Assembly: GCF_019683595.1 (NCBI RefSeq)
Contig: NZ_JADGHZ010000002.1
Coordinates: 1-64,000, forward strand
DNA from: Sphaerobacter sp.
Lineage (GTDB): Bacteria; Chloroflexota; Chloroflexia; Thermomicrobiales; Thermomicrobiaceae
Direction: 5' to 3'
Length of the DNA stretch: 64,000 nucleotides
The position numbers were made by a program, and so were the translations under genes. Below the pieces are notes generated by a model. The model was given only the letters and a program-made list of their open reading frames with translations, was not told the origin of the DNA and made no database searches. This document shows, in pieces, positions 1 through 64,000 of this stretch (positions within the stretch are counted from its first letter, which is position 1; every line of letters begins with the position of its first letter).

Positions 1-2
1 CA

Positions 3-722
3 CTAACCAAAGATCGCTCGGCCGACCCGGATGATGGTCGCGCCCTCCTCGATGGCCACCTCGTAGTCGTTGGTCATGCCCATGGAGAGCTCCGGCAGCA
101 CGATGCCGGTTGCCTCCTGGAGCTGGTCGCGGAGCGTGCGCAACGCCGCGAAGACAGGGCGCGTCTCCTCAGGGTCGTCCACGAGCGGGGCGATGGTCAT
201 CAGCCCGAGCACGTGAAGGTTGGGTTGCGCCGCGGCGTGACGGAGCAGCGCCTCCGCATCCTCCGGCGCGCAGCCGTGCTTCTGCTCCTCTCGTGCGACG
301 TTGACCTGGAGCAGGATATCCTGGCGCTTCCCCTCCCGCTCGGCGCGGCGCTGCAGGGCGTCGACCAGTCCGGGGCGATCGACCGAGTGGATCAGTGAGA
401 AGAGGCGAACGGCGTCTCGCGCCTTGTTCGTCTGCAAGTGGCCGATCAGATGCAGTGTCGCGCCCGAGTCCAGGACCGACGCGAAGAGGCTGGTCACTTT
501 CTTGGCCGCGTCCTGGACTCGGTTCTCACCGAAGTCGCGCAGCCCCGCGGCCCAGGCTGCCTCGACGGCGGCGCTCGCGTCGGGCGGAAGCGTCTTGGTC
601 ACGCCGACGATGCGGATGCCGGCCGGGTCGCGTCCCGCACGCTCAGCGGCGGCGCGCACGCGTTCCTGCACCCTCGCCAACTTCTCGGAGACAACCGCCG
701 CGTCGGTTCCTCCAATCACCAT
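3..722 (-). CDS. YggS/PROSC-family PLP-binding protein (PLP homeostasis)
   Basis: Complete 239-residue protein; the TAG stop lies at the very edge of the window. It belongs to the YggS/YBL036C/PROSC family, cytosolic single-domain TIM-barrel proteins that bind pyridoxal phosphate and buffer its level without a known catalytic reaction. Visible family signatures are the PLP-lysine segment RIVGVTKTLPP (Lys43), GENRVQDA, HLIGHLQTNKAR and the C-terminal LSMGMTNDYEVAIEEGA followed by RVGRAIFG. Length matches the family. The ATG is preceded by GGGAGCCA, a usable ribosome binding site. It is the last gene of a three-gene minus-strand run, 23 bp after pgeF, a pairing common in bacteria near cell-division genes. 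Function is confident at family level. Confidence 0.93.
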   Translation of the reverse strand: MVIGGTDAAVVSEKLARVQERVRAAAERAGRDPAGIRIVGVTKTLPPDASAAVEAAWAAGLRDFGENRVQDAAKKVTSLFASVLDSGATLHLIGHLQTNKARDAVRLFSLIHSVDRPGLVDALQRRAEREGKRQDILLQVNVAREEQKHGCAPEDAEALLRHAAAQPNLHVLGLMTIAPLVDDPEETRPVFAALRTLRDQLQEATGIVLPELSMGMTNDYEVAIEEGATIIRVGRAIFG

Positions 723-745
723 TGGCTCCCTGCTCCTTGCTTAGT

Positions 746-1564
746 TCACTGCGGCACGAGCGCGATCACTGCGGCGAAGCTCGCAGGCGGCGCGCCCGTC
801 ACGCGGCGGGAACGGTGGGAGAAGAACCGGTCCGCGTTGCAGCGAGTGCAAACCCCGGCCACCTCGATCTGATCGGCCGGAACTCCTGCCGCGACGAGCG
901 CGGTCCAGTTGGCGCGCCACAGGTCGAAGATGGTGCGACATCCGTCGCGTCGGACCGCCAGGCCATCGGGATCGAGCTCGGTCGCGCGCCACGCCTCGAT
1001 GACTTCGTCGCCCACCTCGTAGCAGCAGGGTCCGATCGACGGTCCCAGCCCCGCAATCAGGTCGCGAGGGTCGCAGCCGAGTCGTTCCTGCATCGTCCGG
1101 ATCGTCGCGCCGACTACGTCGGCCACCGTGCCGCGCCACCCGGCGTGGATGGCCGCCACGGCACCCCGCTTCGGATCGTGCAGCAAGATCGGCACGCAGT
1201 CGGCGCAGAAGGCGACCACCGGGACTCCAGGTTCGGCGGTAACGAACGCGTCCCGCCCCTGAATCCACGTGCCCGGCAGAAAAGTTTCGTCTCCCGCATC
1301 AGGCCCGAGGCCGTTGCGCGAGACGAGCGCGACCTCGGCGCCGTGCACCTGCCGCCCATAGGTCCAACATGCGGCGTCCACGCCGATGGCGGCGGACCAG
1401 GCGGCACGGTTCGCCGTGACGATCGCTGGGTCGAGTCCGGGCCGGTTCGTCACCGTCCCCTCGGCTGGAAGGTTGGACGTTCGCCCGGTGATGCCGTGCC
1501 GTACCATAGCCGGGTCGAAGCACTTGAACCGGAAGACCGGCAATGTCTGCGTTTCAACCCCCAC
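746..1564 (-). CDS. pgeF: Peptidoglycan editing factor PgeF (YfiH/DUF152, laccase-domain)
   Basis: A 272-residue member of the YfiH/DUF152 family. These proteins were first described as polyphenol oxidases and later shown to be purine nucleoside-active and to remove wrongly inserted L-Ser from peptidoglycan precursors. The zinc-site residues are visible in QVHGAEV, FCADCVPILL and AIHAGWRGTV, and the conserved GPSIGPCCYEVGDEV and C-terminal CTRCNADRFFSHR are intact. The start is GTG, 2 bp downstream of the stop of the spermidine-synthase-like gene, so the two are probably translationally coupled. Followed by the YggS-type gene. The family assignment is secure; the physiological substrate cannot be told from sequence. 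Confidence 0.92.
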   Translation of the reverse strand: MGVETQTLPVFRFKCFDPAMVRHGITGRTSNLPAEGTVTNRPGLDPAIVTANRAAWSAAIGVDAACWTYGRQVHGAEVALVSRNGLGPDAGDETFLPGTWIQGRDAFVTAEPGVPVVAFCADCVPILLHDPKRGAVAAIHAGWRGTVADVVGATIRTMQERLGCDPRDLIAGLGPSIGPCCYEVGDEVIEAWRATELDPDGLAVRRDGCRTIFDLWRANWTALVAAGVPADQIEVAGVCTRCNADRFFSHRSRRVTGAPPASFAAVIALVPQ

Positions 1565-1566
1565 CG

Positions 1567-3174
1567 TTAGCGCCCCGTCGCCGTGTCAATGATCATCAGA
1601 TCTACCACCCGCTCCACCGGTGCCCAGTCGTCGGTGAAGACAAGCTTCGGGTCCGTCGAGGTCCACTCGCGGATATTCCCCGTTTTCAAGCTCATCTCGC
1701 CCACGTCCCGGATCAAGCCTGGCGGCAGGCGCTCGATGTTCTCGGCGAAGTTGGCGATGTCGGTGGGCTGGTTGGTGCCGATCACCATGCTGTTCGCGAA
1801 GCGCCCCACGTCGATGATGTAGACGTTCGGGTAGACCGACTTCATGGTCGAGGCGATCACGTCGACCAGCCGGAAGTCGGTAGCCGTGCGGCCGGCATTG
1901 ACGACCGCGACGCCATTGGGCGTGAGATGGTCACGCACTTCCTGGAAGAACTCCCGGGTGGTCAGGTGGAATGGGATGTAGGGCTGGTGGTAGGCGTCGA
2001 TGCCGATCACGTCGTACTGGCGATCGGTGGTAGCCAGGAAATAGCGTCCATCCTGGACGATCACGTTCAGGTTCGGCTCGTTCATGTCGAAGTACTCGCG
2101 GCCGACCTTGACGATCTCCGGGTCGAGCTCCACCCCGTCGATCGGAATCGGCCCATAGGCGGCCGTAAACTGCTTCGGCACGGTGCCGGCCGCCAGGCCG
2201 ATCAAGGCCATGCTGCGCACATCGCTGGGACTGGTGTCTGGGTTGAAGTAGGGGGCGACCATGAAGTAGTCCCATGGTCCACCGGTCAGGGGGCGCTCCG
2301 GGTCGTAGATCGAATGGATCGCGTGGCCCTCGTTCAGTGACAGGTAATGTGCGCTGCCGTCCCGGACGACCTGGATGTAGTTGTACTGGGACTCCTCCTC
2401 ATGCACGATCTCGCCGTACTCCGGCGGACGAATCGCGCTCGTCTCCCAGAGCGCGGCGACAGCCAGGACGATTCCGGCCAACAGGATGGCTCCGAGCGCT
2501 ATGACGCGCGCCCGCAGGAGTAACAGCCCGATGACCGATGTGCCGATCAGGATCAGGGAGAAGGTGTAGAAGGTCTTGTAGGTTCCGACCCACGGGATCA
2601 GGAGGAGCACCGGCAGGAAGCTCCCGATGATGCTTCCGACCGTCGAGAGCGCGTAGAGTGACCCGGCGGTGTTCCCTGCGGAGGTGACGCTCAAGAGGCG
2701 CAGGCGAATAGCAAAGGGCGATACGAAGCCGAGCAGGGTAACCGGCACCGCGAACAAGAGGATGACCCCGAGCAAAGAGCCGTAGAATGCGCCGACCGCG
2801 AGATCCTGAAAGGCGACGAGCGAGCGCTCGAGGATCGGGCGCGACATTAAGGGGATCAATCCCGTCGCGAAGCCGGCCACGGCGGTGATGGCGAAGAGCA
2901 GGGTCGCGCTCGGCCACCGGTCGGCGACCCGGCCCCCGAAGTAGTACCCGATCGAGAGATACAGCATCGTCAGCCCGATGAGGTTGGCCCAGATGATCGT
3001 CGAGTCGCCGAAGTAGGGGCCGAGAAGCCGTGAGGCGGTCAGCTCGATGCCGATGCTGCAGATGCCGCCGACGAAGACGATCAACAGGAGTAGCCAGTTG
3101 AAGACCTGCGGTCGTCGCGCACCCGGCGCCGGTGTGGTCTCCACTACCTCCGTCGTCTGGGGACTGGTTGTCAC
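1567..3174 (-). CDS. Membrane-fused spermidine/spermine synthase-like protein
   Basis: A 535-residue fusion. Roughly residues 25-230 hold six to seven hydrophobic helices (beginning NWLLLLIVFVGGICSIGIEL), and the rest is a Rossmann-fold methyltransferase-like domain of the spermidine synthase type. In that domain ESQYNYIQVVRDG, GLAAGTVPKQF, IDGVELDPEIVKVGREYF and VIGIDAYHQPYIPFHLTT correspond to the usual aminopropyltransferase motifs, with DAYH in place of a typical D-[AS]-[FY] gate. Such fusions are common in Chloroflexota and Actinobacteria and mostly lack proven polyamine activity. Start is GTG. It heads the run with pgeF and the YggS gene. A TATAAT box lies about 60 bp upstream. Confidence 0.85.
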   Translation of the reverse strand: MTTSPQTTEVVETTPAPGARRPQVFNWLLLLIVFVGGICSIGIELTASRLLGPYFGDSTIIWANLIGLTMLYLSIGYYFGGRVADRWPSATLLFAITAVAGFATGLIPLMSRPILERSLVAFQDLAVGAFYGSLLGVILLFAVPVTLLGFVSPFAIRLRLLSVTSAGNTAGSLYALSTVGSIIGSFLPVLLLIPWVGTYKTFYTFSLILIGTSVIGLLLLRARVIALGAILLAGIVLAVAALWETSAIRPPEYGEIVHEEESQYNYIQVVRDGSAHYLSLNEGHAIHSIYDPERPLTGGPWDYFMVAPYFNPDTSPSDVRSMALIGLAAGTVPKQFTAAYGPIPIDGVELDPEIVKVGREYFDMNEPNLNVIVQDGRYFLATTDRQYDVIGIDAYHQPYIPFHLTTREFFQEVRDHLTPNGVAVVNAGRTATDFRLVDVIASTMKSVYPNVYIIDVGRFANSMVIGTNQPTDIANFAENIERLPPGLIRDVGEMSLKTGNIREWTSTDPKLVFTDDWAPVERVVDLMIIDTATGR

Positions 3175-3233
3175 GAGTACCCCTATCTGGGCAATGCGGC
3201 CCGGAACGGGCCCACGCGGCTGAACACGCCAGG

Positions 3234-3239
3234 ATTATA
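3234..3239 (-). promoter_or_regulatory. Candidate -10 box (TATAAT) for the spermidine-synthase-like operon
   Basis: On the minus strand TATAAT sits about 60 bp upstream of the GTG at 3174, giving a leader of about 50 nt. No good -35 is visible at 16-18 bp, because that stretch is part of the upstream terminator hairpin. The box is the only close match to a sigma-70 element in this intergenic gap. Confidence 0.35.
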
Positions 3240-3244
3240 CCGGA

Positions 3245-3277
3245 GCCCCCGCCGATCCTGAGCGGGTCGGCGGGGGC
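3245..3277 (-). terminator. GC-rich hairpin downstream of the ThDP enzyme gene
   Basis: GCCCCCGCCGA and TCGGCGGGGGC form an 11-bp perfect stem with an 11-nt loop, 65 bp past the stop of the minus-strand ThDP enzyme gene. No T-tract follows, so it is a weak or factor-assisted terminator at best. Confidence 0.45.
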
Positions 3278-3341
3278 AGACGTCGCTAGGTCTCGCGCGC
3301 GGAGCCTCGATCGAAACGGGATCGGCGCCGCGTGAGGCGGC

Positions 3342-4979
3342 CTAGTACTGCTCCAGCTTGATCGGCACGTCGATCAACACCGGTTCGTCTCGCTGGAGCG
3401 CGGACGCCAGCGCCTCACTCAGCGCGGCCGGGGACTCGGCGCGCATCGCCGCGATCCCGTAGGCCCCTGCGAGCTTGACATAGTCAGGGTTCACGAGATC
3501 GACGTCGATGTAGCGGCCAGGGTAGGACTCACGCTGGGCCACCTTGACCGCCGTATGGGTGCTGTCGTTGAAGATCACGATCGTGACCGGAATTCGGTGG
3601 TGCGCGGCCGCACCCAGCTCCTGCATCGTGAACTGGAAGCCGCCGTCGCCGTTCAGCGACACCACCTTGCGGTCGGGCCGGGCGATCTTCGCACCCAACG
3701 CCGTCGGCAGCGACGACCCCAGCGTCCCAAACCCGCGCGGGAAGGTGAAGGTCCGCGGCTCGTAGACGGGGAAGTAGCGCACCGCCTCGTAGCACATCAT
3801 CGTCATGTCGCAGGTGACGATGGCATCGCGCGGTGTCGCCTCGCGCAGCGCCCGCAGGTAAGCGACATAACGCTCGGCGCGCTCGTCCGCCGGCTGGAAG
3901 TTGGCCTCCCGTGCGGCCCGGACCTCCTCGGTCGACCAGCGCCCCTTCGGCCGTTTCCCGGCGCGCACCGCTTCGAGCAGCGCCTTCAGTGTGAGCGCCG
4001 CATCGGCCACGATGCCCACGGCGGTTGGGTAGCGCCGTCCGATCTCATGCGGGTCGATGTCGATGTGGATCAGCGGCGTCGGGAGCGGCATCGTGCCCTG
4101 CGCCGTCGTGCGGACTCCAAGGCCGGTGCCGATGGCGATGGTAAGGTCGGAGCCTTTCATGAGCGGCACGATTGGGCTGTTCGGTGACCAGCGGTAGCCG
4201 AAGGCGCCGACGGCGTAGTCGTCGTCCTCCGGGATCGCACCCTTGCCCATGAGCGAGGTGCACACCGGCGCGCCCAGCTCGTGCGCCAGCTCGCGGAGGA
4301 GGGGAGAGACCTCCTCGTCGTCGCAGCCACCTCCGGCGAAGATGAAGACCCGATTCGCGGCGGCGATCAGGTCGGCTGCCTCGGCGACCTGCGCCGGGTC
4401 GGGAGCGGTGCGCTCACCCTCGCCAACCGGCAGCTCGTCGATCTCGACCTCCTCAGCCATGACGTCGATCGGGATTTCGAGGTACACCGGTCGGCCGCGC
4501 CCGGACTGCACCTGCCGGAATGCCTCAGCGACGGCGCTCGGGATTTCCTTCGCCGACATGACCCGGTGCGCCCACTTCGTCACCGGGCGCATCACGCCCA
4601 TTTGGTCCTTCATCTCGTGGAGGTTGCCCTCCAGCGAGTCGAGGTACTTGCGCTCCAGATTGGTGGCGATGACGACGACCCGCGAGCTGTCGGCGAACGC
4701 CTCACCCGCGGCGGTCACCACGTTGGTGACACCGGGACCGGTGACGATGAGGGCCACTCCCGGCTTGCCGGTGGCACGATAGGCCCCGTCGGCCATGTAC
4801 CCAGCACCCTGCTCGTGGCGCGGGAGAATCGTGGCGATATGATCGCTGTCGTAGAGGGCGTCGTATGCGTCGAGGGTGTGCACGCCGGGGATACCGAAGG
4901 TGGTGCGGACGCCGTGCGCCTCGAGGGCTTTGATCAGCGCCACACCACCGCGAACTTTCCGTTTCACTGACATCGCCAT
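3342..4979 (-). CDS. Thiamine diphosphate-dependent enzyme, acetolactate-synthase-like (possibly 2-oxoacid decarboxylase)
   Basis: A 545-residue ThDP enzyme with the three standard domains. The N-terminal PYR domain carries the catalytic glutamate in LPRHEQGAGYMADGAYR, the middle domain contains FIFAGGGCDDEEV, and the C-terminal PP domain has the Mg/ThDP motif NGDGGFQFTMQELGAAA ending in FNDST. The FGIPGVHTLDAYDAL opening resembles AruI-type 5-guanidino-2-oxopentanoate decarboxylases more than the biosynthetic IlvB, and no small regulatory subunit gene is adjacent. It is therefore probably a catabolic 2-oxoacid-acting enzyme rather than the isoleucine/valine enzyme; substrate unknown. GGTAAGGAGAG precedes the ATG. 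Transcribed alone, with flanking hairpin and promoter-like elements. Confidence 0.85.
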   Translation of the reverse strand: MAMSVKRKVRGGVALIKALEAHGVRTTFGIPGVHTLDAYDALYDSDHIATILPRHEQGAGYMADGAYRATGKPGVALIVTGPGVTNVVTAAGEAFADSSRVVVIATNLERKYLDSLEGNLHEMKDQMGVMRPVTKWAHRVMSAKEIPSAVAEAFRQVQSGRGRPVYLEIPIDVMAEEVEIDELPVGEGERTAPDPAQVAEAADLIAAANRVFIFAGGGCDDEEVSPLLRELAHELGAPVCTSLMGKGAIPEDDDYAVGAFGYRWSPNSPIVPLMKGSDLTIAIGTGLGVRTTAQGTMPLPTPLIHIDIDPHEIGRRYPTAVGIVADAALTLKALLEAVRAGKRPKGRWSTEEVRAAREANFQPADERAERYVAYLRALREATPRDAIVTCDMTMMCYEAVRYFPVYEPRTFTFPRGFGTLGSSLPTALGAKIARPDRKVVSLNGDGGFQFTMQELGAAAHHRIPVTIVIFNDSTHTAVKVAQRESYPGRYIDVDLVNPDYVKLAGAYGIAAMRAESPAALSEALASALQRDEPVLIDVPIKLEQY

Positions 4980-5101
4980 CGCCGCGTACTCTCCTTACCA
5001 CTGGCCGCCGCGCATCACCCGTGCCCGGTGGGGGCAAGGGCGCACCGAGCGGCGTCCTGCCCGCTCTCCACCGATACCGACCAATCGGCACATGCTTGCC
5101 T

Positions 5102-5107
5102 AGTATA
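5102..5107 (-). promoter_or_regulatory. Candidate -10 box (TATACT) upstream of the ThDP enzyme gene
   Basis: TATACT on the minus strand lies about 125 bp upstream of the ThDP enzyme start, just past the stop of the PH-domain gene. A convincing -35 is not visible. It is reported because it is the best sigma-70-like element in the gap. Confidence 0.3.
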
Positions 5108-5115
5108 GCGTCCTT

Positions 5116-5991
5116 TCACGCTGCCCGGCGCTCGCTGGGGTCGGGGTCGTCGCGGCGGCGGGACGGGAGGCGTTCGCGCAGCGCGGCACCGAGCCGATCC
5201 GGGTGGTTCGCCGCGACAGACAAGACGTTGATCGGCCGCGAGGGACCTGTGAACGTTCGGAAACGCACGGGCTCGTCTACCTCGATCCTCAGATGCGTGC
5301 GGCCGCCGATGCTGAGAAAGGCCACCCCCGTTTCGCCTTCGGGGAAAATCAGACCCTCGCGACCGTCAGGTGTCTTGCGCTGCTCCTCCTCGAGACCGAC
5401 GATCCGGTCGTATGGAATCACCGCTTCGTTCAGGACGCCATAGCGGACACGCAACCCCTCAGGTTCCAGGCGGTGGGGGAGGACCACCAGCGAGGCGTAC
5501 AGGCCGAATGCCCAGACCACCGCGTAGATGGCCAGGATCAGCAATATCCAGCGGAGCCAGGCCCAGGGGATCAACAACTCGAAGAGGATGATCTCGACCG
5601 GCGTGGTGAACAGAATGACCACGAGAAAGATGCCGAGGATGGAGCCGGCGTGATACGGGAAGTCGTCCGGACCGTAATGGTAGCGCCGCGTGACCCAGCG
5701 GATGAGGCAGATCCAGACGCGTGGCTCCATGACGATGAATCGCGCCATCACCCGCGGGAAAACGACGGTCAGCGCGTCCTCAGCGGCGGTCCACGGATCG
5801 ACTCCGTCGCGCCGCCCGGCGCGGAAGCGTCGCACGGCGACGATCGCCTGCCGCGCGGCGATCAGCGCGATCCCGCCCTCGATGGCGACCACGATCGCCA
5901 CCGCCTGCCCGAGTGAAAGCACACCGCCCCGGACCAGGACGATCTCGACGACGATCAGGGCGGGCAACAGCCACTTCAGAAAGCGCTCCAC
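5116..5991 (-). CDS. PH-domain (bPH_2/YdbS-like) membrane protein
   Basis: A 291-residue integral membrane protein. I place the start at GTG 5991 (VERFLKWLLPALIV), because GGGGGAAGGA lies directly upstream and the extra 69 residues in the ORF track have atypical composition (Ser/Arg/Cys-rich, no homology). Hydrophobic segments occur near residues 4-20, 26-45 and 105-165, the last pair separated by a Trp-rich turn (LLIPWAWLRWILL). The C-terminal third (VLPHRLEPEGLRVRYGVLNEAVIPYDRIVGLEEEQR) has the strand pattern of a bacterial PH domain. Function of these proteins is generally unknown; no operon partner is evident. Confidence 0.7.
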   Translation of the reverse strand: MERFLKWLLPALIVVEIVLVRGGVLSLGQAVAIVVAIEGGIALIAARQAIVAVRRFRAGRRDGVDPWTAAEDALTVVFPRVMARFIVMEPRVWICLIRWVTRRYHYGPDDFPYHAGSILGIFLVVILFTTPVEIILFELLIPWAWLRWILLILAIYAVVWAFGLYASLVVLPHRLEPEGLRVRYGVLNEAVIPYDRIVGLEEEQRKTPDGREGLIFPEGETGVAFLSIGGRTHLRIEVDEPVRFRTFTGPSRPINVLSVAANHPDRLGAALRERLPSRRRDDPDPSERRAA

Positions 5992-6070
5992 CGCCCGTCC
6001 TTCCCCCAAGCGCGCCGCAGCGCGACCCAGCGCTCTGCCGTTGTGCGCACTGTACACTGACAGGTAGCGG

Positions 6071-6510
6071 CTGGACGAACCGCAGCGGCGCGAAGTCCAA
6101 CAACTGCACGAATTCATCCGGTCGACGATGGCAGGCTTCCGCGCGCGGGACTGGTAGGACGACTGCGTGGACTGGTCAAAGGTCCCGCAGGGCGACACGG
6201 CACGTGCTCGAAGGATCTTGGTCGACGGCCAGGTGGCGGGAAACGTCTTGTGCTGGGACGACGCGAGCCGGCGGATGCTCGCGTACTGGACCGGTCAAAC
6301 GTACTCGGGACTCGGCGACGCGACTCGTGCACCCGCGGTTTTCCTGCGGCAGGTGGAAACCCAGCCCGGCATTTGTTCGCCACGGTCGCTCCTGACATCA
6401 TCGCCTCGATCCGTGTGCTGGGGACGTGCGGTGTCAATCGCCTGCCGATCACTGACGTCCGTGCCGTCGGGGCCGGGGAGTTCGACACAATCACACTGAA
6501 CCTGCGCCCA
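6071..6510 (+). pseudogene. Decayed GNAT acetyltransferase (RimJ/RimL type)
   Basis: Reading one frame from about 6071, conceptual translation gives HEFIRSTMAGFRARDW, then an in-frame TAG at 6155, then WSKV...RRILVDGQVAGNVLCWDD and LAYWTGQTYSGLGDATRA. This is the acceptor and acetyl-CoA region of a GNAT acetyltransferase. Near 6365 the similarity jumps one frame to RHLFATVAPDIIASIRVLGTCGV, the typical LY-x-V-x-x-D-N-x-A-S-x-R-V-L-E-K-C-G-F motif. One nonsense codon and one frameshift therefore break the gene, and the glycine-rich acetyl-CoA loop is also eroded. No other feature occupies this stretch. Identification rests on motif order only. Confidence 0.72.
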
Positions 6511-6966
6511 CGAGCACATGCGGATAAGTGCGCTTATCCGCAACGATGATTGCTCCGCCTCGGCGCCGACATCTCCGCCCATCCCGCCGGCTTCGCGCCG
6601 GGTGTAAGTGGGATCGTGGCTTCGTGCAGGTGCCAGGAGCGCGTTCAGGTGTCCGCGAGCACTGAGCGACCATCCCTTGTGCCGTCCGCGGATCCCTGTC
6701 CGTTGTCGGCCGGAACCCGTGAGCCACCGTTGGTATAGGTTGCCCGCAGAGCGCGTCGTTCGCCAGGGACACGCGGCGCAACGGACGACGGTCGAGATAT
6801 CCAGAGTTCCACGCTAGACCCATCCTGAATTCCTAGGTCCCCGGTGCCAGTGCCTGAGCGCGTCCCTCCACCTCGCTTGATGATCCCAGCGCATGAGGAT
6901 CGACGGCATGCCTGATTTCCCGCGGGACTCGACCCTGGCGGCCAGCGATGTGATCACACAACACCG
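6511..6966. other. Non-coding, probably decayed DNA
   Basis: No frame on either strand gives a protein with recognisable motifs or plausible ribosome binding sites. The ORF-track entries here are short and Arg/Pro/Ser-rich, as expected for chance ORFs in GC-rich DNA. It lies between two gene remnants, so further decayed coding sequence is likely but not recognisable. Confidence 0.5.
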
Positions 6967-7101
6967 ATGGAGCTGATTATGTCCACCGCAGGTGAGGCTC
7001 TGGGTGTGATCGGTCCGACCGGCGCGGGTAAGTCGAACTTGTTGCGGGTATTGGCGGGCGACGTATCCCCGTCATCCGATGACATGCAACTCGCACGCTG
7101 A
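6967..7101 (+). pseudogene. Fragment of an ABC-transporter ATPase (Walker A end)
   Basis: A 44-codon open frame, too short for the ORF track, reads EALGVIGPTGAGKSNLLRVLAGDV before a TGA stop. GPTGAGKSNLLRVLAG is a clear Walker A P-loop with the usual helix after it, as in branched-chain amino acid or sugar ABC ATPases. The Q-loop, signature and Walker B are all missing downstream, so this is a truncated remnant and not a working ATPase. It sits 450 bp after the GNAT pseudogene, which marks 6.0-7.2 kb as a graveyard region. Confidence 0.7.
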
Positions 7102-7187
7102 GAATCGTCGGTATTCTGACCTGGCGCAGAGCCGGAGGGTGAGGATGTCGCTTACACCGGGATAGACCACGAAGGTCGGTGGCGCCG

Positions 7188-7868
7188 TCAGTCTCGGGAA
7201 TCGTTGGATGGAAGCGCGCGAGCGGCATCCTGCGCCAGGCGGTGCGCCCGGCGCGACGGCTCAGGGAGGCGGTAGCGGGTCGTCGTGCGCAGCGTCCATT
7301 CGACCGCGTCCTCCAGCGTGACGAGGTGGCCGACCGAGACGTAGACCGGTGTGACGCCGGCGCGCGTGCGGACGGCCATGCCGATCACCTCGTCGTCCGC
7401 GACGAGTGGCGCCACACTCCCCCGTTCATCCCCAAGCGGCTCATGGCGGCCGACCAGGATCGACTTCGCCACGCCGATGGTGGGCAGACCCAGCTCAACA
7501 CCGAGGTGGCAGGCAATCCCGGCCCGGCGTGGATGTGCACGTCCCTGCCCATCGACCAGGATCAGATCGGGTGACTCAGGCAGTCCCCTAATGGCCTCAA
7601 GGCACAGCGGCGCCTCGCGGTAGGACAGCAGACCTGGAATGTACGGAAAGGGGACCTGTCCCAAGGCGACGTAGTGGGCCAGCTCTTCCAGCGTGGGATA
7701 CGCGCACAGGACGGCTGCGGCGACGCCCTGTGTTCCGCGCAGGTGGACGTCGACCGCGGCGATGAGGCGCGGGGGCGTGGCGAGCGGTCGCTCCACGACG
7801 GAGCGGGCGAGTTCCCGCTGCCGCTGGCGATATTCGTTGATCAACGCGGCACGGACCGAATCCGCCAT
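7188..7868 (-). CDS. nfi: Endonuclease V (deoxyinosine 3' endonuclease)
   Basis: A 226-residue endonuclease V, which cleaves the second phosphodiester bond 3' to deoxyinosine in DNA damaged by deamination. The metal-binding acidic residues are in LIAAVDVHLRG (Asp40), IPGLLSYREAP (Glu85) and LILVDGQGRAHPRRAG (Asp106), and the PYIPG wedge for strand separation is present. Length and motif spacing fit bacterial Nfi. It is the last gene of a minus-strand operon, 6 bp after fmt. Deamination repair is a plausible need in a thermophile, though the lifestyle is an inference. Confidence 0.93.
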   Translation of the reverse strand: MADSVRAALINEYRQRQRELARSVVERPLATPPRLIAAVDVHLRGTQGVAAAVLCAYPTLEELAHYVALGQVPFPYIPGLLSYREAPLCLEAIRGLPESPDLILVDGQGRAHPRRAGIACHLGVELGLPTIGVAKSILVGRHEPLGDERGSVAPLVADDEVIGMAVRTRAGVTPVYVSVGHLVTLEDAVEWTLRTTTRYRLPEPSRRAHRLAQDAARALPSNDSRD

Positions 7869-7874
7869 GCGCGC

Positions 7875-8855
7875 TCACGCTCCCGCCTGAGGGCCGCTCC
7901 CCTCCCCCATCTCCTCCACCGGCGCAAACCGCGCACCGCGAGGGAGCCGTACGCCACGGGCCCAGTCCTCCGCCGACATCTCGCGCTTTCCTTCGGGCTG
8001 CACCCGAAGGAGCAAGAGGTCGGTAGAACCGGTGGAAACTCGAGGCGGCTGCGCTGTGAGATTGATGGTGCCGGGGGGTTCGGTGCTTACCGCCTGGGAT
8101 ATGTCGCAAGCGAGGATGGCCAGCCGGCGGCCCTCGAGAAAGCTCCAGGCTTTGGGCCACGGTTGCATCGCCCGCACCAGACGCTCGATCGCCGCAGCGT
8201 CCTGGCGCCAGTCGATCCGAGCGCCCGCCGTCGTGAGCTCACGGGTATACGTCGCGGCCTCGTCGTCCTGCGGCACAGCGTTCAGCTTCCCTGCGACCCA
8301 GCCGGCTACCACGTCCGGCAGCATCTCCGCCGCCAGGTTGGCGAGGCGCTCTGACAAGGTTCCGGCGGTCTCCGTCCCGTCGAGCGGGATGCGGCGCTGG
8401 GCAACGATCGGGCCGGCATCCATGTGTCTGATGAGCTTGATGATCGAGACCCCGGTCTCCGCGTCGCCGTTCAGGATGGCCGCCTGCACCGGCGACGAAC
8501 CGCGATACCGCGGAAGCAACGAAGGGTGCACGTTGAGGCACCCGTGGGGTGCCAGGTCGAGGACCACCTGGCGCAGGATTTCTCCATACGCGACGACCAC
8601 CATCACGTCCGGCGCGACGGTCGCAAGTTGCTCGACCGCATCCGGGTCGCGCAGCGTCTCCGGCTGGAAGACAGGTAGACCCAGCTCCAGGGCGGCCTCC
8701 TTAACCGCCGGGGGGCGCGGCTGCCGGCCGCGTCCCGCCGGACGATCCGGCTGGGTCACGACGAGCGGGATGGTGAACCGGGCATCCGAAGCCAGCGCTC
8801 GAAGCGAGGGGACAGCGAATGCCGGTGAGCCGAGGAAGACGACGGAGATGGCCAT
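7875..8855 (-). CDS. fmt: Methionyl-tRNA formyltransferase
   Basis: A 326-residue Fmt that formylates initiator Met-tRNA with 10-formyl-tetrahydrofolate. The catalytic triad is intact: Asn108 and His110 in CLNVHPSLLPRYRGSSP, and Asp146 in RHMDAGPIVAQ. The N-terminal Rossmann fold starts FLGSPAFAVPSLRAL, and the C-terminal OB-like tRNA-binding domain follows from about residue 205. It has an ATG start 6 bp downstream of the Rab-like GTPase stop, and endonuclease V follows after 6 bp, so the three genes are probably one transcript. No def (peptide deformylase) gene is adjacent. Confidence 0.95.
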   Translation of the reverse strand: MAISVVFLGSPAFAVPSLRALASDARFTIPLVVTQPDRPAGRGRQPRPPAVKEAALELGLPVFQPETLRDPDAVEQLATVAPDVMVVVAYGEILRQVVLDLAPHGCLNVHPSLLPRYRGSSPVQAAILNGDAETGVSIIKLIRHMDAGPIVAQRRIPLDGTETAGTLSERLANLAAEMLPDVVAGWVAGKLNAVPQDDEAATYTRELTTAGARIDWRQDAAAIERLVRAMQPWPKAWSFLEGRRLAILACDISQAVSTEPPGTINLTAQPPRVSTGSTDLLLLRVQPEGKREMSAEDWARGVRLPRGARFAPVEEMGEGSGPQAGA

Positions 8856-8861
8856 GGCAGC

Positions 8862-9365
8862 CTATCGCTGTGCGGCGCGCGCGTGGCGGTACGCCGCTTC
8901 CGCCAAGAGGGTGAACGCTTGCGTCACATTCTCGCCGGTCTTGGCAGAGAGGAACCCGTGCGGTGTTCCGAGATGCCGCGCCAGCACCCGGCCCCACATC
9001 GGAGGGAAGACGAGGCCGAGGTCGATCTTGTTGCCGACGATGATCAGCGGCGCATCCGGCGCATACCGGACGCAGCGGGCATGCCACTCGATCAAGGCCT
9101 GGAGCGAGGCGGGCTCGGTCACATCGTAGACCAGCATCCCGGCCTGGGCCCCAATGTAGAAGTTCGGCCGGTTCCCGGCCTGGCCCTCAATGTCCCAGAT
9201 CGCCAGGCGGACCGTCTCGCCGTCAATGGTGAACTCTTGTGTGGTGATGTCGATGCCCAGGGTGATGTTGCGGGCCTCGCTGAACTTGCCCCGCGCATAC
9301 TTACGGATCAGCGAGGTCTTCCCGACGTTACCTTCACCGCCGACGATCACCTTGAGTGTGCGCAT
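8862..9365 (-). CDS. Rab/Ras-like small GTPase
   Basis: A 167-residue single-domain Ras-superfamily GTPase. I start it at ATG 9365 (MRTLKVIVGGEGNVGKTS); the 29 extra residues of the track lie partly upstream of the predicted transcription start. G1 is GGEGNVGKTS, switch I Thr is in NITLGIDITTQEF, G3 is WDIEGQAGN, G4 is NKIDL and G5 is SAKTG. G3 departs from the eukaryotic DTAGQE at two positions, but the glycine and the Gln61 equivalent are kept. There is no C-terminal prenylation cysteine. Such Rab-like proteins occur in several bacterial phyla, often near roadblock/MglA genes; none is adjacent here. Function unknown. Confidence 0.88.
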   Translation of the reverse strand: MRTLKVIVGGEGNVGKTSLIRKYARGKFSEARNITLGIDITTQEFTIDGETVRLAIWDIEGQAGNRPNFYIGAQAGMLVYDVTEPASLQALIEWHARCVRYAPDAPLIIVGNKIDLGLVFPPMWGRVLARHLGTPHGFLSAKTGENVTQAFTLLAEAAYRHARAAQR

Positions 9366-9422
9366 GAGCGAGTTCCCATCGTCGAGGATGTGGGTTGTGA
9401 TGCCACCCCAACCCGCCGCCCG

Positions 9423-9452
9423 AGTATAGGCTTCCCGCCAATGGGGGGTCAA
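9423..9452 (-). promoter_or_regulatory. Promoter for the GTPase-fmt-nfi operon
   Basis: On the minus strand TTGACC (9452-9447) is followed after 18 bp by TATACT (9428-9423). Transcription would begin near 9416, leaving a leader of about 50 nt before the ATG at 9365. It is back-to-back with the plus-strand promoter of the DUF2298 operon. Confidence 0.6.
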
Positions 9453-9460
9453 CGGCCCGA

Positions 9461-9489
9461 TTGTCCTGGTATGGTCCCGCTGTTATGAT
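9461..9489 (+). promoter_or_regulatory. Extended -10 promoter for the DUF2298 operon
   Basis: TTGTCC (9461-9466), 17 bp, then TATGAT (9484-9489) preceded by TGT, forming an extended -10 (TGTTATGAT). Transcription would start about 9496, only a few bases before the ATG at 9499, so the mRNA is predicted to be nearly leaderless. No ribosome binding site is present in front of that ATG. Confidence 0.6.
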
Positions 9490-9498
9490 TTCGCAGCA

Positions 9499-12400
9499 AT
9501 GAGGAACGTGCTCGCTCCCCGCGCCGGTTGGTATATCGCTGTTGGCGCGATCCTCGCCCTCGCCCTGGGCCTGCGACTTTTCGGTCACAACTGGGATGAT
9601 GGCTGGTACCTTCACCCCGACGAGCGCTTCATCGCGATCGTGGTGAGCGACCGCATCCACGTCCCTTCGGCTGGTGACCTCTCAGTCATCTTCGACCCGG
9701 CCCGGAGCCCACTGAACCCTCGCGCCGACGACGCCGACGGCAGGCCCCAGTCCTTCGCGTACGGCAGCCTGCCCCTCTACGTCGTGGCAATCGTGGGGTG
9801 GTTTGCGGGGCACCTGACCGGCGTTGACTACCACGCCTATCGCAACGTCGCAGCCGTAGGTCGTCCCCTAACGGCACTCCTCGACACCGCCACGGTGCTC
9901 CTCGCCATGGCGTTCGCAGCCCGGGTCTACGGGCGAGCGGTCGCCGCACTCACGGGCATCCTGCTCGCCACCAGCGTCATCCTGATCCAACTGGCCCACT
10001 TCTTCACGACCGACACCTGGATCACCTTCTTCGCCGTGGCGACCCTGTTCGCGGCGTTACGGTTGTGGGAGACGCGCCGGCTTGGCTGGGCCATGGTCGC
10101 CGGCGCCGCGGTGGGTGCGGGGTTGGCGACGAAGGTCAGCGTCGTCACGCTCCTGGTCCCGGTGCTCGTCGCGGCCCTGGCACCGGAAGGACGCCCCCGC
10201 CGGCCGTTTGTCGAGCGTTCGGGTGTGATCCGCCTCGGGGCTGCCGCGGTGGCGGCGCTGCTGGTCTTTGCGGTCTTCGAGCCGTACGCGCTGTGGCGCC
10301 CTGGCCCGTTTATCGAGGACGCGCTGACCCAATGGGAGATCGTTAGCGGCCGATTCGACGTGCCCTTCACCCGCCAGTTCGTCGGCACCACGCGGGGCGT
10401 GTACCAGATCGACAATCTGGTTCGTTGGGGCCTTGGCCCGCTGCTCGGACTCGCCGCCATCGCCGGCACGCTCGCCGCGATTCGTCGAACGCTTCGTCAC
10501 CGTTCCCCGGGGGACATCCTCCTGGTCACCTGGGTCGTGACGTACTTCGCACTCGTGGCGACCGCCGAGGCGAAGTTCCTGCGCTATATGGCCCCGATCG
10601 TCCCGGCACTCGTTATCCTCGCCGCTGCCTGGCTCACGGACCTCGCCTCGCGCCACGAGCTCCACCGATGGCGCCGGGCCGTCACCTGGTGCCTGGTCGG
10701 TCTCGTCGTACTCGGCACCGCCGCCTGGGCACTGGCCTTCGAGGCGATCTACACGCAGACGCACCCACGCGTCGCGGCATCGGAGTGGATCTACCGCAAC
10801 ATCCCACCCGGCGCGACGCTCACCGCCGAGTACTGGGACGACGCGTTGCCCATCCCCGTCACGGGCCAACCGCCGGACACCTACCGCACGCTGACGCTCG
10901 ACCTCTACGCTGACCGGCACAACGAATCAGCCTTCGCCTACCTTGTCGATCAACTGGCGCAGGCCGACTACATCGTGCTCTCGAGCGACCGGCTTTCCGC
11001 TTCGATCCCGCGTCTGCCCTGGCGCTACCCGGTCTACAAGCAGTACTACCACCTGCTCGACACCGGTCAGCTCGGTTTTCAGCTCGTCTACCATGGCACC
11101 AATTACCCGCGGCTCGGCCCCGTGACGATCGTGGACGAAGCTGCCGACGAGAGCTTCCGCGTCTATGACCATCCCGAGGTGCGCATCTACAAGAAGGTGG
11201 AGCGGCTCTCCACCGAGGAGCTACGCGATCGCTTCGCCTGGGCACTGGCACAGCCCTGGTGGCCGACTCGCGAGCGGCCGGATGCCTACCTGCTGGACGG
11301 CATGCCGCCCGGGCAGCGCCAGGCAGCGCAAGACCTTGGGTGGTCCGCCAGACTGACGCGGAACAGCGTGGCCGCTACCGTCGTCTGGCTCATCGCGCTC
11401 GCGCTTCTGGGCCTTGCGACATTGCCGGCGACGCTGCTCCTGCTCCGCGCCTTCCCCGACCTGGGCTGGGGTCTCGCGCGGACCGTCGGGCTCGTCGCCG
11501 TCGGCTACCTCGTCTGGATCGGCGCCAGCCTGGGCGTGAGCCGCTTCACGCTGCCCTGGATTATCGTCGCGGTCGTCCTGACCGCGTTCGCCTCCTGGGG
11601 TGGGCTCCGCGGGCAACTGCCGCCCCTGCTGTACGAGGTGCGCAGACGTCGGCCGGTGATCATCGCCAGCGAATTGGCCTTCCTCGTCGGGTTCGGGTTC
11701 TTTCTGTTCCTCCGCTCCCTGAATCCAGACCTCTGGCACACCTACTGGGGCGGCGAAAAGCCGATGGAGATGGCCTACATCAGTGCCATCGGGCGGAGCG
11801 CCACCTTCCCGCCGTATGACCCGTGGTTCGCCGGCGGTGTAATGAATTACTACTACTACGGCTTCTACCTGATGGCCCTGCTGTGGAAGCTGACCGGCGT
11901 ACCTCCTGAGATCGGCTTTCAGTTGGCGGCCGCCACGCTCGCGGGTCTGGTCACCGCGGCTGCGTTCAGCCTCTCCGCGGCGCTCTGCAGCCGCGCGCTG
12001 CGCCTGGAGCACCCCCGCGCGATCGTGAGCTGCGGCGTATTGGGGACCGTGCTGCTGGTCGCGATGGGCAACCTCGACGCGGTGGGCCAGATCGTGGCGA
12101 CCCGTTCGCTGCGCGTCGACTACTGGCAGAGCAGCCGGGTCGTCGACTACGCTATCACCGAGTTCCCGTACTTCAGCCTGCTCTGGGCCGACGTGCACCC
12201 CCACCTGCTGGCACTACCAGTCATGCTCCTGCTGCTGGCGCTGCTCTATGCCTGGCTCCTGCGTCCGCCAGATACCCGCGGAGGATTCTGGCCGTGGCTC
12301 TGGAGCGGTGCGGCCGCCTTGACCGGCGGATCGATCGCGGTCATCAACTCCTGGGACCTCCCGCTGACCGTCCTGTTCACGGGCGCCGTGCTCGTGACCG

Positions 12401-13944
12401 CCGCGCTCCGGAACAAGCGGCGTCCGTGGCGGACCGTCGGCTTCGCCGTACTCCAGTGCGCTGCTCTCGTGATCGTTGCTCGCTGGTTGTTCGAGCCATT
12501 CTTCAGCCGCTTTGTCGTCCTCGTCAGCGGCGTCGCCCGTACCACGGAGGGGACAGCGCTGCCCCAGTACCTGGTCCACTTCGGGCCGTTCCTCGGGATC
12601 GTGGCGTTGGCGGGCCTGACCTTCGCCGTCCGGCACTACGCGGTGCGTGCGGCGGCGCATGACAGTGCCCCGGTCGACATGTTCGTCGTACTGACGACCG
12701 TCGTGGCTGCCCTGGCCGGGTACACAATCGTGGTCCTCGTGCTCGGACCGCTCAGGTGGCTCTCGATCGGTGGGATCGCGATCTCACTCTTCGGCGCGGC
12801 GGTGATGGGGTTCGGGGTTCCTCTGGTCAGTTGCGGGAGCCTCACGGCGATCCGGCCCGTCCTGCCGCTCCTGGCTGTCGTGGCAGGAGGTCTGGCCCCC
12901 GTCCGGCCGACCGCTGCGGTGTTGATTCCCGCGCTCGCGGTCTCGGCGGCGCTCTGGGTCCGGCTGCGCGATCGCCCGGGCGCGGGGATGGCAGCGCTCG
13001 CCTTAGCTGCCGCCGTCGGCATCGGATTCGGGGTGGATCTCGTCTACGTCGTCGACGATCTGAGCGGCTCGGATTGGGCCAGGATGAACACCGTCTTCAA
13101 GTTCTACTTCGAGAGCTGGCCCCTCTACGCGCTAGCCGCCACAGTCGCAATGGCTTGGTTGATCCGGGCCGTGCTTTCGGGGACGGTGTCCAGCCCGATC
13201 GGCCTGATCGCCCACCCCAAGGCCCGCGGTCGGCCGCAGCGAGGGGTAGAACACACCGTGCAGGTTCTGGTGGCTCGCGCGGCGCTCGCGGGAGCGGTAG
13301 TGCTCGTCCTTGCCGGCCTCGCCTATCCCATATTCGCCACCCGCACCCGGCTCGCCGAACACATGCCGGGCAGTCCCACCACACCCACACTTGACGGGCT
13401 GGCCTGGATGCGGGGGTCGTGGATCTTCAACGCGGCGGGACAGCCCATCGACTTCAGCGGGGACTACGACGCGATCCGCTGGCTCCGCGAACACACTCAA
13501 GGCCTTCCGGTGATCCTGGAAGCCAGTATCGGGCCATACCGCGGCAACGGGAGCCGCATCGCGGCCGCCACCGGCCTGCCGGACGTGCTCGGCTGGGATC
13601 GCCACCAGCGCCAGCAGCGGCCCTGGCCGGAGATCGACGAGCGACTGCTCGACGTCCGGCGCATCTACACCAGCACGGATGTGAACGAGAAGCGCGCGCT
13701 CCTGCACCGCTACGGCGTACGCTACATCATCGTCGGAGACGTGGAGCGCCACACGATCATCCAGGCGCCCTTCGCCGGGGCGACGCAGCCGGCTGAGCCG
13801 TACGCCTCGCCCGAGGGATTGGCAGCGTTCGACCAGATGCTCGGCACTGATCTCAGGCTCGTGTTCGAATCGGGGAACACCCGGATCTACGAGGTGCTCC
13901 CCGTCCCCAGCCTCCCGCCGCTGGCCTCCCGGGGGGCGTCATGA
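9499..13944 (+). CDS. Giant membrane protein: PMT/ArnT-like glycosyltransferase domain fused to DUF2298 (Chlor_Arch_YYY)
   Basis: A 1481-residue polytopic membrane protein. The first ~600 residues look like a GT-C (PMT/ArnT type) transferase: an acidic site DDGWYLHPDERF in the first external loop, alternating helices, and a soluble C-terminal portion. From about residue 640 a DUF2298 module follows, with EKPMEMAYISA (~750), DPWFAGGVMNYYYYGF, EFPYFSLLWADVHPHLLAL (~887), INSWDLP (~947) and RMNTVFKFYFESW (~1194). DUF2298 proteins are themselves thought to be GT-C-like, found in Chloroflexi and archaea, with no proven reaction. The stop overlaps the next start as ATGA. Probably lipid-linked sugar transfer at the membrane; substrate unknown. 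Confidence 0.82.
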   Translation: MRNVLAPRAGWYIAVGAILALALGLRLFGHNWDDGWYLHPDERFIAIVVSDRIHVPSAGDLSVIFDPARSPLNPRADDADGRPQSFAYGSLPLYVVAIVGWFAGHLTGVDYHAYRNVAAVGRPLTALLDTATVLLAMAFAARVYGRAVAALTGILLATSVILIQLAHFFTTDTWITFFAVATLFAALRLWETRRLGWAMVAGAAVGAGLATKVSVVTLLVPVLVAALAPEGRPRRPFVERSGVIRLGAAAVAALLVFAVFEPYALWRPGPFIEDALTQWEIVSGRFDVPFTRQFVGTTRGVYQIDNLVRWGLGPLLGLAAIAGTLAAIRRTLRHRSPGDILLVTWVVTYFALVATAEAKFLRYMAPIVPALVILAAAWLTDLASRHELHRWRRAVTWCLVGLVVLGTAAWALAFEAIYTQTHPRVAASEWIYRNIPPGATLTAEYWDDALPIPVTGQPPDTYRTLTLDLYADRHNESAFAYLVDQLAQADYIVLSSDRLSASIPRLPWRYPVYKQYYHLLDTGQLGFQLVYHGTNYPRLGPVTIVDEAADESFRVYDHPEVRIYKKVERLSTEELRDRFAWALAQPWWPTRERPDAYLLDGMPPGQRQAAQDLGWSARLTRNSVAATVVWLIALALLGLATLPATLLLLRAFPDLGWGLARTVGLVAVGYLVWIGASLGVSRFTLPWIIVAVVLTAFASWGGLRGQLPPLLYEVRRRRPVIIASELAFLVGFGFFLFLRSLNPDLWHTYWGGEKPMEMAYISAIGRSATFPPYDPWFAGGVMNYYYYGFYLMALLWKLTGVPPEIGFQLAAATLAGLVTAAAFSLSAALCSRALRLEHPRAIVSCGVLGTVLLVAMGNLDAVGQIVATRSLRVDYWQSSRVVDYAITEFPYFSLLWADVHPHLLALPVMLLLLALLYAWLLRPPDTRGGFWPWLWSGAAALTGGSIAVINSWDLPLTVLFTGAVLVTAALRNKRRPWRTVGFAVLQCAALVIVARWLFEPFFSRFVVLVSGVARTTEGTALPQYLVHFGPFLGIVALAGLTFAVRHYAVRAAAHDSAPVDMFVVLTTVVAALAGYTIVVLVLGPLRWLSIGGIAISLFGAAVMGFGVPLVSCGSLTAIRPVLPLLAVVAGGLAPVRPTAAVLIPALAVSAALWVRLRDRPGAGMAALALAAAVGIGFGVDLVYVVDDLSGSDWARMNTVFKFYFESWPLYALAATVAMAWLIRAVLSGTVSSPIGLIAHPKARGRPQRGVEHTVQVLVARAALAGAVVLVLAGLAYPIFATRTRLAEHMPGSPTTPTLDGLAWMRGSWIFNAAGQPIDFSGDYDAIRWLREHTQGLPVILEASIGPYRGNGSRIAAATGLPDVLGWDRHQRQQRPWPEIDERLLDVRRIYTSTDVNEKRALLHRYGVRYIIVGDVERHTIIQAPFAGATQPAEPYASPEGLAAFDQMLGTDLRLVFESGNTRIYEVLPVPSLPPLASRGAS

Positions 13945-16307
13945 GCGTGATCGACGCCCTGACCCAGGGCCTCGCCTGGTACGGGGTCGCGTTCGTGTTG
14001 AGCGCGCTGCTCTACCCGATCGTCTTTCGGGCAAGCCCGGCGTTGCCCGACCGCGGGTTGAGCCTCGCGGGACCGTTGGGCCTCCTCTTTGCCGTGGCCG
14101 GACCGTGGTGGCTGGCGGCTGCCGGGATCGCGCGCTTCACCAACACCCTCCTGGTCGCGATCCCGCTGGCGGTCGGCGCTGCCCTCTGGGCATGGGAGAT
14201 TCGCCGGGGAGAAATCCTCCCCTACCTTAGGCGAAACATCGGCACCGTGCTGCTCTGGCCCACGTCGACACTCGTACTATTCCTGGGTTATGTCGTGTTC
14301 CGCGGCTTCAACCCCGACGCGGCCTACACTGAAAAGCCAATGGACATGGCGATGCTGGCCAGCGCCATCCGCGCGACCGACATGCCGCCGCCTGACCCGT
14401 GGTTCGCCGGCCAGCCGATCAACTACTACTACCTGGGATATGTCTTGATGGCGGCACTCGCTCGGCTGTCAGGCTCGGGTCCTGGGGTCGCCTTCACTCT
14501 TAGCCTCGCGACCACCTTCGCCTACGCCACTGTCGCCGCCGCCGGCACCGCGGCCAACCTCGTTCGCGCTGCGCGCCTCGGCAAAGCCACGGGTGGTCGT
14601 GGCACCGCCTGGCTGGGCGGGATCCTCGGTGCGCTCCTGCTCGTCGGCATCGGCAACCTGGAGACGCCGCTTCGCTTCCTTCGAAACCCGCGAGCGACGC
14701 TGGACGCCGGCTGGTGGAGCGGGGTCGGATGGCAGGCATCGCGCGTCATCGTTGACCAGGGCGTGCCGGGGTCCAGCGGGCCCCGACCGACGATCAACGA
14801 GTTTCCCGCTTTCTCCTTCGTCCTGGGAGATCTCCACCCGCACGTCCTGGCCTATCCACTCTTCATCGCCACGATCGGACTCGCCGTCGGGCTGTTTTCC
14901 CTGTGCGCGAGCGGAGGAGCTCGTGGAGGACTGCGACCGCTCCTCTTCCCGTTGGCGGCGAGCGGGATCGTCGCCGGAGCACTCTACGCCATCAACTCCT
15001 GGGATCTCCCAACCGCCCTGGCGCTCACGTGCGGGGGGCTGCTCCTAGGGGCGGGCCGGTGCCAGCTCCGCCCCGCACTCGTGGCGCTCGCCGTCCTCGT
15101 CGGCGCGGCGCTCCTCACCGCGCTGCCGTTCGCGCTCGGCTACACCCCCGCTATCGGGACCAGCGTGGATGCGATCCCTGCCTGGATCGCCGACCTTCCC
15201 GTCGTCGGGCGGCTCGTGCGAACCGTCGGAATCGTCATCTGGCCACGCAGCGCAGCGACGGCGCTCCTAACGATCTATGGCCTCTTCCTCGGGATTACCG
15301 CGCTCCTGATCGCCGCCCTCTGGATCCTCACCCCACAGTCGCGGCGTCCTGTGAGCGGTCTGCTCCTGGCGGCCGTGCCCGTCGCCATGGTGGTCGGAAC
15401 CCTGGCACGCTTCGCGGCGCTCTGGCTCATCGGGATTCCGCTGGCGCTCCTGTTGCTGCTCCTGCGCCGGGCGCCGGCCGAGCCCACGATGCGCGCGACG
15501 GGGGCGCTCCTCGCGTTTGGTTGGGCACTGGTGCTCGTACCCGAAGTCGCGTTCCTGCAGGATGCCTTCGGCGACCGGATGAACACCGTCTTCAAGGTGT
15601 ACTTCCAGGTCTGGGCGATCCTCGCGGTTGCGGGTGCCGCCGCGATCGTCCTCGCCATGCCTCGCCTGCGCGACGCCCTCGGCCGCGCGCCTACCAGGGC
15701 TGCGGGCGCATTGCTGGCGCTCGTCATGCTCGGCGCGGCACTGTACCCGCCACTGTCCGCGTACCGCTGGACCGACGGTTTCGGCGACTGGCGAGGCATT
15801 GACGGTCTGGCCTACATCGACACGACGTCGCCCGCTGAGGGAGCCGCGATCGCATGGCTGGCGGCGAATGCACGGCCCGGTGACGTGGTACTCGAGGCTC
15901 CGGGCTGCTCCTACGGCGTTGCGGCCGGGCTACCGCATGACCGAGTATCGATGGCTACGGGGCTCCCGACGGTGATCGGCTGGCACTTCCACGAGTACCA
16001 GTGGCGCAGCGGACGGCCGGAGGAGCTCGCCGAGATCGGGCAGCGGCAGGCAGACGTGAATACCATCTACCGTGACCCTACCAGCCCGATGGCCCGTGCC
16101 TTGCTGGAGCAATACCGTGTGCGCTATATCTACGTGGGTACGCACGAGCGCGACGGCTATGAGCCTGGGTGCACGGTCGGCCCGCCCTATCCGGAGGACG
16201 GCTTGGCCGCGCTTGAGCAGCTTGGCTGGTCGCGGGTCTTCCAACAGGGCGATGTGGTTATCTTCGAGCGCCCCGACGACCCGAAACTGGCGAGTCGGCC
16301 AAATTGA
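13941..16307 (+). CDS. DUF2298 (Chlor_Arch_YYY) membrane protein
   Basis: A 788-residue polytopic membrane protein whose whole length matches the second half of the preceding gene product. Shared landmarks are EKPMDMAMLASAI (~130), DPWFAGQPINYYYLGY, EFPAFSFVLGDLHPHVLAY (~286), INSWDLPTAL (~350) and DRMNTVFKVYFQVW (~544), and both end in a soluble segment with a DV-x-x-IY-x-[ST] and Y-x-VRYI-x-VG pattern. The ATGA overlap with the upstream gene points to translational coupling and equal production. They may act together or as a heterodimer. No enzymatic activity has been established for this family. Confidence 0.82.
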   Translation: MSVIDALTQGLAWYGVAFVLSALLYPIVFRASPALPDRGLSLAGPLGLLFAVAGPWWLAAAGIARFTNTLLVAIPLAVGAALWAWEIRRGEILPYLRRNIGTVLLWPTSTLVLFLGYVVFRGFNPDAAYTEKPMDMAMLASAIRATDMPPPDPWFAGQPINYYYLGYVLMAALARLSGSGPGVAFTLSLATTFAYATVAAAGTAANLVRAARLGKATGGRGTAWLGGILGALLLVGIGNLETPLRFLRNPRATLDAGWWSGVGWQASRVIVDQGVPGSSGPRPTINEFPAFSFVLGDLHPHVLAYPLFIATIGLAVGLFSLCASGGARGGLRPLLFPLAASGIVAGALYAINSWDLPTALALTCGGLLLGAGRCQLRPALVALAVLVGAALLTALPFALGYTPAIGTSVDAIPAWIADLPVVGRLVRTVGIVIWPRSAATALLTIYGLFLGITALLIAALWILTPQSRRPVSGLLLAAVPVAMVVGTLARFAALWLIGIPLALLLLLLRRAPAEPTMRATGALLAFGWALVLVPEVAFLQDAFGDRMNTVFKVYFQVWAILAVAGAAAIVLAMPRLRDALGRAPTRAAGALLALVMLGAALYPPLSAYRWTDGFGDWRGIDGLAYIDTTSPAEGAAIAWLAANARPGDVVLEAPGCSYGVAAGLPHDRVSMATGLPTVIGWHFHEYQWRSGRPEELAEIGQRQADVNTIYRDPTSPMARALLEQYRVRYIYVGTHERDGYEPGCTVGPPYPEDGLAALEQLGWSRVFQQGDVVIFERPDDPKLASRPN

Positions 16308-16333
16308 CCGCCTTGCCGCGGCTATGCTAAGAT
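16304..16333 (+). promoter_or_regulatory. Candidate promoter of the infC-rpmI-rplT operon
   Basis: TTGACC (16304-16309), overlapping the TGA of the preceding gene, then 18 bp and TAAGAT (16328-16333). It would give a leader of about 75 nt that contains a hairpin before infC. Confidence 0.45.
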
Positions 16334-16355
16334 TTCGAGCGAGGTTCGCCTGATT

Positions 16356-16387
16356 GCCGCAGCACGCGCGGTCGTCGATGCTGCGGC
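16356..16387 (+). promoter_or_regulatory. Stem-loop in the infC leader
   Basis: GCCGCAGCA (16356-16364) and TGCTGCGGC (16379-16387) form a 9-bp perfect stem around a 14-nt loop, 16 nt before the infC ribosome binding site. There is no T-tract after it, so it is not an obvious terminator. infC-rpmI-rplT leaders are known to be controlled by ribosomal protein L20 in several bacteria; whether this hairpin is such a site is inference. The only upstream ATG (16378) sits inside the stem. Confidence 0.5.
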
Positions 16388-16402
16388 TCTGTATTGTTCA
16401 AC

Positions 16403-16416
16403 GGGAGGCATCAATC
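16403..16416 (+). promoter_or_regulatory. Ribosome binding site and ATC start of infC
   Basis: GGGAGG (16403-16408), five bases, then ATC (16414-16416) in frame with the IF-3 sequence. No ATG, GTG or TTG lies between this ribosome binding site and the conserved IF-3 N-terminus, so the site decides the start. Confidence 0.7.
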
Positions 16417-16992
16417 AGTACGACGAGACCAGTACGAACCAACGAGCGGATCCGCGTGCCGGAAGTTCGCCTCATCGACGAGGACGGCACGCATATCGGT
16501 GTCATGCGGACGCGCGACGCGCTCGAGATGGCGCGTGAGCGGGGCCTCGACTTGGTCGAGGTACAGCCGAACGCATCGCCGCCCGTGTGCCGGCTCATGG
16601 ACTACGGCAAGTTCCGCTACGAAGAGAGCCGGCGCGAGCGGGAGTCGCGCAAGAAGCAACGGGCGGTCGTGGTCAAAGAGGTGCGGCTACGGCCCAAGAT
16701 CGACGACCATGACCTCGCCACCAAGGGCCGGCAAGCGTACCGGTTCCTGCAGTCCGGGGATAAGGTGAAGATCTCCGTGCTGTTCCGTGGGCGCGAGATC
16801 GCGCACCAGGACATCGGCGAGGGTCTGCTCAATCGACTGGCGGAGCAACTGGCTCCGGTCGCGGTGGTGGATCAGGCACCGCATATGGAAGGCCGGACCA
16901 TGGTGATGATGCTGAGCCCGAAGGCCCCCGCACCGGAGCGTGGCGAGTCGGAGCGCCCCGAGGCGAACGAAGGATCAGGCGCGGAGCAGTAG
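16414..16992 (+). CDS. infC: Translation initiation factor IF-3 (probable ATC start)
   Basis: IF-3 of 192 residues with my start. The N-domain begins TRPVRTNERIRVPEVRLID and contains GLDLVEVQPNASPPVCRLMDYGKFRYE; the C-domain contains VKEVRLRPKIDDHDLATK and VKISVLFRGREIAHQDIGEGLL. The track start (TTG 16354) lies inside a leader stem with no ribosome binding site; ATC 16414 has GGGAGG five bases upstream. infC in many bacteria starts with AUU, AUC or AUA, which lets IF-3 limit its own synthesis by rejecting non-canonical starts. The C-terminal tail after about residue 175 is Glu/Pro-rich. Followed by rpmI and rplT, the classic operon. Confidence 0.94.
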   Translation: MSTTRPVRTNERIRVPEVRLIDEDGTHIGVMRTRDALEMARERGLDLVEVQPNASPPVCRLMDYGKFRYEESRRERESRKKQRAVVVKEVRLRPKIDDHDLATKGRQAYRFLQSGDKVKISVLFRGREIAHQDIGEGLLNRLAEQLAPVAVVDQAPHMEGRTMVMMLSPKAPAPERGESERPEANEGSGAEQ

Positions 16993-17031
16993 GCTGCGCC
17001 ACGGGAGCGAGAAGGACACGAGGACACAGCA

Positions 17032-17232
17032 ATGCCGAAGATGAAGACCCACAGCGGCACCAAGCGCCGCTTCAAGATCACCGCAGGCGGCAAGATCATG
17101 CGCATGCATGGTGAGCGCAGCCATCTCCGCCGCAAGAAGGCGAAGCGCCGGCTGCGCGCGTTCGACAAGATGATCGAGGTCGCTCCGGCCAGCCGCAAGC
17201 AGCTCCGCCGGCTGCTCCCGTACGGCTCCTAA
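17032..17232 (+). CDS. rpmI: Ribosomal protein bL35
   Basis: A 66-residue, highly basic protein opening MPKMKTHSGTKRRFKITAGGK with the LRRKKAKRRLRAF core of bL35, a component of the 50S subunit. The normal bacterial length is 64-66 residues. It lies 39 bp after infC with GAGAAGGACACGAGGA upstream of the ATG, and rplT follows after 32 bp. Confidence 0.97.
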   Translation: MPKMKTHSGTKRRFKITAGGKIMRMHGERSHLRRKKAKRRLRAFDKMIEVAPASRKQLRRLLPYGS

Positions 17233-17264
17233 CCCGGCCCGACTGACGAGGGAGTGGACACGAA

Positions 17265-17618
17265 ATGGTTCGCGTCAAGCGCGGCACCGTTGCGCGCCGT
17301 AGCCACAAGAAGGTGCTCAAGCAGGCCAAGGGCTTCCGCGGCTCGCGGAGCCGCCGGTTCAGGGCCGCCAATGAAGCGGTCATGCGGTCGCTGACCAACC
17401 AGTACCGCGACCGCCGCAACCGCAAGCGCGACATGCGCCGGCTGTGGATCGTCCGCATCAACGCCGGTGCACGCCAGCACGGTTTGCCCTACGGCCGCTT
17501 CATCGAGGGTCTCAACAAGGCTGGCGTCGAGGTTGACCGCAAGATGCTCGCCGACCTGGCGGTGCGCGACAGCGTTGCCTTCGGGCGGCTGGTCGAGGTG
17601 GCCAAGCAGGCGCTGTAA
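17265..17618 (+). CDS. rplT: Ribosomal protein bL20
   Basis: A 117-residue bL20 that binds 23S rRNA early in 50S assembly. Recognised by [20 protein letters not shown], the [30 protein letters not shown]-binding helix and [23 protein letters not shown]. Full length and undisturbed. In other bacteria L20 also represses its own operon by binding the leader mRNA. Third gene of infC-rpmI-rplT. Confidence 0.97.
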
Positions 17619-17632
17619 GGGCCGCCTGGGCC

Positions 17633-18496
17633 ATGTCCGACTTCGGACCGACGGTCACCAGCAGCCAGAACCGATGGGTGAAGCTCGCCCGATCGCTCCA
17701 GCGACGGAAGGCCCGCTACGCAGAGCGGGCTTTTCTTGTTGAGGGGGTACGGCTCATCACCGACGCCCTCGACGCGGGCGCAGCCCCGTCGGTTCTCTTC
17801 ATCGACGCGGAGAAGGAGCACACGGCTCTCCAGGAGCTTGCTGCGGAGGCTGGTGCCCGCGGCGCACGGGTTGTCCCGGTGACGAGTGCCCTCCTCCGGT
17901 CGATCGCCGACACCGAGACACCGCAGGGCGTCGTCGGCATCTTCCCCTTCCCGCAACTCGGGGAGCGTGAAAACGCACACGACAAAGTCACCGCGCCACT
18001 GATCCTGATCGCCGACGGAATTCGAGACCCGGGGAACCTGGGAACGCTGCTGCGCGCGGCGCTGGGCGCCGGGGCGAACGGCGTGTACGTGACCGCGGGC
18101 ACAACCGACCCATTCGCGCCGAAAGTCGTCCGCGCCGGGATGGGCGCGCACTTCCGCCTCCCGATCGCCCACCTGGACTGGCGGGCGCCGGACCCAAGAA
18201 TCGCCGGCATCGCCACCCGCATTGCCGCGACGGCCGACGCCGATATCGTCTACGACGCAATCGACTGGACCGCCCCGGCGTGCGTCATCATCGGCAGCGA
18301 AGCAGACGGCCTTTCCCCGGCCGCGCGGGAGTTTGCGACCGCGACCGTGCGCATCCCACTAGCGGGTGGCCTGGAGTCGCTCAACGCGGCGATGGCGGGC
18401 ACCGTGATCCTCTTCGAGGCCGCGAGACAGCGCCGGGCACGTGAATTGCGCGGTAAAGGTGAGACGATAAGCGTACATACGCGCCACAATCCTTGA
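17633..18496 (+). CDS. TrmH/SpoU-family RNA 2'-O-methyltransferase
   Basis: A 287-residue SPOUT methyltransferase that would transfer a methyl group from SAM to a ribose 2'-OH in rRNA or tRNA. The N-terminal substrate-binding domain has KARYAERAFLVEGVRL. The SPOUT knot has motif 1 IRDPGNLGTLLRAALGAGA, motif 2 IIGSEADGLS and motif 3 IPLAGGLESLNAAMAGTVILFE. The target base cannot be deduced. It starts 14 bp after rplT, so it is probably the fourth gene of that operon, but a terminator-like hairpin with a T-rich tail lies inside its first 100 bp. The HU promoter overlaps its stop codon. Confidence 0.9.
   Translation: MSDFGPTVTSSQNRWVKLARSLQRRKARYAERAFLVEGVRLITDALDAGAAPSVLFIDAEKEHTALQELAAEAGARGARVVPVTSALLRSIADTETPQGVVGIFPFPQLGERENAHDKVTAPLILIADGIRDPGNLGTLLRAALGAGANGVYVTAGTTDPFAPKVVRAGMGAHFRLPIAHLDWRAPDPRIAGIATRIAATADADIVYDAIDWTAPACVIIGSEADGLSPAAREFATATVRIPLAGGLESLNAAMAGTVILFEAARQRRARELRGKGETISVHTRHNP
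17711..17740 (+). terminator. Intrinsic-terminator-like hairpin inside the methyltransferase ORF
   Basis: GCCCGCT (17711-17717), loop ACGCAG, AGCGGGC (17724-17730), then TTTTCTTGTT. The 7-bp GC stem followed at once by a T-rich run meets the usual description of a Rho-independent terminator. It lies about 95 bp after the rplT stop, within the conserved KARYAERAFLVEG codons of the next gene. Confidence 0.55.
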
Positions 18497-18520
18497 TCTA
18501 GCATCGAGATGTGCTATAGT
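18493..18520 (+). promoter_or_regulatory. Promoter of the HU gene
   Basis: TTGATC (18493-18498), 16 bp, TATAGT (18515-18520), 57 bp upstream of the HU ATG. The -35 overlaps the TGA of the upstream gene. Confidence 0.55.
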
Positions 18521-18576
18521 GGACGCGACGTTTCGTCACAACGGCCCTCGCGGCCGACGATGGGAGGGATCGACTC

Positions 18577-18870
18577 ATGAGGAAGAGCGACCTCGTCAAG
18601 GCGGTGGCACGGAAGGTCCAGCAGCCGGAGAGCCACGTCAGCACGGTCGTCAACGCGACCTTCGAGGCGATTCGCGAGGCGCTAGCGTCGGGTGATGAAG
18701 TCGCCATCACCGGCTTCGGCACCTTCCGGATCAGCGAGCGGGGCGCGCGCGAGGGGCGCAACCCGCAGACCGGCGAGCGGATCACCATCCCGTCGCGCCG
18801 CAGCCCGAGCTTCAAGCCCGGGACGCAGTTGAAGCGTGCGGTGAGCGGCGAGGCCGCGGCTGCCGACTAG
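18577..18870 (+). CDS. HU-family DNA-binding protein
   Basis: A 97-residue nucleoid-associated protein. It has the HU dimerisation helices (MRKSDLVKAVARKVQQPESHV), the ITGFGTFRISERGAREGRNPQTGE beta-arm region and the SRRSPSFKPGTQLKRAV tail; these proteins form dimers that bend DNA without strong sequence preference. A GGGAGGG site precedes the ATG. It has its own promoter and faces plsX across a hairpin, so it is probably monocistronic. IHF is excluded by the lone gene and the lack of IHF-specific features, though not rigorously. Confidence 0.94.
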   Translation: MRKSDLVKAVARKVQQPESHVSTVVNATFEAIREALASGDEVAITGFGTFRISERGAREGRNPQTGERITIPSRRSPSFKPGTQLKRAVSGEAAAAD

Positions 18871-18892
18871 TTCAACCCACCCGATCACGAAT

Positions 18893-18926
18893 CTGGGCGG
18901 GGCTCGATCGCTGGAGTTCCGCCCAG
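18893..18926. terminator. Hairpin between the convergent HU and plsX genes
   Basis: CTGGGCGGGGCTC and GAGTTCCGCCCAG pair as a 13-bp stem (two G-U pairs in the RNA) with an 8-nt loop. It lies 22 bp after the HU stop and 104 bp past the plsX stop, so it may serve both strands. There is no long T-tract on either side. Confidence 0.5.
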
Positions 18927-19029
18927 CATCCCTGGATTAAACGCCAAACTGACCTGTGAGAGTGCCGTCCACGGCCCTCAGGCTTGGTGCGCGCGTCTCG
19001 ACGTACGGCAGTCGAGAAGCGCGTGTGAG

Positions 19030-20070
19030 CTACGCCCGCTGGGCGTCTTGTTCCACCATTCCGCCCATGAGGGAATCGACGAGGCCCGAGGCTGCGGCTC
19101 GCTGCGCCGCGGCCACCGCATTCTTGATCGCGGTGCTGTCGGACCTCCCGTGCGCGATGATCACGATGCCGCGTACCCCGAGGAGCGGCGCGCCGCCGTA
19201 CGCCCGGTAGTCCAGGCTGCGGGCCACCTGGCGTAGCCTCCTGCGCAGCAGCAGCGCCGGTATCCGGGTATACCACCGGGCGGTCAATGCCTCGCGCAGC
19301 GCGGATTGTACGAATGCCGCGGTCCCCTCCGCGGTCTTGAGCAGCACATTCCCGGTGAAGCCGTCGCAGACGACGGCGTCGACTGTCCCGGAGATGATCG
19401 CGTTGGCTTCGATGTTCCCAGCGAAACGAATATCGGGAGCCGCCGCAAGCAGGCTGTGAGTCTCCCGTACCAGGGTGTTCCCCTTGCCCGCCTCCTCGCC
19501 GTTGCTGAGCAGCCCGATCCGCGGCTCGGGCACACCGTCAACATAGCGCAGGTACGCCGTGGCGAGGCGCGCATACTGCACCAGGTGCTGGGGTCGGGGG
19601 TCCGTCACCGCTCCCGCGTCCAGCAACAGCACGGAACCACCGGTGAGCTTGGGGAATGGTATCGCGATCGCCGGACGGTCGATCCCCGGCAGGCGACCCA
19701 AACCGAAGAGCGCCCCTGCGACCACCGCACCCGAGTGCCCGGCCGATACGACTGCCGATGCCCGCCCCTCTTTGACTTCCTCGATGGCCACCACGATCGA
19801 CGCACGGCTCTTGCGCCGCACCGCTGCGACCGCCTGGTCTTCCATCGTGACGACGTCGGGGGCATCAATGATGGTCAGTCCGGGAAACGGGCCGCCAAGC
19901 CCGCGGACGAGACGCTCGACCTCCGCAGCGCGCCCGACCAGCGCCACCGGGATCCCCAATTCCCGCACCGCCCGGACGCCGCCCTCGACCGGCTGCTCCG
20001 GAGCGCGATCACCGCCCGACGCGTCCAACGCGATCGGCAGGTTCTCCCGCGACGTCGCGGTTCTCTCCAA
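19030..20070 (-). CDS. plsX: Phosphate acyltransferase PlsX
   Basis: A 346-residue PlsX, the peripheral membrane enzyme that converts acyl-ACP to acyl-phosphate for PlsY in phospholipid synthesis. Family motifs: IALDASGGDRAPEQPVEG near the N-terminus, VSAGHSGAVVAGALFGLGRLPGIDRPAI, IGLLSNGEEAGKGN and VVCDGFTGNVLLKTAEG. The track start is TTG with GGAGAGGG just upstream; no ATG is available before the conserved region. It lies 31 bp after gyrB on the same strand. The usual fabD/fabG/acpP neighbours are absent. Confidence 0.93.
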   Translation of the reverse strand: MERTATSRENLPIALDASGGDRAPEQPVEGGVRAVRELGIPVALVGRAAEVERLVRGLGGPFPGLTIIDAPDVVTMEDQAVAAVRRKSRASIVVAIEEVKEGRASAVVSAGHSGAVVAGALFGLGRLPGIDRPAIAIPFPKLTGGSVLLLDAGAVTDPRPQHLVQYARLATAYLRYVDGVPEPRIGLLSNGEEAGKGNTLVRETHSLLAAAPDIRFAGNIEANAIISGTVDAVVCDGFTGNVLLKTAEGTAAFVQSALREALTARWYTRIPALLLRRRLRQVARSLDYRAYGGAPLLGVRGIVIIAHGRSDSTAIKNAVAAAQRAAASGLVDSLMGGMVEQDAQRA

Positions 20071-20101
20071 GATGGTCCCGGCCCTCTCCAGCCGCTCCGG
20101 A

Positions 20102-23013
<2,912 letters not shown>

Positions 23014-23031
23014 GTGGGCTCCGTCTCCTCC

Positions 23032-23400
23032 TCAGTAGCGGCCCAGTTCGCGGAGCCGCTCATCGGAGATGCCAAAGTGGTGGGCAAGCTCGTGGATCAC
23101 GGTATCCCGCACGATCTCCCGAACCTCGGCGTGCGTGCGGGCGTAGCGGGTGATGGGTCCCTGGAAGATCGTGATCTTGTCCGGCAGAACGAACCCGTAC
23201 CCCTCGCGCTCGGTCTGCGGTACGCCTTCGTAGAGCCCGAACAGGGTTCCTCCACCGACCCCCGCCGCCAGGCGCTGCTCTCGGGTTGGCTCGCGCTCGA
23301 TCACGACATCGACGTTGTCCAGGGCGGCCAGGAACTCTTCCGGAAGGTCATCGAGCGCCTGAACGACGAGACGTTCAAACACCGATCGGCTGATATTCAC
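23032..23400 (-). CDS. Minimal zincin-like metallopeptidase (MMP family)
   Basis: A 122-residue protein of the small metallopeptidase/possibly acetylated peptidase family (DUF1025). The zinc site HELAHHFGISDERLRELGRY (His103, Glu104, His107) is at the C-terminus, and the LPDKITIFQGPITRYA strand precedes it, both standard for the family. I start it at GTG 23400, because GGGAGGT lies seven bases upstream and the track's TTG at 23433 overlaps the -10 box of the predicted promoter. First gene of the run through gyrB to plsX. Substrate unknown. Confidence 0.88.
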   Translation of the reverse strand: MNISRSVFERLVVQALDDLPEEFLAALDNVDVVIEREPTREQRLAAGVGGGTLFGLYEGVPQTEREGYGFVLPDKITIFQGPITRYARTHAEVREIVRDTVIHELAHHFGISDERLRELGRY

Positions 23401-23432
23401 TCCCTGACCTCCCAAGCCTGCCGCACTTGCCA

Positions 23433-23462
23433 ATTATACCAGGATCATTGTCTGCATACCAA
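23433..23462 (-). promoter_or_regulatory. Promoter for the metallopeptidase-gyrB-plsX run
   Basis: Minus-strand TTGGTA (23462-23457), 18 bp, TATAAT (23438-23433). Transcription would start near 23426, 26 nt before the GTG at 23400, with the ribosome binding site inside that leader. It directly abuts the terminator of the upstream penicillin-binding-protein gene. Confidence 0.7.
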
Positions 23463-23496
23463 AATCGGGCCCGTCGGGGAGGCCCCGATAGGCCCG
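23461..23496 (-). terminator. Intrinsic terminator after the penicillin-binding protein gene
   Basis: On the minus strand CGGGCC-TA-TCGGGG, loop CCT, CCCCGA-C-GGGCCCG, then ATTTTGG. Two 6-bp helices flank a small internal loop. It sits 54 bp past the stop of the transpeptidase gene. Confidence 0.65.
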
Positions 23497-23549
23497 TAGG
23501 GAGCGCAGATTTGGCCGTTCCCGGTTGGTCAGAAGGAACCGATTGGCGA

Positions 23550-25211
23550 CTACTCGCCCGACCGCTCGAGGGCCGCCCGGAGCATCTCGCGGCCGATCGG
23601 AAGCGCCGAGGTTCCGCCGACGCCGCCGTGCTCGACGATGACCGCGACCACGTACTCGGGCTCCTGCTTGCCCGCGAAGCCGATAAACCAGCCATGCGGC
23701 TCGCCACCGCCCGCTTCAGCCGTCCCCGTCTTGCCGCCCACGAGGTAGCCCGGGATCGCGGCATCACTCGCCCAGCCGTTCTGTACCGAATGCACCATCA
23801 TGTCCCGCAGGACGGCGGCGGTGTCCTCGGAGATCGCGCGCTTCCAGACCTCCGGCGAACGGGTCTGGAGCGTCTTGCCGTCGTACGTGCTGACCCGCTG
23901 GACGAGGTACGGCCGCATCATCTCGCCGCCGTTGGCCACCGCGTCGGCGACGAGCGCCATCTGCAGCGGCGTGACGAAAAGCTGCCCCTGTCCGAATGCC
24001 GTGTCGGCCAGCGCCGCGCGGTTGTTGAGGAACCCCTCGTCCTGCGAGATCTGGCTCACCGCCACCGGGAGGTCAAACGGGATCTCCTGCTCGAACCCGA
24101 AGCGCGTCGCGTACTGCTTCAGCCGCTCCGCTCCGAGCTGAAGCCCGACCTGCGCGTACACGACGTTGAGCGACCAGGCATACGCTTCATCGAGGGTGTA
24201 GCTGACCCGGTTGGGGTCGGGGCGGTTCTCTTCAGGGATGACCCGTCCGTCGACGGTCAGCGCACCTTCGTCGCGGTAGACGGTATCTGGCGCCGCCACG
24301 CCCGTCTCGATCGCCGCTGCTGCGGTCACGGTCTTAAAGACCGAGCCGGGCGCGTAGAGGCCCTGCGTGGGGCGCGTCAAGAGCGCGGAGCTGCCCGGCT
24401 GCGTCAGTTCCGCCCAGTACGCCTCAGCCGCTTGGATCTGGGCGTCGGAATCCGGCCCGGCGTTGGTGTACAGGCGGGCCGGGTCGTAGGTTGGTGAGCC
24501 CGCCATCGCGAGCACGGCGCCCGTCTTGGCATCCATCAACACGACGGCACCTGACTGATCGCCCAGCAGCTCGTGGGCCCGGCGCTGGAGGTCGAGATCG
24601 ATCGACAACTCGAGGTCGTAGCCGCGGCGCTCGCGGTGCAGGATACCGTCCAGCCACTCGGTGAACGGGTTGCCCCCCTCCTCACCCCGGAGATAGGCGT
24701 TGTAGGTCTGCTCCAGGCCGCTCAAGCCGTACGCGAGGGGCGAGTAGAACCCGGCCAGGTAGGTGGCCGCGGGATCCCCGTATTCCCGCCGCCACGTCCC
24801 ATCCGGATTGATCACTGTGTCCGCGATCGGCTCTCCCCCGGCCGCAAGGATGCGACCGCGCGCCACCCGAGCCGACACGATCGCCTGTCGCGGGTCCATG
24901 ACCGTGCCCTCTGCTGTCGGCATGGTCCGCGAACCGATCTCGTCGGCATCGACCACCTGGAGATGCACCAACTGGACGCTGACGAGAACGAAGACAGCGA
25001 ACACCACCGACGCCGTCCGCGTCAACGACCGCTCGAAGCTGTTTCCCCCACCAGCCGGGAACGATGGCCAGAGCGCAAGCACCAGGAGGAAGAAGGCGAC
25101 CGCGACCACCCCGAGCCACTCGACCTGCTGTTCCTGGTCGAGCACGAAGAACCCGTAGCCAACCACGAGCGCCGCGGCGACCAGCGCCACGGCACGGACG
25201 AACAGCCTCAT
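23550..25211 (-). CDS. Class B penicillin-binding protein (transpeptidase, PbpA/FtsI type)
   Basis: A 553-residue membrane-anchored D,D-transpeptidase with ATG 25211 as start, chosen because GGAGG lies five bases before it and it overlaps the RodA/FtsW stop as ATGA. There are two or three N-terminal hydrophobic helices (about residues 5-25, 35-50 and 66-86) instead of the usual one, then a dimerisation domain. The transpeptidase motifs are SVFK (Ser290, Lys293), SLN (347-349) and KTGTAEAGG (Lys494). It crosslinks glycan strands outside the membrane. Paired with a SEDS polymerase gene, as usual for the elongasome or divisome; the Chloroflexota-type N-terminus with several helices resembles PbpA near FtsW in Actinobacteria. 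Confidence 0.92.
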   Translation of the reverse strand: MRLFVRAVALVAAALVVGYGFFVLDQEQQVEWLGVVAVAFFLLVLALWPSFPAGGGNSFERSLTRTASVVFAVFVLVSVQLVHLQVVDADEIGSRTMPTAEGTVMDPRQAIVSARVARGRILAAGGEPIADTVINPDGTWRREYGDPAATYLAGFYSPLAYGLSGLEQTYNAYLRGEEGGNPFTEWLDGILHRERRGYDLELSIDLDLQRRAHELLGDQSGAVVLMDAKTGAVLAMAGSPTYDPARLYTNAGPDSDAQIQAAEAYWAELTQPGSSALLTRPTQGLYAPGSVFKTVTAAAAIETGVAAPDTVYRDEGALTVDGRVIPEENRPDPNRVSYTLDEAYAWSLNVVYAQVGLQLGAERLKQYATRFGFEQEIPFDLPVAVSQISQDEGFLNNRAALADTAFGQGQLFVTPLQMALVADAVANGGEMMRPYLVQRVSTYDGKTLQTRSPEVWKRAISEDTAAVLRDMMVHSVQNGWASDAAIPGYLVGGKTGTAEAGGGEPHGWFIGFAGKQEPEYVVAVIVEHGGVGGTSALPIGREMLRAALERSGE

Positions 25212-26518
25212 CCTCGCCTCCACTCAGGGTCGCTGGTGCGTAGCAGCAAAGCGACGATGATGAAGTTGGCGAGGAGCGAGCTACCCCCCGCGCTGATGAA
25301 CGGCAAGGTCACACCCGTCAGCGGGATCAGGCGGACCACACCGCCGACGATGATGAGCGTCTGGAGCGCAATGATTGTCGTCAGTCCGGTCGCCAGGAGC
25401 CGGGCAAACCCGTCCTCCGCCCGGAGCGCGATGAGGTAGCCACGCCCAATCAGCAGCAGGTACAGGCAGAGGACGCCGATCGTCCCGAGGAGGCCCAGCT
25501 CCTCCCCAATGACGGCGAAGATGTAGTCGGTTTCAACGACGGGGATGAACTGGGGATACCCGTGCCCGAGACCTGTCCCGAACAGGCCCCCGGCGGCCAT
25601 CGCGTAGTCCGATTGGATCGGCTGCAGACCCGTGCCCCAGGGATCCACCCACGGATTGATCCAGTTCTGCACCCGGTCGGCGATCCGGCCGAAGAGCTGG
25701 TAGGCGACGTAGACCGCCGCAGCAAACGACGCGGACCCAACGACGACGTAGAGCGTCCGCCCCGTGGCGACGTAGAGCATGACGAGGAAGATCCCGAAGA
25801 AGAGCAAGGCACTGCCGAGGTTGTTCTGAAGCACCACGGTCCCCACGGCGATAAGCCACATCAGCACCATCGGCAGCAGGTACGGGATCGGCGGCAAGTT
25901 CAGCGGTCCGACGCGCCAGACGGTGTTGATCGCTGCCCGGTGGTCGTCGAGATAGGCCGCCAGGAAGACGACGAGGATGAGCTTGACGATCTCGTCCGGT
26001 TGGATCGTGACGATCCCCAAGTCGAGCCATTGCCGCGCGCCGTTGATCTCCTGGCCGAACATGAAGGTGATCACCATCAACAGCACGCCGGCGAAGGCCC
26101 AGGTGTACTTATACCGCCGCAGCCAGTCGAGCTGGCGGACGAAGGTCATCATGCCCCAGAACAGCACCAGCCCCATCGCCAGGTAAATCAACTGACGCTC
26201 CGGGAGGCGAGCCCAGGCGGCTCCCCTGGCCTCCAGGACCGGTTGCAGGCGCTGGGTCATGAGCAACCCAAGCCCGGCGAGCATTGCCACGATCGGGAAG
26301 AGGACCTGATCCCCTTTGAAGCCGGAGATGCTGAGCCAGGCGCTGATACCGATCAGCATCGCCACGTAGGCAAGGCTGACCCAGATGTCTCGCCAGGTCC
26401 ACTCGACGGTGCCCGTCCGAGTCAAGAAGATGGTCAGCAGCCCGACGATGGCCATCAAGGACGGCACGACGAGCAACTGAAACTCGGTGAAGCGGAATCG
26501 GCGCAATGCCGCCAGCAC
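25208..26518 (-). CDS. SEDS-family peptidoglycan glycosyltransferase (FtsW/RodA)
   Basis: A 436-residue polytopic SEDS polymerase with about ten to twelve helices. Family marks are VVLQNNLGSALLFFGIFLVML, QSDYAMAAGGLFGTGLGHGY, VETDYIFAVIGEELGLLG and LPFISAGGSSLLANF, the last being the SEDS signature. I favour GTG 26518 over the track's TTG, because GGGAAGGA lies at proper distance from it. It polymerises lipid II outside the membrane with its partner PBP, encoded next with a 4-bp overlap. RodA or FtsW cannot be told apart here; the PbpA-RodA pairing of Actinobacteria is the closest analogy. Confidence 0.92.
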   Translation of the reverse strand: MLAALRRFRFTEFQLLVVPSLMAIVGLLTIFLTRTGTVEWTWRDIWVSLAYVAMLIGISAWLSISGFKGDQVLFPIVAMLAGLGLLMTQRLQPVLEARGAAWARLPERQLIYLAMGLVLFWGMMTFVRQLDWLRRYKYTWAFAGVLLMVITFMFGQEINGARQWLDLGIVTIQPDEIVKLILVVFLAAYLDDHRAAINTVWRVGPLNLPPIPYLLPMVLMWLIAVGTVVLQNNLGSALLFFGIFLVMLYVATGRTLYVVVGSASFAAAVYVAYQLFGRIADRVQNWINPWVDPWGTGLQPIQSDYAMAAGGLFGTGLGHGYPQFIPVVETDYIFAVIGEELGLLGTIGVLCLYLLLIGRGYLIALRAEDGFARLLATGLTTIIALQTLIIVGGVVRLIPLTGVTLPFISAGGSSLLANFIIVALLLRTSDPEWRRG

Positions 26519-26612
26519 GCGGCACAATCCTTCCCGTCAGATTGACCGACGCCACCCCCACCACCGGGCTCGGGTGGCTGCAGCCGGGAATCTTACACGC
26601 TGCGGCATCCGG

Positions 26613-27500
26613 TCAACCGGTCGGCTCAACTGGGAGGTACCGGCCGAGGAGCAGCGAGAGGCGTTGCCGCGTCTCCCGAGGGACCGCTTCCGGAGCCGTC
26701 GCAATCGCGTGCTGCAGCGCAGTGCCGCACGTGCACGCGGGTTCCGTTGCAAGCGAGGGGATGACGGCGCGCAAGACCTCCTGCGCCGTCTCGACGTTCC
26801 GGTGCAGGTTCTGGATCACCTGCGCCACGCTGACATCCTCGGCACTCTCGTGCCAGACGTCGTAGTCGGTCACCAACGCCAGGATCCCGAAGCACAATTC
26901 CGCCTCGCGCGCCAGGCGGACCTCCGGCATCGCCGTCATGCCGACCAGATCCATGCCCCATCGCCGGTGCAGTTCCGACTCCGCGCGGGTCGAGAACTGC
27001 GGCCCTTCGATGCAGAGGTAGGTACCGCCATCGTGTACCCGATTCGCAACCGCCTTGGCAGCCGTCACCAGCGCCGCGCGCACCTCCGGGCAGAACGGGT
27101 CGGCCAGTTCCACGTGGACCACCGGAGCCGTATCGAAGAACGTTCGAGGACGATTGACGGTCCGATCCACGACCTGATCGGGCACGACGAGGTCGAGCGG
27201 GTGGATGTCGTCGCGCAGGCTGCCCACGGCACTCACGGAGATGACGCGGCGCACGCCGACTGCCTTCAGCGCCCAGAAGTTGGCCCGTGCCGGGACTCGC
27301 GACGGGTGAAGCTGATGATGCCGCCCGTGCCGCGGCAGGAACGCGACACGCACCCCCGCCAGCGTTCCGATCGCCAGCGGAGCGCTCGGCGGACCGAAGG
27401 GCGTATCGACCTCTACCTCCTGCACGTCGGTGAGATCGGGCATCTGATAGAGCCCGCTCCCGCCGATCACCCCGATCACCGCACGCGGCTCATCCACCAT
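26613..27500 (-). CDS. S-methyl-5'-thioadenosine phosphorylase (MTAP/PNP family)
   Basis: A 295-residue type-1 nucleoside phosphorylase that splits methylthioadenosine with phosphate. Seen: VIGVIGGSGLYQM at the N-terminus (phosphate loop), FLPRHGRHHQLHPSRVPARAN, CIEGPQFSTRAESE and MTAMPEVRLAREAELCFG with DYDVWHE, all typical of MTAP rather than PNP. I start at ATG 27500 because GGAGGAGGG lies just upstream; the 17 additional track residues are unlikely. Linked metabolically to the spermidine-synthase-like gene, since MTA is a by-product of polyamine synthesis, but they are not in one operon. Divergent from the glycoside hydrolase. Confidence 0.92.
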   Translation of the reverse strand: MVDEPRAVIGVIGGSGLYQMPDLTDVQEVEVDTPFGPPSAPLAIGTLAGVRVAFLPRHGRHHQLHPSRVPARANFWALKAVGVRRVISVSAVGSLRDDIHPLDLVVPDQVVDRTVNRPRTFFDTAPVVHVELADPFCPEVRAALVTAAKAVANRVHDGGTYLCIEGPQFSTRAESELHRRWGMDLVGMTAMPEVRLAREAELCFGILALVTDYDVWHESAEDVSVAQVIQNLHRNVETAQEVLRAVIPSLATEPACTCGTALQHAIATAPEAVPRETRQRLSLLLGRYLPVEPTG

Positions 27501-27537
27501 GGCGCCCTCCTCCTCAGTCAGGTCCGGTCGCGCGGCC

Positions 27538-27543
27538 ATTGTA
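27538..27543 (-). promoter_or_regulatory. Candidate -10 box for the MTAP gene
   Basis: TACAAT on the minus strand, about 38 bp upstream of the ATG. The -35 is not convincing. It faces away from the plus-strand promoter at 27586. Confidence 0.3.
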
Positions 27544-27585
27544 CCCGCCATTTGGAGGCCTCGTGCCGTCCGCGCCGGGAGCGAC

Positions 27586-27594
27586 TGCTATAAT
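27586..27594 (+). promoter_or_regulatory. Extended -10 promoter of the first polysaccharide locus
   Basis: TGCTATAAT is a perfect extended -10 element. The -35 position is not conserved, as is common with an extended -10. It lies about 100 bp upstream of the glycoside hydrolase ATG (27697), and all genes through 36451 follow on the same strand. Confidence 0.55.
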
Positions 27595-27696
27595 CGGGCG
27601 CGCGTCTGCCGCCACTCCGAGCCGTGCCGGGGCGGCCCGGTGCCAGGGAATGCGTGGTCAGCCCGCGCGTGCTCGGCGACCTGGGACGCGAGGCAC

Positions 27697-29409
27697 ATGA
27701 GCCACACGGCAGCCCCACAGCACGACATCCGGGCCGACGATCGAACCACACGCCGGTCCTGCGCCGGCACGATCACCGCGCTCGTTCTCCTGATCGCCAG
27801 TGTCGGTCTGGAGACCTGGAACCTCTCCGTTCGAGCACCCTGGGCGATGACCCAGGAGCGACCGACGCCGATCCAGACGATGACCTTCGCTCAGGTCAAT
27901 CCCTACGGCGTCAACACCTTTCTCGCCGACGATGTCGAGCCGTGGAAGCGCGAAAAGACGATGGAGATGATCGCGGCGGCGGGCATCGGGTGGATCAAGC
28001 AGGGGTTCCTCTGGAGTGAGATCGAGCCCGCCCGCGGCAGCCACTGGGACCAGAAGTGGCAGCAAGACGCCTGGAAGAAGTACGACGAGATCGTCGCGCT
28101 CGCCGAGCGCTACGGCGTCCGCATCATCGCCCGGCTCGACCACACCCCCGAGTGGGCCCGTCCCCCCGGCACGACGCCGAATACTCCGCCCTCGGACCCC
28201 GAGGACTTCGCCAACTTCGTCGCGGCCTTCGTCGAGCGCTACCGCGGCCGGGTCCAGTTCATCCAGATCTGGAACGAGCCCAACCTGGCGGTCGAATGGG
28301 GCGGCAAGGTTGACCCGGCCGGTTACGCCCGGCTCCTCGAAGCGGCGTACCGCCGTGCGAAGGCGGTGGACCCCAACGTGGTGATCCTCAGCGCGCCGAT
28401 GGCGATGACGACCGAGCATTCCGAACGCGCCATGCCCGAGCTGGACTATTGGCGGGAGCTCTACCGCCTCGGCGCGGGCGCCTACTTCGACATCATGTCC
28501 GCTTCGGCCTACGGCCTCGACCAGCCTCCAACGGCGGAACCGGATCCCGACCAGATCAACGTCCGCCGGATCGAGCTCCTACGGGAGGTCATGGTCGAGT
28601 TCGGTGACGAGCACAAGGCGGTCTGGCTCAACGAGTACGGGTGGAATGCGGCACCGGAAACGATGGATGCGGACCGGCTCGTCTGGCGGCGGGTGACCGA
28701 GGAGCAGCAGGCCGCCTGGACCCCCGAGGGCATCGCCTGGATGCGCGAGCATCTCCCGTGGGTCGGGACGGTCAGCATCTGGTACTTCCGCCAGATCGGG
28801 AACATCCCGCCGAGCGATCCGCTCTACTACTTCCGACTTGTCGACGTCGAGTTCACCCCGCGCCTGGCCTACTTGACCGTTCAACGCGACGCCACCGCCC
28901 GGCAGCTCGCCCTGCCCGGGGTCTACGGAGAAATGGAGGCGCCGATCATCGCCTTTGGCACCTGGCCGCGGGTCAGCGATTCCCGCGCCATGGGGGGTCA
29001 GTACATCCGGTCGGACCAACCCGGCGCGGCGATCGAGCTACGGTTCTACGGCTCGGAGGTGACGCTTCTGCTCCCGCCCGTTGCACCCCGCGGGCGCCTG
29101 TACGTGGAGGTCGACGGCCGTCCGGCGTCCGGAACCGGCATCCAGCGTGACAGCGCCGGCCGCGCCTACATCGACCTGAGCTCCCTCCCAGTGGGTGCGC
29201 GCGAGGTCCCGATCGTCTCCGGACTCGACAGTGACCGACCGCAGGCCGAGCATCGGGTGCGGCTCACCCTCGGCTCTGCCTCGGAGCTGGCGATCGACGG
29301 CATCGCCGTCGCGTACCGCCGGACCTATACTCAGTTCGGCGCGTACGCGCTCGCGGGGCTCGCGGGAGTCGCCGCCGCCATCATTTTGATGAGACGACGC
29401 ACACGATGA
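27697..29409 (+). CDS. Membrane-anchored glycoside hydrolase (clan GH-A, GH5/GH39-like) with C-terminal jelly-roll
   Basis: A 570-residue protein from ATG 27697; the 66 residues added in the track overlap the promoter and are not coding-like. An N-terminal anchor (TITALVLLIASVGLETW) leads to a TIM barrel with the acid/base QIWNEPNL (Glu194) and nucleophile VWLNEYGWN (Glu313), the clan GH-A pattern. Residues ~380-540 form a beta-rich domain (IRSDQPGAAIELRFYGSEV) and a C-terminal helix (YALAGLAGVAAAIILMRRR) forms a second anchor. It probably trims an extracellular or nascent polysaccharide at the cell surface. It heads the first EPS locus. The exact GH family needs a profile search. Confidence 0.82.
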   Translation: MSHTAAPQHDIRADDRTTRRSCAGTITALVLLIASVGLETWNLSVRAPWAMTQERPTPIQTMTFAQVNPYGVNTFLADDVEPWKREKTMEMIAAAGIGWIKQGFLWSEIEPARGSHWDQKWQQDAWKKYDEIVALAERYGVRIIARLDHTPEWARPPGTTPNTPPSDPEDFANFVAAFVERYRGRVQFIQIWNEPNLAVEWGGKVDPAGYARLLEAAYRRAKAVDPNVVILSAPMAMTTEHSERAMPELDYWRELYRLGAGAYFDIMSASAYGLDQPPTAEPDPDQINVRRIELLREVMVEFGDEHKAVWLNEYGWNAAPETMDADRLVWRRVTEEQQAAWTPEGIAWMREHLPWVGTVSIWYFRQIGNIPPSDPLYYFRLVDVEFTPRLAYLTVQRDATARQLALPGVYGEMEAPIIAFGTWPRVSDSRAMGGQYIRSDQPGAAIELRFYGSEVTLLLPPVAPRGRLYVEVDGRPASGTGIQRDSAGRAYIDLSSLPVGAREVPIVSGLDSDRPQAEHRVRLTLGSASELAIDGIAVAYRRTYTQFGAYALAGLAGVAAAIILMRRRTR

Positions 29410-30131
29410 TCGACTACGCTGACGACGCTCAACCGACGCGCGACTTCCCACCGCGGCGTCCCCGACCGGGCCTGACCGCCAGACGGCTGGCTGCGGCCGT
29501 GCCCGTGCTGCTCCTCGCGCTCCTCTGGGGTATCCACCTGGAAGCGACACTCCCCTCGATCCGGGTACCAGGGCCCGAACGCGCGGCGCGCGAGGGAATT
29601 CTCGCGCCGGGGCAGCACCATGTCGTCGACGCCCCGGTCGAGCTCGTCGGCGACTGGTACACCCAGCCACTCGGCGATGTCACCAGCGTCGTCACCGATC
29701 AGCCCGGCGCCGTCGCCCGCCTGCGCGTCCACGGCACGCAGGTGCTGCTGACCGCGCGCGTCGGCCCCGAGTCGAGCCGCGCCTACATCACGGTGGACGG
29801 CGAGCCGGTGCCGGATCTGGAACAGGACGAACTCGGCAGCTTCGTGCGGCTGCGAGCAAGCAAGGCGGCGGATCGCGACATCGTGATCGCCAGCGGGTTG
29901 GCGCACGGCGAGCACGACCTGATCATCACGAACGGGTCACAGGGACAACTTGCGATCTCCGCCATCATCGTTGAAGCGCAGACCCCCTTCCCCTGGGCCT
30001 TCGCGCTGTTCTACGGTGGGGTGCTGTTGCTCCTCGTGGTGGCGCTTCGCGGGCTTGCCTGGGAGGCGGTCTACCGGCTCGGTTGGGCACCTACCTCTCT
30101 GACGGAATCTCAACCCGGAGGTCGCCGGTGA
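29406..30131 (+). CDS. Membrane protein with jelly-roll-like domain, related to the C-terminal half of the preceding protein
   Basis: A 241-residue protein overlapping the previous stop as ATGA. An N-terminal helix (AAAVPVLLLALLWGI) and a C-terminal helix (FALFYGGVLLLLVVALRG) bracket about 170 beta-rich residues. The core matches the region before the C-terminal anchor of the preceding glycoside hydrolase: TDQPGAVARLRVHGTQVLL...YITVDG against SDQPGAAIELRFYGSEVTLL...YVEVDG, with a matching LAISAIIV / LAIDGIAV strand near the end. No catalytic residues are visible. Probably a carbohydrate-binding or scaffold partner; function inferred. Confidence 0.7.
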   Translation: MIDYADDAQPTRDFPPRRPRPGLTARRLAAAVPVLLLALLWGIHLEATLPSIRVPGPERAAREGILAPGQHHVVDAPVELVGDWYTQPLGDVTSVVTDQPGAVARLRVHGTQVLLTARVGPESSRAYITVDGEPVPDLEQDELGSFVRLRASKAADRDIVIASGLAHGEHDLIITNGSQGQLAISAIIVEAQTPFPWAFALFYGGVLLLLVVALRGLAWEAVYRLGWAPTSLTESQPGGRR

Positions 30132-31525
30132 AGGTCACCCGGGCGTCGGAGGTAGGTCAAGCGGCCGAGAGAAGGCTCCCGATCCCTACCTGGGGCGCGA
30201 GCGCTGCGGTCATGCTGGCCGTCGCCTCCCTCTACATCGAGCCGCCGCTGCCGGTCGTGGCCGCGCTCCTCTTGCTTGCCATCGGCATCGCCGCGCTTGA
30301 TCCTCCCGGCGTGCTCGCCGCGATCGCGGCGTCCCTGGCGCTGATCGAAATGCCCATTCCGTTCGGGTCGCTGCGGTTCAACCCCGCCGAGGTCTTGCTT
30401 GCCACGGCCTGTGGGGGTATCGCGCTGCGTGCCGGCAAAACCCTGCTCCGCGGCGGCTTCTCCGTCGCGCAAGAGGCTCTGGGACGTGCTAGGACCCTCG
30501 CCTTTAGCGGCTTCGGTCCGGTGGCGATCGCGCTCGTGGTGGTCGGCACTCTGTCGCTGTTCACCGTCGCTGATCCGAGCCACCGTGCCGAGAGCCTGCG
30601 GGAGTATCGCTGGGTCATCCTCGAACCGGTGCTGTTTGCCTTCCTCCTTCGCTGGTACCTCACGGACCGCGCCGACAGGTGGCTCGTCGCCTGGCTGTTT
30701 GCCGGCGCGGCGGCACTCGCCGCCGTCTCCGCAGCCGTGGACGGACTGAGCGGAAGCGGGCTGGCCGTCGAGGGGGTCGTGCGCATCAGCGGTACCTTCC
30801 CGCATCCCAACGCGCTCGGCCTCTACCTGGAGCGTGTCGTCCCCTTCGCCGCTGCGCTCGGCATCGCCTTCCGGTCGCGCGTGGATGCCCGCTGGCTGGC
30901 GCTGGCCGCGGTCTGTGCGGGGGGACTGCTGCTCACCTTCTCCCGCGGTGCCTACCTGGGGGCGGGCGCCGGCCTGCTCGTCGTCGCCTGGCTAGCCGGG
31001 CGTCGTCGCCTGGCCGGAGCACTGGCGATCGGCGCCGTCGTGTTAGGCGGCGTCCTGGTCCTGGTGGCCGGCGATCGGATCCTCAGCCTCTTCTCCGGCG
31101 GCAGCGGCTCGCTGCGGCTCGCGATCTGGCAGTCGTCGCTGGCGATGATCCGCGACCACCCCATCACCGGGGTCGGGCTGGATCAGTTCCTCTACCAGTA
31201 CGCCCCGCGCTACGTGTTGCCCGAAGCCTGGCCGGAGCGTTTCACCTCACACCCTCACAACATTGTCCTCGACCTCTGGCTGCGGCTCGGTATAATGGGC
31301 CTTGGCGTAGCCGCAGCCTACGTCGTGGTGCTCGTCCGCCGAGTTCACCGCATCGTCGGCCAGCAGACCCGGCTCGGACTTGGTGCTCTGGGCGCACTCG
31401 TTGCCGGCGCTACCCACGGGCTGGTTGACAACGGCTACTTCCTTCCTGGTCTGGCGCTAGCCTTTTGGCTCGTGACTGCGATCATCGACCTTGAGGTCGG
31501 ACGAACCGGCGGTGATTCCGGCTAA
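30128..31525 (+). CDS. O-antigen ligase / Wzy-type polymerase family membrane protein
   Basis: A 465-residue polytopic protein with 10-12 helices. GTG 30128 is the likely start: it overlaps the previous stop (GTGA) and has GGAGGT upstream. The O-antigen-ligase/Wzy_C signatures are present: [36 protein letters not shown], an external loop of charged residues, [18 protein letters not shown] and [19 protein letters not shown]. Such proteins either polymerise or ligate lipid-linked sugar chains outside the membrane. With no LPS, polymerisation or attachment to another acceptor is more likely. Second homologue at 32477, third at 53087. Confidence 0.85.
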
Positions 31526-31536
31526 GGAGGCATCGC

Positions 31537-32496
31537 GTGCGGATACTCGTTACCGGTGGCGCTGGCTTCATCGGGTCCCATCTCTGTGACGCGCTCCTGG
31601 CCGCCGGCCATGAAGTCATCGCCGTCGACAACTTCATTACCGGCCGCCGTGCAAACGTCGCCCACCTGCTCGAGCATCCCCGATTCACGTTGATCGAGCA
31701 CGATGTCATCGAGCCACTCGACATCGAGGCCGACCAGATCTATCACCTGGCAAGCCCGGCCAGCCCCGAGGGCTACATGCGCCACCCGATCGAGACCCAC
31801 CTGGTGAATTCGGTCGGGACGCTGAACCTGCTCCGCCTCGCGCAACGCAGCGGCGCACGTTTGCTCTTCACCTCGACGTCGGAAGCCTATGGAGATCCGC
31901 TGGTCCACCCGCAGCCGGAAACGTACTGGGGCAACGTCAATCCGATCGGGCCGCGCAGTTGCTACGACGAGAGCAAGCGGTTCGGCGAGTCGATCACCAT
32001 GGAGTTCATCCGCCGCTACGACCTGGACGCTCGCATCGTTCGCATCTTCAACACGTACGGACCACGCAACGACCCGCAGGATGGCCGCGTGGTGCCCAAC
32101 TTCATCATGCGCGCCCTGCGGGGCGAGCCGCTCCCGATCTTCGGTGACGGGTCTCAGACCCGCTCACTTTGCTACGTCAGCGACCTCGTCCGCGGCCTGA
32201 TCCTGGCGATGGATCGCGACGAGGCGCGCGGGAAGGTCATCAACCTCGGGAATCCGGACGAGCGGACGGTGCTGGAGCTGGCGCAGATCATCCTGGATCT
32301 GTGCGACTCCCCGTCCGAAGTCGAGTTTCTGGAGCGCCGGCCAGACGACCCGGAGCGCCGCTGCCCTGACATCACCCGGGCGCGCACCCTGCTAGGCTGG
32401 GAACCGACGATCCCGATCCATGACGGCCTGCGGGAGACGATCGCCTATTTCCGTCGCTACGTAGGGCAGGATCCACGTGCGATTCTCGACGGCTAA
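31537..32496 (+). CDS. UDP-glucuronate decarboxylase-type SDR (nucleotide-sugar epimerase family)
   Basis: A 319-residue extended SDR. GTG start with AAGGAGG seven bases upstream. The NAD-binding motif is [14 protein letters not shown], the catalytic region is [17 protein letters not shown] and [10 protein letters not shown] (Tyr-x-x-x-Lys), and [21 protein letters not shown] follows. The [18 protein letters not shown] stretch and the arginine pair are those of UDP-xylose synthases, which oxidise and decarboxylate UDP-glucuronate. The matching UDP-glucose dehydrogenase is encoded at 59789 in the second locus, so UDP-xylose could be a building block here. A 4-epimerase is the main alternative. 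Confidence 0.88.
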
Positions 32497-34015
32497 GCCG
32501 CTGCCCAGCCTGCCAGCCCCAACGCTGTTCGGCTGGGCGCTCGCCGTCGCGGCTGTTCTGGCTATCCTGATACTGCCTCGACCGTTCGACCTGCTGGCCA
32601 TCCCGGCGGTCGCCGCCGGACTGTTCTACCTGCTCGTCCCCGCCGCAGCGGCGGTCTTCCTCGTCGCGTCGGTCCCCGTGCAGGCAACGGGGGCCGTCAG
32701 TGCAGGCGGGGTCGAATGGACGGCTACCAAGGTCGCACTAGGCGCGGCCGTGGGTGCGCTCGCCGTTCACCTGGTCACCCGGCGCGAAACCATCCGGTGG
32801 TCGAGCATCCTGGTGCCGTACTGCGCGTACCTGCTGGTGATGGTGGCGTCGCTGCATGACGCCCAGTTCCTCCGCCCTGGCATTGCCGAAATCTACCGCT
32901 GGTCGACACCGCTCTTTGCCTTCGTGCTGGTCCTGTACGTGGTGCGCTCGCGGCGGGCGGCACTGGCCATCCCGATTGCCATCGGCGCGGGAGTGCTGTG
33001 GCAGGCGACCTCGGGGGTGATCCAGTCACTCCTCGAGCTGGGCCCCGCGAGTTTCGCCGCGGGTGGCGGGCTGTCCCGCGCCTACGGCAGCTTCGGTAAG
33101 CCGAACACCTACGCCGCCTACCTGGAGCTGAGCGCGCCCCTGCTGCTGGCATTGGCTGGGTGGGGGTTTGGTCAAATCGTTGAGCAACTCCGCGCGTACC
33201 GAAAGACCCGGCTGCACGGGATGGTGGCGAGTCGCGCCGAACGCGCGGGCGTCATTTGGTGGACCGGGTTCACCCTCTGGATGGCCGTGTGTGCGCTGGC
33301 CGGTTTGGTCGGCATCGTCCTCAGCTTTTCCCGTGGCGCGTGGCTGGGCACCGCGGCCGGGCTCCTCGCGATGCTGCTCGTGTCGGCAAGAGGACTGCCG
33401 ATCGCCCGCGTTGCCGTCGCCGGCGTCGTGGCCGTGGTGCTGCTCACGGGGGGCATGCGCTACGCGCCCGAGGCGGTGCAAGAACGCTACGAGCAGCTTG
33501 TGAGCCAGGTCCGGCTCTTCGACGCGCGCCAGGTTATCGTGACGCCGGAGAACTTCGCGGCCGTGGAGCGTATGGCGCACTGGCAAACCGGGATCGCCAT
33601 GTTCCAAGCCGAACCGCTGCTCGGTGTCGGCGTCGGGAATTTCAACGGTCGTTTCCGCGACTTCCAGGTCCATCCCGGATTTCCCACCTCCGCGGGCCAC
33701 GCGCACAACTACTACATCCAAGCCGCCGCAGAAACTGGCACGCTCGGCCTTGCCGTATACCTGTGGCTCATCGGGACCGCTCTGGCGGTCGCGCTGAGGG
33801 CGGCCCGGACAACGCGTGATGCCTTGAGCCGGGCGGTCGGGCTGGGCGCGGTCGGCGTGACGGTGGCCCTGATGGTGCACAATGTCGTGGAGAACCTGCA
33901 TGTCCTGAGCCTCGGCATTCAACTCGCCGCAATCTGGGCGCTCGCCGTGCTCGCCCTCTACAATCCACCTTGGAGCGGCGTCGCGCAGGCGGAAGAGGGA
34001 ACGAACAGCGCGTGA
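32477..34015 (+). CDS. O-antigen ligase / Wzy-type polymerase family membrane protein
   Basis: A 512-residue polytopic membrane protein; GTG start 20 bp inside the preceding gene. Signatures: AYGSFGKPNTYAAYLELSAP, VGIVLSFSRGAWLGTAAGLL, a soluble loop around residues 340-390 (VTPENFAAVERMAHWQTGIAMF), LLGVGVGNFNGRFRDFQVHP and AGHAHNYYIQAAAETGTLG. It belongs to the same family as the gene at 30128 but is more hydrophilic between the two halves. Two such proteins in one locus may mean one polymerase plus one ligase. The next gene overlaps its stop as GTGA. Confidence 0.85.
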   Translation: MRFSTAKPLPSLPAPTLFGWALAVAAVLAILILPRPFDLLAIPAVAAGLFYLLVPAAAAVFLVASVPVQATGAVSAGGVEWTATKVALGAAVGALAVHLVTRRETIRWSSILVPYCAYLLVMVASLHDAQFLRPGIAEIYRWSTPLFAFVLVLYVVRSRRAALAIPIAIGAGVLWQATSGVIQSLLELGPASFAAGGGLSRAYGSFGKPNTYAAYLELSAPLLLALAGWGFGQIVEQLRAYRKTRLHGMVASRAERAGVIWWTGFTLWMAVCALAGLVGIVLSFSRGAWLGTAAGLLAMLLVSARGLPIARVAVAGVVAVVLLTGGMRYAPEAVQERYEQLVSQVRLFDARQVIVTPENFAAVERMAHWQTGIAMFQAEPLLGVGVGNFNGRFRDFQVHPGFPTSAGHAHNYYIQAAAETGTLGLAVYLWLIGTALAVALRAARTTRDALSRAVGLGAVGVTVALMVHNVVENLHVLSLGIQLAAIWALAVLALYNPPWSGVAQAEEGTNSA

Positions 34016-35109
34016 GGACAACACCACGACTCGATGAGACACACTCGGAGCACGTACCCGCCCCGACACCGGCCGCCGACTCTAACGGCGCCACTCCCAG
34101 GGACGCCATACCGCCCGACGACAACGGCTGGAGCGACGATTCGCTGCTTCGGCGGGTACTCCGCCCGCAGACACTCATCTCGTTCGGACTCGCCGCCGCC
34201 ATCGTCGCCTTCATGCTCACCCGCTTCGACCTCGATCTTCGCGCGGTCCTGAGCGAGATGCGGCACGCAAACCCGCTCTACCTCGGGCTTGCGTTCGCGT
34301 CGTACTACGGTGCCTTCGGCTTCCGCGCGGCGCGCTGGCGCTCGCTGCTGGAGAGCGCGGAGATCCGCCCGCCGGACGGCGAATCACTGCCGGGGCTACC
34401 CGGTCTCAGCGCGATCTTCGTCCTCTCATGGTTCGCCAACTGCATCGTGCCGGCCAAGCTCGGCGATGCCTACCGCGGGTTCCTGCTCAAACAGCGGGCG
34501 CGCACGTCGTTCAGCGGCGCGCTCGGGACGATCTTCGCCGAACGGTTGGTCGACCTGGCAACACTGGCCGCGCTCCTGGTGGGGTCCGGCTTCGTCGTGT
34601 TTGGACGCCACCTCCCACGCACCATCACGTCGTGGATGTTCTTCGCTGCGGGGTTGGCGGTGCTCATGGTCGCCGGACTCCTGTTCATCGTGCGCTTCCG
34701 TCATCGGCTGCGCGCCCTGGTGCCCACCCGCCTCCGGCACCACTACGTCCGTATCGAAGAGGGGGTAATCGGCTCGTTCGGGAGCGTCCCCACGGTGCTC
34801 GGTCTCACGGCGATCATCTGGCTGCTGGAGGGGGTTCGCCTCTACTTCGTCAGCATGGCGGTCGGTGCGGGCGTGTCGATCGCTGCCGCCCTGTTCGTCG
34901 CGCTGCTCGCCAGCCTTCTGACCGTCGTCCCGGTCACTCCCGCTGGCCTGGGATTTGTCGAGTTGGGTATCGTGGGTGCGCTGACCCTCTTCGGGGTGTT
35001 CCACCAAACCGCCGCGTCGGTGGCACTCCTCGACCGGGTCGTGGCGTACTGGAGCGTCATCGCCGTCGGGGCGGTTCTCTATCTCATCACCCGCTGGCGA
35101 TGGCGGTGA
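34012..35109 (+). CDS. LPG-synthase transmembrane-domain protein (flippase-like, UPF0104)
   Basis: A 365-residue protein from GTG 34012, which overlaps the upstream stop (GTGA); the 14 extra residues of the track are in the other gene. A polar N-terminal tail of about 50 residues is followed by eight or so helices with the family marks WFANCIVPAKLGDAYRGFLLKQR, GTIFAERLVDL and VTPAGLGFVELGIVGALTLFGV. These are the flippase-like half of MprF without the tRNA-dependent catalytic domain. Free-standing versions often accompany glycosyltransferases and are suspected to move lipid-linked intermediates. Role in this locus is inferred. Confidence 0.85.
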   Translation: MRTTPRLDETHSEHVPAPTPAADSNGATPRDAIPPDDNGWSDDSLLRRVLRPQTLISFGLAAAIVAFMLTRFDLDLRAVLSEMRHANPLYLGLAFASYYGAFGFRAARWRSLLESAEIRPPDGESLPGLPGLSAIFVLSWFANCIVPAKLGDAYRGFLLKQRARTSFSGALGTIFAERLVDLATLAALLVGSGFVVFGRHLPRTITSWMFFAAGLAVLMVAGLLFIVRFRHRLRALVPTRLRHHYVRIEEGVIGSFGSVPTVLGLTAIIWLLEGVRLYFVSMAVGAGVSIAAALFVALLASLLTVVPVTPAGLGFVELGIVGALTLFGVFHQTAASVALLDRVVAYWSVIAVGAVLYLITRWRWR

Positions 35110-35116
35110 GGCAGGT

Positions 35117-36250
35117 ATGAGGATCGCGATTGACTATACCCCTGCCATCCGGCAGGGAGCGGGAATCGGACGCTACACGCGGAGCCTCGTCAGCGCCGTC
35201 GCGCAGCGCCTCGGGGATGACGAAGAACTGGTTCTGTGGTATGCGCGGGATGCCGAGCCGGAAGATCCGCCTTCGTGGGATAACGGTCGTGTGCAGCTCC
35301 GGAGGGTGCCCCTGCCGGAGCGCGTGCTAACGGGCGCGTGGCACCGGCTCCACGCCCCGGTCCGGCTTGAGCACCTGATCGGCTCCGTCGACGTCGTCCA
35401 CGGCCCCGACTTCGTCATCCCGCCGACCAGCGCGCCGGCGGTCGTCACGATCCACGATCTCAGCTACATCGTCACACCCGAATACGCTCACCCTGCCCTC
35501 CGCCGTTACCTGATGCAGGCGGTGCCCCGCGCACTCGAGCGAGCCGCGGGGATCATTGCAGTCTCAGAGACGACCGCGGCCGACCTGGTCGAGCACTACA
35601 GCGCGCCGCGCGAGCGCATCACCGTCATCCCCAACGGGGTGGATCCTCGCTTCCAGCCTCCGGCACCCGATGAAATCCATCGCGTCCATGCCCAGCTCGA
35701 AGTTCGGCGCCCGTACTTCCTCACGGTCGGCACCATCGAGCCACGGAAGAACCATCGCACAATCCTCACGGCATTCGAGAAGGTGTATGCGGCCCATCCC
35801 GAGGTGTCGTTACTCATCGTCGGGCGGCATGGCTGGCTGGCCGATCCCATCGTGGCTGACATCGACGCGGCCGCGCGCAAACTACCGGTCCGCCTACTTT
35901 CTCGCATCGACGACCGGCTGCTCCCCGGCCTCTACGCCGGGAGCACCGCGCTCGTCTATCCTTCGTGGTATGAGGGGTTCGGCCTCCCCGTGGTCGAGGC
36001 GATGGCGAGCGGGGCTGCGGTGATTACTAGCGACCACGGTGCCCTTGCCGAGGTCGCGGGCGATGCCGCCCTGCTGGTACCGGCGGGCGACGCGGACAAG
36101 CTTGCGGAACAGATGTGTCGCGTGCTGGAAGATGACGCCTTGCGCGATGAGCTCGTGCGCCGCGGCCGCGAGCGGGCGGCACAGTTCACCTGGGAGGCTG
36201 CCGCCGATGCGCACCTGGCGCTGTACCGACGAGTGAGGGCAGAGCGGTGA
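35117..36250 (+). CDS. GT4-family glycosyltransferase
   Basis: A 377-residue GT-B glycosyltransferase of family 4. The N-domain has the acceptor loop IRQGAGIGRYTRSLV and HDLSYIVTPEYAHP; the C-domain has FLTVGTIEPRKNHRTIL and EGFGLPVVEAMASGAAVITSDHG, the E-x7-E nucleotide-sugar-binding motif. It resembles the mannosyltransferases that act on the cytosolic face during repeat-unit assembly. Start ATG seven bp after the flippase-like gene. Donor sugar unknown. Confidence 0.88.
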   Translation: MRIAIDYTPAIRQGAGIGRYTRSLVSAVAQRLGDDEELVLWYARDAEPEDPPSWDNGRVQLRRVPLPERVLTGAWHRLHAPVRLEHLIGSVDVVHGPDFVIPPTSAPAVVTIHDLSYIVTPEYAHPALRRYLMQAVPRALERAAGIIAVSETTAADLVEHYSAPRERITVIPNGVDPRFQPPAPDEIHRVHAQLEVRRPYFLTVGTIEPRKNHRTILTAFEKVYAAHPEVSLLIVGRHGWLADPIVADIDAAARKLPVRLLSRIDDRLLPGLYAGSTALVYPSWYEGFGLPVVEAMASGAAVITSDHGALAEVAGDAALLVPAGDADKLAEQMCRVLEDDALRDELVRRGRERAAQFTWEAAADAHLALYRRVRAER

Positions 36251-36426
36251 ACGAGCAGTTGCCCGAACCGCCCAACAACGAGCCGGCGCCGTCTGAGCCG
36301 CGCCGCCCAAGCAGCAGCGCGAGTCGATCCATCATCTTGATCGCCGTCATCGCCTACCTGCTGCTCGCCTGCATGATGGCAACGGTCGCGCTCGCCATCG
36401 TCTACCGCGTTTCGTCCGGCCGGTAG
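36247..36426 (+). CDS. 59-residue single-pass membrane protein
   Basis: Too short for the ORF track. GTG at 36247 overlaps the TGA of the glycosyltransferase gene as GTGA, the same junction used at 30128 and 34012. The product has a Pro/Glu/Asn-rich N-terminal half (QLPEPPNNEPAPSEPRRPSS) followed by one strong hydrophobic helix (SIILIAVIAYLLLACMMATVAL) and a short basic end. This is a type II or tail-anchored layout. No family recognised. Its coupling to the GT4 gene and position before the flippase suggest an accessory subunit of the assembly machinery. Confidence 0.65.
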   Translation: MNEQLPEPPNNEPAPSEPRRPSSSASRSIILIAVIAYLLLACMMATVALAIVYRVSSGR

Positions 36427-36450
36427 GCAACAGGAGATCTACGCCGCACG

Positions 36451-38031
36451 ATGACCGACGCGCTCGTAGACTGGCCCTATACCTCGGCGGCACTCCTGGC
36501 GGGTGCCGCCCTCTTTGCGACCCTGCTCTTCGCGCTCGCGCGGGTCGGCATCCCCGGCATCGACCGCATCTCCGGAAACACCGTGCAGCGATTAGCCAAG
36601 AACAGCGCCGCCCCGATTGTCGGGCAGCTCGCCAACCGCGCGGTGGACCTGGTCTTCGCGGCCTTCGTGCTCCGCCTCCTCGGTGCCACGGCCAATGGGC
36701 AGTACGCGGTCGCGGTCGTGGCGTGGCTGTACCTCAAGACGATCTCTGACTTCGGCCTCAGCGTTCTGGTCACGCGCGAAGCGGCGCGTGAACCCGATCG
36801 TGCCGGGCGCCTGCTTGGGGCCAGCACACTACTCCGTATCGTCGTGCTGGTCGCCTTGGTTCCCCCGGTTGCCACCTACACCGTCGGGGGCACGCACCTG
36901 TTCGACCTCTCGCGCGCGAGCGCCGTCGCCATCGGCCTGCTGACCCTCTCGCTCGTCCCCGGCAGTTACACCGAGGCGATCAACTCAATCTTCAACGCCC
37001 ATGAGCGAATGGAGCTGCCCGCCGCCCTCAATGTCGCCACAAACCTCTTCCGCTTCTGCCTCGGGCTGGCGGCCTTGGTAGCAGGCTTCGGTGTCGTCGG
37101 CCTTGCGCTCGTGGCGTTGGTGACGACCACCGTGTCCACGCTCGCCTACCACGTTGCGCTGCGACACCTCGGTGTGCGGCCTGAGTGGCGGCTCACCCGA
37201 ACCGAAGCGCGCTGGTTGATCACGCTCTCCTGGCCGCTCTTGTTGAACTCGCTCCTGGTAAACCTGTTCTTCCGGGCCGACGTGTTCATCATCCAGGCGA
37301 CCCGCGGCGACCACGCGCTCGGTGTCTATGACGCCGCCTACAAGTTCATCAACACGGTCCTCCTGGTTCCGACCTACTTCACCCTCGCCGTCTTCCCGAT
37401 CTTGTCGCGCTACGCCACGTCCGATCAGACGCGACTGATCGACAGCTACCGGCTCGCGATCAAGTTCATGCTGATCATCGCCTGGCCGATGACGCTCGGC
37501 ACGGTCGCGCTGGCGCCGCTCCTGATCGACATCCTCGGCGGCGCTGAGTTCCTCCCCGACTCCGCCAGCGCGCTGCGCGTCCTCATCTGGTTCCTGCCGT
37601 TAAGTTATGTCAATGGCGTAACCCAATACGTCCTGATCGCGGTGGACCGCCAGCGGTCGATCACCGGGGCCTTCGCCGCTGCGGTGGTGTTCAACCTGGG
37701 AGCCAACCTCCTGCTGGTGCCGCGGTACGGGATCTACGGGGCGGCGGCGGTGACCGTTGCTACCGAAGTCGTCATCTTCGGCACGCTCGGGGTCGCGGTG
37801 CGGCGTTACGTCGGGCGGCTCAACTGGTCCGACATTGCGTTCCGGCCGGCACTTGCCTCCGTTGCGATGGGTGCCGTGCTTCTCCTCACCTGGCGCCTCG
37901 GGGCGATCCCGGCAACCATCGCAGCCTGCGTCGCCTATGCGGGCGCGCTGGTCGTCTCCGGGGCAGTCGGACGACAGGAGGCGAACATCGTCCTCGCCCT
38001 CCTCGGACGAACCCGGACCGCTGCGTCGTGA
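36451..38031 (+). CDS. Wzx-type polysaccharide flippase (MOP superfamily)
   Basis: A 526-residue protein with about 14 helices, preceded by an extra N-terminal helix (TSAALLAGAALFATLLFAL). The core begins at LAKNSAAPIVGQLANRAVDLVFAAFVLRLLG and carries typical MOP features: GATANGQYAVAVVAW, SDFGLSVLVTREAAREP, FFRADVFIIQATRGDHALGVYDAAYKF and YGIYGAAAVTVATEV. It exports lipid-linked repeat units. ATG start 24 bp after the small membrane protein. Last gene of the first locus; the tRNA promoter lies 65 bp past its stop. Confidence 0.88.
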   Translation: MTDALVDWPYTSAALLAGAALFATLLFALARVGIPGIDRISGNTVQRLAKNSAAPIVGQLANRAVDLVFAAFVLRLLGATANGQYAVAVVAWLYLKTISDFGLSVLVTREAAREPDRAGRLLGASTLLRIVVLVALVPPVATYTVGGTHLFDLSRASAVAIGLLTLSLVPGSYTEAINSIFNAHERMELPAALNVATNLFRFCLGLAALVAGFGVVGLALVALVTTTVSTLAYHVALRHLGVRPEWRLTRTEARWLITLSWPLLLNSLLVNLFFRADVFIIQATRGDHALGVYDAAYKFINTVLLVPTYFTLAVFPILSRYATSDQTRLIDSYRLAIKFMLIIAWPMTLGTVALAPLLIDILGGAEFLPDSASALRVLIWFLPLSYVNGVTQYVLIAVDRQRSITGAFAAAVVFNLGANLLLVPRYGIYGAAAVTVATEVVIFGTLGVAVRRYVGRLNWSDIAFRPALASVAMGAVLLLTWRLGAIPATIAACVAYAGALVVSGAVGRQEANIVLALLGRTRTAAS

Positions 38032-38096
38032 GCGTCCGCAACGTACGTACTGGGTCGTGCTGGTCCCGCGTTCCCGCGCCAGGACGGCGATTTCTC

Positions 38097-38126
38097 TTGA
38101 CACCCCCGGGAGAGCCGTGGTACCAT
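38097..38126 (+). promoter_or_regulatory. Promoter of the first tRNA-Asp gene
   Basis: A perfect -35 TTGACA (38097-38102), 18 bp, and TACCAT (38121-38126), 16 bp before the tRNA 5' end. This is the strongest -35 match seen in the window. Confidence 0.65.
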
Positions 38127-38142
38127 TCCCGCCGGTTGGCTT

Positions 38143-38219
38143 GGAGGCGTGGTGTAGTGGCCTAACATGCAGCCCTGTCAAGGCTGAGATCGCGGGTTCG
38201 AATCCCGTCGCTTCCGCCA
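38143..38219 (+). tRNA. tRNA-Asp(GTC), CCA encoded
   Basis: A 74-nt body plus encoded CCA. It folds as a full cloverleaf: acceptor GGAGGCG/CGCTTCC, D-stem GTGT/ACAT, anticodon stem CAGCC/GGCTG with loop CTGTCAA (anticodon GTC), T-stem GCGGG/CCCGT with TTCGAAT. Discriminator is G73, an aspartate identity element. Confidence 0.95.
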
Positions 38220-38232
38220 GACAGCATCTCGC

Positions 38233-38262
38233 ACGGCGACCCACGCGGGTCGCTGTGTTGTT
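38233..38262 (+). terminator. Terminator after the first tRNA-Asp
   Basis: ACGGCGACCC, loop ACGC, GGGTCGCTGT form a 10-bp stem (one G-U), followed by GTTGTTT. It lies 14 bp after the tRNA CCA. Confidence 0.65.
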
Positions 38263-38391
38263 TGCCGCGACGTGTGGTCGAGCCAGGCGCTCGGACCAGA
38301 GGCGGCACCGTCGGCTCGCTCTGTGGCGCTCCATGCCCGACAGGCGCGGGCACGACGGGGAAAAACATGGTAGAGTATGGGCCAACGGCGT

Positions 38392-38465
38392 GGGGGCGTG
38401 GTGTAGTGGCCTAACATGCAGCCCTGTCAAGGCTGAGATCGCGGGTTCGAATCCCGTCGCTCCCG
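38392..38465 (+). tRNA. tRNA-Asp(GTC), second copy, CCA not encoded
   Basis: Identical to the first tRNA-Asp over 67 nt, differing only by a compensatory change in the acceptor stem (A3-U70 becomes G3-C70, giving GGGGGCG/CGCTCCC). The anticodon loop CTGTCAA and G73 are unchanged. The genomic 3' end reads CCG, so CCA must be added by the nucleotidyltransferase. It is 172 bp from the first copy, with a terminator between, so it is likely transcribed separately; no clear promoter was found. Confidence 0.94.
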
Positions 38466-38479
38466 CCGCAAGAACCCAG

Positions 38480-38515
38480 AGACGGCGACCCGGATGGGTC
38501 GCCGTCTTGTTGTCT
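38480..38515 (+). terminator. Terminator after the second tRNA-Asp
   Basis: AGACGGCGACCC, loop GGAT, GGGTCGCCGTCT form a perfect 12-bp stem, followed by TGTTGTCT. The stem core GGCGACCC is the same as in the terminator after the first copy. Confidence 0.75.
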
Positions 38516-38669
38516 GGAAGCAGCCGGAACCGCCTGCCGTCCCTCGCGTGCCGCCGAACGAGGCCGCAATGGCCTGTCCGATCACGGGCGGTCTCGGACT
38601 GTGCGGCCCTGCCCTCGGCGCGTGCGGTGAACGAGCCGTGCGGCGGGTGGACCCTACGCGGCCCCTTGC

Positions 38670-39149
38670 CTATCGGCCCTCGTAGGCGCGCTGAAGCTCG
38701 GCGATGTCGAGCTTCGACATCTTGAGCATCGTCGACATCACGCGGTTCGCCCGCTCGCGGTCCTTATCCTGGAGGTACTCGTTCAGGATCGACGGGACGA
38801 CCTGCCAGGACACCCCGAACTTGTCCTTCAACCAGCCACAAGGACCCGGCTCGCCGCCATCCGCGGTTAGCTTCTCCCAGTAGTAGTCGACCTCTTCCTG
38901 CGATGCACAGTCGATAATGAACGAAACAGCCTCGTTGAACGTGAACTCCGGCCCGCCGTTGAGCGCCAGGAACTCCTGGCCGTTGATCCTGAACAAGATT
39001 GTCACGACGGAACCCGGCTCGCCCGGCCCCACCTCGGTGTACCGGGTGACCTCGAGCACCTCGGAGTTGGGAAACACCGACACGTAGAAGTTCGTGGCTT
39101 CCTCTGCCTGACCGTTGAACCACAGGCACGGGGTGATTGACTGCGCCAT
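38670..39149 (-). CDS. PhnB/VOC-family protein (3-demethylubiquinone methyltransferase-like fold)
   Basis: A 159-residue vicinal-oxygen-chelate fold protein of the PhnB-like type. ATG 39149 starts the conserved QSITPCLWFNGQAEEATNFYVSVFPNSEV; VTILFRINGQEFLALNGGPEFTFNEAVSF and the CGWLKDKFGVSWQVVPSIL block follow, all standard for this family. The 143 residues added by the track are non-coding in character. The family's true function is unknown despite its old name. Monocistronic, pointing back toward the tRNA terminator. Confidence 0.88.
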   Translation of the reverse strand: MAQSITPCLWFNGQAEEATNFYVSVFPNSEVLEVTRYTEVGPGEPGSVVTILFRINGQEFLALNGGPEFTFNEAVSFIIDCASQEEVDYYWEKLTADGGEPGPCGWLKDKFGVSWQVVPSILNEYLQDKDRERANRVMSTMLKMSKLDIAELQRAYEGR

Positions 39150-40185
39150 GCTCCGCTCCGAATCGCTAGGCTCCGGCAGTACCGTCGCCACTGAAGTTAG
39201 CGGTCTCATTAGATAGTCGATCGGCCTCGGACGAAATCGACACCGTGGGTGCCGTGGCATCGTGTTGCTGGCCACCGCACACGACCCCGCGGATTCACTG
39301 AGCGGCGCACCACTCCACTTCGTGGCGTGTTTCCGTTGAGTAGCCGGCTCGGCAAGGGGGATGACGGCCCGCCGCCTCTCCGGCAAGAGATCGCGCCCTC
39401 TTCTGCGGGGGCCATTGACGGAGGCGGTGGCTGAGACTCCGTTCAGCATTCGTGGCACACCGAGTGCTCGCAACACTCCCCCATCGTGCTGGTGGTACTC
39501 CCGGTGACCGCGGGCGCTATCGCCGCACCCGTCTTGACGGGACGAATGCGCCGAGCGTGCGCCAACCGGCGTGCACATCTGATCCGGCGCCCCGGGGTTT
39601 TCGGTGGCAAGCCCCGGCGGCTGGGACCGGGCGTCGGCACAAGTCTAAACCCATATGTGACAGGAGCGGCGCCACGGTGACCGCCCGCGCACCAAGGTCG
39701 CTGACGGGAGCGCTGCTACCGGCCGTCAGGAGTGCGCACAGCCCCGAACCTACGATCCGAGGCGATGTTCGCCTTCATCCGGCCGGAGAGGCCGGCGAGC
39801 TCGGGGATCGAGGTTAACACGAGGCATCTGACGACTAGACGCCAAACGACGCCACTAGCCCGGAAGCGCGACCACGCCGACATGCTCCACCCACCGGTCG
39901 GCCTCGCTCGTCCACCAGGCGACTCGGGACAGTGTGCTATTGCGTCGAATCCGCACCCTCTGGGCGCTCCTCACCCCCTGTATGGACGCGGCAGCGTCTG
40001 CGTTCTTGACAGTGTTCCAAGAATGTTAGGTTGTTGGCTGTGTCGGGTAAGCCAGAGTTCATCCGTCCCAACTAGGCTCACTGGGTAGTAGACGGTCAGC
40101 ACTCACAGCACCGGCACCCCCGGTGTACAGGTGCTCAGAACCGTTGTTCCCTCTCGACCCATGCAAGAGCCGAAGGGGAGGACCA
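39150..40185. other. About 1 kb without a recognisable gene
   Basis: Several overlapping ORFs of 60-140 codons exist on both strands, but none has a ribosome binding site, motifs or plausible composition. The stretch separates the tRNA/VOC genes from the second polysaccharide locus. Near 40003-40023 TTCTTG and CAAGAA form a small inverted repeat overlapping a TTGACA hexamer, with no good -10 after it; the second locus must be transcribed from somewhere near here. Rearranged or decayed sequence is likely. Confidence 0.5.
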
Positions 40186-40893
40186 GTGTCCAACAGGGCC
40201 ATGAACACGCAAGCCGGTCGACCGCGAACCGTCATCGTGCTCGGGAAGGGTACGCTGGCGATTCGGATCGCCGACTGGTTCTATCGGAGTCCCGACTACC
40301 ACCTGACACAGGTCGTCCCGGTGATTCCCGAGCCGACCTGGACCGACTCGTTGACCGAGTGGGCGCGCGAGCACGGCGTGCCCGTCGTGGCCTCAGGCCA
40401 CTACCGCGACATCGAGGGGGTTCACGACGAGTCCTGGCGCGTCGACCTGGCGATGTCCGTCTTCTACGGGCACATCATCCGCCCGTGGTTCATCGCCAAG
40501 TGCGAGCGGATTTGGAATCTCCACAACGGCCCGCTCCCGCGGTACCGGGGAGTGTCGCCCATCAACTGGGCTTTGAAGAACGGCGAACGGAAGCACGGCG
40601 TGACCATCCACGAGATCACGTCGGGAATCGACGACGGGCCGATCATTGCTCAGGTGGAGTACTCAATTTATCCCGAGTTTGACGAAGTCCAAGACGTCTA
40701 CCTCCGTGCACTGGAGTACGGCTGGACGCTCTTCCAGCAGACGATGCCGCTCGCCGACCGCATCACCCCGCGGCCGCAGGACGAATCGCTCGCCACGTAT
40801 TACAGCCGCGAGCACGACGCGCTGCTCGGGGATCGCCGCGATTTTACACGGGCTGCATCCCGGCGGCAGTTGGCTGCCAGCGACCGCCACTAG
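40186..40893 (+). CDS. Formyltransferase-family protein (sugar N-formyltransferase-like)
   Basis: A 235-residue protein with the catalytic core of 10-formyl-THF-dependent formyltransferases: IWNLHNGPLPRYRGVSPINWAL (Asn111, His113) and EITSGIDDGPIIAQ (Asp150). GTG 40186 is preferred, with GGGGAGG four bases upstream. It lacks the C-terminal tRNA-binding domain of Fmt and a canonical Fmt exists at 7875, so the substrate is more likely an amino sugar nucleotide or another amine, as in VioF/WbkC-type enzymes. First gene of the second locus, 59 bp before the ATP-grasp gene. Confidence 0.83.
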   Translation: MSNRAMNTQAGRPRTVIVLGKGTLAIRIADWFYRSPDYHLTQVVPVIPEPTWTDSLTEWAREHGVPVVASGHYRDIEGVHDESWRVDLAMSVFYGHIIRPWFIAKCERIWNLHNGPLPRYRGVSPINWALKNGERKHGVTIHEITSGIDDGPIIAQVEYSIYPEFDEVQDVYLRALEYGWTLFQQTMPLADRITPRPQDESLATYYSREHDALLGDRRDFTRAASRRQLAASDRH

Positions 40894-40952
40894 CGCAGGT
40901 GGCTTGGCAGACGTCTCGGACGCGACGAACAGGTTGGAAGGGCGAGCAGGGA

Positions 40953-42248
40953 GTGACCGAGCGCACCAGGTTGGACCAAACAGCAGCGGAACGGGGCGTT
41001 GCGAGCACCGTCGAACGACAGGCGGCGGATAATCCAGCGTACACCGAGCCACGCCGGAACCGATCTGCTGGACGACCGAACACCGAGACGGTCGGTGCCG
41101 TCGTGGTCGGCGGCAACTTCCCCGGGCTCGGCATTGTCCGGAGCCTCGGGCGTCGAGGCATCCCGGTGTGCGTCATCGACGACGAAATCTCCGTCAGCCG
41201 GGTCTCCCGGTACACCACGCACCACGTCCGCGTCCCCGACCTCCTCGACGAGCAGCGTGCGGTCGAGACGGTGCTCGACGTCGGACGGCGACTTGGGCTG
41301 GACGGCTGGATCCTCTACCCGACGCGCGACGAGAACGTCGCCGCGTTCGCACGCTACCGCGACCAGCTCAGCGCCCAGTACCGCGTGCCGAGCCCGGGCT
41401 GGGAAAGTGTGCAGTGGATCTGGGACAAGCGCCGGACCTACGAGATGGCCGGCCAGCTCGGCATCCCGGCACCGCGCACCTGGTGCCCTCGGGACGTTGC
41501 GGAGCTCGATGAGCTGAACGTCGAGCTGCCGGTCGCGATCAAGCCGGCCATCAAGGAGCACTTCATCTACGCGACGAAGGCTAAAGCCTGGCGCGCGGAC
41601 ACGCGCGAGGAGCTGCGCGAGAAGTTCCAGCAGGCCGCGGCGCTGGTCGGGCCCGGCGAAGCGATGGTGCAGGAACTCATACCGGGAGACGGGCGCCACC
41701 AATTCGCCTACTGTGCCTTCTACAAGGATGGACAGGCGATCGGCAGTATGGTCGCCCAGCGCCGGCGCCAGCACCCGCCGGAGTTCGGCCGGGCAAGCAC
41801 CCTGGCCGAGACGGTCGATATCCCACTCCTCGAGGAGTTGTCCGAACGCTTTCTACGCCACGTCAACTTCTACGGGCTCGTGGAGATGGAGTATAAGCTC
41901 GACCCGCGCGACGGGCAGTACAAGCTCCTCGACATCAACGCACGCGCCTGGGGCTACCACACCCTGGGGCAACGGGCAGGCGTCGACTTCCCGTACCTCC
42001 TGTACGCCGATCAGGTTGGACTCCCGGTCGAGCCCTGCCGGGCCCAACCGGGGATCCGATGGATCCGGCTGGTGACCGACTTGCCGACCGGTGCCGTCGA
42101 GATCAAGGACGGGACGCTCTCCTTGCGCTCGTATCTGCGCTCGCTGCGCGGCATCCACATCGAGTCGGTCTTCGCACGCGAGGATCCCCTTCCCGGGATC
42201 TTCGAACTCGCGTTGATCCCGTACGAAGCCATCAAGCGGGGGTTCTAG
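40953..42248 (+). CDS. ATP-grasp ligase
   Basis: A 431-residue ATP-grasp protein from GTG 40953 (upstream GGAAGGG). The preATP domain starts at VGAVVVGGNFPGLGIVRSLGRRGIPVCVID; the ATP-grasp fold follows with DKRRTYEMAGQLGIPAPRTW, LPVAIKPAIKEHF, AMVQELIPGDGRHQFAYCAF and the Mg-binding VEMEYKLDPRDGQYKLLDINARAWG. Enzymes of this kind ligate a carboxylate to an amine through an acyl-phosphate. A D-aspartate-ligase or carbamoyl-phosphate-synthase-like relative is closest by layout, but the substrate is not evident. It lies between the formyltransferase and a PSD-like decarboxylase, 3 bp before the latter. Confidence 0.85.
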   Translation: MTERTRLDQTAAERGVASTVERQAADNPAYTEPRRNRSAGRPNTETVGAVVVGGNFPGLGIVRSLGRRGIPVCVIDDEISVSRVSRYTTHHVRVPDLLDEQRAVETVLDVGRRLGLDGWILYPTRDENVAAFARYRDQLSAQYRVPSPGWESVQWIWDKRRTYEMAGQLGIPAPRTWCPRDVAELDELNVELPVAIKPAIKEHFIYATKAKAWRADTREELREKFQQAAALVGPGEAMVQELIPGDGRHQFAYCAFYKDGQAIGSMVAQRRRQHPPEFGRASTLAETVDIPLLEELSERFLRHVNFYGLVEMEYKLDPRDGQYKLLDINARAWGYHTLGQRAGVDFPYLLYADQVGLPVEPCRAQPGIRWIRLVTDLPTGAVEIKDGTLSLRSYLRSLRGIHIESVFAREDPLPGIFELALIPYEAIKRGF

Positions 42249-42251
42249 AAC

Positions 42252-43115
42252 ATGATCTACCACCTCGTGGCCGGAGGCCTCGCTGCCCTCGGCACCGCGC
42301 TCGCATTGGCCTGGAAGTGGCAGCTCGGCATGCGCCGCACCGCGGCGGCCGTCACCGTACTGGCGACCGTGTCGGCCGCCCTCGTGACCGCGCTGGGCAA
42401 TGTCCTCGCGCTCAATGGACGCGTTCGCACCGTGCTCACCACGGCGTCGACGCTCACCGGGGCCTTCTCCGTGCTCGCCTACCGTTTCTACCGCGACCCG
42501 GAGCGCGTGGCCCCCAACCGCGACGATGTCATTGTGAGCCCGGCCGACGGAACGGTCCTCTACATCCACCGGTCGTCGAACGGCGAACTGCCGATCGCCA
42601 CCAAACAGGGCCGGAGCTACACCCTGCGAGAACTGACAGGAACCCCGCTCCAGATGCAACACGCCATCGTCATCGGCATCGGCATGAGCTTCCTGGACGT
42701 GCACGTGAACCGCGCGCCGATCGCGGGCCGCATCGTGTCGCTGCAACGCTTCCCCGGTCTCTTCGGCTCGCTGCGGGATCCGCACATGATCTTCGCCAAC
42801 GAGCGCGTCACGACGGTCATCGAGAACGGCAACCTCCAGATTGCCGTCGTGCAAATCGCGTCGCGTCTGGTTCGCCAGATCGCCTCGTTCGTCAGAGAGG
42901 GCCAGGACGTCGCCTTGGGACAGCGCATCGGTGTGATCCGGCTCGGCTCGCAGGTCGACCTGGTGCTGCCGGCGGTCGAGGGGCTGCGCGTGAACGTCCG
43001 GCCAGGCGACCACGTCACCGCTGGGGAGTCGATCCTCTGCACCCTCGACAGGAGGGGACTTCAAACGGTCGACGTCTCGCGCAGCGTGGAATTGGAGGAA
43101 TCCCGTGTCGAGTAA
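42252..43115 (+). CDS. Phosphatidylserine decarboxylase-family pyruvoyl enzyme
   Basis: A 287-residue membrane-associated PSD. Two or three hydrophobic segments lie in the first 80 residues, then RFYRDPERVAP, IVSPADGTVLYIH, FLDVHVNRAPIAGRI and NERVTTVIENG. The self-cleavage site is GVIRLGSQVDLVLP: cleavage before Ser233 would make the pyruvoyl group, as in the short PSD/archaetidylserine decarboxylases. The known reaction is phosphatidylserine to phosphatidylethanolamine. No phosphatidylserine synthase is adjacent; the gene is wedged between an ATP-grasp ligase and four FemAB-like genes, so a different or dedicated serine-containing substrate is possible. Its last 11 bp overlap the next gene. 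Confidence 0.88.
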   Translation: MIYHLVAGGLAALGTALALAWKWQLGMRRTAAAVTVLATVSAALVTALGNVLALNGRVRTVLTTASTLTGAFSVLAYRFYRDPERVAPNRDDVIVSPADGTVLYIHRSSNGELPIATKQGRSYTLRELTGTPLQMQHAIVIGIGMSFLDVHVNRAPIAGRIVSLQRFPGLFGSLRDPHMIFANERVTTVIENGNLQIAVVQIASRLVRQIASFVREGQDVALGQRIGVIRLGSQVDLVLPAVEGLRVNVRPGDHVTAGESILCTLDRRGLQTVDVSRSVELEESRVE

Positions 43116-44289
43116 CCACCCTGCGTGGGATGATGTCGCGATAGCCAGCGCGGAGGGGCAGTACGGGTCCGCCGCGCAAGGGATGAAAGCGGACAACGAT
43201 CCGGCAACACGGCTCCGCGTCGTGGAGATCGACGCCGAGACGGACCGGCGGTGGGCGGAATTCGTGACTGCCCATCCCGAAGGCCATCTGTATCATCACC
43301 CGGCCTGGTCACAAGTGATCGCAGAGACGTATGGCTACCGACCGGCTCATCTCGCCTGCGAAGACGCAGCCGGGAACCTGCACGGCGTCTTGCCGCTGTT
43401 CTCGCAGCGAGGGCTGCTCAGCGGACGGCGCCTGGTTTCCCTGCCGCACACTCCAGTGTGTGGTCCGTTGACAACCAGCCGCGCAGCGACGGCCGCCCTC
43501 CTCCGCGCCGCGGTGGAACGTGCCGGAGCCGACGGACACCAGGGGCTCCTGATCAAGGCGGACGCGCCGGACCTGAGCACCGACATCCCCGGGCTGGTGC
43601 CGGTCCAGTGGGATCCAACCTACATCGTGGACCTGCCCAGTCCGCCGCAGCCACCCGCCTTCAGTTCGGCTCGGCATCGCGAGCGGATCAAACGGGCGGT
43701 CAAGAAGGCGCTCAAGAATGGGGTGGTCACGCGGGAGGTGCAAACGCGCGACGAGCTGCGCGACTGGTATCACCTGTACCTCACGACCATGCGTCGCCTC
43801 GGCGTGCCTCCGCGGTCGTTCCGCTTCTTCACCGTGGCCTGGGAGCGGCTCAGACCACTGGGGCTGATGTCGGTCCTCCTGGCCGAGCTCCCCACGTCGA
43901 ACGGTACGCAGATGCTCGGTGGATGCGTCTACTTTGCCTGTGCTCGGACAACGTTGTTCGCCTTCACCGGCTATCGTCAGGACGCACTCTCCCTGCGGCC
44001 GAACGATCTGATCCAATGGACGGCCATCCACACCGCCTGGGAGCGAGGACACCATCGGTTCGACCTGGGCGAAGTGGAACCAGGAGACGACGGTTTGGCG
44101 CGCTACAAGTTGAAGTGGGGCGCGGAGCCGCGGCCTCTCTACCGCTACTTCTACCCCGCTCCCAAGGACGTCGTCATGGACGTCGTCGCGTCCCGAGGGC
44201 GAGTACGGGCTGCCGCGCAAGCTACGTGGCGGATCCTGCCCCTCGCGGTCACACAGCAGCTCGGAGAGTGGATCTACCAATACCTGTGA
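43105..44289 (+). CDS. FemAB/GNAT-type acyltransferase, paralogue 1 of 4
   Basis: A 394-residue double-GNAT protein of the FemAB/BioF2-like class. The first GNAT half has HPEGHLYHHPAWSQVIAETYG and LACEDAAGNLHGVLPLF; the second has ARHRERIKRAVKKALKNG, WYHLYLTTMRRLGVPP and HHRFDLGEVEPGDDGLARYKLKWG. FemAB enzymes transfer amino acids from aminoacyl-tRNA to peptidoglycan precursors, and the wider family includes acyltransferases for exopolysaccharides. The signature order is shared with the next three genes. GTG start inside the PSD gene. Specificity cannot be derived from sequence. It is the most diverged of the four and has a longer N-terminal tail. Confidence 0.83.
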   Translation: MSSNHPAWDDVAIASAEGQYGSAAQGMKADNDPATRLRVVEIDAETDRRWAEFVTAHPEGHLYHHPAWSQVIAETYGYRPAHLACEDAAGNLHGVLPLFSQRGLLSGRRLVSLPHTPVCGPLTTSRAATAALLRAAVERAGADGHQGLLIKADAPDLSTDIPGLVPVQWDPTYIVDLPSPPQPPAFSSARHRERIKRAVKKALKNGVVTREVQTRDELRDWYHLYLTTMRRLGVPPRSFRFFTVAWERLRPLGLMSVLLAELPTSNGTQMLGGCVYFACARTTLFAFTGYRQDALSLRPNDLIQWTAIHTAWERGHHRFDLGEVEPGDDGLARYKLKWGAEPRPLYRYFYPAPKDVVMDVVASRGRVRAAAQATWRILPLAVTQQLGEWIYQYL

Positions 44290-44419
44290 GTCAGGGGGTT
44301 GTCTGCGGTCCAGGGGACCGCGTTACCCGCGTGGACCCCGCTCCGGTCAAACGGGCGCGCTCATTCCATTGGGCGAGGCCGCTGCAACGTCGCCCCGGGG
44401 TTGGGGAAGGAGATTGTGG

Positions 44420-45529
44420 ATGCAACCGGTCATTGAGCACAGCCCTGTCAGGGCACGATCGCTTCGGGTGAGGCTCGTCGATCCGACCACCGATCCCCGG
44501 TGGGCCGAGTTCGTGACGTCCCACCCGGACGGGCTGGCATTCCACCATCCTGCGTGGCTTGCCACGCTGGCCGACACCTTCGGCTTCGCACCCTTTCACC
44601 TCGCCTGCGAGGACGAGCGCGGCACGGTGCACGGAGTGCTGCCGCTCGTGTACCGACGCGGACTGCTCCGCGGCCGTCAACTGTGGTCGTTGCCGTACAC
44701 ACCCCTCGCCGGCCCCCTGGCCCGGAGCCGGGCGGCCTTAGGGGCCTTGGTGCATGCCGCGGTGGACCTGGCCGAGCAGGCCGCCGGGCAGCGCCTACAG
44801 CTTCATTCCGACCTGCCGGATCTGACCGTCCGCGATGTGTCGTTCCTGCGCGTCGACTGGTATCCGAACTACGTCATCGACCTGTCAGATCGGTCGGAGG
44901 CCCCTCGATTTTCCAAGTCCCGGCGCCGGGGAATCGCCAAGGCGGTCCGCGCCGGGGTCCAGGTGCGCGACGCCGATCGTGTCAGCGACGTCCACGCGTG
45001 GTACGACCTCTACGTCCGGACGCTCCGCCGCCTGGGCCACCCGCCTCTCCCGCTCACACTCTTCGAGGCGGCCTGGACCCACATGCGGTCGCAGGGGTTG
45101 CTCCGCCTGCTCCTGGCGGAGCGGGTTGCGGGTGGACGCACGGAGCTCCTTGCCGGCGCCGTCGTGCTCCATGGGACCACCACGGTGACCGATCAGTACA
45201 CCGCCGACCGCCTGGACGCCCGCCAGTACCACCCGAGCGATATGATCCTCGGCCAGGCGATTTACCAAGCATGGGAGGCCGGTTATCGACGCTACGACCT
45301 GGGCAGTGTTGCTCCCGACCAGACTGGCCTCCGACAGTTCAAGGAGGTATGGGGCGCCCGCCCACGCCCGCTCTATCGCTACTTCTACCCGCCCTCCGAC
45401 TGGGGCACCCGCCTGTCTAGGCCGCGCTCACGCACTCAGGGACAGGCCGGGCTTGCCGCTGCATGCTGGCGACGAGTGCCGCTCGCGGCGACGAGGCCCC
45501 TCGGTCGCTGGATCCATCAGTACCTGTAG
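44420..45529 (+). CDS. FemAB/GNAT-type acyltransferase, paralogue 2 of 4
   Basis: A 369-residue paralogue of the preceding protein. ATG 44420 with AAGGAG seven bases upstream. Shared blocks: SHPDGLAFHHPAWLATLADTFG, LACEDERGTVHGVLPLVYRRG, a central KSRRRGIAKAVRAGVQ basic segment, WYDLYVRTLRRLGHPP and YRRYDLGSVAPDQTGLRQFKEVWG. The final tail (WRRVPLAATRPLGRWIHQYL) is amphipathic and common to paralogues 1-3. It lies 130 bp after paralogue 1; no promoter is obvious in the gap. Cytosolic, probably associated with the membrane face. Confidence 0.83.
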   Translation: MQPVIEHSPVRARSLRVRLVDPTTDPRWAEFVTSHPDGLAFHHPAWLATLADTFGFAPFHLACEDERGTVHGVLPLVYRRGLLRGRQLWSLPYTPLAGPLARSRAALGALVHAAVDLAEQAAGQRLQLHSDLPDLTVRDVSFLRVDWYPNYVIDLSDRSEAPRFSKSRRRGIAKAVRAGVQVRDADRVSDVHAWYDLYVRTLRRLGHPPLPLTLFEAAWTHMRSQGLLRLLLAERVAGGRTELLAGAVVLHGTTTVTDQYTADRLDARQYHPSDMILGQAIYQAWEAGYRRYDLGSVAPDQTGLRQFKEVWGARPRPLYRYFYPPSDWGTRLSRPRSRTQGQAGLAAACWRRVPLAATRPLGRWIHQYL

Positions 45530-45558
45530 TGTGCGAGAGTGGTGAAGGGCTGGACATC

Positions 45559-46686
45559 ATGAGCATCGACTACCGCCTGGAAACACCCCTCATACGGGAA
45601 CAATTGCGGGTCACACTGGTCGACCACACGGCCGACTCGCGAGTGGCCTCATTCGTTGAGTCCCACCCAGACGGTCTTCCCTTTCACCACCCGGCGTGGC
45701 TCCAAACATTGGTCGACACATACGGATACCGCGCGGTCGCGTTGGCCTGCGAGGACGACCAGGGGAACCTGCACGGCTTCCTGCCGCTCGTGTACCGCCA
45801 TGGGTGGCTTCGCGGGAAGGCGCTGTGGTCACTCCCGCACACGCCGCTGGCCGGCCCACTGGCTACCAGCGATGCGGCTGCCACCGCCCTGGTGCAGGCG
45901 GCAGTCGAGTTAGCCGAACGCGAGGTAGGGCAGCGCCTGCAGTTCAAGACGCTGGGTCCGGACCTCAATCAGCGCGCTCCGACCTTGCAGCGGGTGGAAT
46001 GGTACCCGACGTACGTGATTCCGCTGCCGGACCGCACAGGCCCATTACGGATCGGCGCCCCTGGATACCACCAGGACATCCGGCGCGGGGTGAGGAAGGC
46101 CACGGAATACGGTCTCCGGGCACGGGAGGGTAAGAGCATCGACGACCTGCATGCATGGTACCGGCTCTACCTCGCAGGCATGCGCCAAAAGATGTCGCCC
46201 CCCAACCCGTTCCGTTTCTTCGAAGCTGCCTGGCACCACCTGCACCCGCGGGGATTCCTGCGACTCATTCTAATCGAACAGCGATCGGGAGGCTCATCCG
46301 AGTTGGTCGGCGGAGCGATCACCGTCCTGGTATCGCAGACGGCGGTCGGCGAGGGTATCGGTCAGCGTGACGGCACGAGCACGCTCCACCTCCACGATCT
46401 CCTGTACTGGGAGTCGCTCCACATCGCGTGGGAGGCGGGTTGTCGTTCCTTCGACCTGGGAAACGTGCCGACCGGTCAAGAGGGCTTGGCGCGTTACAAG
46501 CGGAAGTGGGGCGGCGTGCCACATCCTGTCTACCGCTACTTCTACCCCGCGAGCCCGCAGAACGCCCGGCTCCCCAGCCCCACCTCGCTCCAGCAGCGGA
46601 TGGGGCGGCTGGGTCAGGCGGGCTGGCGCCGCGTGCCACTCGCCGCGACAGCATGGATCGGGTCGGTGGTCACGCACTACCTGTGA
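45559..46686 (+). CDS. FemAB/GNAT-type acyltransferase, paralogue 3 of 4
   Basis: A 375-residue paralogue. ATG 45559 chosen with GAAGGG upstream; the 32 residues before it in the track overlap the end of paralogue 2. Blocks as in its neighbours: SHPDGLPFHHPAWLQTLVDTYG, LACEDDQGNLHGFLPLVYRHG, GYHQDIRRGVRKATEYG, WYRLYLAGMRQKMSPPNPFRFFEAAW and CRSFDLGNVPTGQEGLARYKRKWGG. The 'M-x-x-K/E-x-[SG]-PP-x-PFR-[FL]-F-[DE]-AAW' segment, probably the acyl-acceptor helix, is closest to paralogue 4. Same C-terminal amphipathic tail. Confidence 0.83.
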   Translation: MSIDYRLETPLIREQLRVTLVDHTADSRVASFVESHPDGLPFHHPAWLQTLVDTYGYRAVALACEDDQGNLHGFLPLVYRHGWLRGKALWSLPHTPLAGPLATSDAAATALVQAAVELAEREVGQRLQFKTLGPDLNQRAPTLQRVEWYPTYVIPLPDRTGPLRIGAPGYHQDIRRGVRKATEYGLRAREGKSIDDLHAWYRLYLAGMRQKMSPPNPFRFFEAAWHHLHPRGFLRLILIEQRSGGSSELVGGAITVLVSQTAVGEGIGQRDGTSTLHLHDLLYWESLHIAWEAGCRSFDLGNVPTGQEGLARYKRKWGGVPHPVYRYFYPASPQNARLPSPTSLQQRMGRLGQAGWRRVPLAATAWIGSVVTHYL

Positions 46687-46736
46687 GCATCACCCAGCGG
46701 CGGCACCGGACGGGAGACAGTGAGGGGTTGGATGGT

Positions 46737-47861
46737 ATGGCAACTGAATCAGTCCCGCGAACCGAACATCGTTCCGGCGGACTCCGCGTCAATCTCGTCG
46801 ACCCCACGGCGGACCCCCGCTGGGCGGCATTCGTATCGGCACATCCGGACGGGCTGGCCTTCCACCACCCCGCCTGGCTCGCCACCCTGGCCGACACCTT
46901 CGGCTACCCCCCTGCTCATCTCGCCTGCGAAGACGACCAGGGCAGACTGCATGGGGTGCTGCCGCTGGTCTACCGCCGCGGCCTGATACGCGGCCGCCAG
47001 CTCTGGTCACTCCCCTGCACGGCCGTGGCCGGTCCGCTCACCACCAGTGCCGAAGCGGCCGAGGCCCTGATCCAGGCGGCGATCAGGCTGGCCCAGGAAC
47101 CGCCCGCCCACCGGCTGGTACTTCACTCGATGGTGCCGGACCTCGATCCGGGAGGCACCGTTCTCTCCAGGGTCGAGGGCATCCCGACCTACGTGATCGA
47201 TCTTCCGGAGCGCACGGAGCCGCTCCGGGTTGGGGCTGCCGGCAAGCACAGCGTCATCAAACGCGGGGTGAAAAAGGCACATGAATATGGCTTGCGGCTG
47301 CGAGAAGCCGAGCGCTTCGAGGACCTGGTCGCGTGGTATCGCCTGTACGTGGGAACGATGCAAGAGAAAGAATCCCCGCCTCTCCCCTTCCGCCTGTTTG
47401 ATGCAGCCTGGCACTACCTGCGCCCGGAAGGAATGCTGCAGCTCCTCGTGGTCGACCAGCCGAGAGGAAACGGGACGGAACTCATCGGGGGCGAGATTCT
47501 GCTGCTCAATTCGCAGACCGTTCTTGGCGAGTACCTCGCCCGCAGCCCCATCTCGAGGCAGCTTCACGGTCACGACCTGATCCAATGGCACATCGTCCAT
47601 TCGAGCTGGGACGCGGGATATCGTCGCATCGACCTCGGCGACGCCCATCCGGAGAGCGGTCTGGCACGGTACAAGCGCAAGTGGGGCGGACAGCCACGGC
47701 CGATGTATCGCTACGTGGAACGTCGTCCGTCGACGACGCAGGCCGGCACCAGTGGCCCATCACGCGGAAGTAAGCTTCGGCAGTTGGCGAAGCCGGCGTG
47801 GCGCCGCATGCCACTCCCAGTCGCGGCGCGTGCAGGGGCCCTCGTCTACCGCTACGCCTAG
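46737..47861 (+). CDS. FemAB/GNAT-type acyltransferase, paralogue 4 of 4
   Basis: A 374-residue paralogue from ATG 46737 (GAGGGG upstream). Blocks: AHPDGLAFHHPAWLATLADTFG, which is nearly identical to paralogue 2; LACEDDQGRLHGVLPLVYRRG; AGKHSVIKRGVKKAHEYGLRL and WYRLYVGTMQEKESPPLPF, which are closest to paralogue 3; and YRRIDLGDAHPESGLARYKRKWGG. The mosaic similarity suggests repeated duplication, perhaps with gene conversion. It ends the FemAB block; a 490-bp gap follows. Confidence 0.83.
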   Translation: MATESVPRTEHRSGGLRVNLVDPTADPRWAAFVSAHPDGLAFHHPAWLATLADTFGYPPAHLACEDDQGRLHGVLPLVYRRGLIRGRQLWSLPCTAVAGPLTTSAEAAEALIQAAIRLAQEPPAHRLVLHSMVPDLDPGGTVLSRVEGIPTYVIDLPERTEPLRVGAAGKHSVIKRGVKKAHEYGLRLREAERFEDLVAWYRLYVGTMQEKESPPLPFRLFDAAWHYLRPEGMLQLLVVDQPRGNGTELIGGEILLLNSQTVLGEYLARSPISRQLHGHDLIQWHIVHSSWDAGYRRIDLGDAHPESGLARYKRKWGGQPRPMYRYVERRPSTTQAGTSGPSRGSKLRQLAKPAWRRMPLPVAARAGALVYRYA

Positions 47862-47883
47862 CCGGTTCCCCTTCCACCCAGGG

Positions 47884-47909
47884 CCGCACGAGCTCGGACC
47901 ACCGTGCGG
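47884..47909 (+). terminator. Weak terminator-like hairpin after the FemAB block
   Basis: CCGCACG and CGTGCGG pair as a 7-bp stem with a 12-nt loop, 22 bp after the last FemAB stop. Only TT follows, so termination would be inefficient. Confidence 0.3.
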
Positions 47910-47969
47910 TTCCGCGCGGAGTTCGCCATGTCTGAACGCGGCTCTAATGAGTTCCCTGCCGCTAACCCT

Positions 47970-47983
47970 CAGTAACATTACTG
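47970..47983 (+). promoter_or_regulatory. Palindromic operator-like site CAGTAA-CA-TTACTG
   Basis: A perfect 6-bp palindrome with a 2-bp centre lying in the AT-rich patch upstream of the Wzz-like gene. It has the size and symmetry of a dimeric repressor or activator site. No regulator gene is present in the window. Confidence 0.4.
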
Positions 47984-48350
47984 TTATCGACTCCACGCAC
48001 AACGTAAGGGTCCCTGTTAATCGGCCCAGACCATACTGACATACGGAAACTCCGGTCGATGGTCGGGAGTTGCGTCGGTCGGTGGAGAAGTCACGACGCC
48101 GACCCGATCAGCACGTAGCGCGCGACTGGAGCTGCGCGGGTCACTGTCCCCCGCCCAACGGTCCATTCGGCGCGGACGTACGCTGCACTCCGCCGCAGCG
48201 GCCACGTCACCCTCACCGGCGCTCACCGCGCGAGGTAGGCCGGTGAACCGAATGGGCGCGACAGGGACGGTCACAGTCTGGGAGCTGCCCCAACCTCGAC
48301 GGAGACCGACGGAGTATCGCGCGGCAGCTTCCCTAGACGAGAGTGGTGGA

Positions 48351-49985
48351 ATGGAACTACGCGCCTACGCGGCCATCCTGTGCCGCCGGAAGTGGATCGT
48401 TCTCCTCACGGTTCTGACAGCATTGGGAGTCGCGGTCGCCGCAAACCGGATCATCGCGCCTGTCTACGTCGCGACTGCGACGGCTCGGGTCTCGGTCACG
48501 TCGGGCTCGATCGACTACGTGATTCGGGATCCCACCTATACGGACCGCCTGCTCAACACCTATCTGACGCTCGTCACCAGTCACTCCGTGCGCGAGCAGG
48601 TGGCGAAAGAACTGAATCTCAATACGCTGCCGGAAATCTCCGGGACCGCCCCGGCGAACTCGGAACTCCTGCATGTCAGCGCCTCCCACCGCGACCCGGC
48701 CATGGCTGCCGCGATCGCCAACGCCGCCACCGCGGCACTGGCCGCTCAGGTGGAAACCGCCCAGCAGTCGAACCCAGAGTCCGCCCAGGCACTGGGAGAG
48801 GATTTCGCGGCGGCCCAGCAGGCCCTGCTCGATGCACGGCTCAAGTACGAGTCGCTGGCATCGGATCCACAGGCGGACCCGAACGATGTCGCTTCCGCGC
48901 GGATCGAGCTCGACCTGCGGCAGCAGGAATACAGCTCCCTGCAGACACAATATGACCGCGCTCGAGTGACCGAGGCGACTCGCCGCGACACGATCGTTCT
49001 GGCGGACCCGGCCGTACCACCGGAGAGCCCGAGCTCGCCGAACCAGTTGCTGAACCTGGCCCTTGGTCTCGGCGCCGGGCTCGTCGGTGCCATCGGGCTC
49101 GCGTTCCTCTTCGAGAATCTGGACGATCGGCTCTACACGACTGGGGCCATCCGTCGCGCGGCACGCGTACCGATCCTCGCGGTGATCCCGCGTTCCGGGC
49201 GACGTGCCCGCATCTTGTTGGTCTCTGCTAACGCTCGCCTGCTCGAAGCGTTCCGCTGGCTGCGGACCAATCTGCTTTATCAGAGCGCACGGCAACCGCT
49301 CAAGACGATCGTGATCACCAGCTCCCAACGCGGCGAGGGGCGTTCCACCGTGACGGCCAATCTCGCCTTCGTACTCGCCGGGGCGAACCGCCGCGTGATC
49401 ATCATCGACGCCGACCTGCGCTCGCCGCGACAGCACCAGTTCTTCGGGTTGTCGAACCACTGTGGGCTCACCAGCGTGCTGCGCGACGAGGCATCGGTGG
49501 CTGACGCGCTCCAGACGACCACCATCCCTCGGATCCAGGTACTGACCAGCGGCCCCGAGCCGTCGTATCCGCCGGAACTGCTCGGCTCGGAGCGGATGCG
49601 TCAGCTCCTGACCGAGCTGCGAGCGACGGCGGACTTGATCCTGCTCGATGCGCCACCGCTTGAACAGGTGGCGGATGCAGCGATTCTGGCCGGGATCGTC
49701 GACGGCGTCATTCTCGTGGTCCAGAGCGGGCGCGCCCGCGAAGGGGCCGTCGTCGCCGCCATCCGCAAGCTCGACACGCTTCAGGCGCGCGTGGTCGGGG
49801 TCGTGGCCAACCAGGCCGACGCTGACGACGGCGAGCCGGCGGAGAGCTACGACGCAGTCCCAACCGCTCGTCTGATCACGCATGAGAACCCGACACCAGT
49901 GGCTGTCCGAAACGGGCGGCCTTCGCGGCTGCGCCAGCGGTTCGCGGAGGCCGAGTCAGAGTCGTCTCTGCGTGGTGATGAGTGA
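48351..49985 (+). CDS. Wzz-like chain-length protein fused to BY-kinase-like ATPase (altered Walker A)
   Basis: A 544-residue protein; ATG 48351 (MELRAYAAILCRRKW) is the usual opening of Wzz proteins, so the 36 track residues before it are omitted. An N-terminal helix (IVLLTVLTALGVAVAA), a periplasmic coiled-coil stretch and a second helix (LLNLALGLGAGLVGAIGLAFLF) are followed by a BY-kinase domain with VIIIDADLRSPRQHQFFG (Walker A') and ADLILLDAPP (Walker B). The Walker A reads SSQRGEGRST: the catalytic lysine is arginine (Arg331). The C-terminus has a single tyrosine, not a Tyr cluster. It probably controls chain length and export without normal kinase activity. Confidence 0.86.
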   Translation: MELRAYAAILCRRKWIVLLTVLTALGVAVAANRIIAPVYVATATARVSVTSGSIDYVIRDPTYTDRLLNTYLTLVTSHSVREQVAKELNLNTLPEISGTAPANSELLHVSASHRDPAMAAAIANAATAALAAQVETAQQSNPESAQALGEDFAAAQQALLDARLKYESLASDPQADPNDVASARIELDLRQQEYSSLQTQYDRARVTEATRRDTIVLADPAVPPESPSSPNQLLNLALGLGAGLVGAIGLAFLFENLDDRLYTTGAIRRAARVPILAVIPRSGRRARILLVSANARLLEAFRWLRTNLLYQSARQPLKTIVITSSQRGEGRSTVTANLAFVLAGANRRVIIIDADLRSPRQHQFFGLSNHCGLTSVLRDEASVADALQTTTIPRIQVLTSGPEPSYPPELLGSERMRQLLTELRATADLILLDAPPLEQVADAAILAGIVDGVILVVQSGRAREGAVVAAIRKLDTLQARVVGVVANQADADDGEPAESYDAVPTARLITHENPTPVAVRNGRPSRLRQRFAEAESESSLRGDE

Positions 49986-50056
49986 GCATGGCACGCGCTC
50001 AACGTCACTGGCGGGAATCCCAGAGCACCGGGCTGCGCCTAGGGAAGGACAGGGTC

Positions 50057-50782
50057 ATGATGCAAGCCCAGCAGGCGGTGGAGATCCCAAGGGCCGTGGT
50101 TACGCACGTCGATCAACGGCGCCTGCGCTACTACGCCACCAAGCGCTGCATCGACGTCGTCCTGTCCAGCGCAGCTCTGGTGCTGCTGTCGCCGGTGATG
50201 CTGGTGATCGCGCTGGCGATCAAACTGGACTCTCGCGGACCGGTGATCTTCGCTCACGAACGGGTAGGCGCACGGATGCGGCGTCGTGGAACGACCGTCG
50301 CCTGGGAGATCCGGCCGTTCCGGTTCTACAAGTTCCGCTCGATGGTGCACAACGCGGACGAATCGCTCCATCGGGCACACATCGCCGCCTACGCAAGCGG
50401 GCAGGTGCAACGCGGACCCGGCAAGGGTGGCTTCAAGCTCACTGGCGACCCCCGGATCACCCGGGTCGGACGCTTCCTGCGGGCCACCAGCCTCGACGAA
50501 CTGCCGCAACTCGTCAACGTGCTCAAGGGCGACATGAGTCTCGTCGGGCCACGGCCGGTGCCGCCCTATGAGGTCGAGCACTACGAGTCGTGGCACTTCG
50601 AGCGGCTGGCAGCACTGCCCGGAATCACCGGGTTGTGGCAGGTCACCGGCCGCTGCGCGCTCACCTTCGACGAGATGATCGCGCTCGACCTTGAGTACGT
50701 GCGGAACCAGTCAACGGTGCTGGACCTCAAGATCTTGGCCCGGACCGTTCCGGCGGTGCTCCGGGGCACCGGAGCTGGATAG
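50057..50782 (+). CDS. Initiating sugar-phosphate transferase (polyprenyl-phosphate glycosyl-1-phosphate transferase)
   Basis: A 241-residue small-PGT (bacterial sugar transferase, PF02397) starting at ATG 50057 with GGGAAGGA seven bases upstream. One membrane helix ([25 protein letters not shown]) precedes the catalytic region: [50 protein letters not shown] and [12 protein letters not shown]. It transfers a sugar-1-phosphate to undecaprenyl phosphate and starts repeat-unit assembly on the cytosolic side. It is the only such enzyme in the window, so the first locus may depend on it too. Confidence 0.93.
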
Positions 50783-50814
50783 TCGACGCACGAGCTATGG
50801 GAGGACGGAGGGAC

Positions 50815-51894
50815 ATGGCTGAACAAATAGGCATCGCGGTCCTCGGCTGCGGCTACTGGGGCGTCAACTACGTCCGGGTCTTCAACGAGATCCCAGAGAC
50901 ACGCGTAGTCGTAGCCTGCGACCAGCGGCCCGAGCGGGTGCGCGAGATCGCTCAGCGGTACCCCGGTATCGCCGTGACCACGGATGTGGCCGACGCCCTC
51001 GCCATGCCGGGTGTCGATGCCGTGGTGGTCTGCACCGAGGCGACCTCACATCATCGCGTGGCCCGCGAGTGTTTCCGCGCCGGGAAACACGTCCTCATCG
51101 AAAAGCCGATCGCGACGACGAGCCAGGACGCCGAGGACCTGATCGCGGCGGCCAATGCCCGCAAGTTGACCCTCATGGTCGGGCACACCTTCCTCTACAA
51201 CGCGGGCGTGCAACGCGTGAAGGAGTACATCGACCGGAAAGAGGTCGGCCGGATCTATTACCTGTACGCGCGCCGCACCAACCTCGGCCCGATCCGGAAA
51301 GATGTCAACGCGCTCTGGGATCTCGCGCCGCACGACATCTCCATCTTCAACTACTTCATGGATTCCGCTCCGCTGTGGGTCAGCGCGGTCGGCTCCCGGG
51401 CTCTGCGTAACGGTCGCGAGGACGTTGGCTTCATCGTCCTCGGGTACCCCGACAACGTGCTCGGCCAGATCCATGTGAGCTGGGCTGATCCCCACAAGGT
51501 TCGCGAAGTGGTGGTCGTCGGGAGCGACAAGCGGATCGTCTTCAACGACCTCCAGACCATGGAGCAAGTGCGCGTCTTTGAGAAAGGCGTTGCCCCGTTG
51601 ATGCAGAACGGGGAGGGCATCGGCGGAGACCAGCTTGTGGTGCGCGACGGCGACATCATCAGCCCCAGCATCCAGCCCCGGGAACCGCTCAAGACCCTCG
51701 CTGCCCACTTTGCTGAGTGCGTGATCCACGGCCGCCGGCCGCTCACGGACGGCCCCGCCGGGCGGGATGTCGTGCGTGTTCTCGAGGCAGTGGATAAGTC
51801 GATGGCCATGCGTGGCACGCCGGTCGAACTCACGAACACGAAGGAGTCGCTCTATGTCTACCCTGCAGAGTCAGCGTCGCATCCCCTTCGTTGA
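50815..51894 (+). CDS. Gfo/Idh/MocA-family NAD(P)-dependent oxidoreductase
   Basis: A 359-residue oxidoreductase; ATG 50815 with GGAGGG is preferred over the ATG six codons upstream. The Rossmann motif is IAVLGCGYWGVNYVRVF and the EKP motif is HVLIEKPIATTSQDAEDLI; the C-terminal domain includes LWDLAPHDISIFNYF (the usual His). With the overlapping aminotransferase it likely makes a 3-keto and then a 3-amino sugar nucleotide, as WlbA/WlbE-type pairs do. Substrate inferred from context only. Confidence 0.88.
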   Translation: MAEQIGIAVLGCGYWGVNYVRVFNEIPETRVVVACDQRPERVREIAQRYPGIAVTTDVADALAMPGVDAVVVCTEATSHHRVARECFRAGKHVLIEKPIATTSQDAEDLIAAANARKLTLMVGHTFLYNAGVQRVKEYIDRKEVGRIYYLYARRTNLGPIRKDVNALWDLAPHDISIFNYFMDSAPLWVSAVGSRALRNGREDVGFIVLGYPDNVLGQIHVSWADPHKVREVVVVGSDKRIVFNDLQTMEQVRVFEKGVAPLMQNGEGIGGDQLVVRDGDIISPSIQPREPLKTLAAHFAECVIHGRRPLTDGPAGRDVVRVLEAVDKSMAMRGTPVELTNTKESLYVYPAESASHPLR

Positions 51895-53011
51895 CCTGGC
51901 CGCCCAGTACGACAGCATCGCGCCCGAGGTCGATGCGGCCATCGCGCGCGTGCTGCGCGGCACCGACTTCATCCTGGGCGCCGACGTCACCGCGTTCGAG
52001 CGCGAGTTCGCCGACTACTGCGAGATCGAGCACGCGGTCGGCGTCGACTCGGGTACGTCGGCCCTGGAGCTCGCGCTGCGGGCATTCAACATCGGGCCAG
52101 GGGACGAGGTGATCACCCAGGCGAACACGTTCGTCGCGACGGTGTTCGCGATCGCCTACACGGGGGCGACTCCGGTGCTCGTGGACGTCGATCCGAGCAC
52201 CTACAACATGGATCCGGAGCTGCTCGAGCAGGCAATTACGCCGCGCACCAAGGCCATCTTGCCGGTCCACCTCTACGGCCAACCGGCCGACATGGACCCG
52301 ATCGTGGAGATCGCCCGGCGCTACGGCCTCATCGTGATCGAGGACGCCTGCCAGGCACACGGTGCCCGCTACAAGGGCCGACGGGTCGGCACCTTCGGCC
52401 ACGCTGCGGCCTTCAGCTTCTATCCCGCGAAGAACCTCGGTGCCTACGGAGACGGCGGCATGGTCGTTACGCCGGACGCCAAGGTGGCCGATACGGTGCG
52501 CCTCCTCGGCAACTACGGCCAGCGGGAGAAGTATCACCACCTGCAGTTGGGCTTCAATCGCCGGTTGGACACGCTCCAGGCGGCGGTGATGCGGGTCAAA
52601 CTCCGCTACCTCGACGAATGGAACGCCGCACGGCGCCGTCACGCCGAACGGTATGCGGAGGTCTTGCCGGAGAACGTCGGCATCCCCTCGGTGCCGTCAT
52701 ATGCGGAACCGGTCTGGCACCTCTACGTGATCCGAGTGCCGAATCGGGACGCGCTCCGCGCCGCACTGGCTGAGCGCGGCATTGCGACGGGTATCCACTA
52801 TCCGATCCCGATCCACCTGCTGCAAGCGTGCTCAGGGCTCGGCTACCGGCGCGGCGACTTTCCGGTCACCGAAGCTGTCGCTGATCAGATCCTGTCCCTC
52901 CCCATGTATCCGGAGCTGTCGGACGGCGCGATCGACTACGTCGCAGCAGCCATTCGCGATGTCCTGGAGCGAGACCAGCCCGCACCGGGGATCGCACGAA
53001 CCGCTGACTGA
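51854..53011 (+). CDS. DegT/DnrJ/EryC1-family sugar aminotransferase
   Basis: A 385-residue PLP-dependent aminotransferase, ATG 51854 with AAGGAG seven bases upstream; it overlaps the oxidoreductase by 41 bp. The catalytic lysine is in FSFYPAKNLGAYGDGG (Lys193); GVDSGTSALELALRAFNIGPGDEV and VIEDACQAHGARYKGRRVGTFG are family motifs. It aminates a keto sugar nucleotide. Such an amino sugar would be a natural substrate for the formyltransferase at 40186 or for the FemAB-type enzymes. That link is inference. Confidence 0.92.
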   Translation: MSTLQSQRRIPFVDLAAQYDSIAPEVDAAIARVLRGTDFILGADVTAFEREFADYCEIEHAVGVDSGTSALELALRAFNIGPGDEVITQANTFVATVFAIAYTGATPVLVDVDPSTYNMDPELLEQAITPRTKAILPVHLYGQPADMDPIVEIARRYGLIVIEDACQAHGARYKGRRVGTFGHAAAFSFYPAKNLGAYGDGGMVVTPDAKVADTVRLLGNYGQREKYHHLQLGFNRRLDTLQAAVMRVKLRYLDEWNAARRRHAERYAEVLPENVGIPSVPSYAEPVWHLYVIRVPNRDALRAALAERGIATGIHYPIPIHLLQACSGLGYRRGDFPVTEAVADQILSLPMYPELSDGAIDYVAAAIRDVLERDQPAPGIARTAD

Positions 53012-53086
53012 TCGCGACGCAGTCGCCCGTCAGGCGGAGTACGTGCCACCAACCGCCCGGACGGGTGCGGCGGTCGGCTGAGGAGC

Positions 53087-54652
53087 ATGAGCGTGGCGAG
53101 TTGGAACCTCGTCCAACCCAAGTGGATCGACGAAGCGAGCCGGGGCGGTTTCGGCCATCTGGTCACGTCCTGGCCCGCGCAGTTGATCCTCGCGGCCGCC
53201 GTCGGGCTTGGGCTCGGCGGCGCCGCGATCGTCGTGACCGGGTCGAACAGTCGATTCGCCCCGCTGCTGCTCGCTGGGCTCCTGGCTCCGTTCATCGTGG
53301 CAGTTGTCGGGCGCGTGCGCTACGTGCTCCTGATCCTGTTGATCATCACCATCCCGACCGGCCCGGACATCTATCTGGGATACCGCGAAGCCATTGGGAT
53401 GCTCGGCGGGATCGGCGGATGGAACATCTCGCTCGGAACCGTGGCCCTGGGAGGGTTGTACGCGCTCTGGATCGGGGCCGCGCTGACCGGGGTTGCGTAC
53501 GCTCCACGCCCGGCGCTCCGCGAGGCGCGTCCGGTCTTCCTGTACCTGCTCCTGAACATCGTGTCGATCCTCTTCGCACGGGACGTTTTCGCGTCGCTGT
53601 TTGAGACGTTTTGGTTGATCCAGATCGTCCTGATGTTCCTTTATGTCGCGAGCACCGTGGAGACGCGGCGGGATGTCTACGTCATCCTGGCCGCGATGAT
53701 GGCGGCGCTGGCGATCGAGAGCATCATCATGATCGGCGTGGCCGCGACCGGCGTCACCTTCGAAGTCGCGGGTATCTCGACGCGCGTGACCACCACGAGC
53801 GTCTACGCCGGCGGGTTTACCCGAGCAGCCGGCACGCTCGGCTCACCCAACGCTGCGGGCGCCTACCTTGCCTTCCTTCTCGCACCGGCGCTGTCGCTCA
53901 CGATCTGTCACCTGCCGAAGCGATTGCGCTGGCTTGGCGGCGTCGCCTTTGCGCTGGGCACGGTCGCGCTCATTCTGACGCTCTCACGAGGCAGTCTCCT
54001 ATCGTTCGGCATTGCCGTCATGGTGCTCACCGCGATTGGGCTGCATCGTCGGTGGTTTGCCGCGTCCACGATCGTCGCCATGGCCGCGGTCGGCATCGTG
54101 GTGGCCGTCATCTTCGGGCCAACGCTTGTCGCTCGCCTCTTCGGGGAAGACCACGGCGCGGCGGAAGCGCGTATCCCCCTGATGCAGATCGCCTTCCTGG
54201 TGATCGGCGACCATCCGCTCGGGGTGGGCCTGAACAACTTCACCGCCGTGCTGCCGGCATATGTCGGGCCCCAGTTTTCAACGCAATTCATTTACAGCGT
54301 CCACAACTACTACCTGACGATCTGGGCCGAGATCGGTCCGGTGGGGCTCGTGGCTTTCCTCTGGATCCTGGCCGCCGCCGTCCGTCGCGCATGGGCATGC
54401 GCTCACACGCTCGGTCCCGACCTCGCGCCGTTCGCGGTAGCGGTGTTCGGGTCCTTGCTCGGGGAGTCGGTGCACATGTTCGTCGACGTCTACAAGAGCT
54501 GGGCGCAACTCGACTCGCTGTTCCTGGTCGCGGGCCTCCTCATCGCCCTCACCAGGCTCGGCCGCGCGGATGTGGCTGGGCGGCCAGCGAACCGTTGGGT
54601 GCGCCTGCCCGCGTTTATCCCCGACTACCGCACCACTGGGGTAGGGGGGTAG
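53087..54652 (+). CDS. O-antigen ligase / Wzy-type polymerase family membrane protein
   Basis: A 521-residue polytopic protein, ATG start with GAGGAGC upstream. Marks: AAGTLGSPNAAGAYLAFLLAPALS, LILTLSRGSLLSFGIAVMVL, an external segment with MQIAFLVIGDHPLGVGLNNF and SVHNYYLTIWAEIGPVGLVAFL. It contains a His-Asn pair in the same place as the proteins at 30128 and 32477. Most likely the polymerase of the second locus. It is followed by a flippase gene after six bp. Confidence 0.86.
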   Translation: MSVASWNLVQPKWIDEASRGGFGHLVTSWPAQLILAAAVGLGLGGAAIVVTGSNSRFAPLLLAGLLAPFIVAVVGRVRYVLLILLIITIPTGPDIYLGYREAIGMLGGIGGWNISLGTVALGGLYALWIGAALTGVAYAPRPALREARPVFLYLLLNIVSILFARDVFASLFETFWLIQIVLMFLYVASTVETRRDVYVILAAMMAALAIESIIMIGVAATGVTFEVAGISTRVTTTSVYAGGFTRAAGTLGSPNAAGAYLAFLLAPALSLTICHLPKRLRWLGGVAFALGTVALILTLSRGSLLSFGIAVMVLTAIGLHRRWFAASTIVAMAAVGIVVAVIFGPTLVARLFGEDHGAAEARIPLMQIAFLVIGDHPLGVGLNNFTAVLPAYVGPQFSTQFIYSVHNYYLTIWAEIGPVGLVAFLWILAAAVRRAWACAHTLGPDLAPFAVAVFGSLLGESVHMFVDVYKSWAQLDSLFLVAGLLIALTRLGRADVAGRPANRWVRLPAFIPDYRTTGVGG

Positions 54653-54658
54653 CCGCCG

Positions 54659-56113
54659 ATGTCCAGCACCTTCTCGATCAGCCTGCGCACCATCGCTCGT
54701 AATGCCGCCTCGGTGCTCGCCAGCGACGTGGTCACCCGGGCATCGACGTTCGTGCTCTACGCACTCGTTACCCGGCACCTGGGCCTGTTCCGCTTCGGTC
54801 AACTCTCGCTGGCGTTGAGCATCGTCTACACCGCCCAGGTCTTCGCGACGGCAGGGTTGAAGACGCTCATCATCCGCGAGGCCGCGAAGGATCGAACGAA
54901 GACGGCCCAGTACCTGGTGAACGGGGTCGCAATCGTCACGGGGGCAACGCTGATCTCGCTCGTGCTGCTCCTCGGCTTCGTCTGGATTATGGGCTACGGA
55001 GCCGACACCGCGCGGGTGATCTTGCTGCTCGCGCTGATCCTGTTTCCGTACACGATTTCAACGATCTGCGAGGCGCTCTTCCAGGCGGTGGAGCAGATGC
55101 ACTTCATCGCCTACGTGAACATCCCGCTCAACCTGGCGAAGGCGGGGGGCGCATTCGTCCTGCTTCGTGCGGGCGGCGGAATCTATACGGTCGTCGCGAT
55201 CTTGCTGCTGACGCAGGGAGCGATCGCCGCGTTCGAGCTGGCGCTTGTCGTCTCCCGTGTCACCCGGCCCAGGCTGCGGATCGATCTCGGCTTCATTCGC
55301 CGTGCCCTGAGCCAGACAGCGCCGTTCCTCGCCATCGACGTGCTCATCTCCCTGTGGGGCACGATCACGATCGTCATCTTGTCGTCCTTTCGGAGCGAAT
55401 CAGACGTCGGGCTGCTCAGCGCCTCATCGCAACTGCTCACGCCGGTTGTGCTGCTCTACCAGAGCGTGGTTCTCAGCCTGTTCCCGGTGATGTGCCGCCG
55501 CTACGAAGCGGGCTTCGAGAGCCTCAAGCGGCTCTCCCAGCGCGTCACCGAGCTGCTGATGACGATCGGTCTGCCCATCGTCGTGGGGTTGTCGTTCCTC
55601 GCGGAGCGCATCCTGGTGCTCGTGTACGGCGGGCAGGACTTTGCCCTGGGCGCCGTCGTGCTCCGGATCGTTGTTTGGGAAGTCTTCCTCCGCGCGTACA
55701 CGACGGCCCTCGGGCAGACCCTACTCGCCGGAGATCGCGAGCGCATCACCCTGAGCATCGTGGCGATCAACACCCTGGCCAACCTGGTCATCGGGGTGAT
55801 CCTCATCAGCCAGTTCGGGCTGATCGGTGCAGCACTGACCATCGTGCTAACCCGTGGCGTCGGCGTGGTGCAGCACTACATCCAGGTCTCCCGCATCGCC
55901 GGCTCGGTCAACCTGCTCGCGCCTGTGCGCATACCCGCACTCGCCAGCCTGTGCATGGGGGTGTACCTGATCGTGTTCAGGCACCACGGGATCGTGATCA
56001 CCATCGTCAGCGCGGCCTTGGTGTACGCGGCCGCGCTCGGCGCCCTGACGATTTGGTCCGCCGGCGGTGTCCGGCGCGTCCGCACCCACTATCGCTACCT
56101 GTGGTCGGAATGA
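54659..56113 (+). CDS. Wzx-type polysaccharide flippase (MOP superfamily)
   Basis: A 484-residue flippase with about 12-14 helices. Core motifs: RNAASVLASDVVTRASTFVLYALVTRHLG, LFRFGQLSLALSIVYTAQVFATAGLKTLIIREAAKD, SQTAPFLAIDVLISLWGTITIVILSSF and FGLIGAALTIVLTRGVG. It exports repeat units of the second locus. The long plus-strand ORF that begins at 55354 in another frame is only partly real (see the GT4 at 56164). Confidence 0.88.
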   Translation: MSSTFSISLRTIARNAASVLASDVVTRASTFVLYALVTRHLGLFRFGQLSLALSIVYTAQVFATAGLKTLIIREAAKDRTKTAQYLVNGVAIVTGATLISLVLLLGFVWIMGYGADTARVILLLALILFPYTISTICEALFQAVEQMHFIAYVNIPLNLAKAGGAFVLLRAGGGIYTVVAILLLTQGAIAAFELALVVSRVTRPRLRIDLGFIRRALSQTAPFLAIDVLISLWGTITIVILSSFRSESDVGLLSASSQLLTPVVLLYQSVVLSLFPVMCRRYEAGFESLKRLSQRVTELLMTIGLPIVVGLSFLAERILVLVYGGQDFALGAVVLRIVVWEVFLRAYTTALGQTLLAGDRERITLSIVAINTLANLVIGVILISQFGLIGAALTIVLTRGVGVVQHYIQVSRIAGSVNLLAPVRIPALASLCMGVYLIVFRHHGIVITIVSAALVYAAALGALTIWSAGGVRRVRTHYRYLWSE

Positions 56114-56163
56114 CTCGCACGACGCGGCCTGAGAGACAGCCGCTGGAGGAGGGCACACCACGC

Positions 56164-57294
56164 ATGCGAGTGACCTTGATTTCCTACATCTCGGCGGAAT
56201 ACTGCATCCGCCTGGCCAGCGCCTTGGCGCAGGAGGCGGAGGTACAGCTCATCCTTCCGCGCGAGATCTCCGAACCACACCTGTCCCTGGTCAGCCCGAA
56301 CGTCCGGTTCCTCGCTTTTGACAAGCCGCGGATGCGGCAACCGCTCCGGCAACTCGTCTCACTGCGCCATCTGCTCCGGGAGATCAATGACTTCCGCCCG
56401 GACGTGTTGCACCTGCAGCAGGGGCATCTGTGGTTCAACCTTGCCCTCCCCCTCCTGCGGCGCTATCCGCTCGTGCTCACCGTCCACGACGTTCGCCACC
56501 ACCCGGGTGATCGCTCATCACAGAAGACCCCGCAGGCGGTCTTCGACTATGGGTTCCGTCGTGCGGCCCGCGTCATCGCTCACTGCGAACGCATGAAGCA
56601 GCAACTCGTGGACGAGTGCGGCTTGTCCAGTTCGCGGATCGATGTGATCCAGCGGGTGCTGGTGGGACACGATGAGATCAAGGACGTGGAACCGGCCGAC
56701 ACCAAGCGCATCCTGTTCTTCGGGCGAATCTGGGCCTACAAGGGGCTGGAGTACCTGATCCGTGCCGAGCCGCTGATCACCGCCAGGGTTCCGGATGCGC
56801 GCATCGTCATCGCCGGCGAGGGCGAGGACTTCACCCGCTACCGCCAGATGATGCAGAACCCCGACCACTTCGAGGTCCACAACCGATACGTCTCGCACGA
56901 GCAGCGGGCCGCGCTGTTCGCCGAGGCCAGCGTGGTGGTCCTTCCATACGTGGAGGCATCCCAGAGCGGCGTCGCGCCGCTTGCCTACATGGCCGGAAAG
57001 CCGGTCGTCGCCACCGACGTCGGCTGCCTCCCGGCTCTCGTTGAGGACGGCCGCACCGGCTATCTCGTCCCCCCGCGGGACGAGCGCGCTCTGGCCGATG
57101 CCGTCGTCCGCCTGCTCACCGATGCCCCGCTTCGTCACCGGATGGGGCAGGCCGGGCGCCGAAAGCTGGAGACCGAGTGCCACCCGGACGTCATCGCCAA
57201 GCAGACGCTCGCGGTCTACGACCGCGCGCTTGCCGACACGTCCGCTCGGTCGTCCCAGGGGAAGGAGGTCAAACCGTGGATCACTACGCTCTAG
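56164..57294 (+). CDS. GT4-family glycosyltransferase
   Basis: A 376-residue GT-B enzyme. ATG 56164 starts MRVTLISYISAEYCIRLASAL; the track's much longer ORF reads back into the flippase gene out of frame and is rejected. The N-domain has DVLHLQQGHLWFNLALPLL and LVLTVHDVRHHPG; the C-domain has RILFFGRIWAYKGLEYLI and PYVEASQSGVAPLAYMAGKPVVATDVG, with a modified E-x7-E motif (E-A-S-Q-S-G-V-A-P-L). Donor and acceptor unknown. Its end overlaps the next gene by 19 bp. Confidence 0.86.
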   Translation: MRVTLISYISAEYCIRLASALAQEAEVQLILPREISEPHLSLVSPNVRFLAFDKPRMRQPLRQLVSLRHLLREINDFRPDVLHLQQGHLWFNLALPLLRRYPLVLTVHDVRHHPGDRSSQKTPQAVFDYGFRRAARVIAHCERMKQQLVDECGLSSSRIDVIQRVLVGHDEIKDVEPADTKRILFFGRIWAYKGLEYLIRAEPLITARVPDARIVIAGEGEDFTRYRQMMQNPDHFEVHNRYVSHEQRAALFAEASVVVLPYVEASQSGVAPLAYMAGKPVVATDVGCLPALVEDGRTGYLVPPRDERALADAVVRLLTDAPLRHRMGQAGRRKLETECHPDVIAKQTLAVYDRALADTSARSSQGKEVKPWITTL

Positions 57295-58421
57295 CTGCCG
57301 ACAAGCTCTATCGGTACCTGGTGACCAACCACGGAGACGGCGGCGCGCTCGTCGGGCCCGATCCCGGGATCCGCTTCAACTACCGCATCGGCCGCTTTGT
57401 CAAGGGTTATCTGGGCTTCGTACGGTGGAACGATCAGTTGTACTACCTGCAGGGGCAGGCTTACTGGATCCTTGCGAACTGGATCCTGCACGAGCGCACC
57501 GGCGACGAATCGTACGCCCGAACAGCGATCGATTGTGCCGACAAGATCCTGGCACGCCAGCGACCCGACGGCGCCTGGGACTACCCGAACCCGGAGTGGG
57601 CCGGGAGGGTGGCGACCGTAGAGGGCACCTGGGCGAGCATCGGGCTCATCGAGACGTTCCGGCGCACGGGCGAGCAACGCCTGCTCGACGGCGCCCTCCG
57701 CTGGCACTCCTACCTCCACCGGGAGATCGGCTTCCAGCGCATTGGCGACGAAGTTGCCGTCAACTATTTTGCTCGCCGAACAGACGCGCGGGTTCCGAAC
57801 AACAGCACGCTCTATCTCTATTTGCTCGGAGCACTCTGGGCGACGACGAAGGACCAGCGTTATCTCGATGAGACGCCCGGGCTGGTGACCTTCCTGGAGC
57901 GAGCACAGCTCTCCACCGGCGAGCTTCCTTACTCGGTGGACGGTCTGGAAGACACGCGCGGGCGCACACATTTCCAGTGCTACCAGTACAACGCGTTTGA
58001 GTGTCTCGACCTGATCCAGTACCACACGCTCACCGGTGACGATCGGGTCCTCCCGATTATCAGCAACGTTCTGCGGTTCCTGAGCGACGGAATCCGGGAG
58101 GACGGGCACGCGGCATACGCCTGCAACAGTGTCCAGCGCCGGGTCAGCTACCACACCGGAGCGCTGGCCGCCGCCTTCACCGAGGCCCGGCGGGTCGGGA
58201 TCGACGACTACACCCCCCTGGCCCGCAAAGCGTACGCGTATCTCATCAGCCTGCAACGACCCGACGGCGGGTTCATCCACTCTCAACGCGACTACGGTGT
58301 GCTGCGCGATGTCCGCTCGTATCCACGCTACCTGGCGATGATCCTGTACCACCTGCTCATCGCCGAGGCGCTCACCGAGGACACCACGGGGAAGGAGGCA
58401 GCGTACGACTCCGTACGCTGA
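57276..58421 (+). CDS. Alpha/alpha-toroid (six-hairpin) protein, possible polysaccharide-modifying enzyme
   Basis: A 381-residue protein from GTG 57276 (AAGGAGG seven bases upstream). It is made of helical hairpins with repeated short motifs of the alpha/alpha-toroid kind: QRPDGAWDYPNPEWAGRVATVEGTW, TGELPYSVDG, REDGHAAYACNS and QRPDGGFIHSQRDYG. Recurrent DG-[AG]-[WF] turns are typical of six-hairpin glycosidases, lyases and epimerases. No signal peptide is present, so it works in the cytosol. I cannot name a catalytic pair. Between two glycosyltransferases, it could edit a lipid-linked intermediate. Confidence 0.7.
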   Translation: MDHYALAADKLYRYLVTNHGDGGALVGPDPGIRFNYRIGRFVKGYLGFVRWNDQLYYLQGQAYWILANWILHERTGDESYARTAIDCADKILARQRPDGAWDYPNPEWAGRVATVEGTWASIGLIETFRRTGEQRLLDGALRWHSYLHREIGFQRIGDEVAVNYFARRTDARVPNNSTLYLYLLGALWATTKDQRYLDETPGLVTFLERAQLSTGELPYSVDGLEDTRGRTHFQCYQYNAFECLDLIQYHTLTGDDRVLPIISNVLRFLSDGIREDGHAAYACNSVQRRVSYHTGALAAAFTEARRVGIDDYTPLARKAYAYLISLQRPDGGFIHSQRDYGVLRDVRSYPRYLAMILYHLLIAEALTEDTTGKEAAYDSVR

Positions 58422-59657
58422 ATGGCTATGCGGATTGCCGTCATCGCCTCGATGAAGCGAGGACTCGAACACTTCGTCTTTCGCGAGCTCATGTCGCTGG
58501 AGAAGCGGGGTCTGTCCATCAGCCTCTACCCGACGAAGCAGGGGCCGGGGCTCTACAACCCGAAGCCGGAGTGGGATGTCCTCCGCTGGCGGCCGCTGGC
58601 GGTGGTGGCGGCACAGCCGCGCTGCTTCCTTCGAGCGCCGGCGACCTACCTGCGCCTGCTCCGCGAAGCCGTTGCCATGCGCGCGATCGTCGACTTCCTG
58701 CTGGCCTGGTACTTCGCCCGGTCCATGACGGATGCCTCGGTGATCTACGCCACCTTTGGCGATCACAAGCTATTCGTCGGTTACTTCTGCAAGCGGATTC
58801 TCGGGCTCCCGCTGGTCGTGACGATTCACGCCTACGAGCTGTATCAGAACCCAAACCCGCGGCTGTTCCGCCGCGCCCTCGCGGCATGTGACCAGATCAT
58901 CACCGTGACCGAGTACAACCGGGAGATTCTGGCGGAACGCTACGGCGTCGACCCGGAACGCGTCGCCGTCGTGCGCATCACGGTGGATACCGACCGCTAC
59001 CGGCCGGCCGACAAGTTCGTGATCCTCATCGTCGCCTACTTCGTGGAGAAGAAGGGGCACGACGTCCTCTTCGAAGCCGTGCGCCGGCTGGGCCGCGACG
59101 ACATTGAGGTCTGGGTCGTGGGCGACGTCGGCCCGGGGGAACCGGTGGTCGACGCCCGGGCGCTGGCGGCAAAGCGCGGCGTGGCATCCCAGGTGGTCTT
59201 CTTCGGCGCGCTGGGCGGCCAGGCACTGGAAGCCCTCTATCGGGCCTGCGACGTGTTCTGCCTGCCCAGCCACCACGATAGTCTCGGCGGCGCCGAGGGC
59301 TTCCCGACCGCCATCGCCGAGGCCATGGCCTTCGGCAAGCCGGTCATTTCGACCCGCCACGTCGAGATCCCGCGCATCCTCGACGAGATCCTCGTCGACG
59401 AGAAAGACCCCGAGGGACTCGCACGCGCGATCGACTACCTCTACCGCCATCCGGAAGAGCGTGCGCGCCTCGGGGAGAAGAACCGGCGGATCGCCGAAGA
59501 GCGCTTCTCACTGCGAAACACCGACAAGACCGCGGCGATCCTCGCCGGGCTCGCGTCCGCCAACAAGCCCGATACCGCCAACCCAGCGACATCAGTGGCT
59601 GAGGCCACGGCCAGGGAGCCATTCGCGGTCCCGGCATCGCGCGATCGCGGTCAGTAG
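58422..59657 (+). CDS. GT4-family glycosyltransferase
   Basis: A 411-residue GT-B enzyme starting directly after the previous stop. The N-domain carries MRIAVIASMKRGLEHFVFRELMSLEKRG and VIYATFGDHKLFVGYFC; the C-domain has VAYFVEKKGHDVLFEAV and the long loop SHHDSLGGAEGFPTAIAEAMAFGKPVISTRH with the E-x7-E motif. It resembles colanic-acid-type WcaL enzymes. The last 35 residues are Ala/Pro/Glu-rich and look disordered. Donor unknown. Confidence 0.86.
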   Translation: MAMRIAVIASMKRGLEHFVFRELMSLEKRGLSISLYPTKQGPGLYNPKPEWDVLRWRPLAVVAAQPRCFLRAPATYLRLLREAVAMRAIVDFLLAWYFARSMTDASVIYATFGDHKLFVGYFCKRILGLPLVVTIHAYELYQNPNPRLFRRALAACDQIITVTEYNREILAERYGVDPERVAVVRITVDTDRYRPADKFVILIVAYFVEKKGHDVLFEAVRRLGRDDIEVWVVGDVGPGEPVVDARALAAKRGVASQVVFFGALGGQALEALYRACDVFCLPSHHDSLGGAEGFPTAIAEAMAFGKPVISTRHVEIPRILDEILVDEKDPEGLARAIDYLYRHPEERARLGEKNRRIAEERFSLRNTDKTAAILAGLASANKPDTANPATSVAEATAREPFAVPASRDRGQ

Positions 59658-59667
59658 GAGGAGAGCC

Positions 59668-59778
59668 ATGGGTGGAATCTACCGCGTCTACCACGTCCGG
59701 CACCGCGGGGCAATCGACGACCCTCTGGTCGCCTCCGGACGGTCTACCAGTCTGACGATCCAGTCACGCGACTGCTAA
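59668..59778 (+). CDS. Possible 36-residue peptide
   Basis: Too short for the ORF track. ATG 59668 has GGAGGAG four bases upstream, as good as any ribosome binding site in this locus, and the frame ends with TAA 10 bp before the UDP-glucose dehydrogenase start. The product (MGGIYRVYHVRHRGAIDDPL and a Ser/Thr-rich end) has a basic N-terminal half, no membrane helix and one terminal cysteine. No family recognised. It could instead be a translated leader for the following gene, whose own ribosome binding site overlaps its last codon. Confidence 0.4.
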   Translation: MGGIYRVYHVRHRGAIDDPLVASGRSTSLTIQSRDC

Positions 59779-59788
59779 GGAGGTCCCC

Positions 59789-61105
59789 ATGAAGATCAGT
59801 GTGTTCGGCCTCGGCTACGTCGGCTGTGTCTCCGCCGCGTGCCTGGCCCACGACGGGCACCAGGTTGTCGGGGTCGACGTCAATTCGCAAAAGGTGGAAA
59901 CCGTCGGCGCCGGACGGTCCCCGATCGTCGAGCCCGGGCTGGATGAGCTCGTGGCGGAGGGCGTTCGCTCCGGGAGACTCGTGACTACGACGAGCGCGCG
60001 CGAGGCGGTGGCCGCAAGCGATGTCAGCCTGATCTGCGTCGGCACGCCCAGCAACGGCAACGGCAGCCTGAGCCTGAAGTACGTCGAGAACGTGTGCCGG
60101 GAAATCGGCGACGCACTGCGTGACAAGCGCGGGTACCACGTCGTGGTCATGCGCAGCACCGTGCTGCCCGGCACGTGCAGGGAGCGGCTGATCCCCGTGA
60201 TTGAGGAGTATTCGGGTCGGGACGCCGGGGATGGCTTTGGCGTCGCGATGAACCCTGAATTCCTGCGCGAGGGGAGTGCCATCAACGACTACTTCCACCC
60301 GAGCCAGATCGTCATCGGCGCGTTGGACGAGCGGAGCGGTGACATCACCGAAGCGCTCTACGACGGGATCGACGCACAGCGCGTACGCACCACCATTGAA
60401 ACGGCTGAGACGGTCAAGTACGCCAGCAACGCCTTCCATGCCACGAAGGTGGCGTTTGCCAACGAGATCGGGCGCGTGTGCAAGGCGCACGGCGTCGACG
60501 GCTACGAGGTCATGAACATCCTGTGCATGGACCGGCGGCTCAACATCTCCCCGGCGTACCTCAAGCCGGGGTTTGCCTTCGGCGGGTCCTGCCTGCCGAA
60601 GGATCTCCGCGCCCTGCTGTACCGCGCCAAGGAGCACGATATCGACCTTCCGCTGCTGCGCGGCGCGCTTCAGAGTAACCAGGCACAAATCCAGCGGGGA
60701 ATCGAGATGGTCGAGCGCACCGGGCGGAAGCGCGTTGGGGTCGTCGGCCTCACCTTCAAGGCCGGCACGGACGACGTCCGCGAGAGCCCGGTTGTGCCGC
60801 TGGTGGAGACCCTGACCGGCCGTGGCTATCAGGTTCGGGTCTATGACGACATCGTCGATCTCACCTGCCTGGTGGGTGCCAACCGGTCGTACCTGGAGCA
60901 GGAGCTGCCGCACATCGCGTCGATGTTGCGGTCGTCTCTGGAGGAGATGATGGAAGAAGTCGATGTGGTGGTCGTCGCCAATAACGGGCCTGCGGCAAAG
61001 CGGACCCCTGCGTTGTTGCGCGATGATCAAATCCTCATCGACCTTGCTGGCGGAGCTCGTGGCGCTCAGCTTGCAGATAATCAGTACGAAGGTATCGCTT
61101 GGTAG
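59789..61105 (+). CDS. UDP-glucose/GDP-mannose 6-dehydrogenase family protein
   Basis: A 438-residue nucleotide-sugar dehydrogenase. NAD motif ISVFGLGYVGCVSAACLAHDGHQVVGVD; MNPEFLREGSAINDYFHP; YASNAFHATKVAFANEIG; catalytic cysteine in FAFGGSCLPKDLRAL (Cys268); C-terminal GLTFKAGTDDVRESPVVPLVE. It makes UDP-glucuronate (or GDP-mannuronate) in two oxidation steps. UDP-glucuronate would feed the decarboxylase at 31537 and give an acidic polysaccharide. AAGGAGG precedes the ATG. GDP-mannose specificity cannot be excluded. Confidence 0.92.
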   Translation: MKISVFGLGYVGCVSAACLAHDGHQVVGVDVNSQKVETVGAGRSPIVEPGLDELVAEGVRSGRLVTTTSAREAVAASDVSLICVGTPSNGNGSLSLKYVENVCREIGDALRDKRGYHVVVMRSTVLPGTCRERLIPVIEEYSGRDAGDGFGVAMNPEFLREGSAINDYFHPSQIVIGALDERSGDITEALYDGIDAQRVRTTIETAETVKYASNAFHATKVAFANEIGRVCKAHGVDGYEVMNILCMDRRLNISPAYLKPGFAFGGSCLPKDLRALLYRAKEHDIDLPLLRGALQSNQAQIQRGIEMVERTGRKRVGVVGLTFKAGTDDVRESPVVPLVETLTGRGYQVRVYDDIVDLTCLVGANRSYLEQELPHIASMLRSSLEEMMEEVDVVVVANNGPAAKRTPALLRDDQILIDLAGGARGAQLADNQYEGIAW

Positions 61106-61118
61106 TGGCCAGAGCTGC

Positions 61119-61143
61119 GGCCGGGGGCAGCTCCGCCCCGGCC
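61119..61143 (+). terminator. GC-rich hairpin after the UDP-glucose dehydrogenase gene
   Basis: GGCCGGGG and CCCCGGCC form a perfect 8-bp stem with a 9-nt loop, 14 bp after the stop. No T-tract follows; a weak or Rho-assisted terminator at most. Confidence 0.35.
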
Positions 61144-61237
61144 AGGTCCCTATCGTGGCCAGCCGTGGAGGAGATGGAGTCGCTCGCCAGTGCCTCCGGC
61201 GTGCGCTCGCATACAGGAGATAGAGAAGCTAGCCGCT

Positions 61238-62110
61238 ATGGACACCAGCAGGCTGCGCACCATCGTCATGATCGCGCTCGTCGCTATCGCCTCAGGAGTG
61301 ATCGGAGTGCTCATTGCTGATCAGATTCGCGGACCGACCCACCCGCCCCCTACGCCGGCGCCGACGGCTGCGGTGACACCCACGCCGGGAAGCACGGCGC
61401 TCCCCGGACCGGAGTCGGGCCCGCAGGGCCAGTTCGTCTGGGCGGCGGATCTGGAGTCGGGTGACCTCTCATCCTGGGAGGCTGATGGCTGCGGTGGTGA
61501 GTTCAATACCGGCAATGGGGAGGCTCGGGTGACCGATACCGTGGCACATAGCGGCCGCTATTCGGTCGAGCTGACGGTCGCCACCGACAACGGCGCCGAT
61601 AATGCCACGCGTCTGATGCGCTGGTGCGAGCCATCCCAGCACGACGCGGCCTACTTCAGCGCCTGGTACTACTTCCCCCAGCAGGTCGATGTTTCGGCCG
61701 GCTGGTGGAATATCTTCCAGTTCAAGTCCCGGAGCGAGACCTCCAACGACCCATGGTGGATCCTCAATGTGGGGAACCGCCAGGACGGCACCATGTACGT
61801 CTACCTCCGCGACTGGATCCACGAGAAATCGTATGAGCAGAACGTCAAGGATCTGCCCGTCGGCCAGTGGGTTCACTTCGAGGTCTTCATGCGACGGGCA
61901 CAGGATCCAACCGGAGAGATCATGGTCTGGCAAGACGGCACACTCTTGTTCCACATCACGAATGTCCAGACCAACTACGACAGCGGGCGGGTGTCGTGGG
62001 GCGTCAATAGCTACTCCAGCGGCCTCAACCCAAGCCCGACGGTGATCTACATCGACGATGTCGTGATGAGCACAACACCGGTCGGCAATGGGCAGTCCGC
62101 GGGCAACTGA
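61238..62110 (+). CDS. Membrane-anchored polysaccharide-lyase-like jelly-roll protein
   Basis: A 290-residue extracytoplasmic protein from ATG 61238. An N-terminal anchor (LRTIVMIALVAIASGVIGVLIA) is followed by a Pro/Thr linker (PPPTPAPTAAVTPTPGST) and a beta-sandwich domain: FVWAADLESGDLSSWE, AHSGRYSVELTV, YYFPQQVDVSAGWWNIFQFK, WVHFEVFMRRAQDPTGEI and VIYIDDVVMS. The strand pattern and W-x-x-F-x-V core are those of heparin-lyase-I/alginate-lyase-like (LamG) folds. It may trim or bind the secreted polysaccharide. Catalytic residues are not certain, so binding only is possible. Confidence 0.72.
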   Translation: MDTSRLRTIVMIALVAIASGVIGVLIADQIRGPTHPPPTPAPTAAVTPTPGSTALPGPESGPQGQFVWAADLESGDLSSWEADGCGGEFNTGNGEARVTDTVAHSGRYSVELTVATDNGADNATRLMRWCEPSQHDAAYFSAWYYFPQQVDVSAGWWNIFQFKSRSETSNDPWWILNVGNRQDGTMYVYLRDWIHEKSYEQNVKDLPVGQWVHFEVFMRRAQDPTGEIMVWQDGTLLFHITNVQTNYDSGRVSWGVNSYSSGLNPSPTVIYIDDVVMSTTPVGNGQSAGN

Positions 62111-62367
62111 CGGCAACGGGTCCGGATCGACTCTTGACCACCCGGGTGCGACGTCGGGGCAGTTCACGCGACTGCCCCAGGTGCCCCGATGCCGGCGCTG
62201 TTGTGTCATCGCCCGCGCGACGTTGCGCCGGCCATCGATGACCGCGATCGGTGCGCATTCAGGCTCCCTCGAACCCGGATCGCGTCGATGGCGGGCTCAG
62301 ATCTGACACCGGTGCTTTCGGCGCGATGGACGTGCCCGGGGCCGGTCCGACAACGAGAGGTGGAGCG

Positions 62368-64000
62368 GTGGTAGGACGTGGGAAGCGCCTGCGAACGATG
62401 ATGGTGCTCGTCGGACTCGTCGCCGGGATCGCCGCCCTCACCAAGCGGCGGACGAGGCAAGAGAACCGAACCGAACCCGAAGCCGCAGGTACGAAACCCC
62501 GTAAACGCGTGCTGATGCTCCTGGAGAATGCCCGCTTTGAGGACGATCCCCGCGTCCGCAACGAGGCACGGGCGCTCACGGAGGCCGGCTACGACATCAC
62601 GGTGATCTGCCCGGGCATGTGGGGCGACCCGATCCACGAAGTGCTGGACAACGTGCGCATCTATCGCTACTCGGCACCCCGCGACGGCAGCGGCACACTC
62701 GGATACCTGTTCGAGTACGGCTACTCGCTTGCTGCGATCGCGGTGCTCTCGCTGTATGTCCGCCTGCGACACGGGTTCGATTTCGTGCACGCGCACAACC
62801 CACCCGACGTGCTGGCTCTCATCGCCGCCGCCTACCGCCCGTTCGGGGCGCGTGTGATTTTTGACCACCATGACCTGGCCCCGGAGATGTATCTGGCCCG
62901 GTTTGGTGACTCAGGTCGCTCCTGGCTTTACCGCGCGCAGTCGCTTGCGGAGTTCCTCGCCTGCCGGCTGGCTCACCACGTCATCGCCAGCAACGAATCG
63001 TACAAGCGACGCGAGATGGAACTCAGCGGCATCCCGCCCGAGCGCATCACGGTGGTCCGGAACGGCCCCGACCCGGACCAGTGGAAGCCGGTCGATCCGG
63101 ATCCGGACCTGCGCGCTCGCTCCAAGGCGATCATCGGCTACGCAGGGGTCATCGGCCAGCAAGACGGGGTCGACTACCTCCTGCGGGCACTCCACCACCT
63201 GGTGCACTCACTCGGCCGGCGCGACGCGTTCTGCGTCATCATCGGTGAAGGTGACGCGCGGCTCGATCTGATGCAGCTCGCCAGCGAGCTGGGCCTGGAC
63301 GACCACGTGTGGTTCACCGGCTGGGTCCCGCACGAGGACTTCGTCCGCTACCTCTCAACCATCGACATCGGTGTCGTGCCGGACCCGTCCAACCCATTCA
63401 CCGATCGTTCAACCATGCTCAAGCTGATGAATTACATGGCCTTCCACAAGCCTGTCGTGGCGTTCGACCTGCCGGAGCACCGCGCCTCGGGCGCCGACAT
63501 CCCCGTCTACGTTCCCCCAAACGATGTGGCAGCGTTTGCGGAGGCGATCGCTTCCCTGATGGACGATCCCGACCGGCGGGCGGCACTCGGCGCCCGCGGG
63601 AGGGAGCGAGTGGAGCAGCACCTGGCTTGGCACTACTCGATTCCCCCCCTCCTGAGAGCCTACGAGTGCGCCGCCGGCGACGCACCGCAGGAGCGGGTGA
63701 CGGGCGCAACACGAGAGCCAGGGTTCATCGCCGGAGCCCGCCGCGCGCTCGGCTCCTCCCGGATGATGCAACTCCAGTACTACGCCATCCGCGCCATGTC
63801 GCTCGGTACGCGGTACGGTCTGGGGACAGCTCGGGCCGAACGACGGCTGCTCGACTGCGTAGCCTTGCTGCAGCGGTACGACGGGCGACCCACGTTTGCC
63901 ACGCCCGGCCGGGTGGTAGCCCGCAAGCCCGAGTTCTTCCGACGGATCCAGGACCTTGGAGCGGAGTTGGCGGTCCATGGTTATGACCACGTGGACTTCC
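62368..64000 (+). CDS. GT4 glycosyltransferase fused to a polysaccharide-deacetylase-like domain (3' end cut by the window)
   Basis: Open frame from GTG 62368 (AGAGGTGGAG upstream) to the window edge, 544 codons seen; absent from the ORF track because it has no stop here. A weakly hydrophobic N-terminus (VLVGLVAGIAAL) is followed by a complete GT-B domain: VLMLLENARFEDDPRVRNEA, FDFVHAHNPPDVLALIAAAY, VIFDHHDLAPEMYLARFG, IGYAGVIGQQDGVDYLLRAL and STMLKLMNYMAFHKPVVAFD. After about residue 455 a NodB-like deacetylase begins: RPTFATPGRVVARKPEF and ELAVHGYDHVDF (His-x-x-x-His). The usual first DD motif is not seen before it. Probably a bifunctional glycan-assembly enzyme. Confidence 0.82.
   Translation, partial: MVGRGKRLRTMMVLVGLVAGIAALTKRRTRQENRTEPEAAGTKPRKRVLMLLENARFEDDPRVRNEARALTEAGYDITVICPGMWGDPIHEVLDNVRIYRYSAPRDGSGTLGYLFEYGYSLAAIAVLSLYVRLRHGFDFVHAHNPPDVLALIAAAYRPFGARVIFDHHDLAPEMYLARFGDSGRSWLYRAQSLAEFLACRLAHHVIASNESYKRREMELSGIPPERITVVRNGPDPDQWKPVDPDPDLRARSKAIIGYAGVIGQQDGVDYLLRALHHLVHSLGRRDAFCVIIGEGDARLDLMQLASELGLDDHVWFTGWVPHEDFVRYLSTIDIGVVPDPSNPFTDRSTMLKLMNYMAFHKPVVAFDLPEHRASGADIPVYVPPNDVAAFAEAIASLMDDPDRRAALGARGRERVEQHLAWHYSIPPLLRAYECAAGDAPQERVTGATREPGFIAGARRALGSSRMMQLQYYAIRAMSLGTRYGLGTARAERRLLDCVALLQRYDGRPTFATPGRVVARKPEFFRRIQDLGAELAVHGYDHVDF

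Follow-up and report, generated by a model that had tools for sequence, protein, structure and literature searches.

A conserved ATP-grasp and phosphatidylserine decarboxylase-like gene pair as the predicted core of a decoration module in exopolysaccharide loci of Sphaerobacter and other bacteria

The window analyzed here, a stretch of 64,000 nucleotides from a Sphaerobacter sp. contig (NZ_JADGHZ010000002.1), carries a block of seven consecutive plus-strand genes. All seven open reading frames (ORFs) named in a preliminary description of this DNA are present in the sequence, and their base composition resembles that of coding DNA, with GC3 at 0.73-0.87 and GC2 at 0.46-0.54. The first gene (40186-40893) encodes a stand-alone, sugar-type N-formyltransferase of 235 aa (PF00551, Formyl_trans_N, 76 bits). 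It is followed by ATP-grasp ligase 1 (40956-42248, with an alternative start at 40899) and by a pyruvoyl decarboxylase of the phosphatidylserine decarboxylase (PSD) type with a hydrophobic N-terminal region (42252-43115; PF02666, 146 bits). Next comes FemAB-like acyltransferase 1 (43105-44289; GNAT/FemAB Pfam), whose ORF overlaps the 3' end of the PSD gene by 11 nt, and then three tandem paralogues, FemAB-2 (44369-45529), FemAB-3 (45463-46686) and FemAB-4 (46737-47861). The starts of the last two were corrected: FemAB-3 probably begins near 45559 and FemAB-4 near 46737, the latter being an inferred start within an ORF that is open from 46428. Pfam Acetyltransf_6 matches all four FemAB-like proteins at 46-59 bits, and the FemAB model also matches two of them. 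Scans for promoters and terminators returned no signal above the chance level.

The preliminary description placed the block adjacent to a Wzx/Wzy locus, and stretches of Wzx/Wzy-type exopolysaccharide (EPS) genes indeed lie on both sides of it. The upstream stretch ends with a second Wzx-like flippase (36451-38031; Wzx_EPS 59 bits, below cut-off). Downstream, likewise on the plus strand, are a Wzz/tyrosine autokinase for EPS chain-length control (48243-49985; Wzz and AAA_31, with TIGR01007 over its cut-off at 162 bits), a polyprenyl-phosphate sugar transferase for repeat-unit start (49982-50782; Bac_transf 213 bits, EPS_sugtrans 273 bits), a UDP-GlcNAc 3-dehydrogenase-like oxidoreductase predicted to supply amino sugar (50797-51894; GFO_IDH_MocA, with NF040723 at 177 bits against a cut-off of 450), a DegT/DnrJ aminotransferase predicted to place the sugar amine (51767-53011; PF01041, 419 bits), a Wzy/O-antigen-ligase-like polymerase (53087-54652; PF04932) and a Wzx-like flippase (54659-56113; PF01943). 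Flippase, polymerase/ligase, initiating transferase and Wzz kinase are thus all present, as in a Wzx/Wzy EPS locus.

Catalytic residues can be seen in the formyltransferase, the PSD and the ATP-grasp protein, in agreement with the preliminary description. The formyltransferase has the Asn/His/Asp triad of Formyl_trans_N within NLH and GIDDG motifs, and its nearest solved structures are ArnA and sugar N-formyltransferases. The ATPgrasp_Ter match of ATP-grasp 1 is marginal, since it scores 30.3 bits against a cut-off of 29.1. The predicted model of this protein (pLDDT 79) has the L-amino-acid ligases RizA/BL00235, and also PylC, among its best folds, and Foldseek returned a probability of 1.00 for RizA, 3vot and 2pn1. 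The acidic/Mg-ATP residues E310/E312 and D326-x-N328 are invariant in nine proteins, as expected for an ATP-grasp fold. A search of solved structures with the ATP-grasp sequence gave zero matches, and a profile search gave weak matches only. The predicted fold confirms the ATP-grasp assignment. Biotin carboxylases and PurK are also among the fold matches, however, which leaves amide ligation a prediction, and the "carboxylate-amine ligase" of the preliminary description is better worded as a predicted activity. The model of FemAB-1 (pLDDT 86) has FemX and FemA as best folds, with TM scores of 0.65/0.75 to FemX, which confirms the tandem-GNAT FemX fold for this copy.

PSD residues D99, D149-x-H151 and S233 align with the maturation and pyruvoyl residues D90, D142, H144 and S254 of E. 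coli PSD (PMC7952604). Together with the domain match, the pyruvoyl Ser and the Asp/His maturation residues place the protein in PF02666; its best score against the NCBIfam equivalogs for true PSDs is 154 bits, below the threshold of 183. It belongs to one clade (support 100/98), the members of which have a Gly-Ser-Gln (GSQ) cleavage site, an insertion of about 20-25 residues, and Q234, K118 and E127, whereas all 32 ordinary PSDs compared have Gly-Ser-Arg (GSR) and lack the insertion. A search of solved structures with the PSD profile gave zero matches. A mobile-plasmid origin was considered and rejected: the best plasmid PSD matches are less than 42% identical, and of the four plasmid regions viewed, the two with annotation show a GSR-type PSD next to pssA, the other two being unannotated.

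The preliminary description would have been undermined by a PSD that always travels with a phosphatidylserine (PS) synthase, and the opposite was found. A PS synthase lay beside the GSQ PSD in none of the nine loci tested, versus a PssA-like gene near the ordinary PSD in 10 of 12 loci (same class). Moreover, three genomes (G415, G416 and G417) carry both kinds of PSD, and it is the ordinary copy that adjoins PssA. These data bear on the possibility that the block encodes an ordinary phospholipid enzyme which makes membrane phosphatidylethanolamine (PE) or a diol-lipid equivalent. The block PSD is the only PF02666 gene of the window genome and shares its maturation residues with true PSDs, which speaks for such a role. 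However, no PS synthase was recognized in this genome (pssA model 28-32 bits against a cut-off of 107), where the only two CDP-alcohol transferases are PgsA-like and PI(P)-synthase-like, as they are in several PSD-less relatives. Most family relatives lack a matching PSD, the GSQ PSDs branch apart from ordinary ones and travel with EPS genes, and the related organism Thermomicrobium roseum is reported to contain no PE (PMC2615216). A role as an ordinary phospholipid enzyme is therefore very improbable, and the missing PS synthase, the clade separation and the genomes with both PSD kinds led us to reject ordinary PE synthesis. The GSQ PSD apparently does not serve PE.

From about 27.5 to 56 kb, the window is collinear with the genome of the congener G029, where the proteins are 78-97% identical, so the seven-gene set is not a chance assembly. 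The orthologues in G029 are 91% identical for the formyltransferase, and 83%, 84% and 78% identical for FemAB-2, FemAB-3 and FemAB-4, respectively. Conservation of the full set is confined to these two Sphaerobacter-like genomes, and the seven genes are not supported as the single unit that had been supposed. A smaller core is conserved more widely, with a PSD-like decarboxylase gene immediately downstream of an ATP-grasp ligase gene. The gene after this pair is often a FemAB enzyme or a second ATP-grasp, FemAB-1 being the semi-conserved partner in the window. At genus level, the formyltransferase and FemAB copies 2-4 have been added to the core, these FemAB copies being older tandem duplicates within the genus. 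Elsewhere, only one distant and differently placed formyltransferase homologue (38%, in locus L105) is linked to a GSQ PSD. Capping by formyl was the weakest part of the preliminary description, because the formyltransferase lies outside the conserved core; a simpler predicted role is action on a 3-amino sugar, which is itself predicted because UDP-GlcNAc 3-dehydrogenase-like and DegT genes are nearby. The proposal that this EPS locus contains a previously undescribed module of decoration type is thus retained, with its extent reduced from seven genes to ATP-grasp and PSD.

The pairing is well supported. A GSQ-type PSD and a member of the ATP-grasp 1 family occur in one locus in 12 distinct genomes from at least four phyla; outside the window genome these loci were found via PSD searches, except G186, which was first seen through its ATP-grasp, and beyond Sphaerobacter they are mostly on MAG contigs. 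The two genes are adjacent in 11 of the 12 genomes, with ATP-grasp directly upstream of PSD, and lie 10 kb apart in L185. All 12 loci are of EPS type, and ATP-grasp of the pairing family was absent from the 12 ordinary PSD loci searched. One member, L168, is divergent and sits on a long branch. In L105, L106 and L107, PSD is followed by related FemABs. An FAD oxidoreductase lies upstream of ATP-grasp in many other loci; it was rejected as a core part because neither the window genome nor seven other pair-holding genomes have it.

PSD and ATP-grasp might be unrelated EPS neighbors that hitch-hike without a joint function. EPS loci are often reshuffled, and the ATP-grasp family is commoner without a GSQ PSD, which is lacking in 26 of 27 Chloroflexota genomes selected for the ATP-grasp, so the ligase has a PSD-independent role. 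Against this stand the same gene order at adjacent positions across phyla, the co-divergence of the two proteins (rho of 0.92 between PSD and ATP-grasp identities, reached by 0 of 5000 permutations), and a single 687-aa ORF in L102 that fuses PSD to ATP-grasp 2. Hitch-hiking is thus highly improbable. Furthermore, two GSQ PSDs that have no ATP-grasp lie downstream of a remote relative of the YbdK-type carboxylate-amine ligase (E=4e-9 and 1e-5), a partial replicate by which the logic of the module would be independent of a single ligase type. The gene upstream of PSD in L183 and L184 gave no Pfam match.

Taken together, the block is best read as a module that decorates a lipid-linked exopolysaccharide precursor and has ATP-grasp and a neofunctionalized PSD-like decarboxylase at its core. 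The gene pairing, the co-divergence, the fusion, the EPS setting and the separation from PS synthase are observed; the reaction steps built on them are predicted. The neighboring sugar genes would make an amino sugar. ATP-grasp would then activate a carboxylate with ATP and join an amino acid to the membrane-bound precursor, which would leave a free alpha-amino acid head group; the favored linkage is by the side chain, such as Glu through its gamma-carboxyl or Asp through its beta-carboxyl. The membrane-held PSD, whose chemistry class is indicated by its conserved catalytic residues, could form a Schiff base with the alpha-amine and remove the alpha-carboxylate, yielding an omega-amino-acyl or aminoalkyl arm from this putative substrate. 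FemAB, or the second ATP-grasp in other lineages, may subsequently acylate the exposed amine, and the formyltransferase probably formylates either the 3-amino sugar or the amine exposed by PSD. We lean towards the general claim that, in polysaccharide decoration, PSD acts on what ATP-grasp has made; the chemistry with a side-chain link, taken alone, is doubtful.

Alternatively, the locus may supply ethanolamine or phosphoethanolamine to the polymer, wherein PSD would decarboxylate an O- or phosphate-linked serine and ATP-grasp would join the amine to the carboxylate of a uronic acid. The capsule of Campylobacter jejuni offers a parallel, with ethanolamine attached to glucuronic acid by an amide bond. 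A serine head group suits PSD chemistry, amide formation suits the ATP-grasp fold, and uronic acids are plausible because UDP-glucose-dehydrogenase-type genes are present in the window locus and in L105. However, no serine-transfer or phosphotransfer gene was recognized in the block, a serine amide-linked via its own amine could form no Schiff base, and ATP-grasp often occurs without PSD. We consider the ethanolamine route unlikely.

The ATP-grasp/PSD pair recurs in unrelated phyla without the usual lipid-making partner, and it appears that a lipid decarboxylase has been repurposed, together with an amide-forming ligase, for the sugar-coat polymers of certain soil and heat-loving bacteria. An annotation as "phosphatidylserine decarboxylase" is often taken as a sign of PE synthesis. 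The GSQ clade is linked to polysaccharide loci and can be recognized by its cleavage site and insertion; therefore, such annotations in Sphaerobacter and in some soil Acidobacteriota, Nitrospirota and Actinomycetota are probably wrong. More broadly, we tentatively suggest a horizontally exchanged, cross-phylum "ligate, decarboxylate, re-acylate" module, in which a pyruvoyl PSD paralogue serves as a glycan-tailoring decarboxylase and places amine arms on lipid-linked precursors. We know of no glycan-type substrate class for PSD enzymes. If the decoration model holds, pyruvoyl decarboxylation joins surface-glycan chemistry, and coats with positive charge or amide decoration could arise in this way.

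No described equivalent of the gene combination was found in the open-access literature, and several known systems resemble parts of it. Like the small PSDs of the PRK05305/TIGR00164 type (PF02666), the block PSD is a pyruvoyl proenzyme with D-H-S maturation residues and a hydrophobic N-terminus; it differs from them in having GSQ instead of GSR, an insertion with invariant Lys and Glu, scores below the NCBIfam equivalog cut-offs, and an ATP-grasp partner in EPS loci in place of an adjoining PS synthase. The formyltransferase shares the Formyl_trans_N core and Asn/His/Asp residues with sugar N-formyltransferases (the ArnA N-domain and WlaRD) but scores below every NCBIfam equivalog cut-off. 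RizA/BL00235 and PylC, which rank at or near the top of the fold matches of ATP-grasp 1, are only 14-16% identical to it. In Caulobacter holdfast synthesis, the FemX-like N-acyltransferase HfsK, suggested to acylate amines freed by the deacetylase HfsH, likewise acts in a polysaccharide pathway, whereas an ATP-grasp-PSD pair is not mentioned in the portions of that report consulted (PMC5362036).

The FemAB-like proteins also match, along their length, the XrtA/PEP-CTERM-associated FemAB family TIGR03019, which is found in EPS loci, at 108-132 bits against a cut-off of 260. This likeness, and a score of 101 bits to the archaeosortase-linked decarboxylase family NF038088, would suit a special lipid head group that anchors the polymer or a sorted protein, similar to the archaetidylserine decarboxylase of the archaeosortase system. 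The NF038088 cut-off is 240 bits, however; no partner lipid synthase lies beside PSD and no exosortase was recognized among the window genes scanned, which makes a lipid anchor a distant prospect. The butirosin side chain is built by the ATP-grasp ligase BtrJ and the decarboxylase BtrK, which uses PLP and an acyl carrier protein, with a second glutamyl residue as cap. The decarboxylase of the block is instead of the pyruvoyl-dependent, membrane type, and a carrier protein was not found among the Pfam-scanned block genes. As an analogy only, the two systems share ligation by the ATP-grasp family and the combination of a ligase, a decarboxylase and a second acylation.

Seven consecutive plus-strand genes (40186-47861) were read in the preliminary description as a formyltransferase, an ATP-grasp ligase, a phosphatidylserine decarboxylase (PSD)-like enzyme and four FemAB-like proteins, and this reading is borne out by the ORFs, all confirmed and of coding-like composition, by Pfam families and by predicted folds. 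Pfam matched the formyltransferase (76 bits) and the PSD (146 bits) and placed the four proteins downstream of the PSD in GNAT/FemAB. The ATP-grasp match was marginal (30.3 bits against a cut-off of 29.1); the predicted structure confirmed its fold, with L-amino-acid ligases as best matches and carboxylases, PurK and PylC also matched. FemAB copy 1 has a predicted FemX fold, and the nearest NCBIfam of all four copies is the XrtA-associated FemAB family (108-132 bits, below the 260-bit cut-off).

The block lies between two exopolysaccharide (EPS) stretches. The upstream stretch (27.5-38 kb) carries a GH5-like gene, two Wzy-type genes, an epimerase, a glycosyltransferase and Wzx; the downstream stretch (48-62 kb) carries Wzz/tyrosine kinase, an initiating sugar transferase, a UDP-GlcNAc-3-dehydrogenase-like enzyme, a DegT aminotransferase, Wzy, Wzx, a glycosyltransferase, a nucleotide-sugar dehydrogenase and a polysaccharide lyase (PF14099, 55 bits, 61190-62110) at its downstream end. 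From the pairing of 3-dehydrogenase and aminotransferase, synthesis of a 3-amino sugar near the block seems likely. The window holds three Wzy/O-antigen-ligase-like genes (30083-34015 and 53087-54652) and two Wzx-like flippases, counts that suggest two adjacent polysaccharide loci. Two tandem tRNA-Asp(GTC) genes (38143-38467) lie between the stretches, just upstream of the block.

The feature conserved across genomes is the ATP-grasp/PSD pair. G186 emerged from an ATP-grasp search covering 301 Chloroflexota genomes; in it, ATP-grasp, PSD and FemAB are consecutive and ordered as in the window. A PSD-profile scan of GTDB release 220, with one genome per species, returned loci in MAGs labelled Acidobacteria (3), Nitrospirae, Chloroflexi (2, including G186) and Streptosporangiaceae. 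ATP-grasp lies directly upstream of PSD in 6/7 of these loci (58-68% identity); in the seventh (L185), ATP-grasp and an FAD oxidoreductase are 10 kb from PSD within one EPS locus. Profile searches also found ATP-grasp followed by PSD in L168 (sampled as the phylum of G416) and in L181 and L182 (sampled as the phylum of G419). In total, 12 genomes carry the pair, adjacent in 11. PSD and partner ATP-grasp identities are correlated across the 12 (rho 0.92; 0/5000 permutations as high), to which shared species history contributes. The PSD tree mixes phylum labels, which suggests that the pair is transferred as a unit.

A common partner of the pair is FemAB or a second ATP-grasp: the gene after PSD is FemAB in the window, G029 (a congener), L105, L106 and L107, and ATP-grasp 2 in L102, L103 and L104. 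PSD and ATP-grasp 2 are fused in L102 (one 687-aa ORF), and L103, a Nitrospirae MAG, has the same arrangement, apparently broken by a frameshift within ATP-grasp 2 (L103:8627; possibly misassembly or gene decay). In L104, an acidobacterial MAG, a luciferase-like monooxygenase (PF00296) and an AMP-forming-ligase-like gene follow ATP-grasp 2 (8510-12435), suggesting an NRPS-like extension.

An alternative is that the PSD always accompanies a phosphatidylserine synthase elsewhere. This is not so, as a PssA-like CDP-alcohol transferase was found near 0/9 window-type PSDs tested. Of 12 ordinary PSD loci examined from the same class, 10 have such a gene, with an LDSLAD-type motif, near PSD, and none has this ATP-grasp family. 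G415, G416 and G417 each carry both kinds of PSD, and the ordinary copy adjoins a PssA-like gene in all three. Two CDP-alcohol transferases are present in the window genome, a number shared by several relatives that have no matching PSD; two further relatives have a third, weaker match. Phosphatidylethanolamine is reported absent from Thermomicrobium roseum (PMC2615216).

The window-type PSDs form a clade of 14 members, on one side of a 100/98 branch against 25 ordinary PSDs (root not fixed). The residue after the pyruvoyl serine is Gln in 14/14 members and Arg in 32/32 ordinary PSDs, all of which lack the clade's insertion at about residues 106-133, in which Lys118 and Glu127 are invariant. 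Two members, from small genomes (L183 and L184), lie outside EPS loci without this ATP-grasp. The gene directly upstream of PSD had no Pfam match in either and is a remote relative of YbdK-type carboxylate-amine ligases (E=4e-9 and 1e-5), which weakly suggests that pairing of a ligase with the decarboxylase is what unites these loci. These PSDs (VHFNYAP variant) and the YbdK/glutamate-cysteine-ligase relatives occupy L183:9075-10806, where the genes overlap, and L184:19-1527.

Within the genus, about 27.5-56 kb is collinear between the window and G029 (78-97% protein identity), with all seven genes present. A third congener, 91% complete, has no matching PSD, and such PSDs are uncommon in the family. 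Outside the genus, only L105 links the formyltransferase to PSD, through a homologue of 38% identity at a distance of about 6 kb, and the gene counts as accessory. FemAB copy 1 falls within a group that includes the PSD-adjacent FemABs of L105 and L107; the duplications behind copies 2-4 predate the split of the two Sphaerobacter-like species. Judged from gene content, the ATP-grasp also works without PSD, because, among 27 genomes of Chloroflexota chosen for having the ATP-grasp, 26 lack this PSD. In many, often PSD-free, EPS loci (L082, L083, L084, L086, L088, L089, L097, L102, L103, L104, L185), the gene immediately preceding this ATP-grasp family encodes a flavin oxidoreductase (Pyr_redox_3, with a weak match to Lys/Orn oxygenase), which is absent from the window genome.

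Taken together, the proposed surface-decoration system is a reasonable idea, with its centre shifted from the seven genes to the ATP-grasp/PSD pair, a system for which we found no published description in the open-access literature. PSD chemistry requires a free alpha-amine and alpha-carboxylate; therefore, the substrate would be a side-chain-tethered amino acid or an O- or phosphate-tethered serine. We hypothesize that the ligase joins the side-chain carboxyl of an amino acid to an amine, that PSD decarboxylates the resulting side-chain-tethered amino acid to expose a new amine, and that FemAB or ATP-grasp 2 may then acylate this new amine. In the Caulobacter holdfast, the FemX-like HfsK has been suggested to acylate deacetylase-exposed amines (PMC5362036). 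Genes of the deacetylase family lie next to the pair in both L181 and L182. The proposed ligation, decarboxylation and acylation would mirror the side-chain logic of butirosin, by analogy rather than homology.
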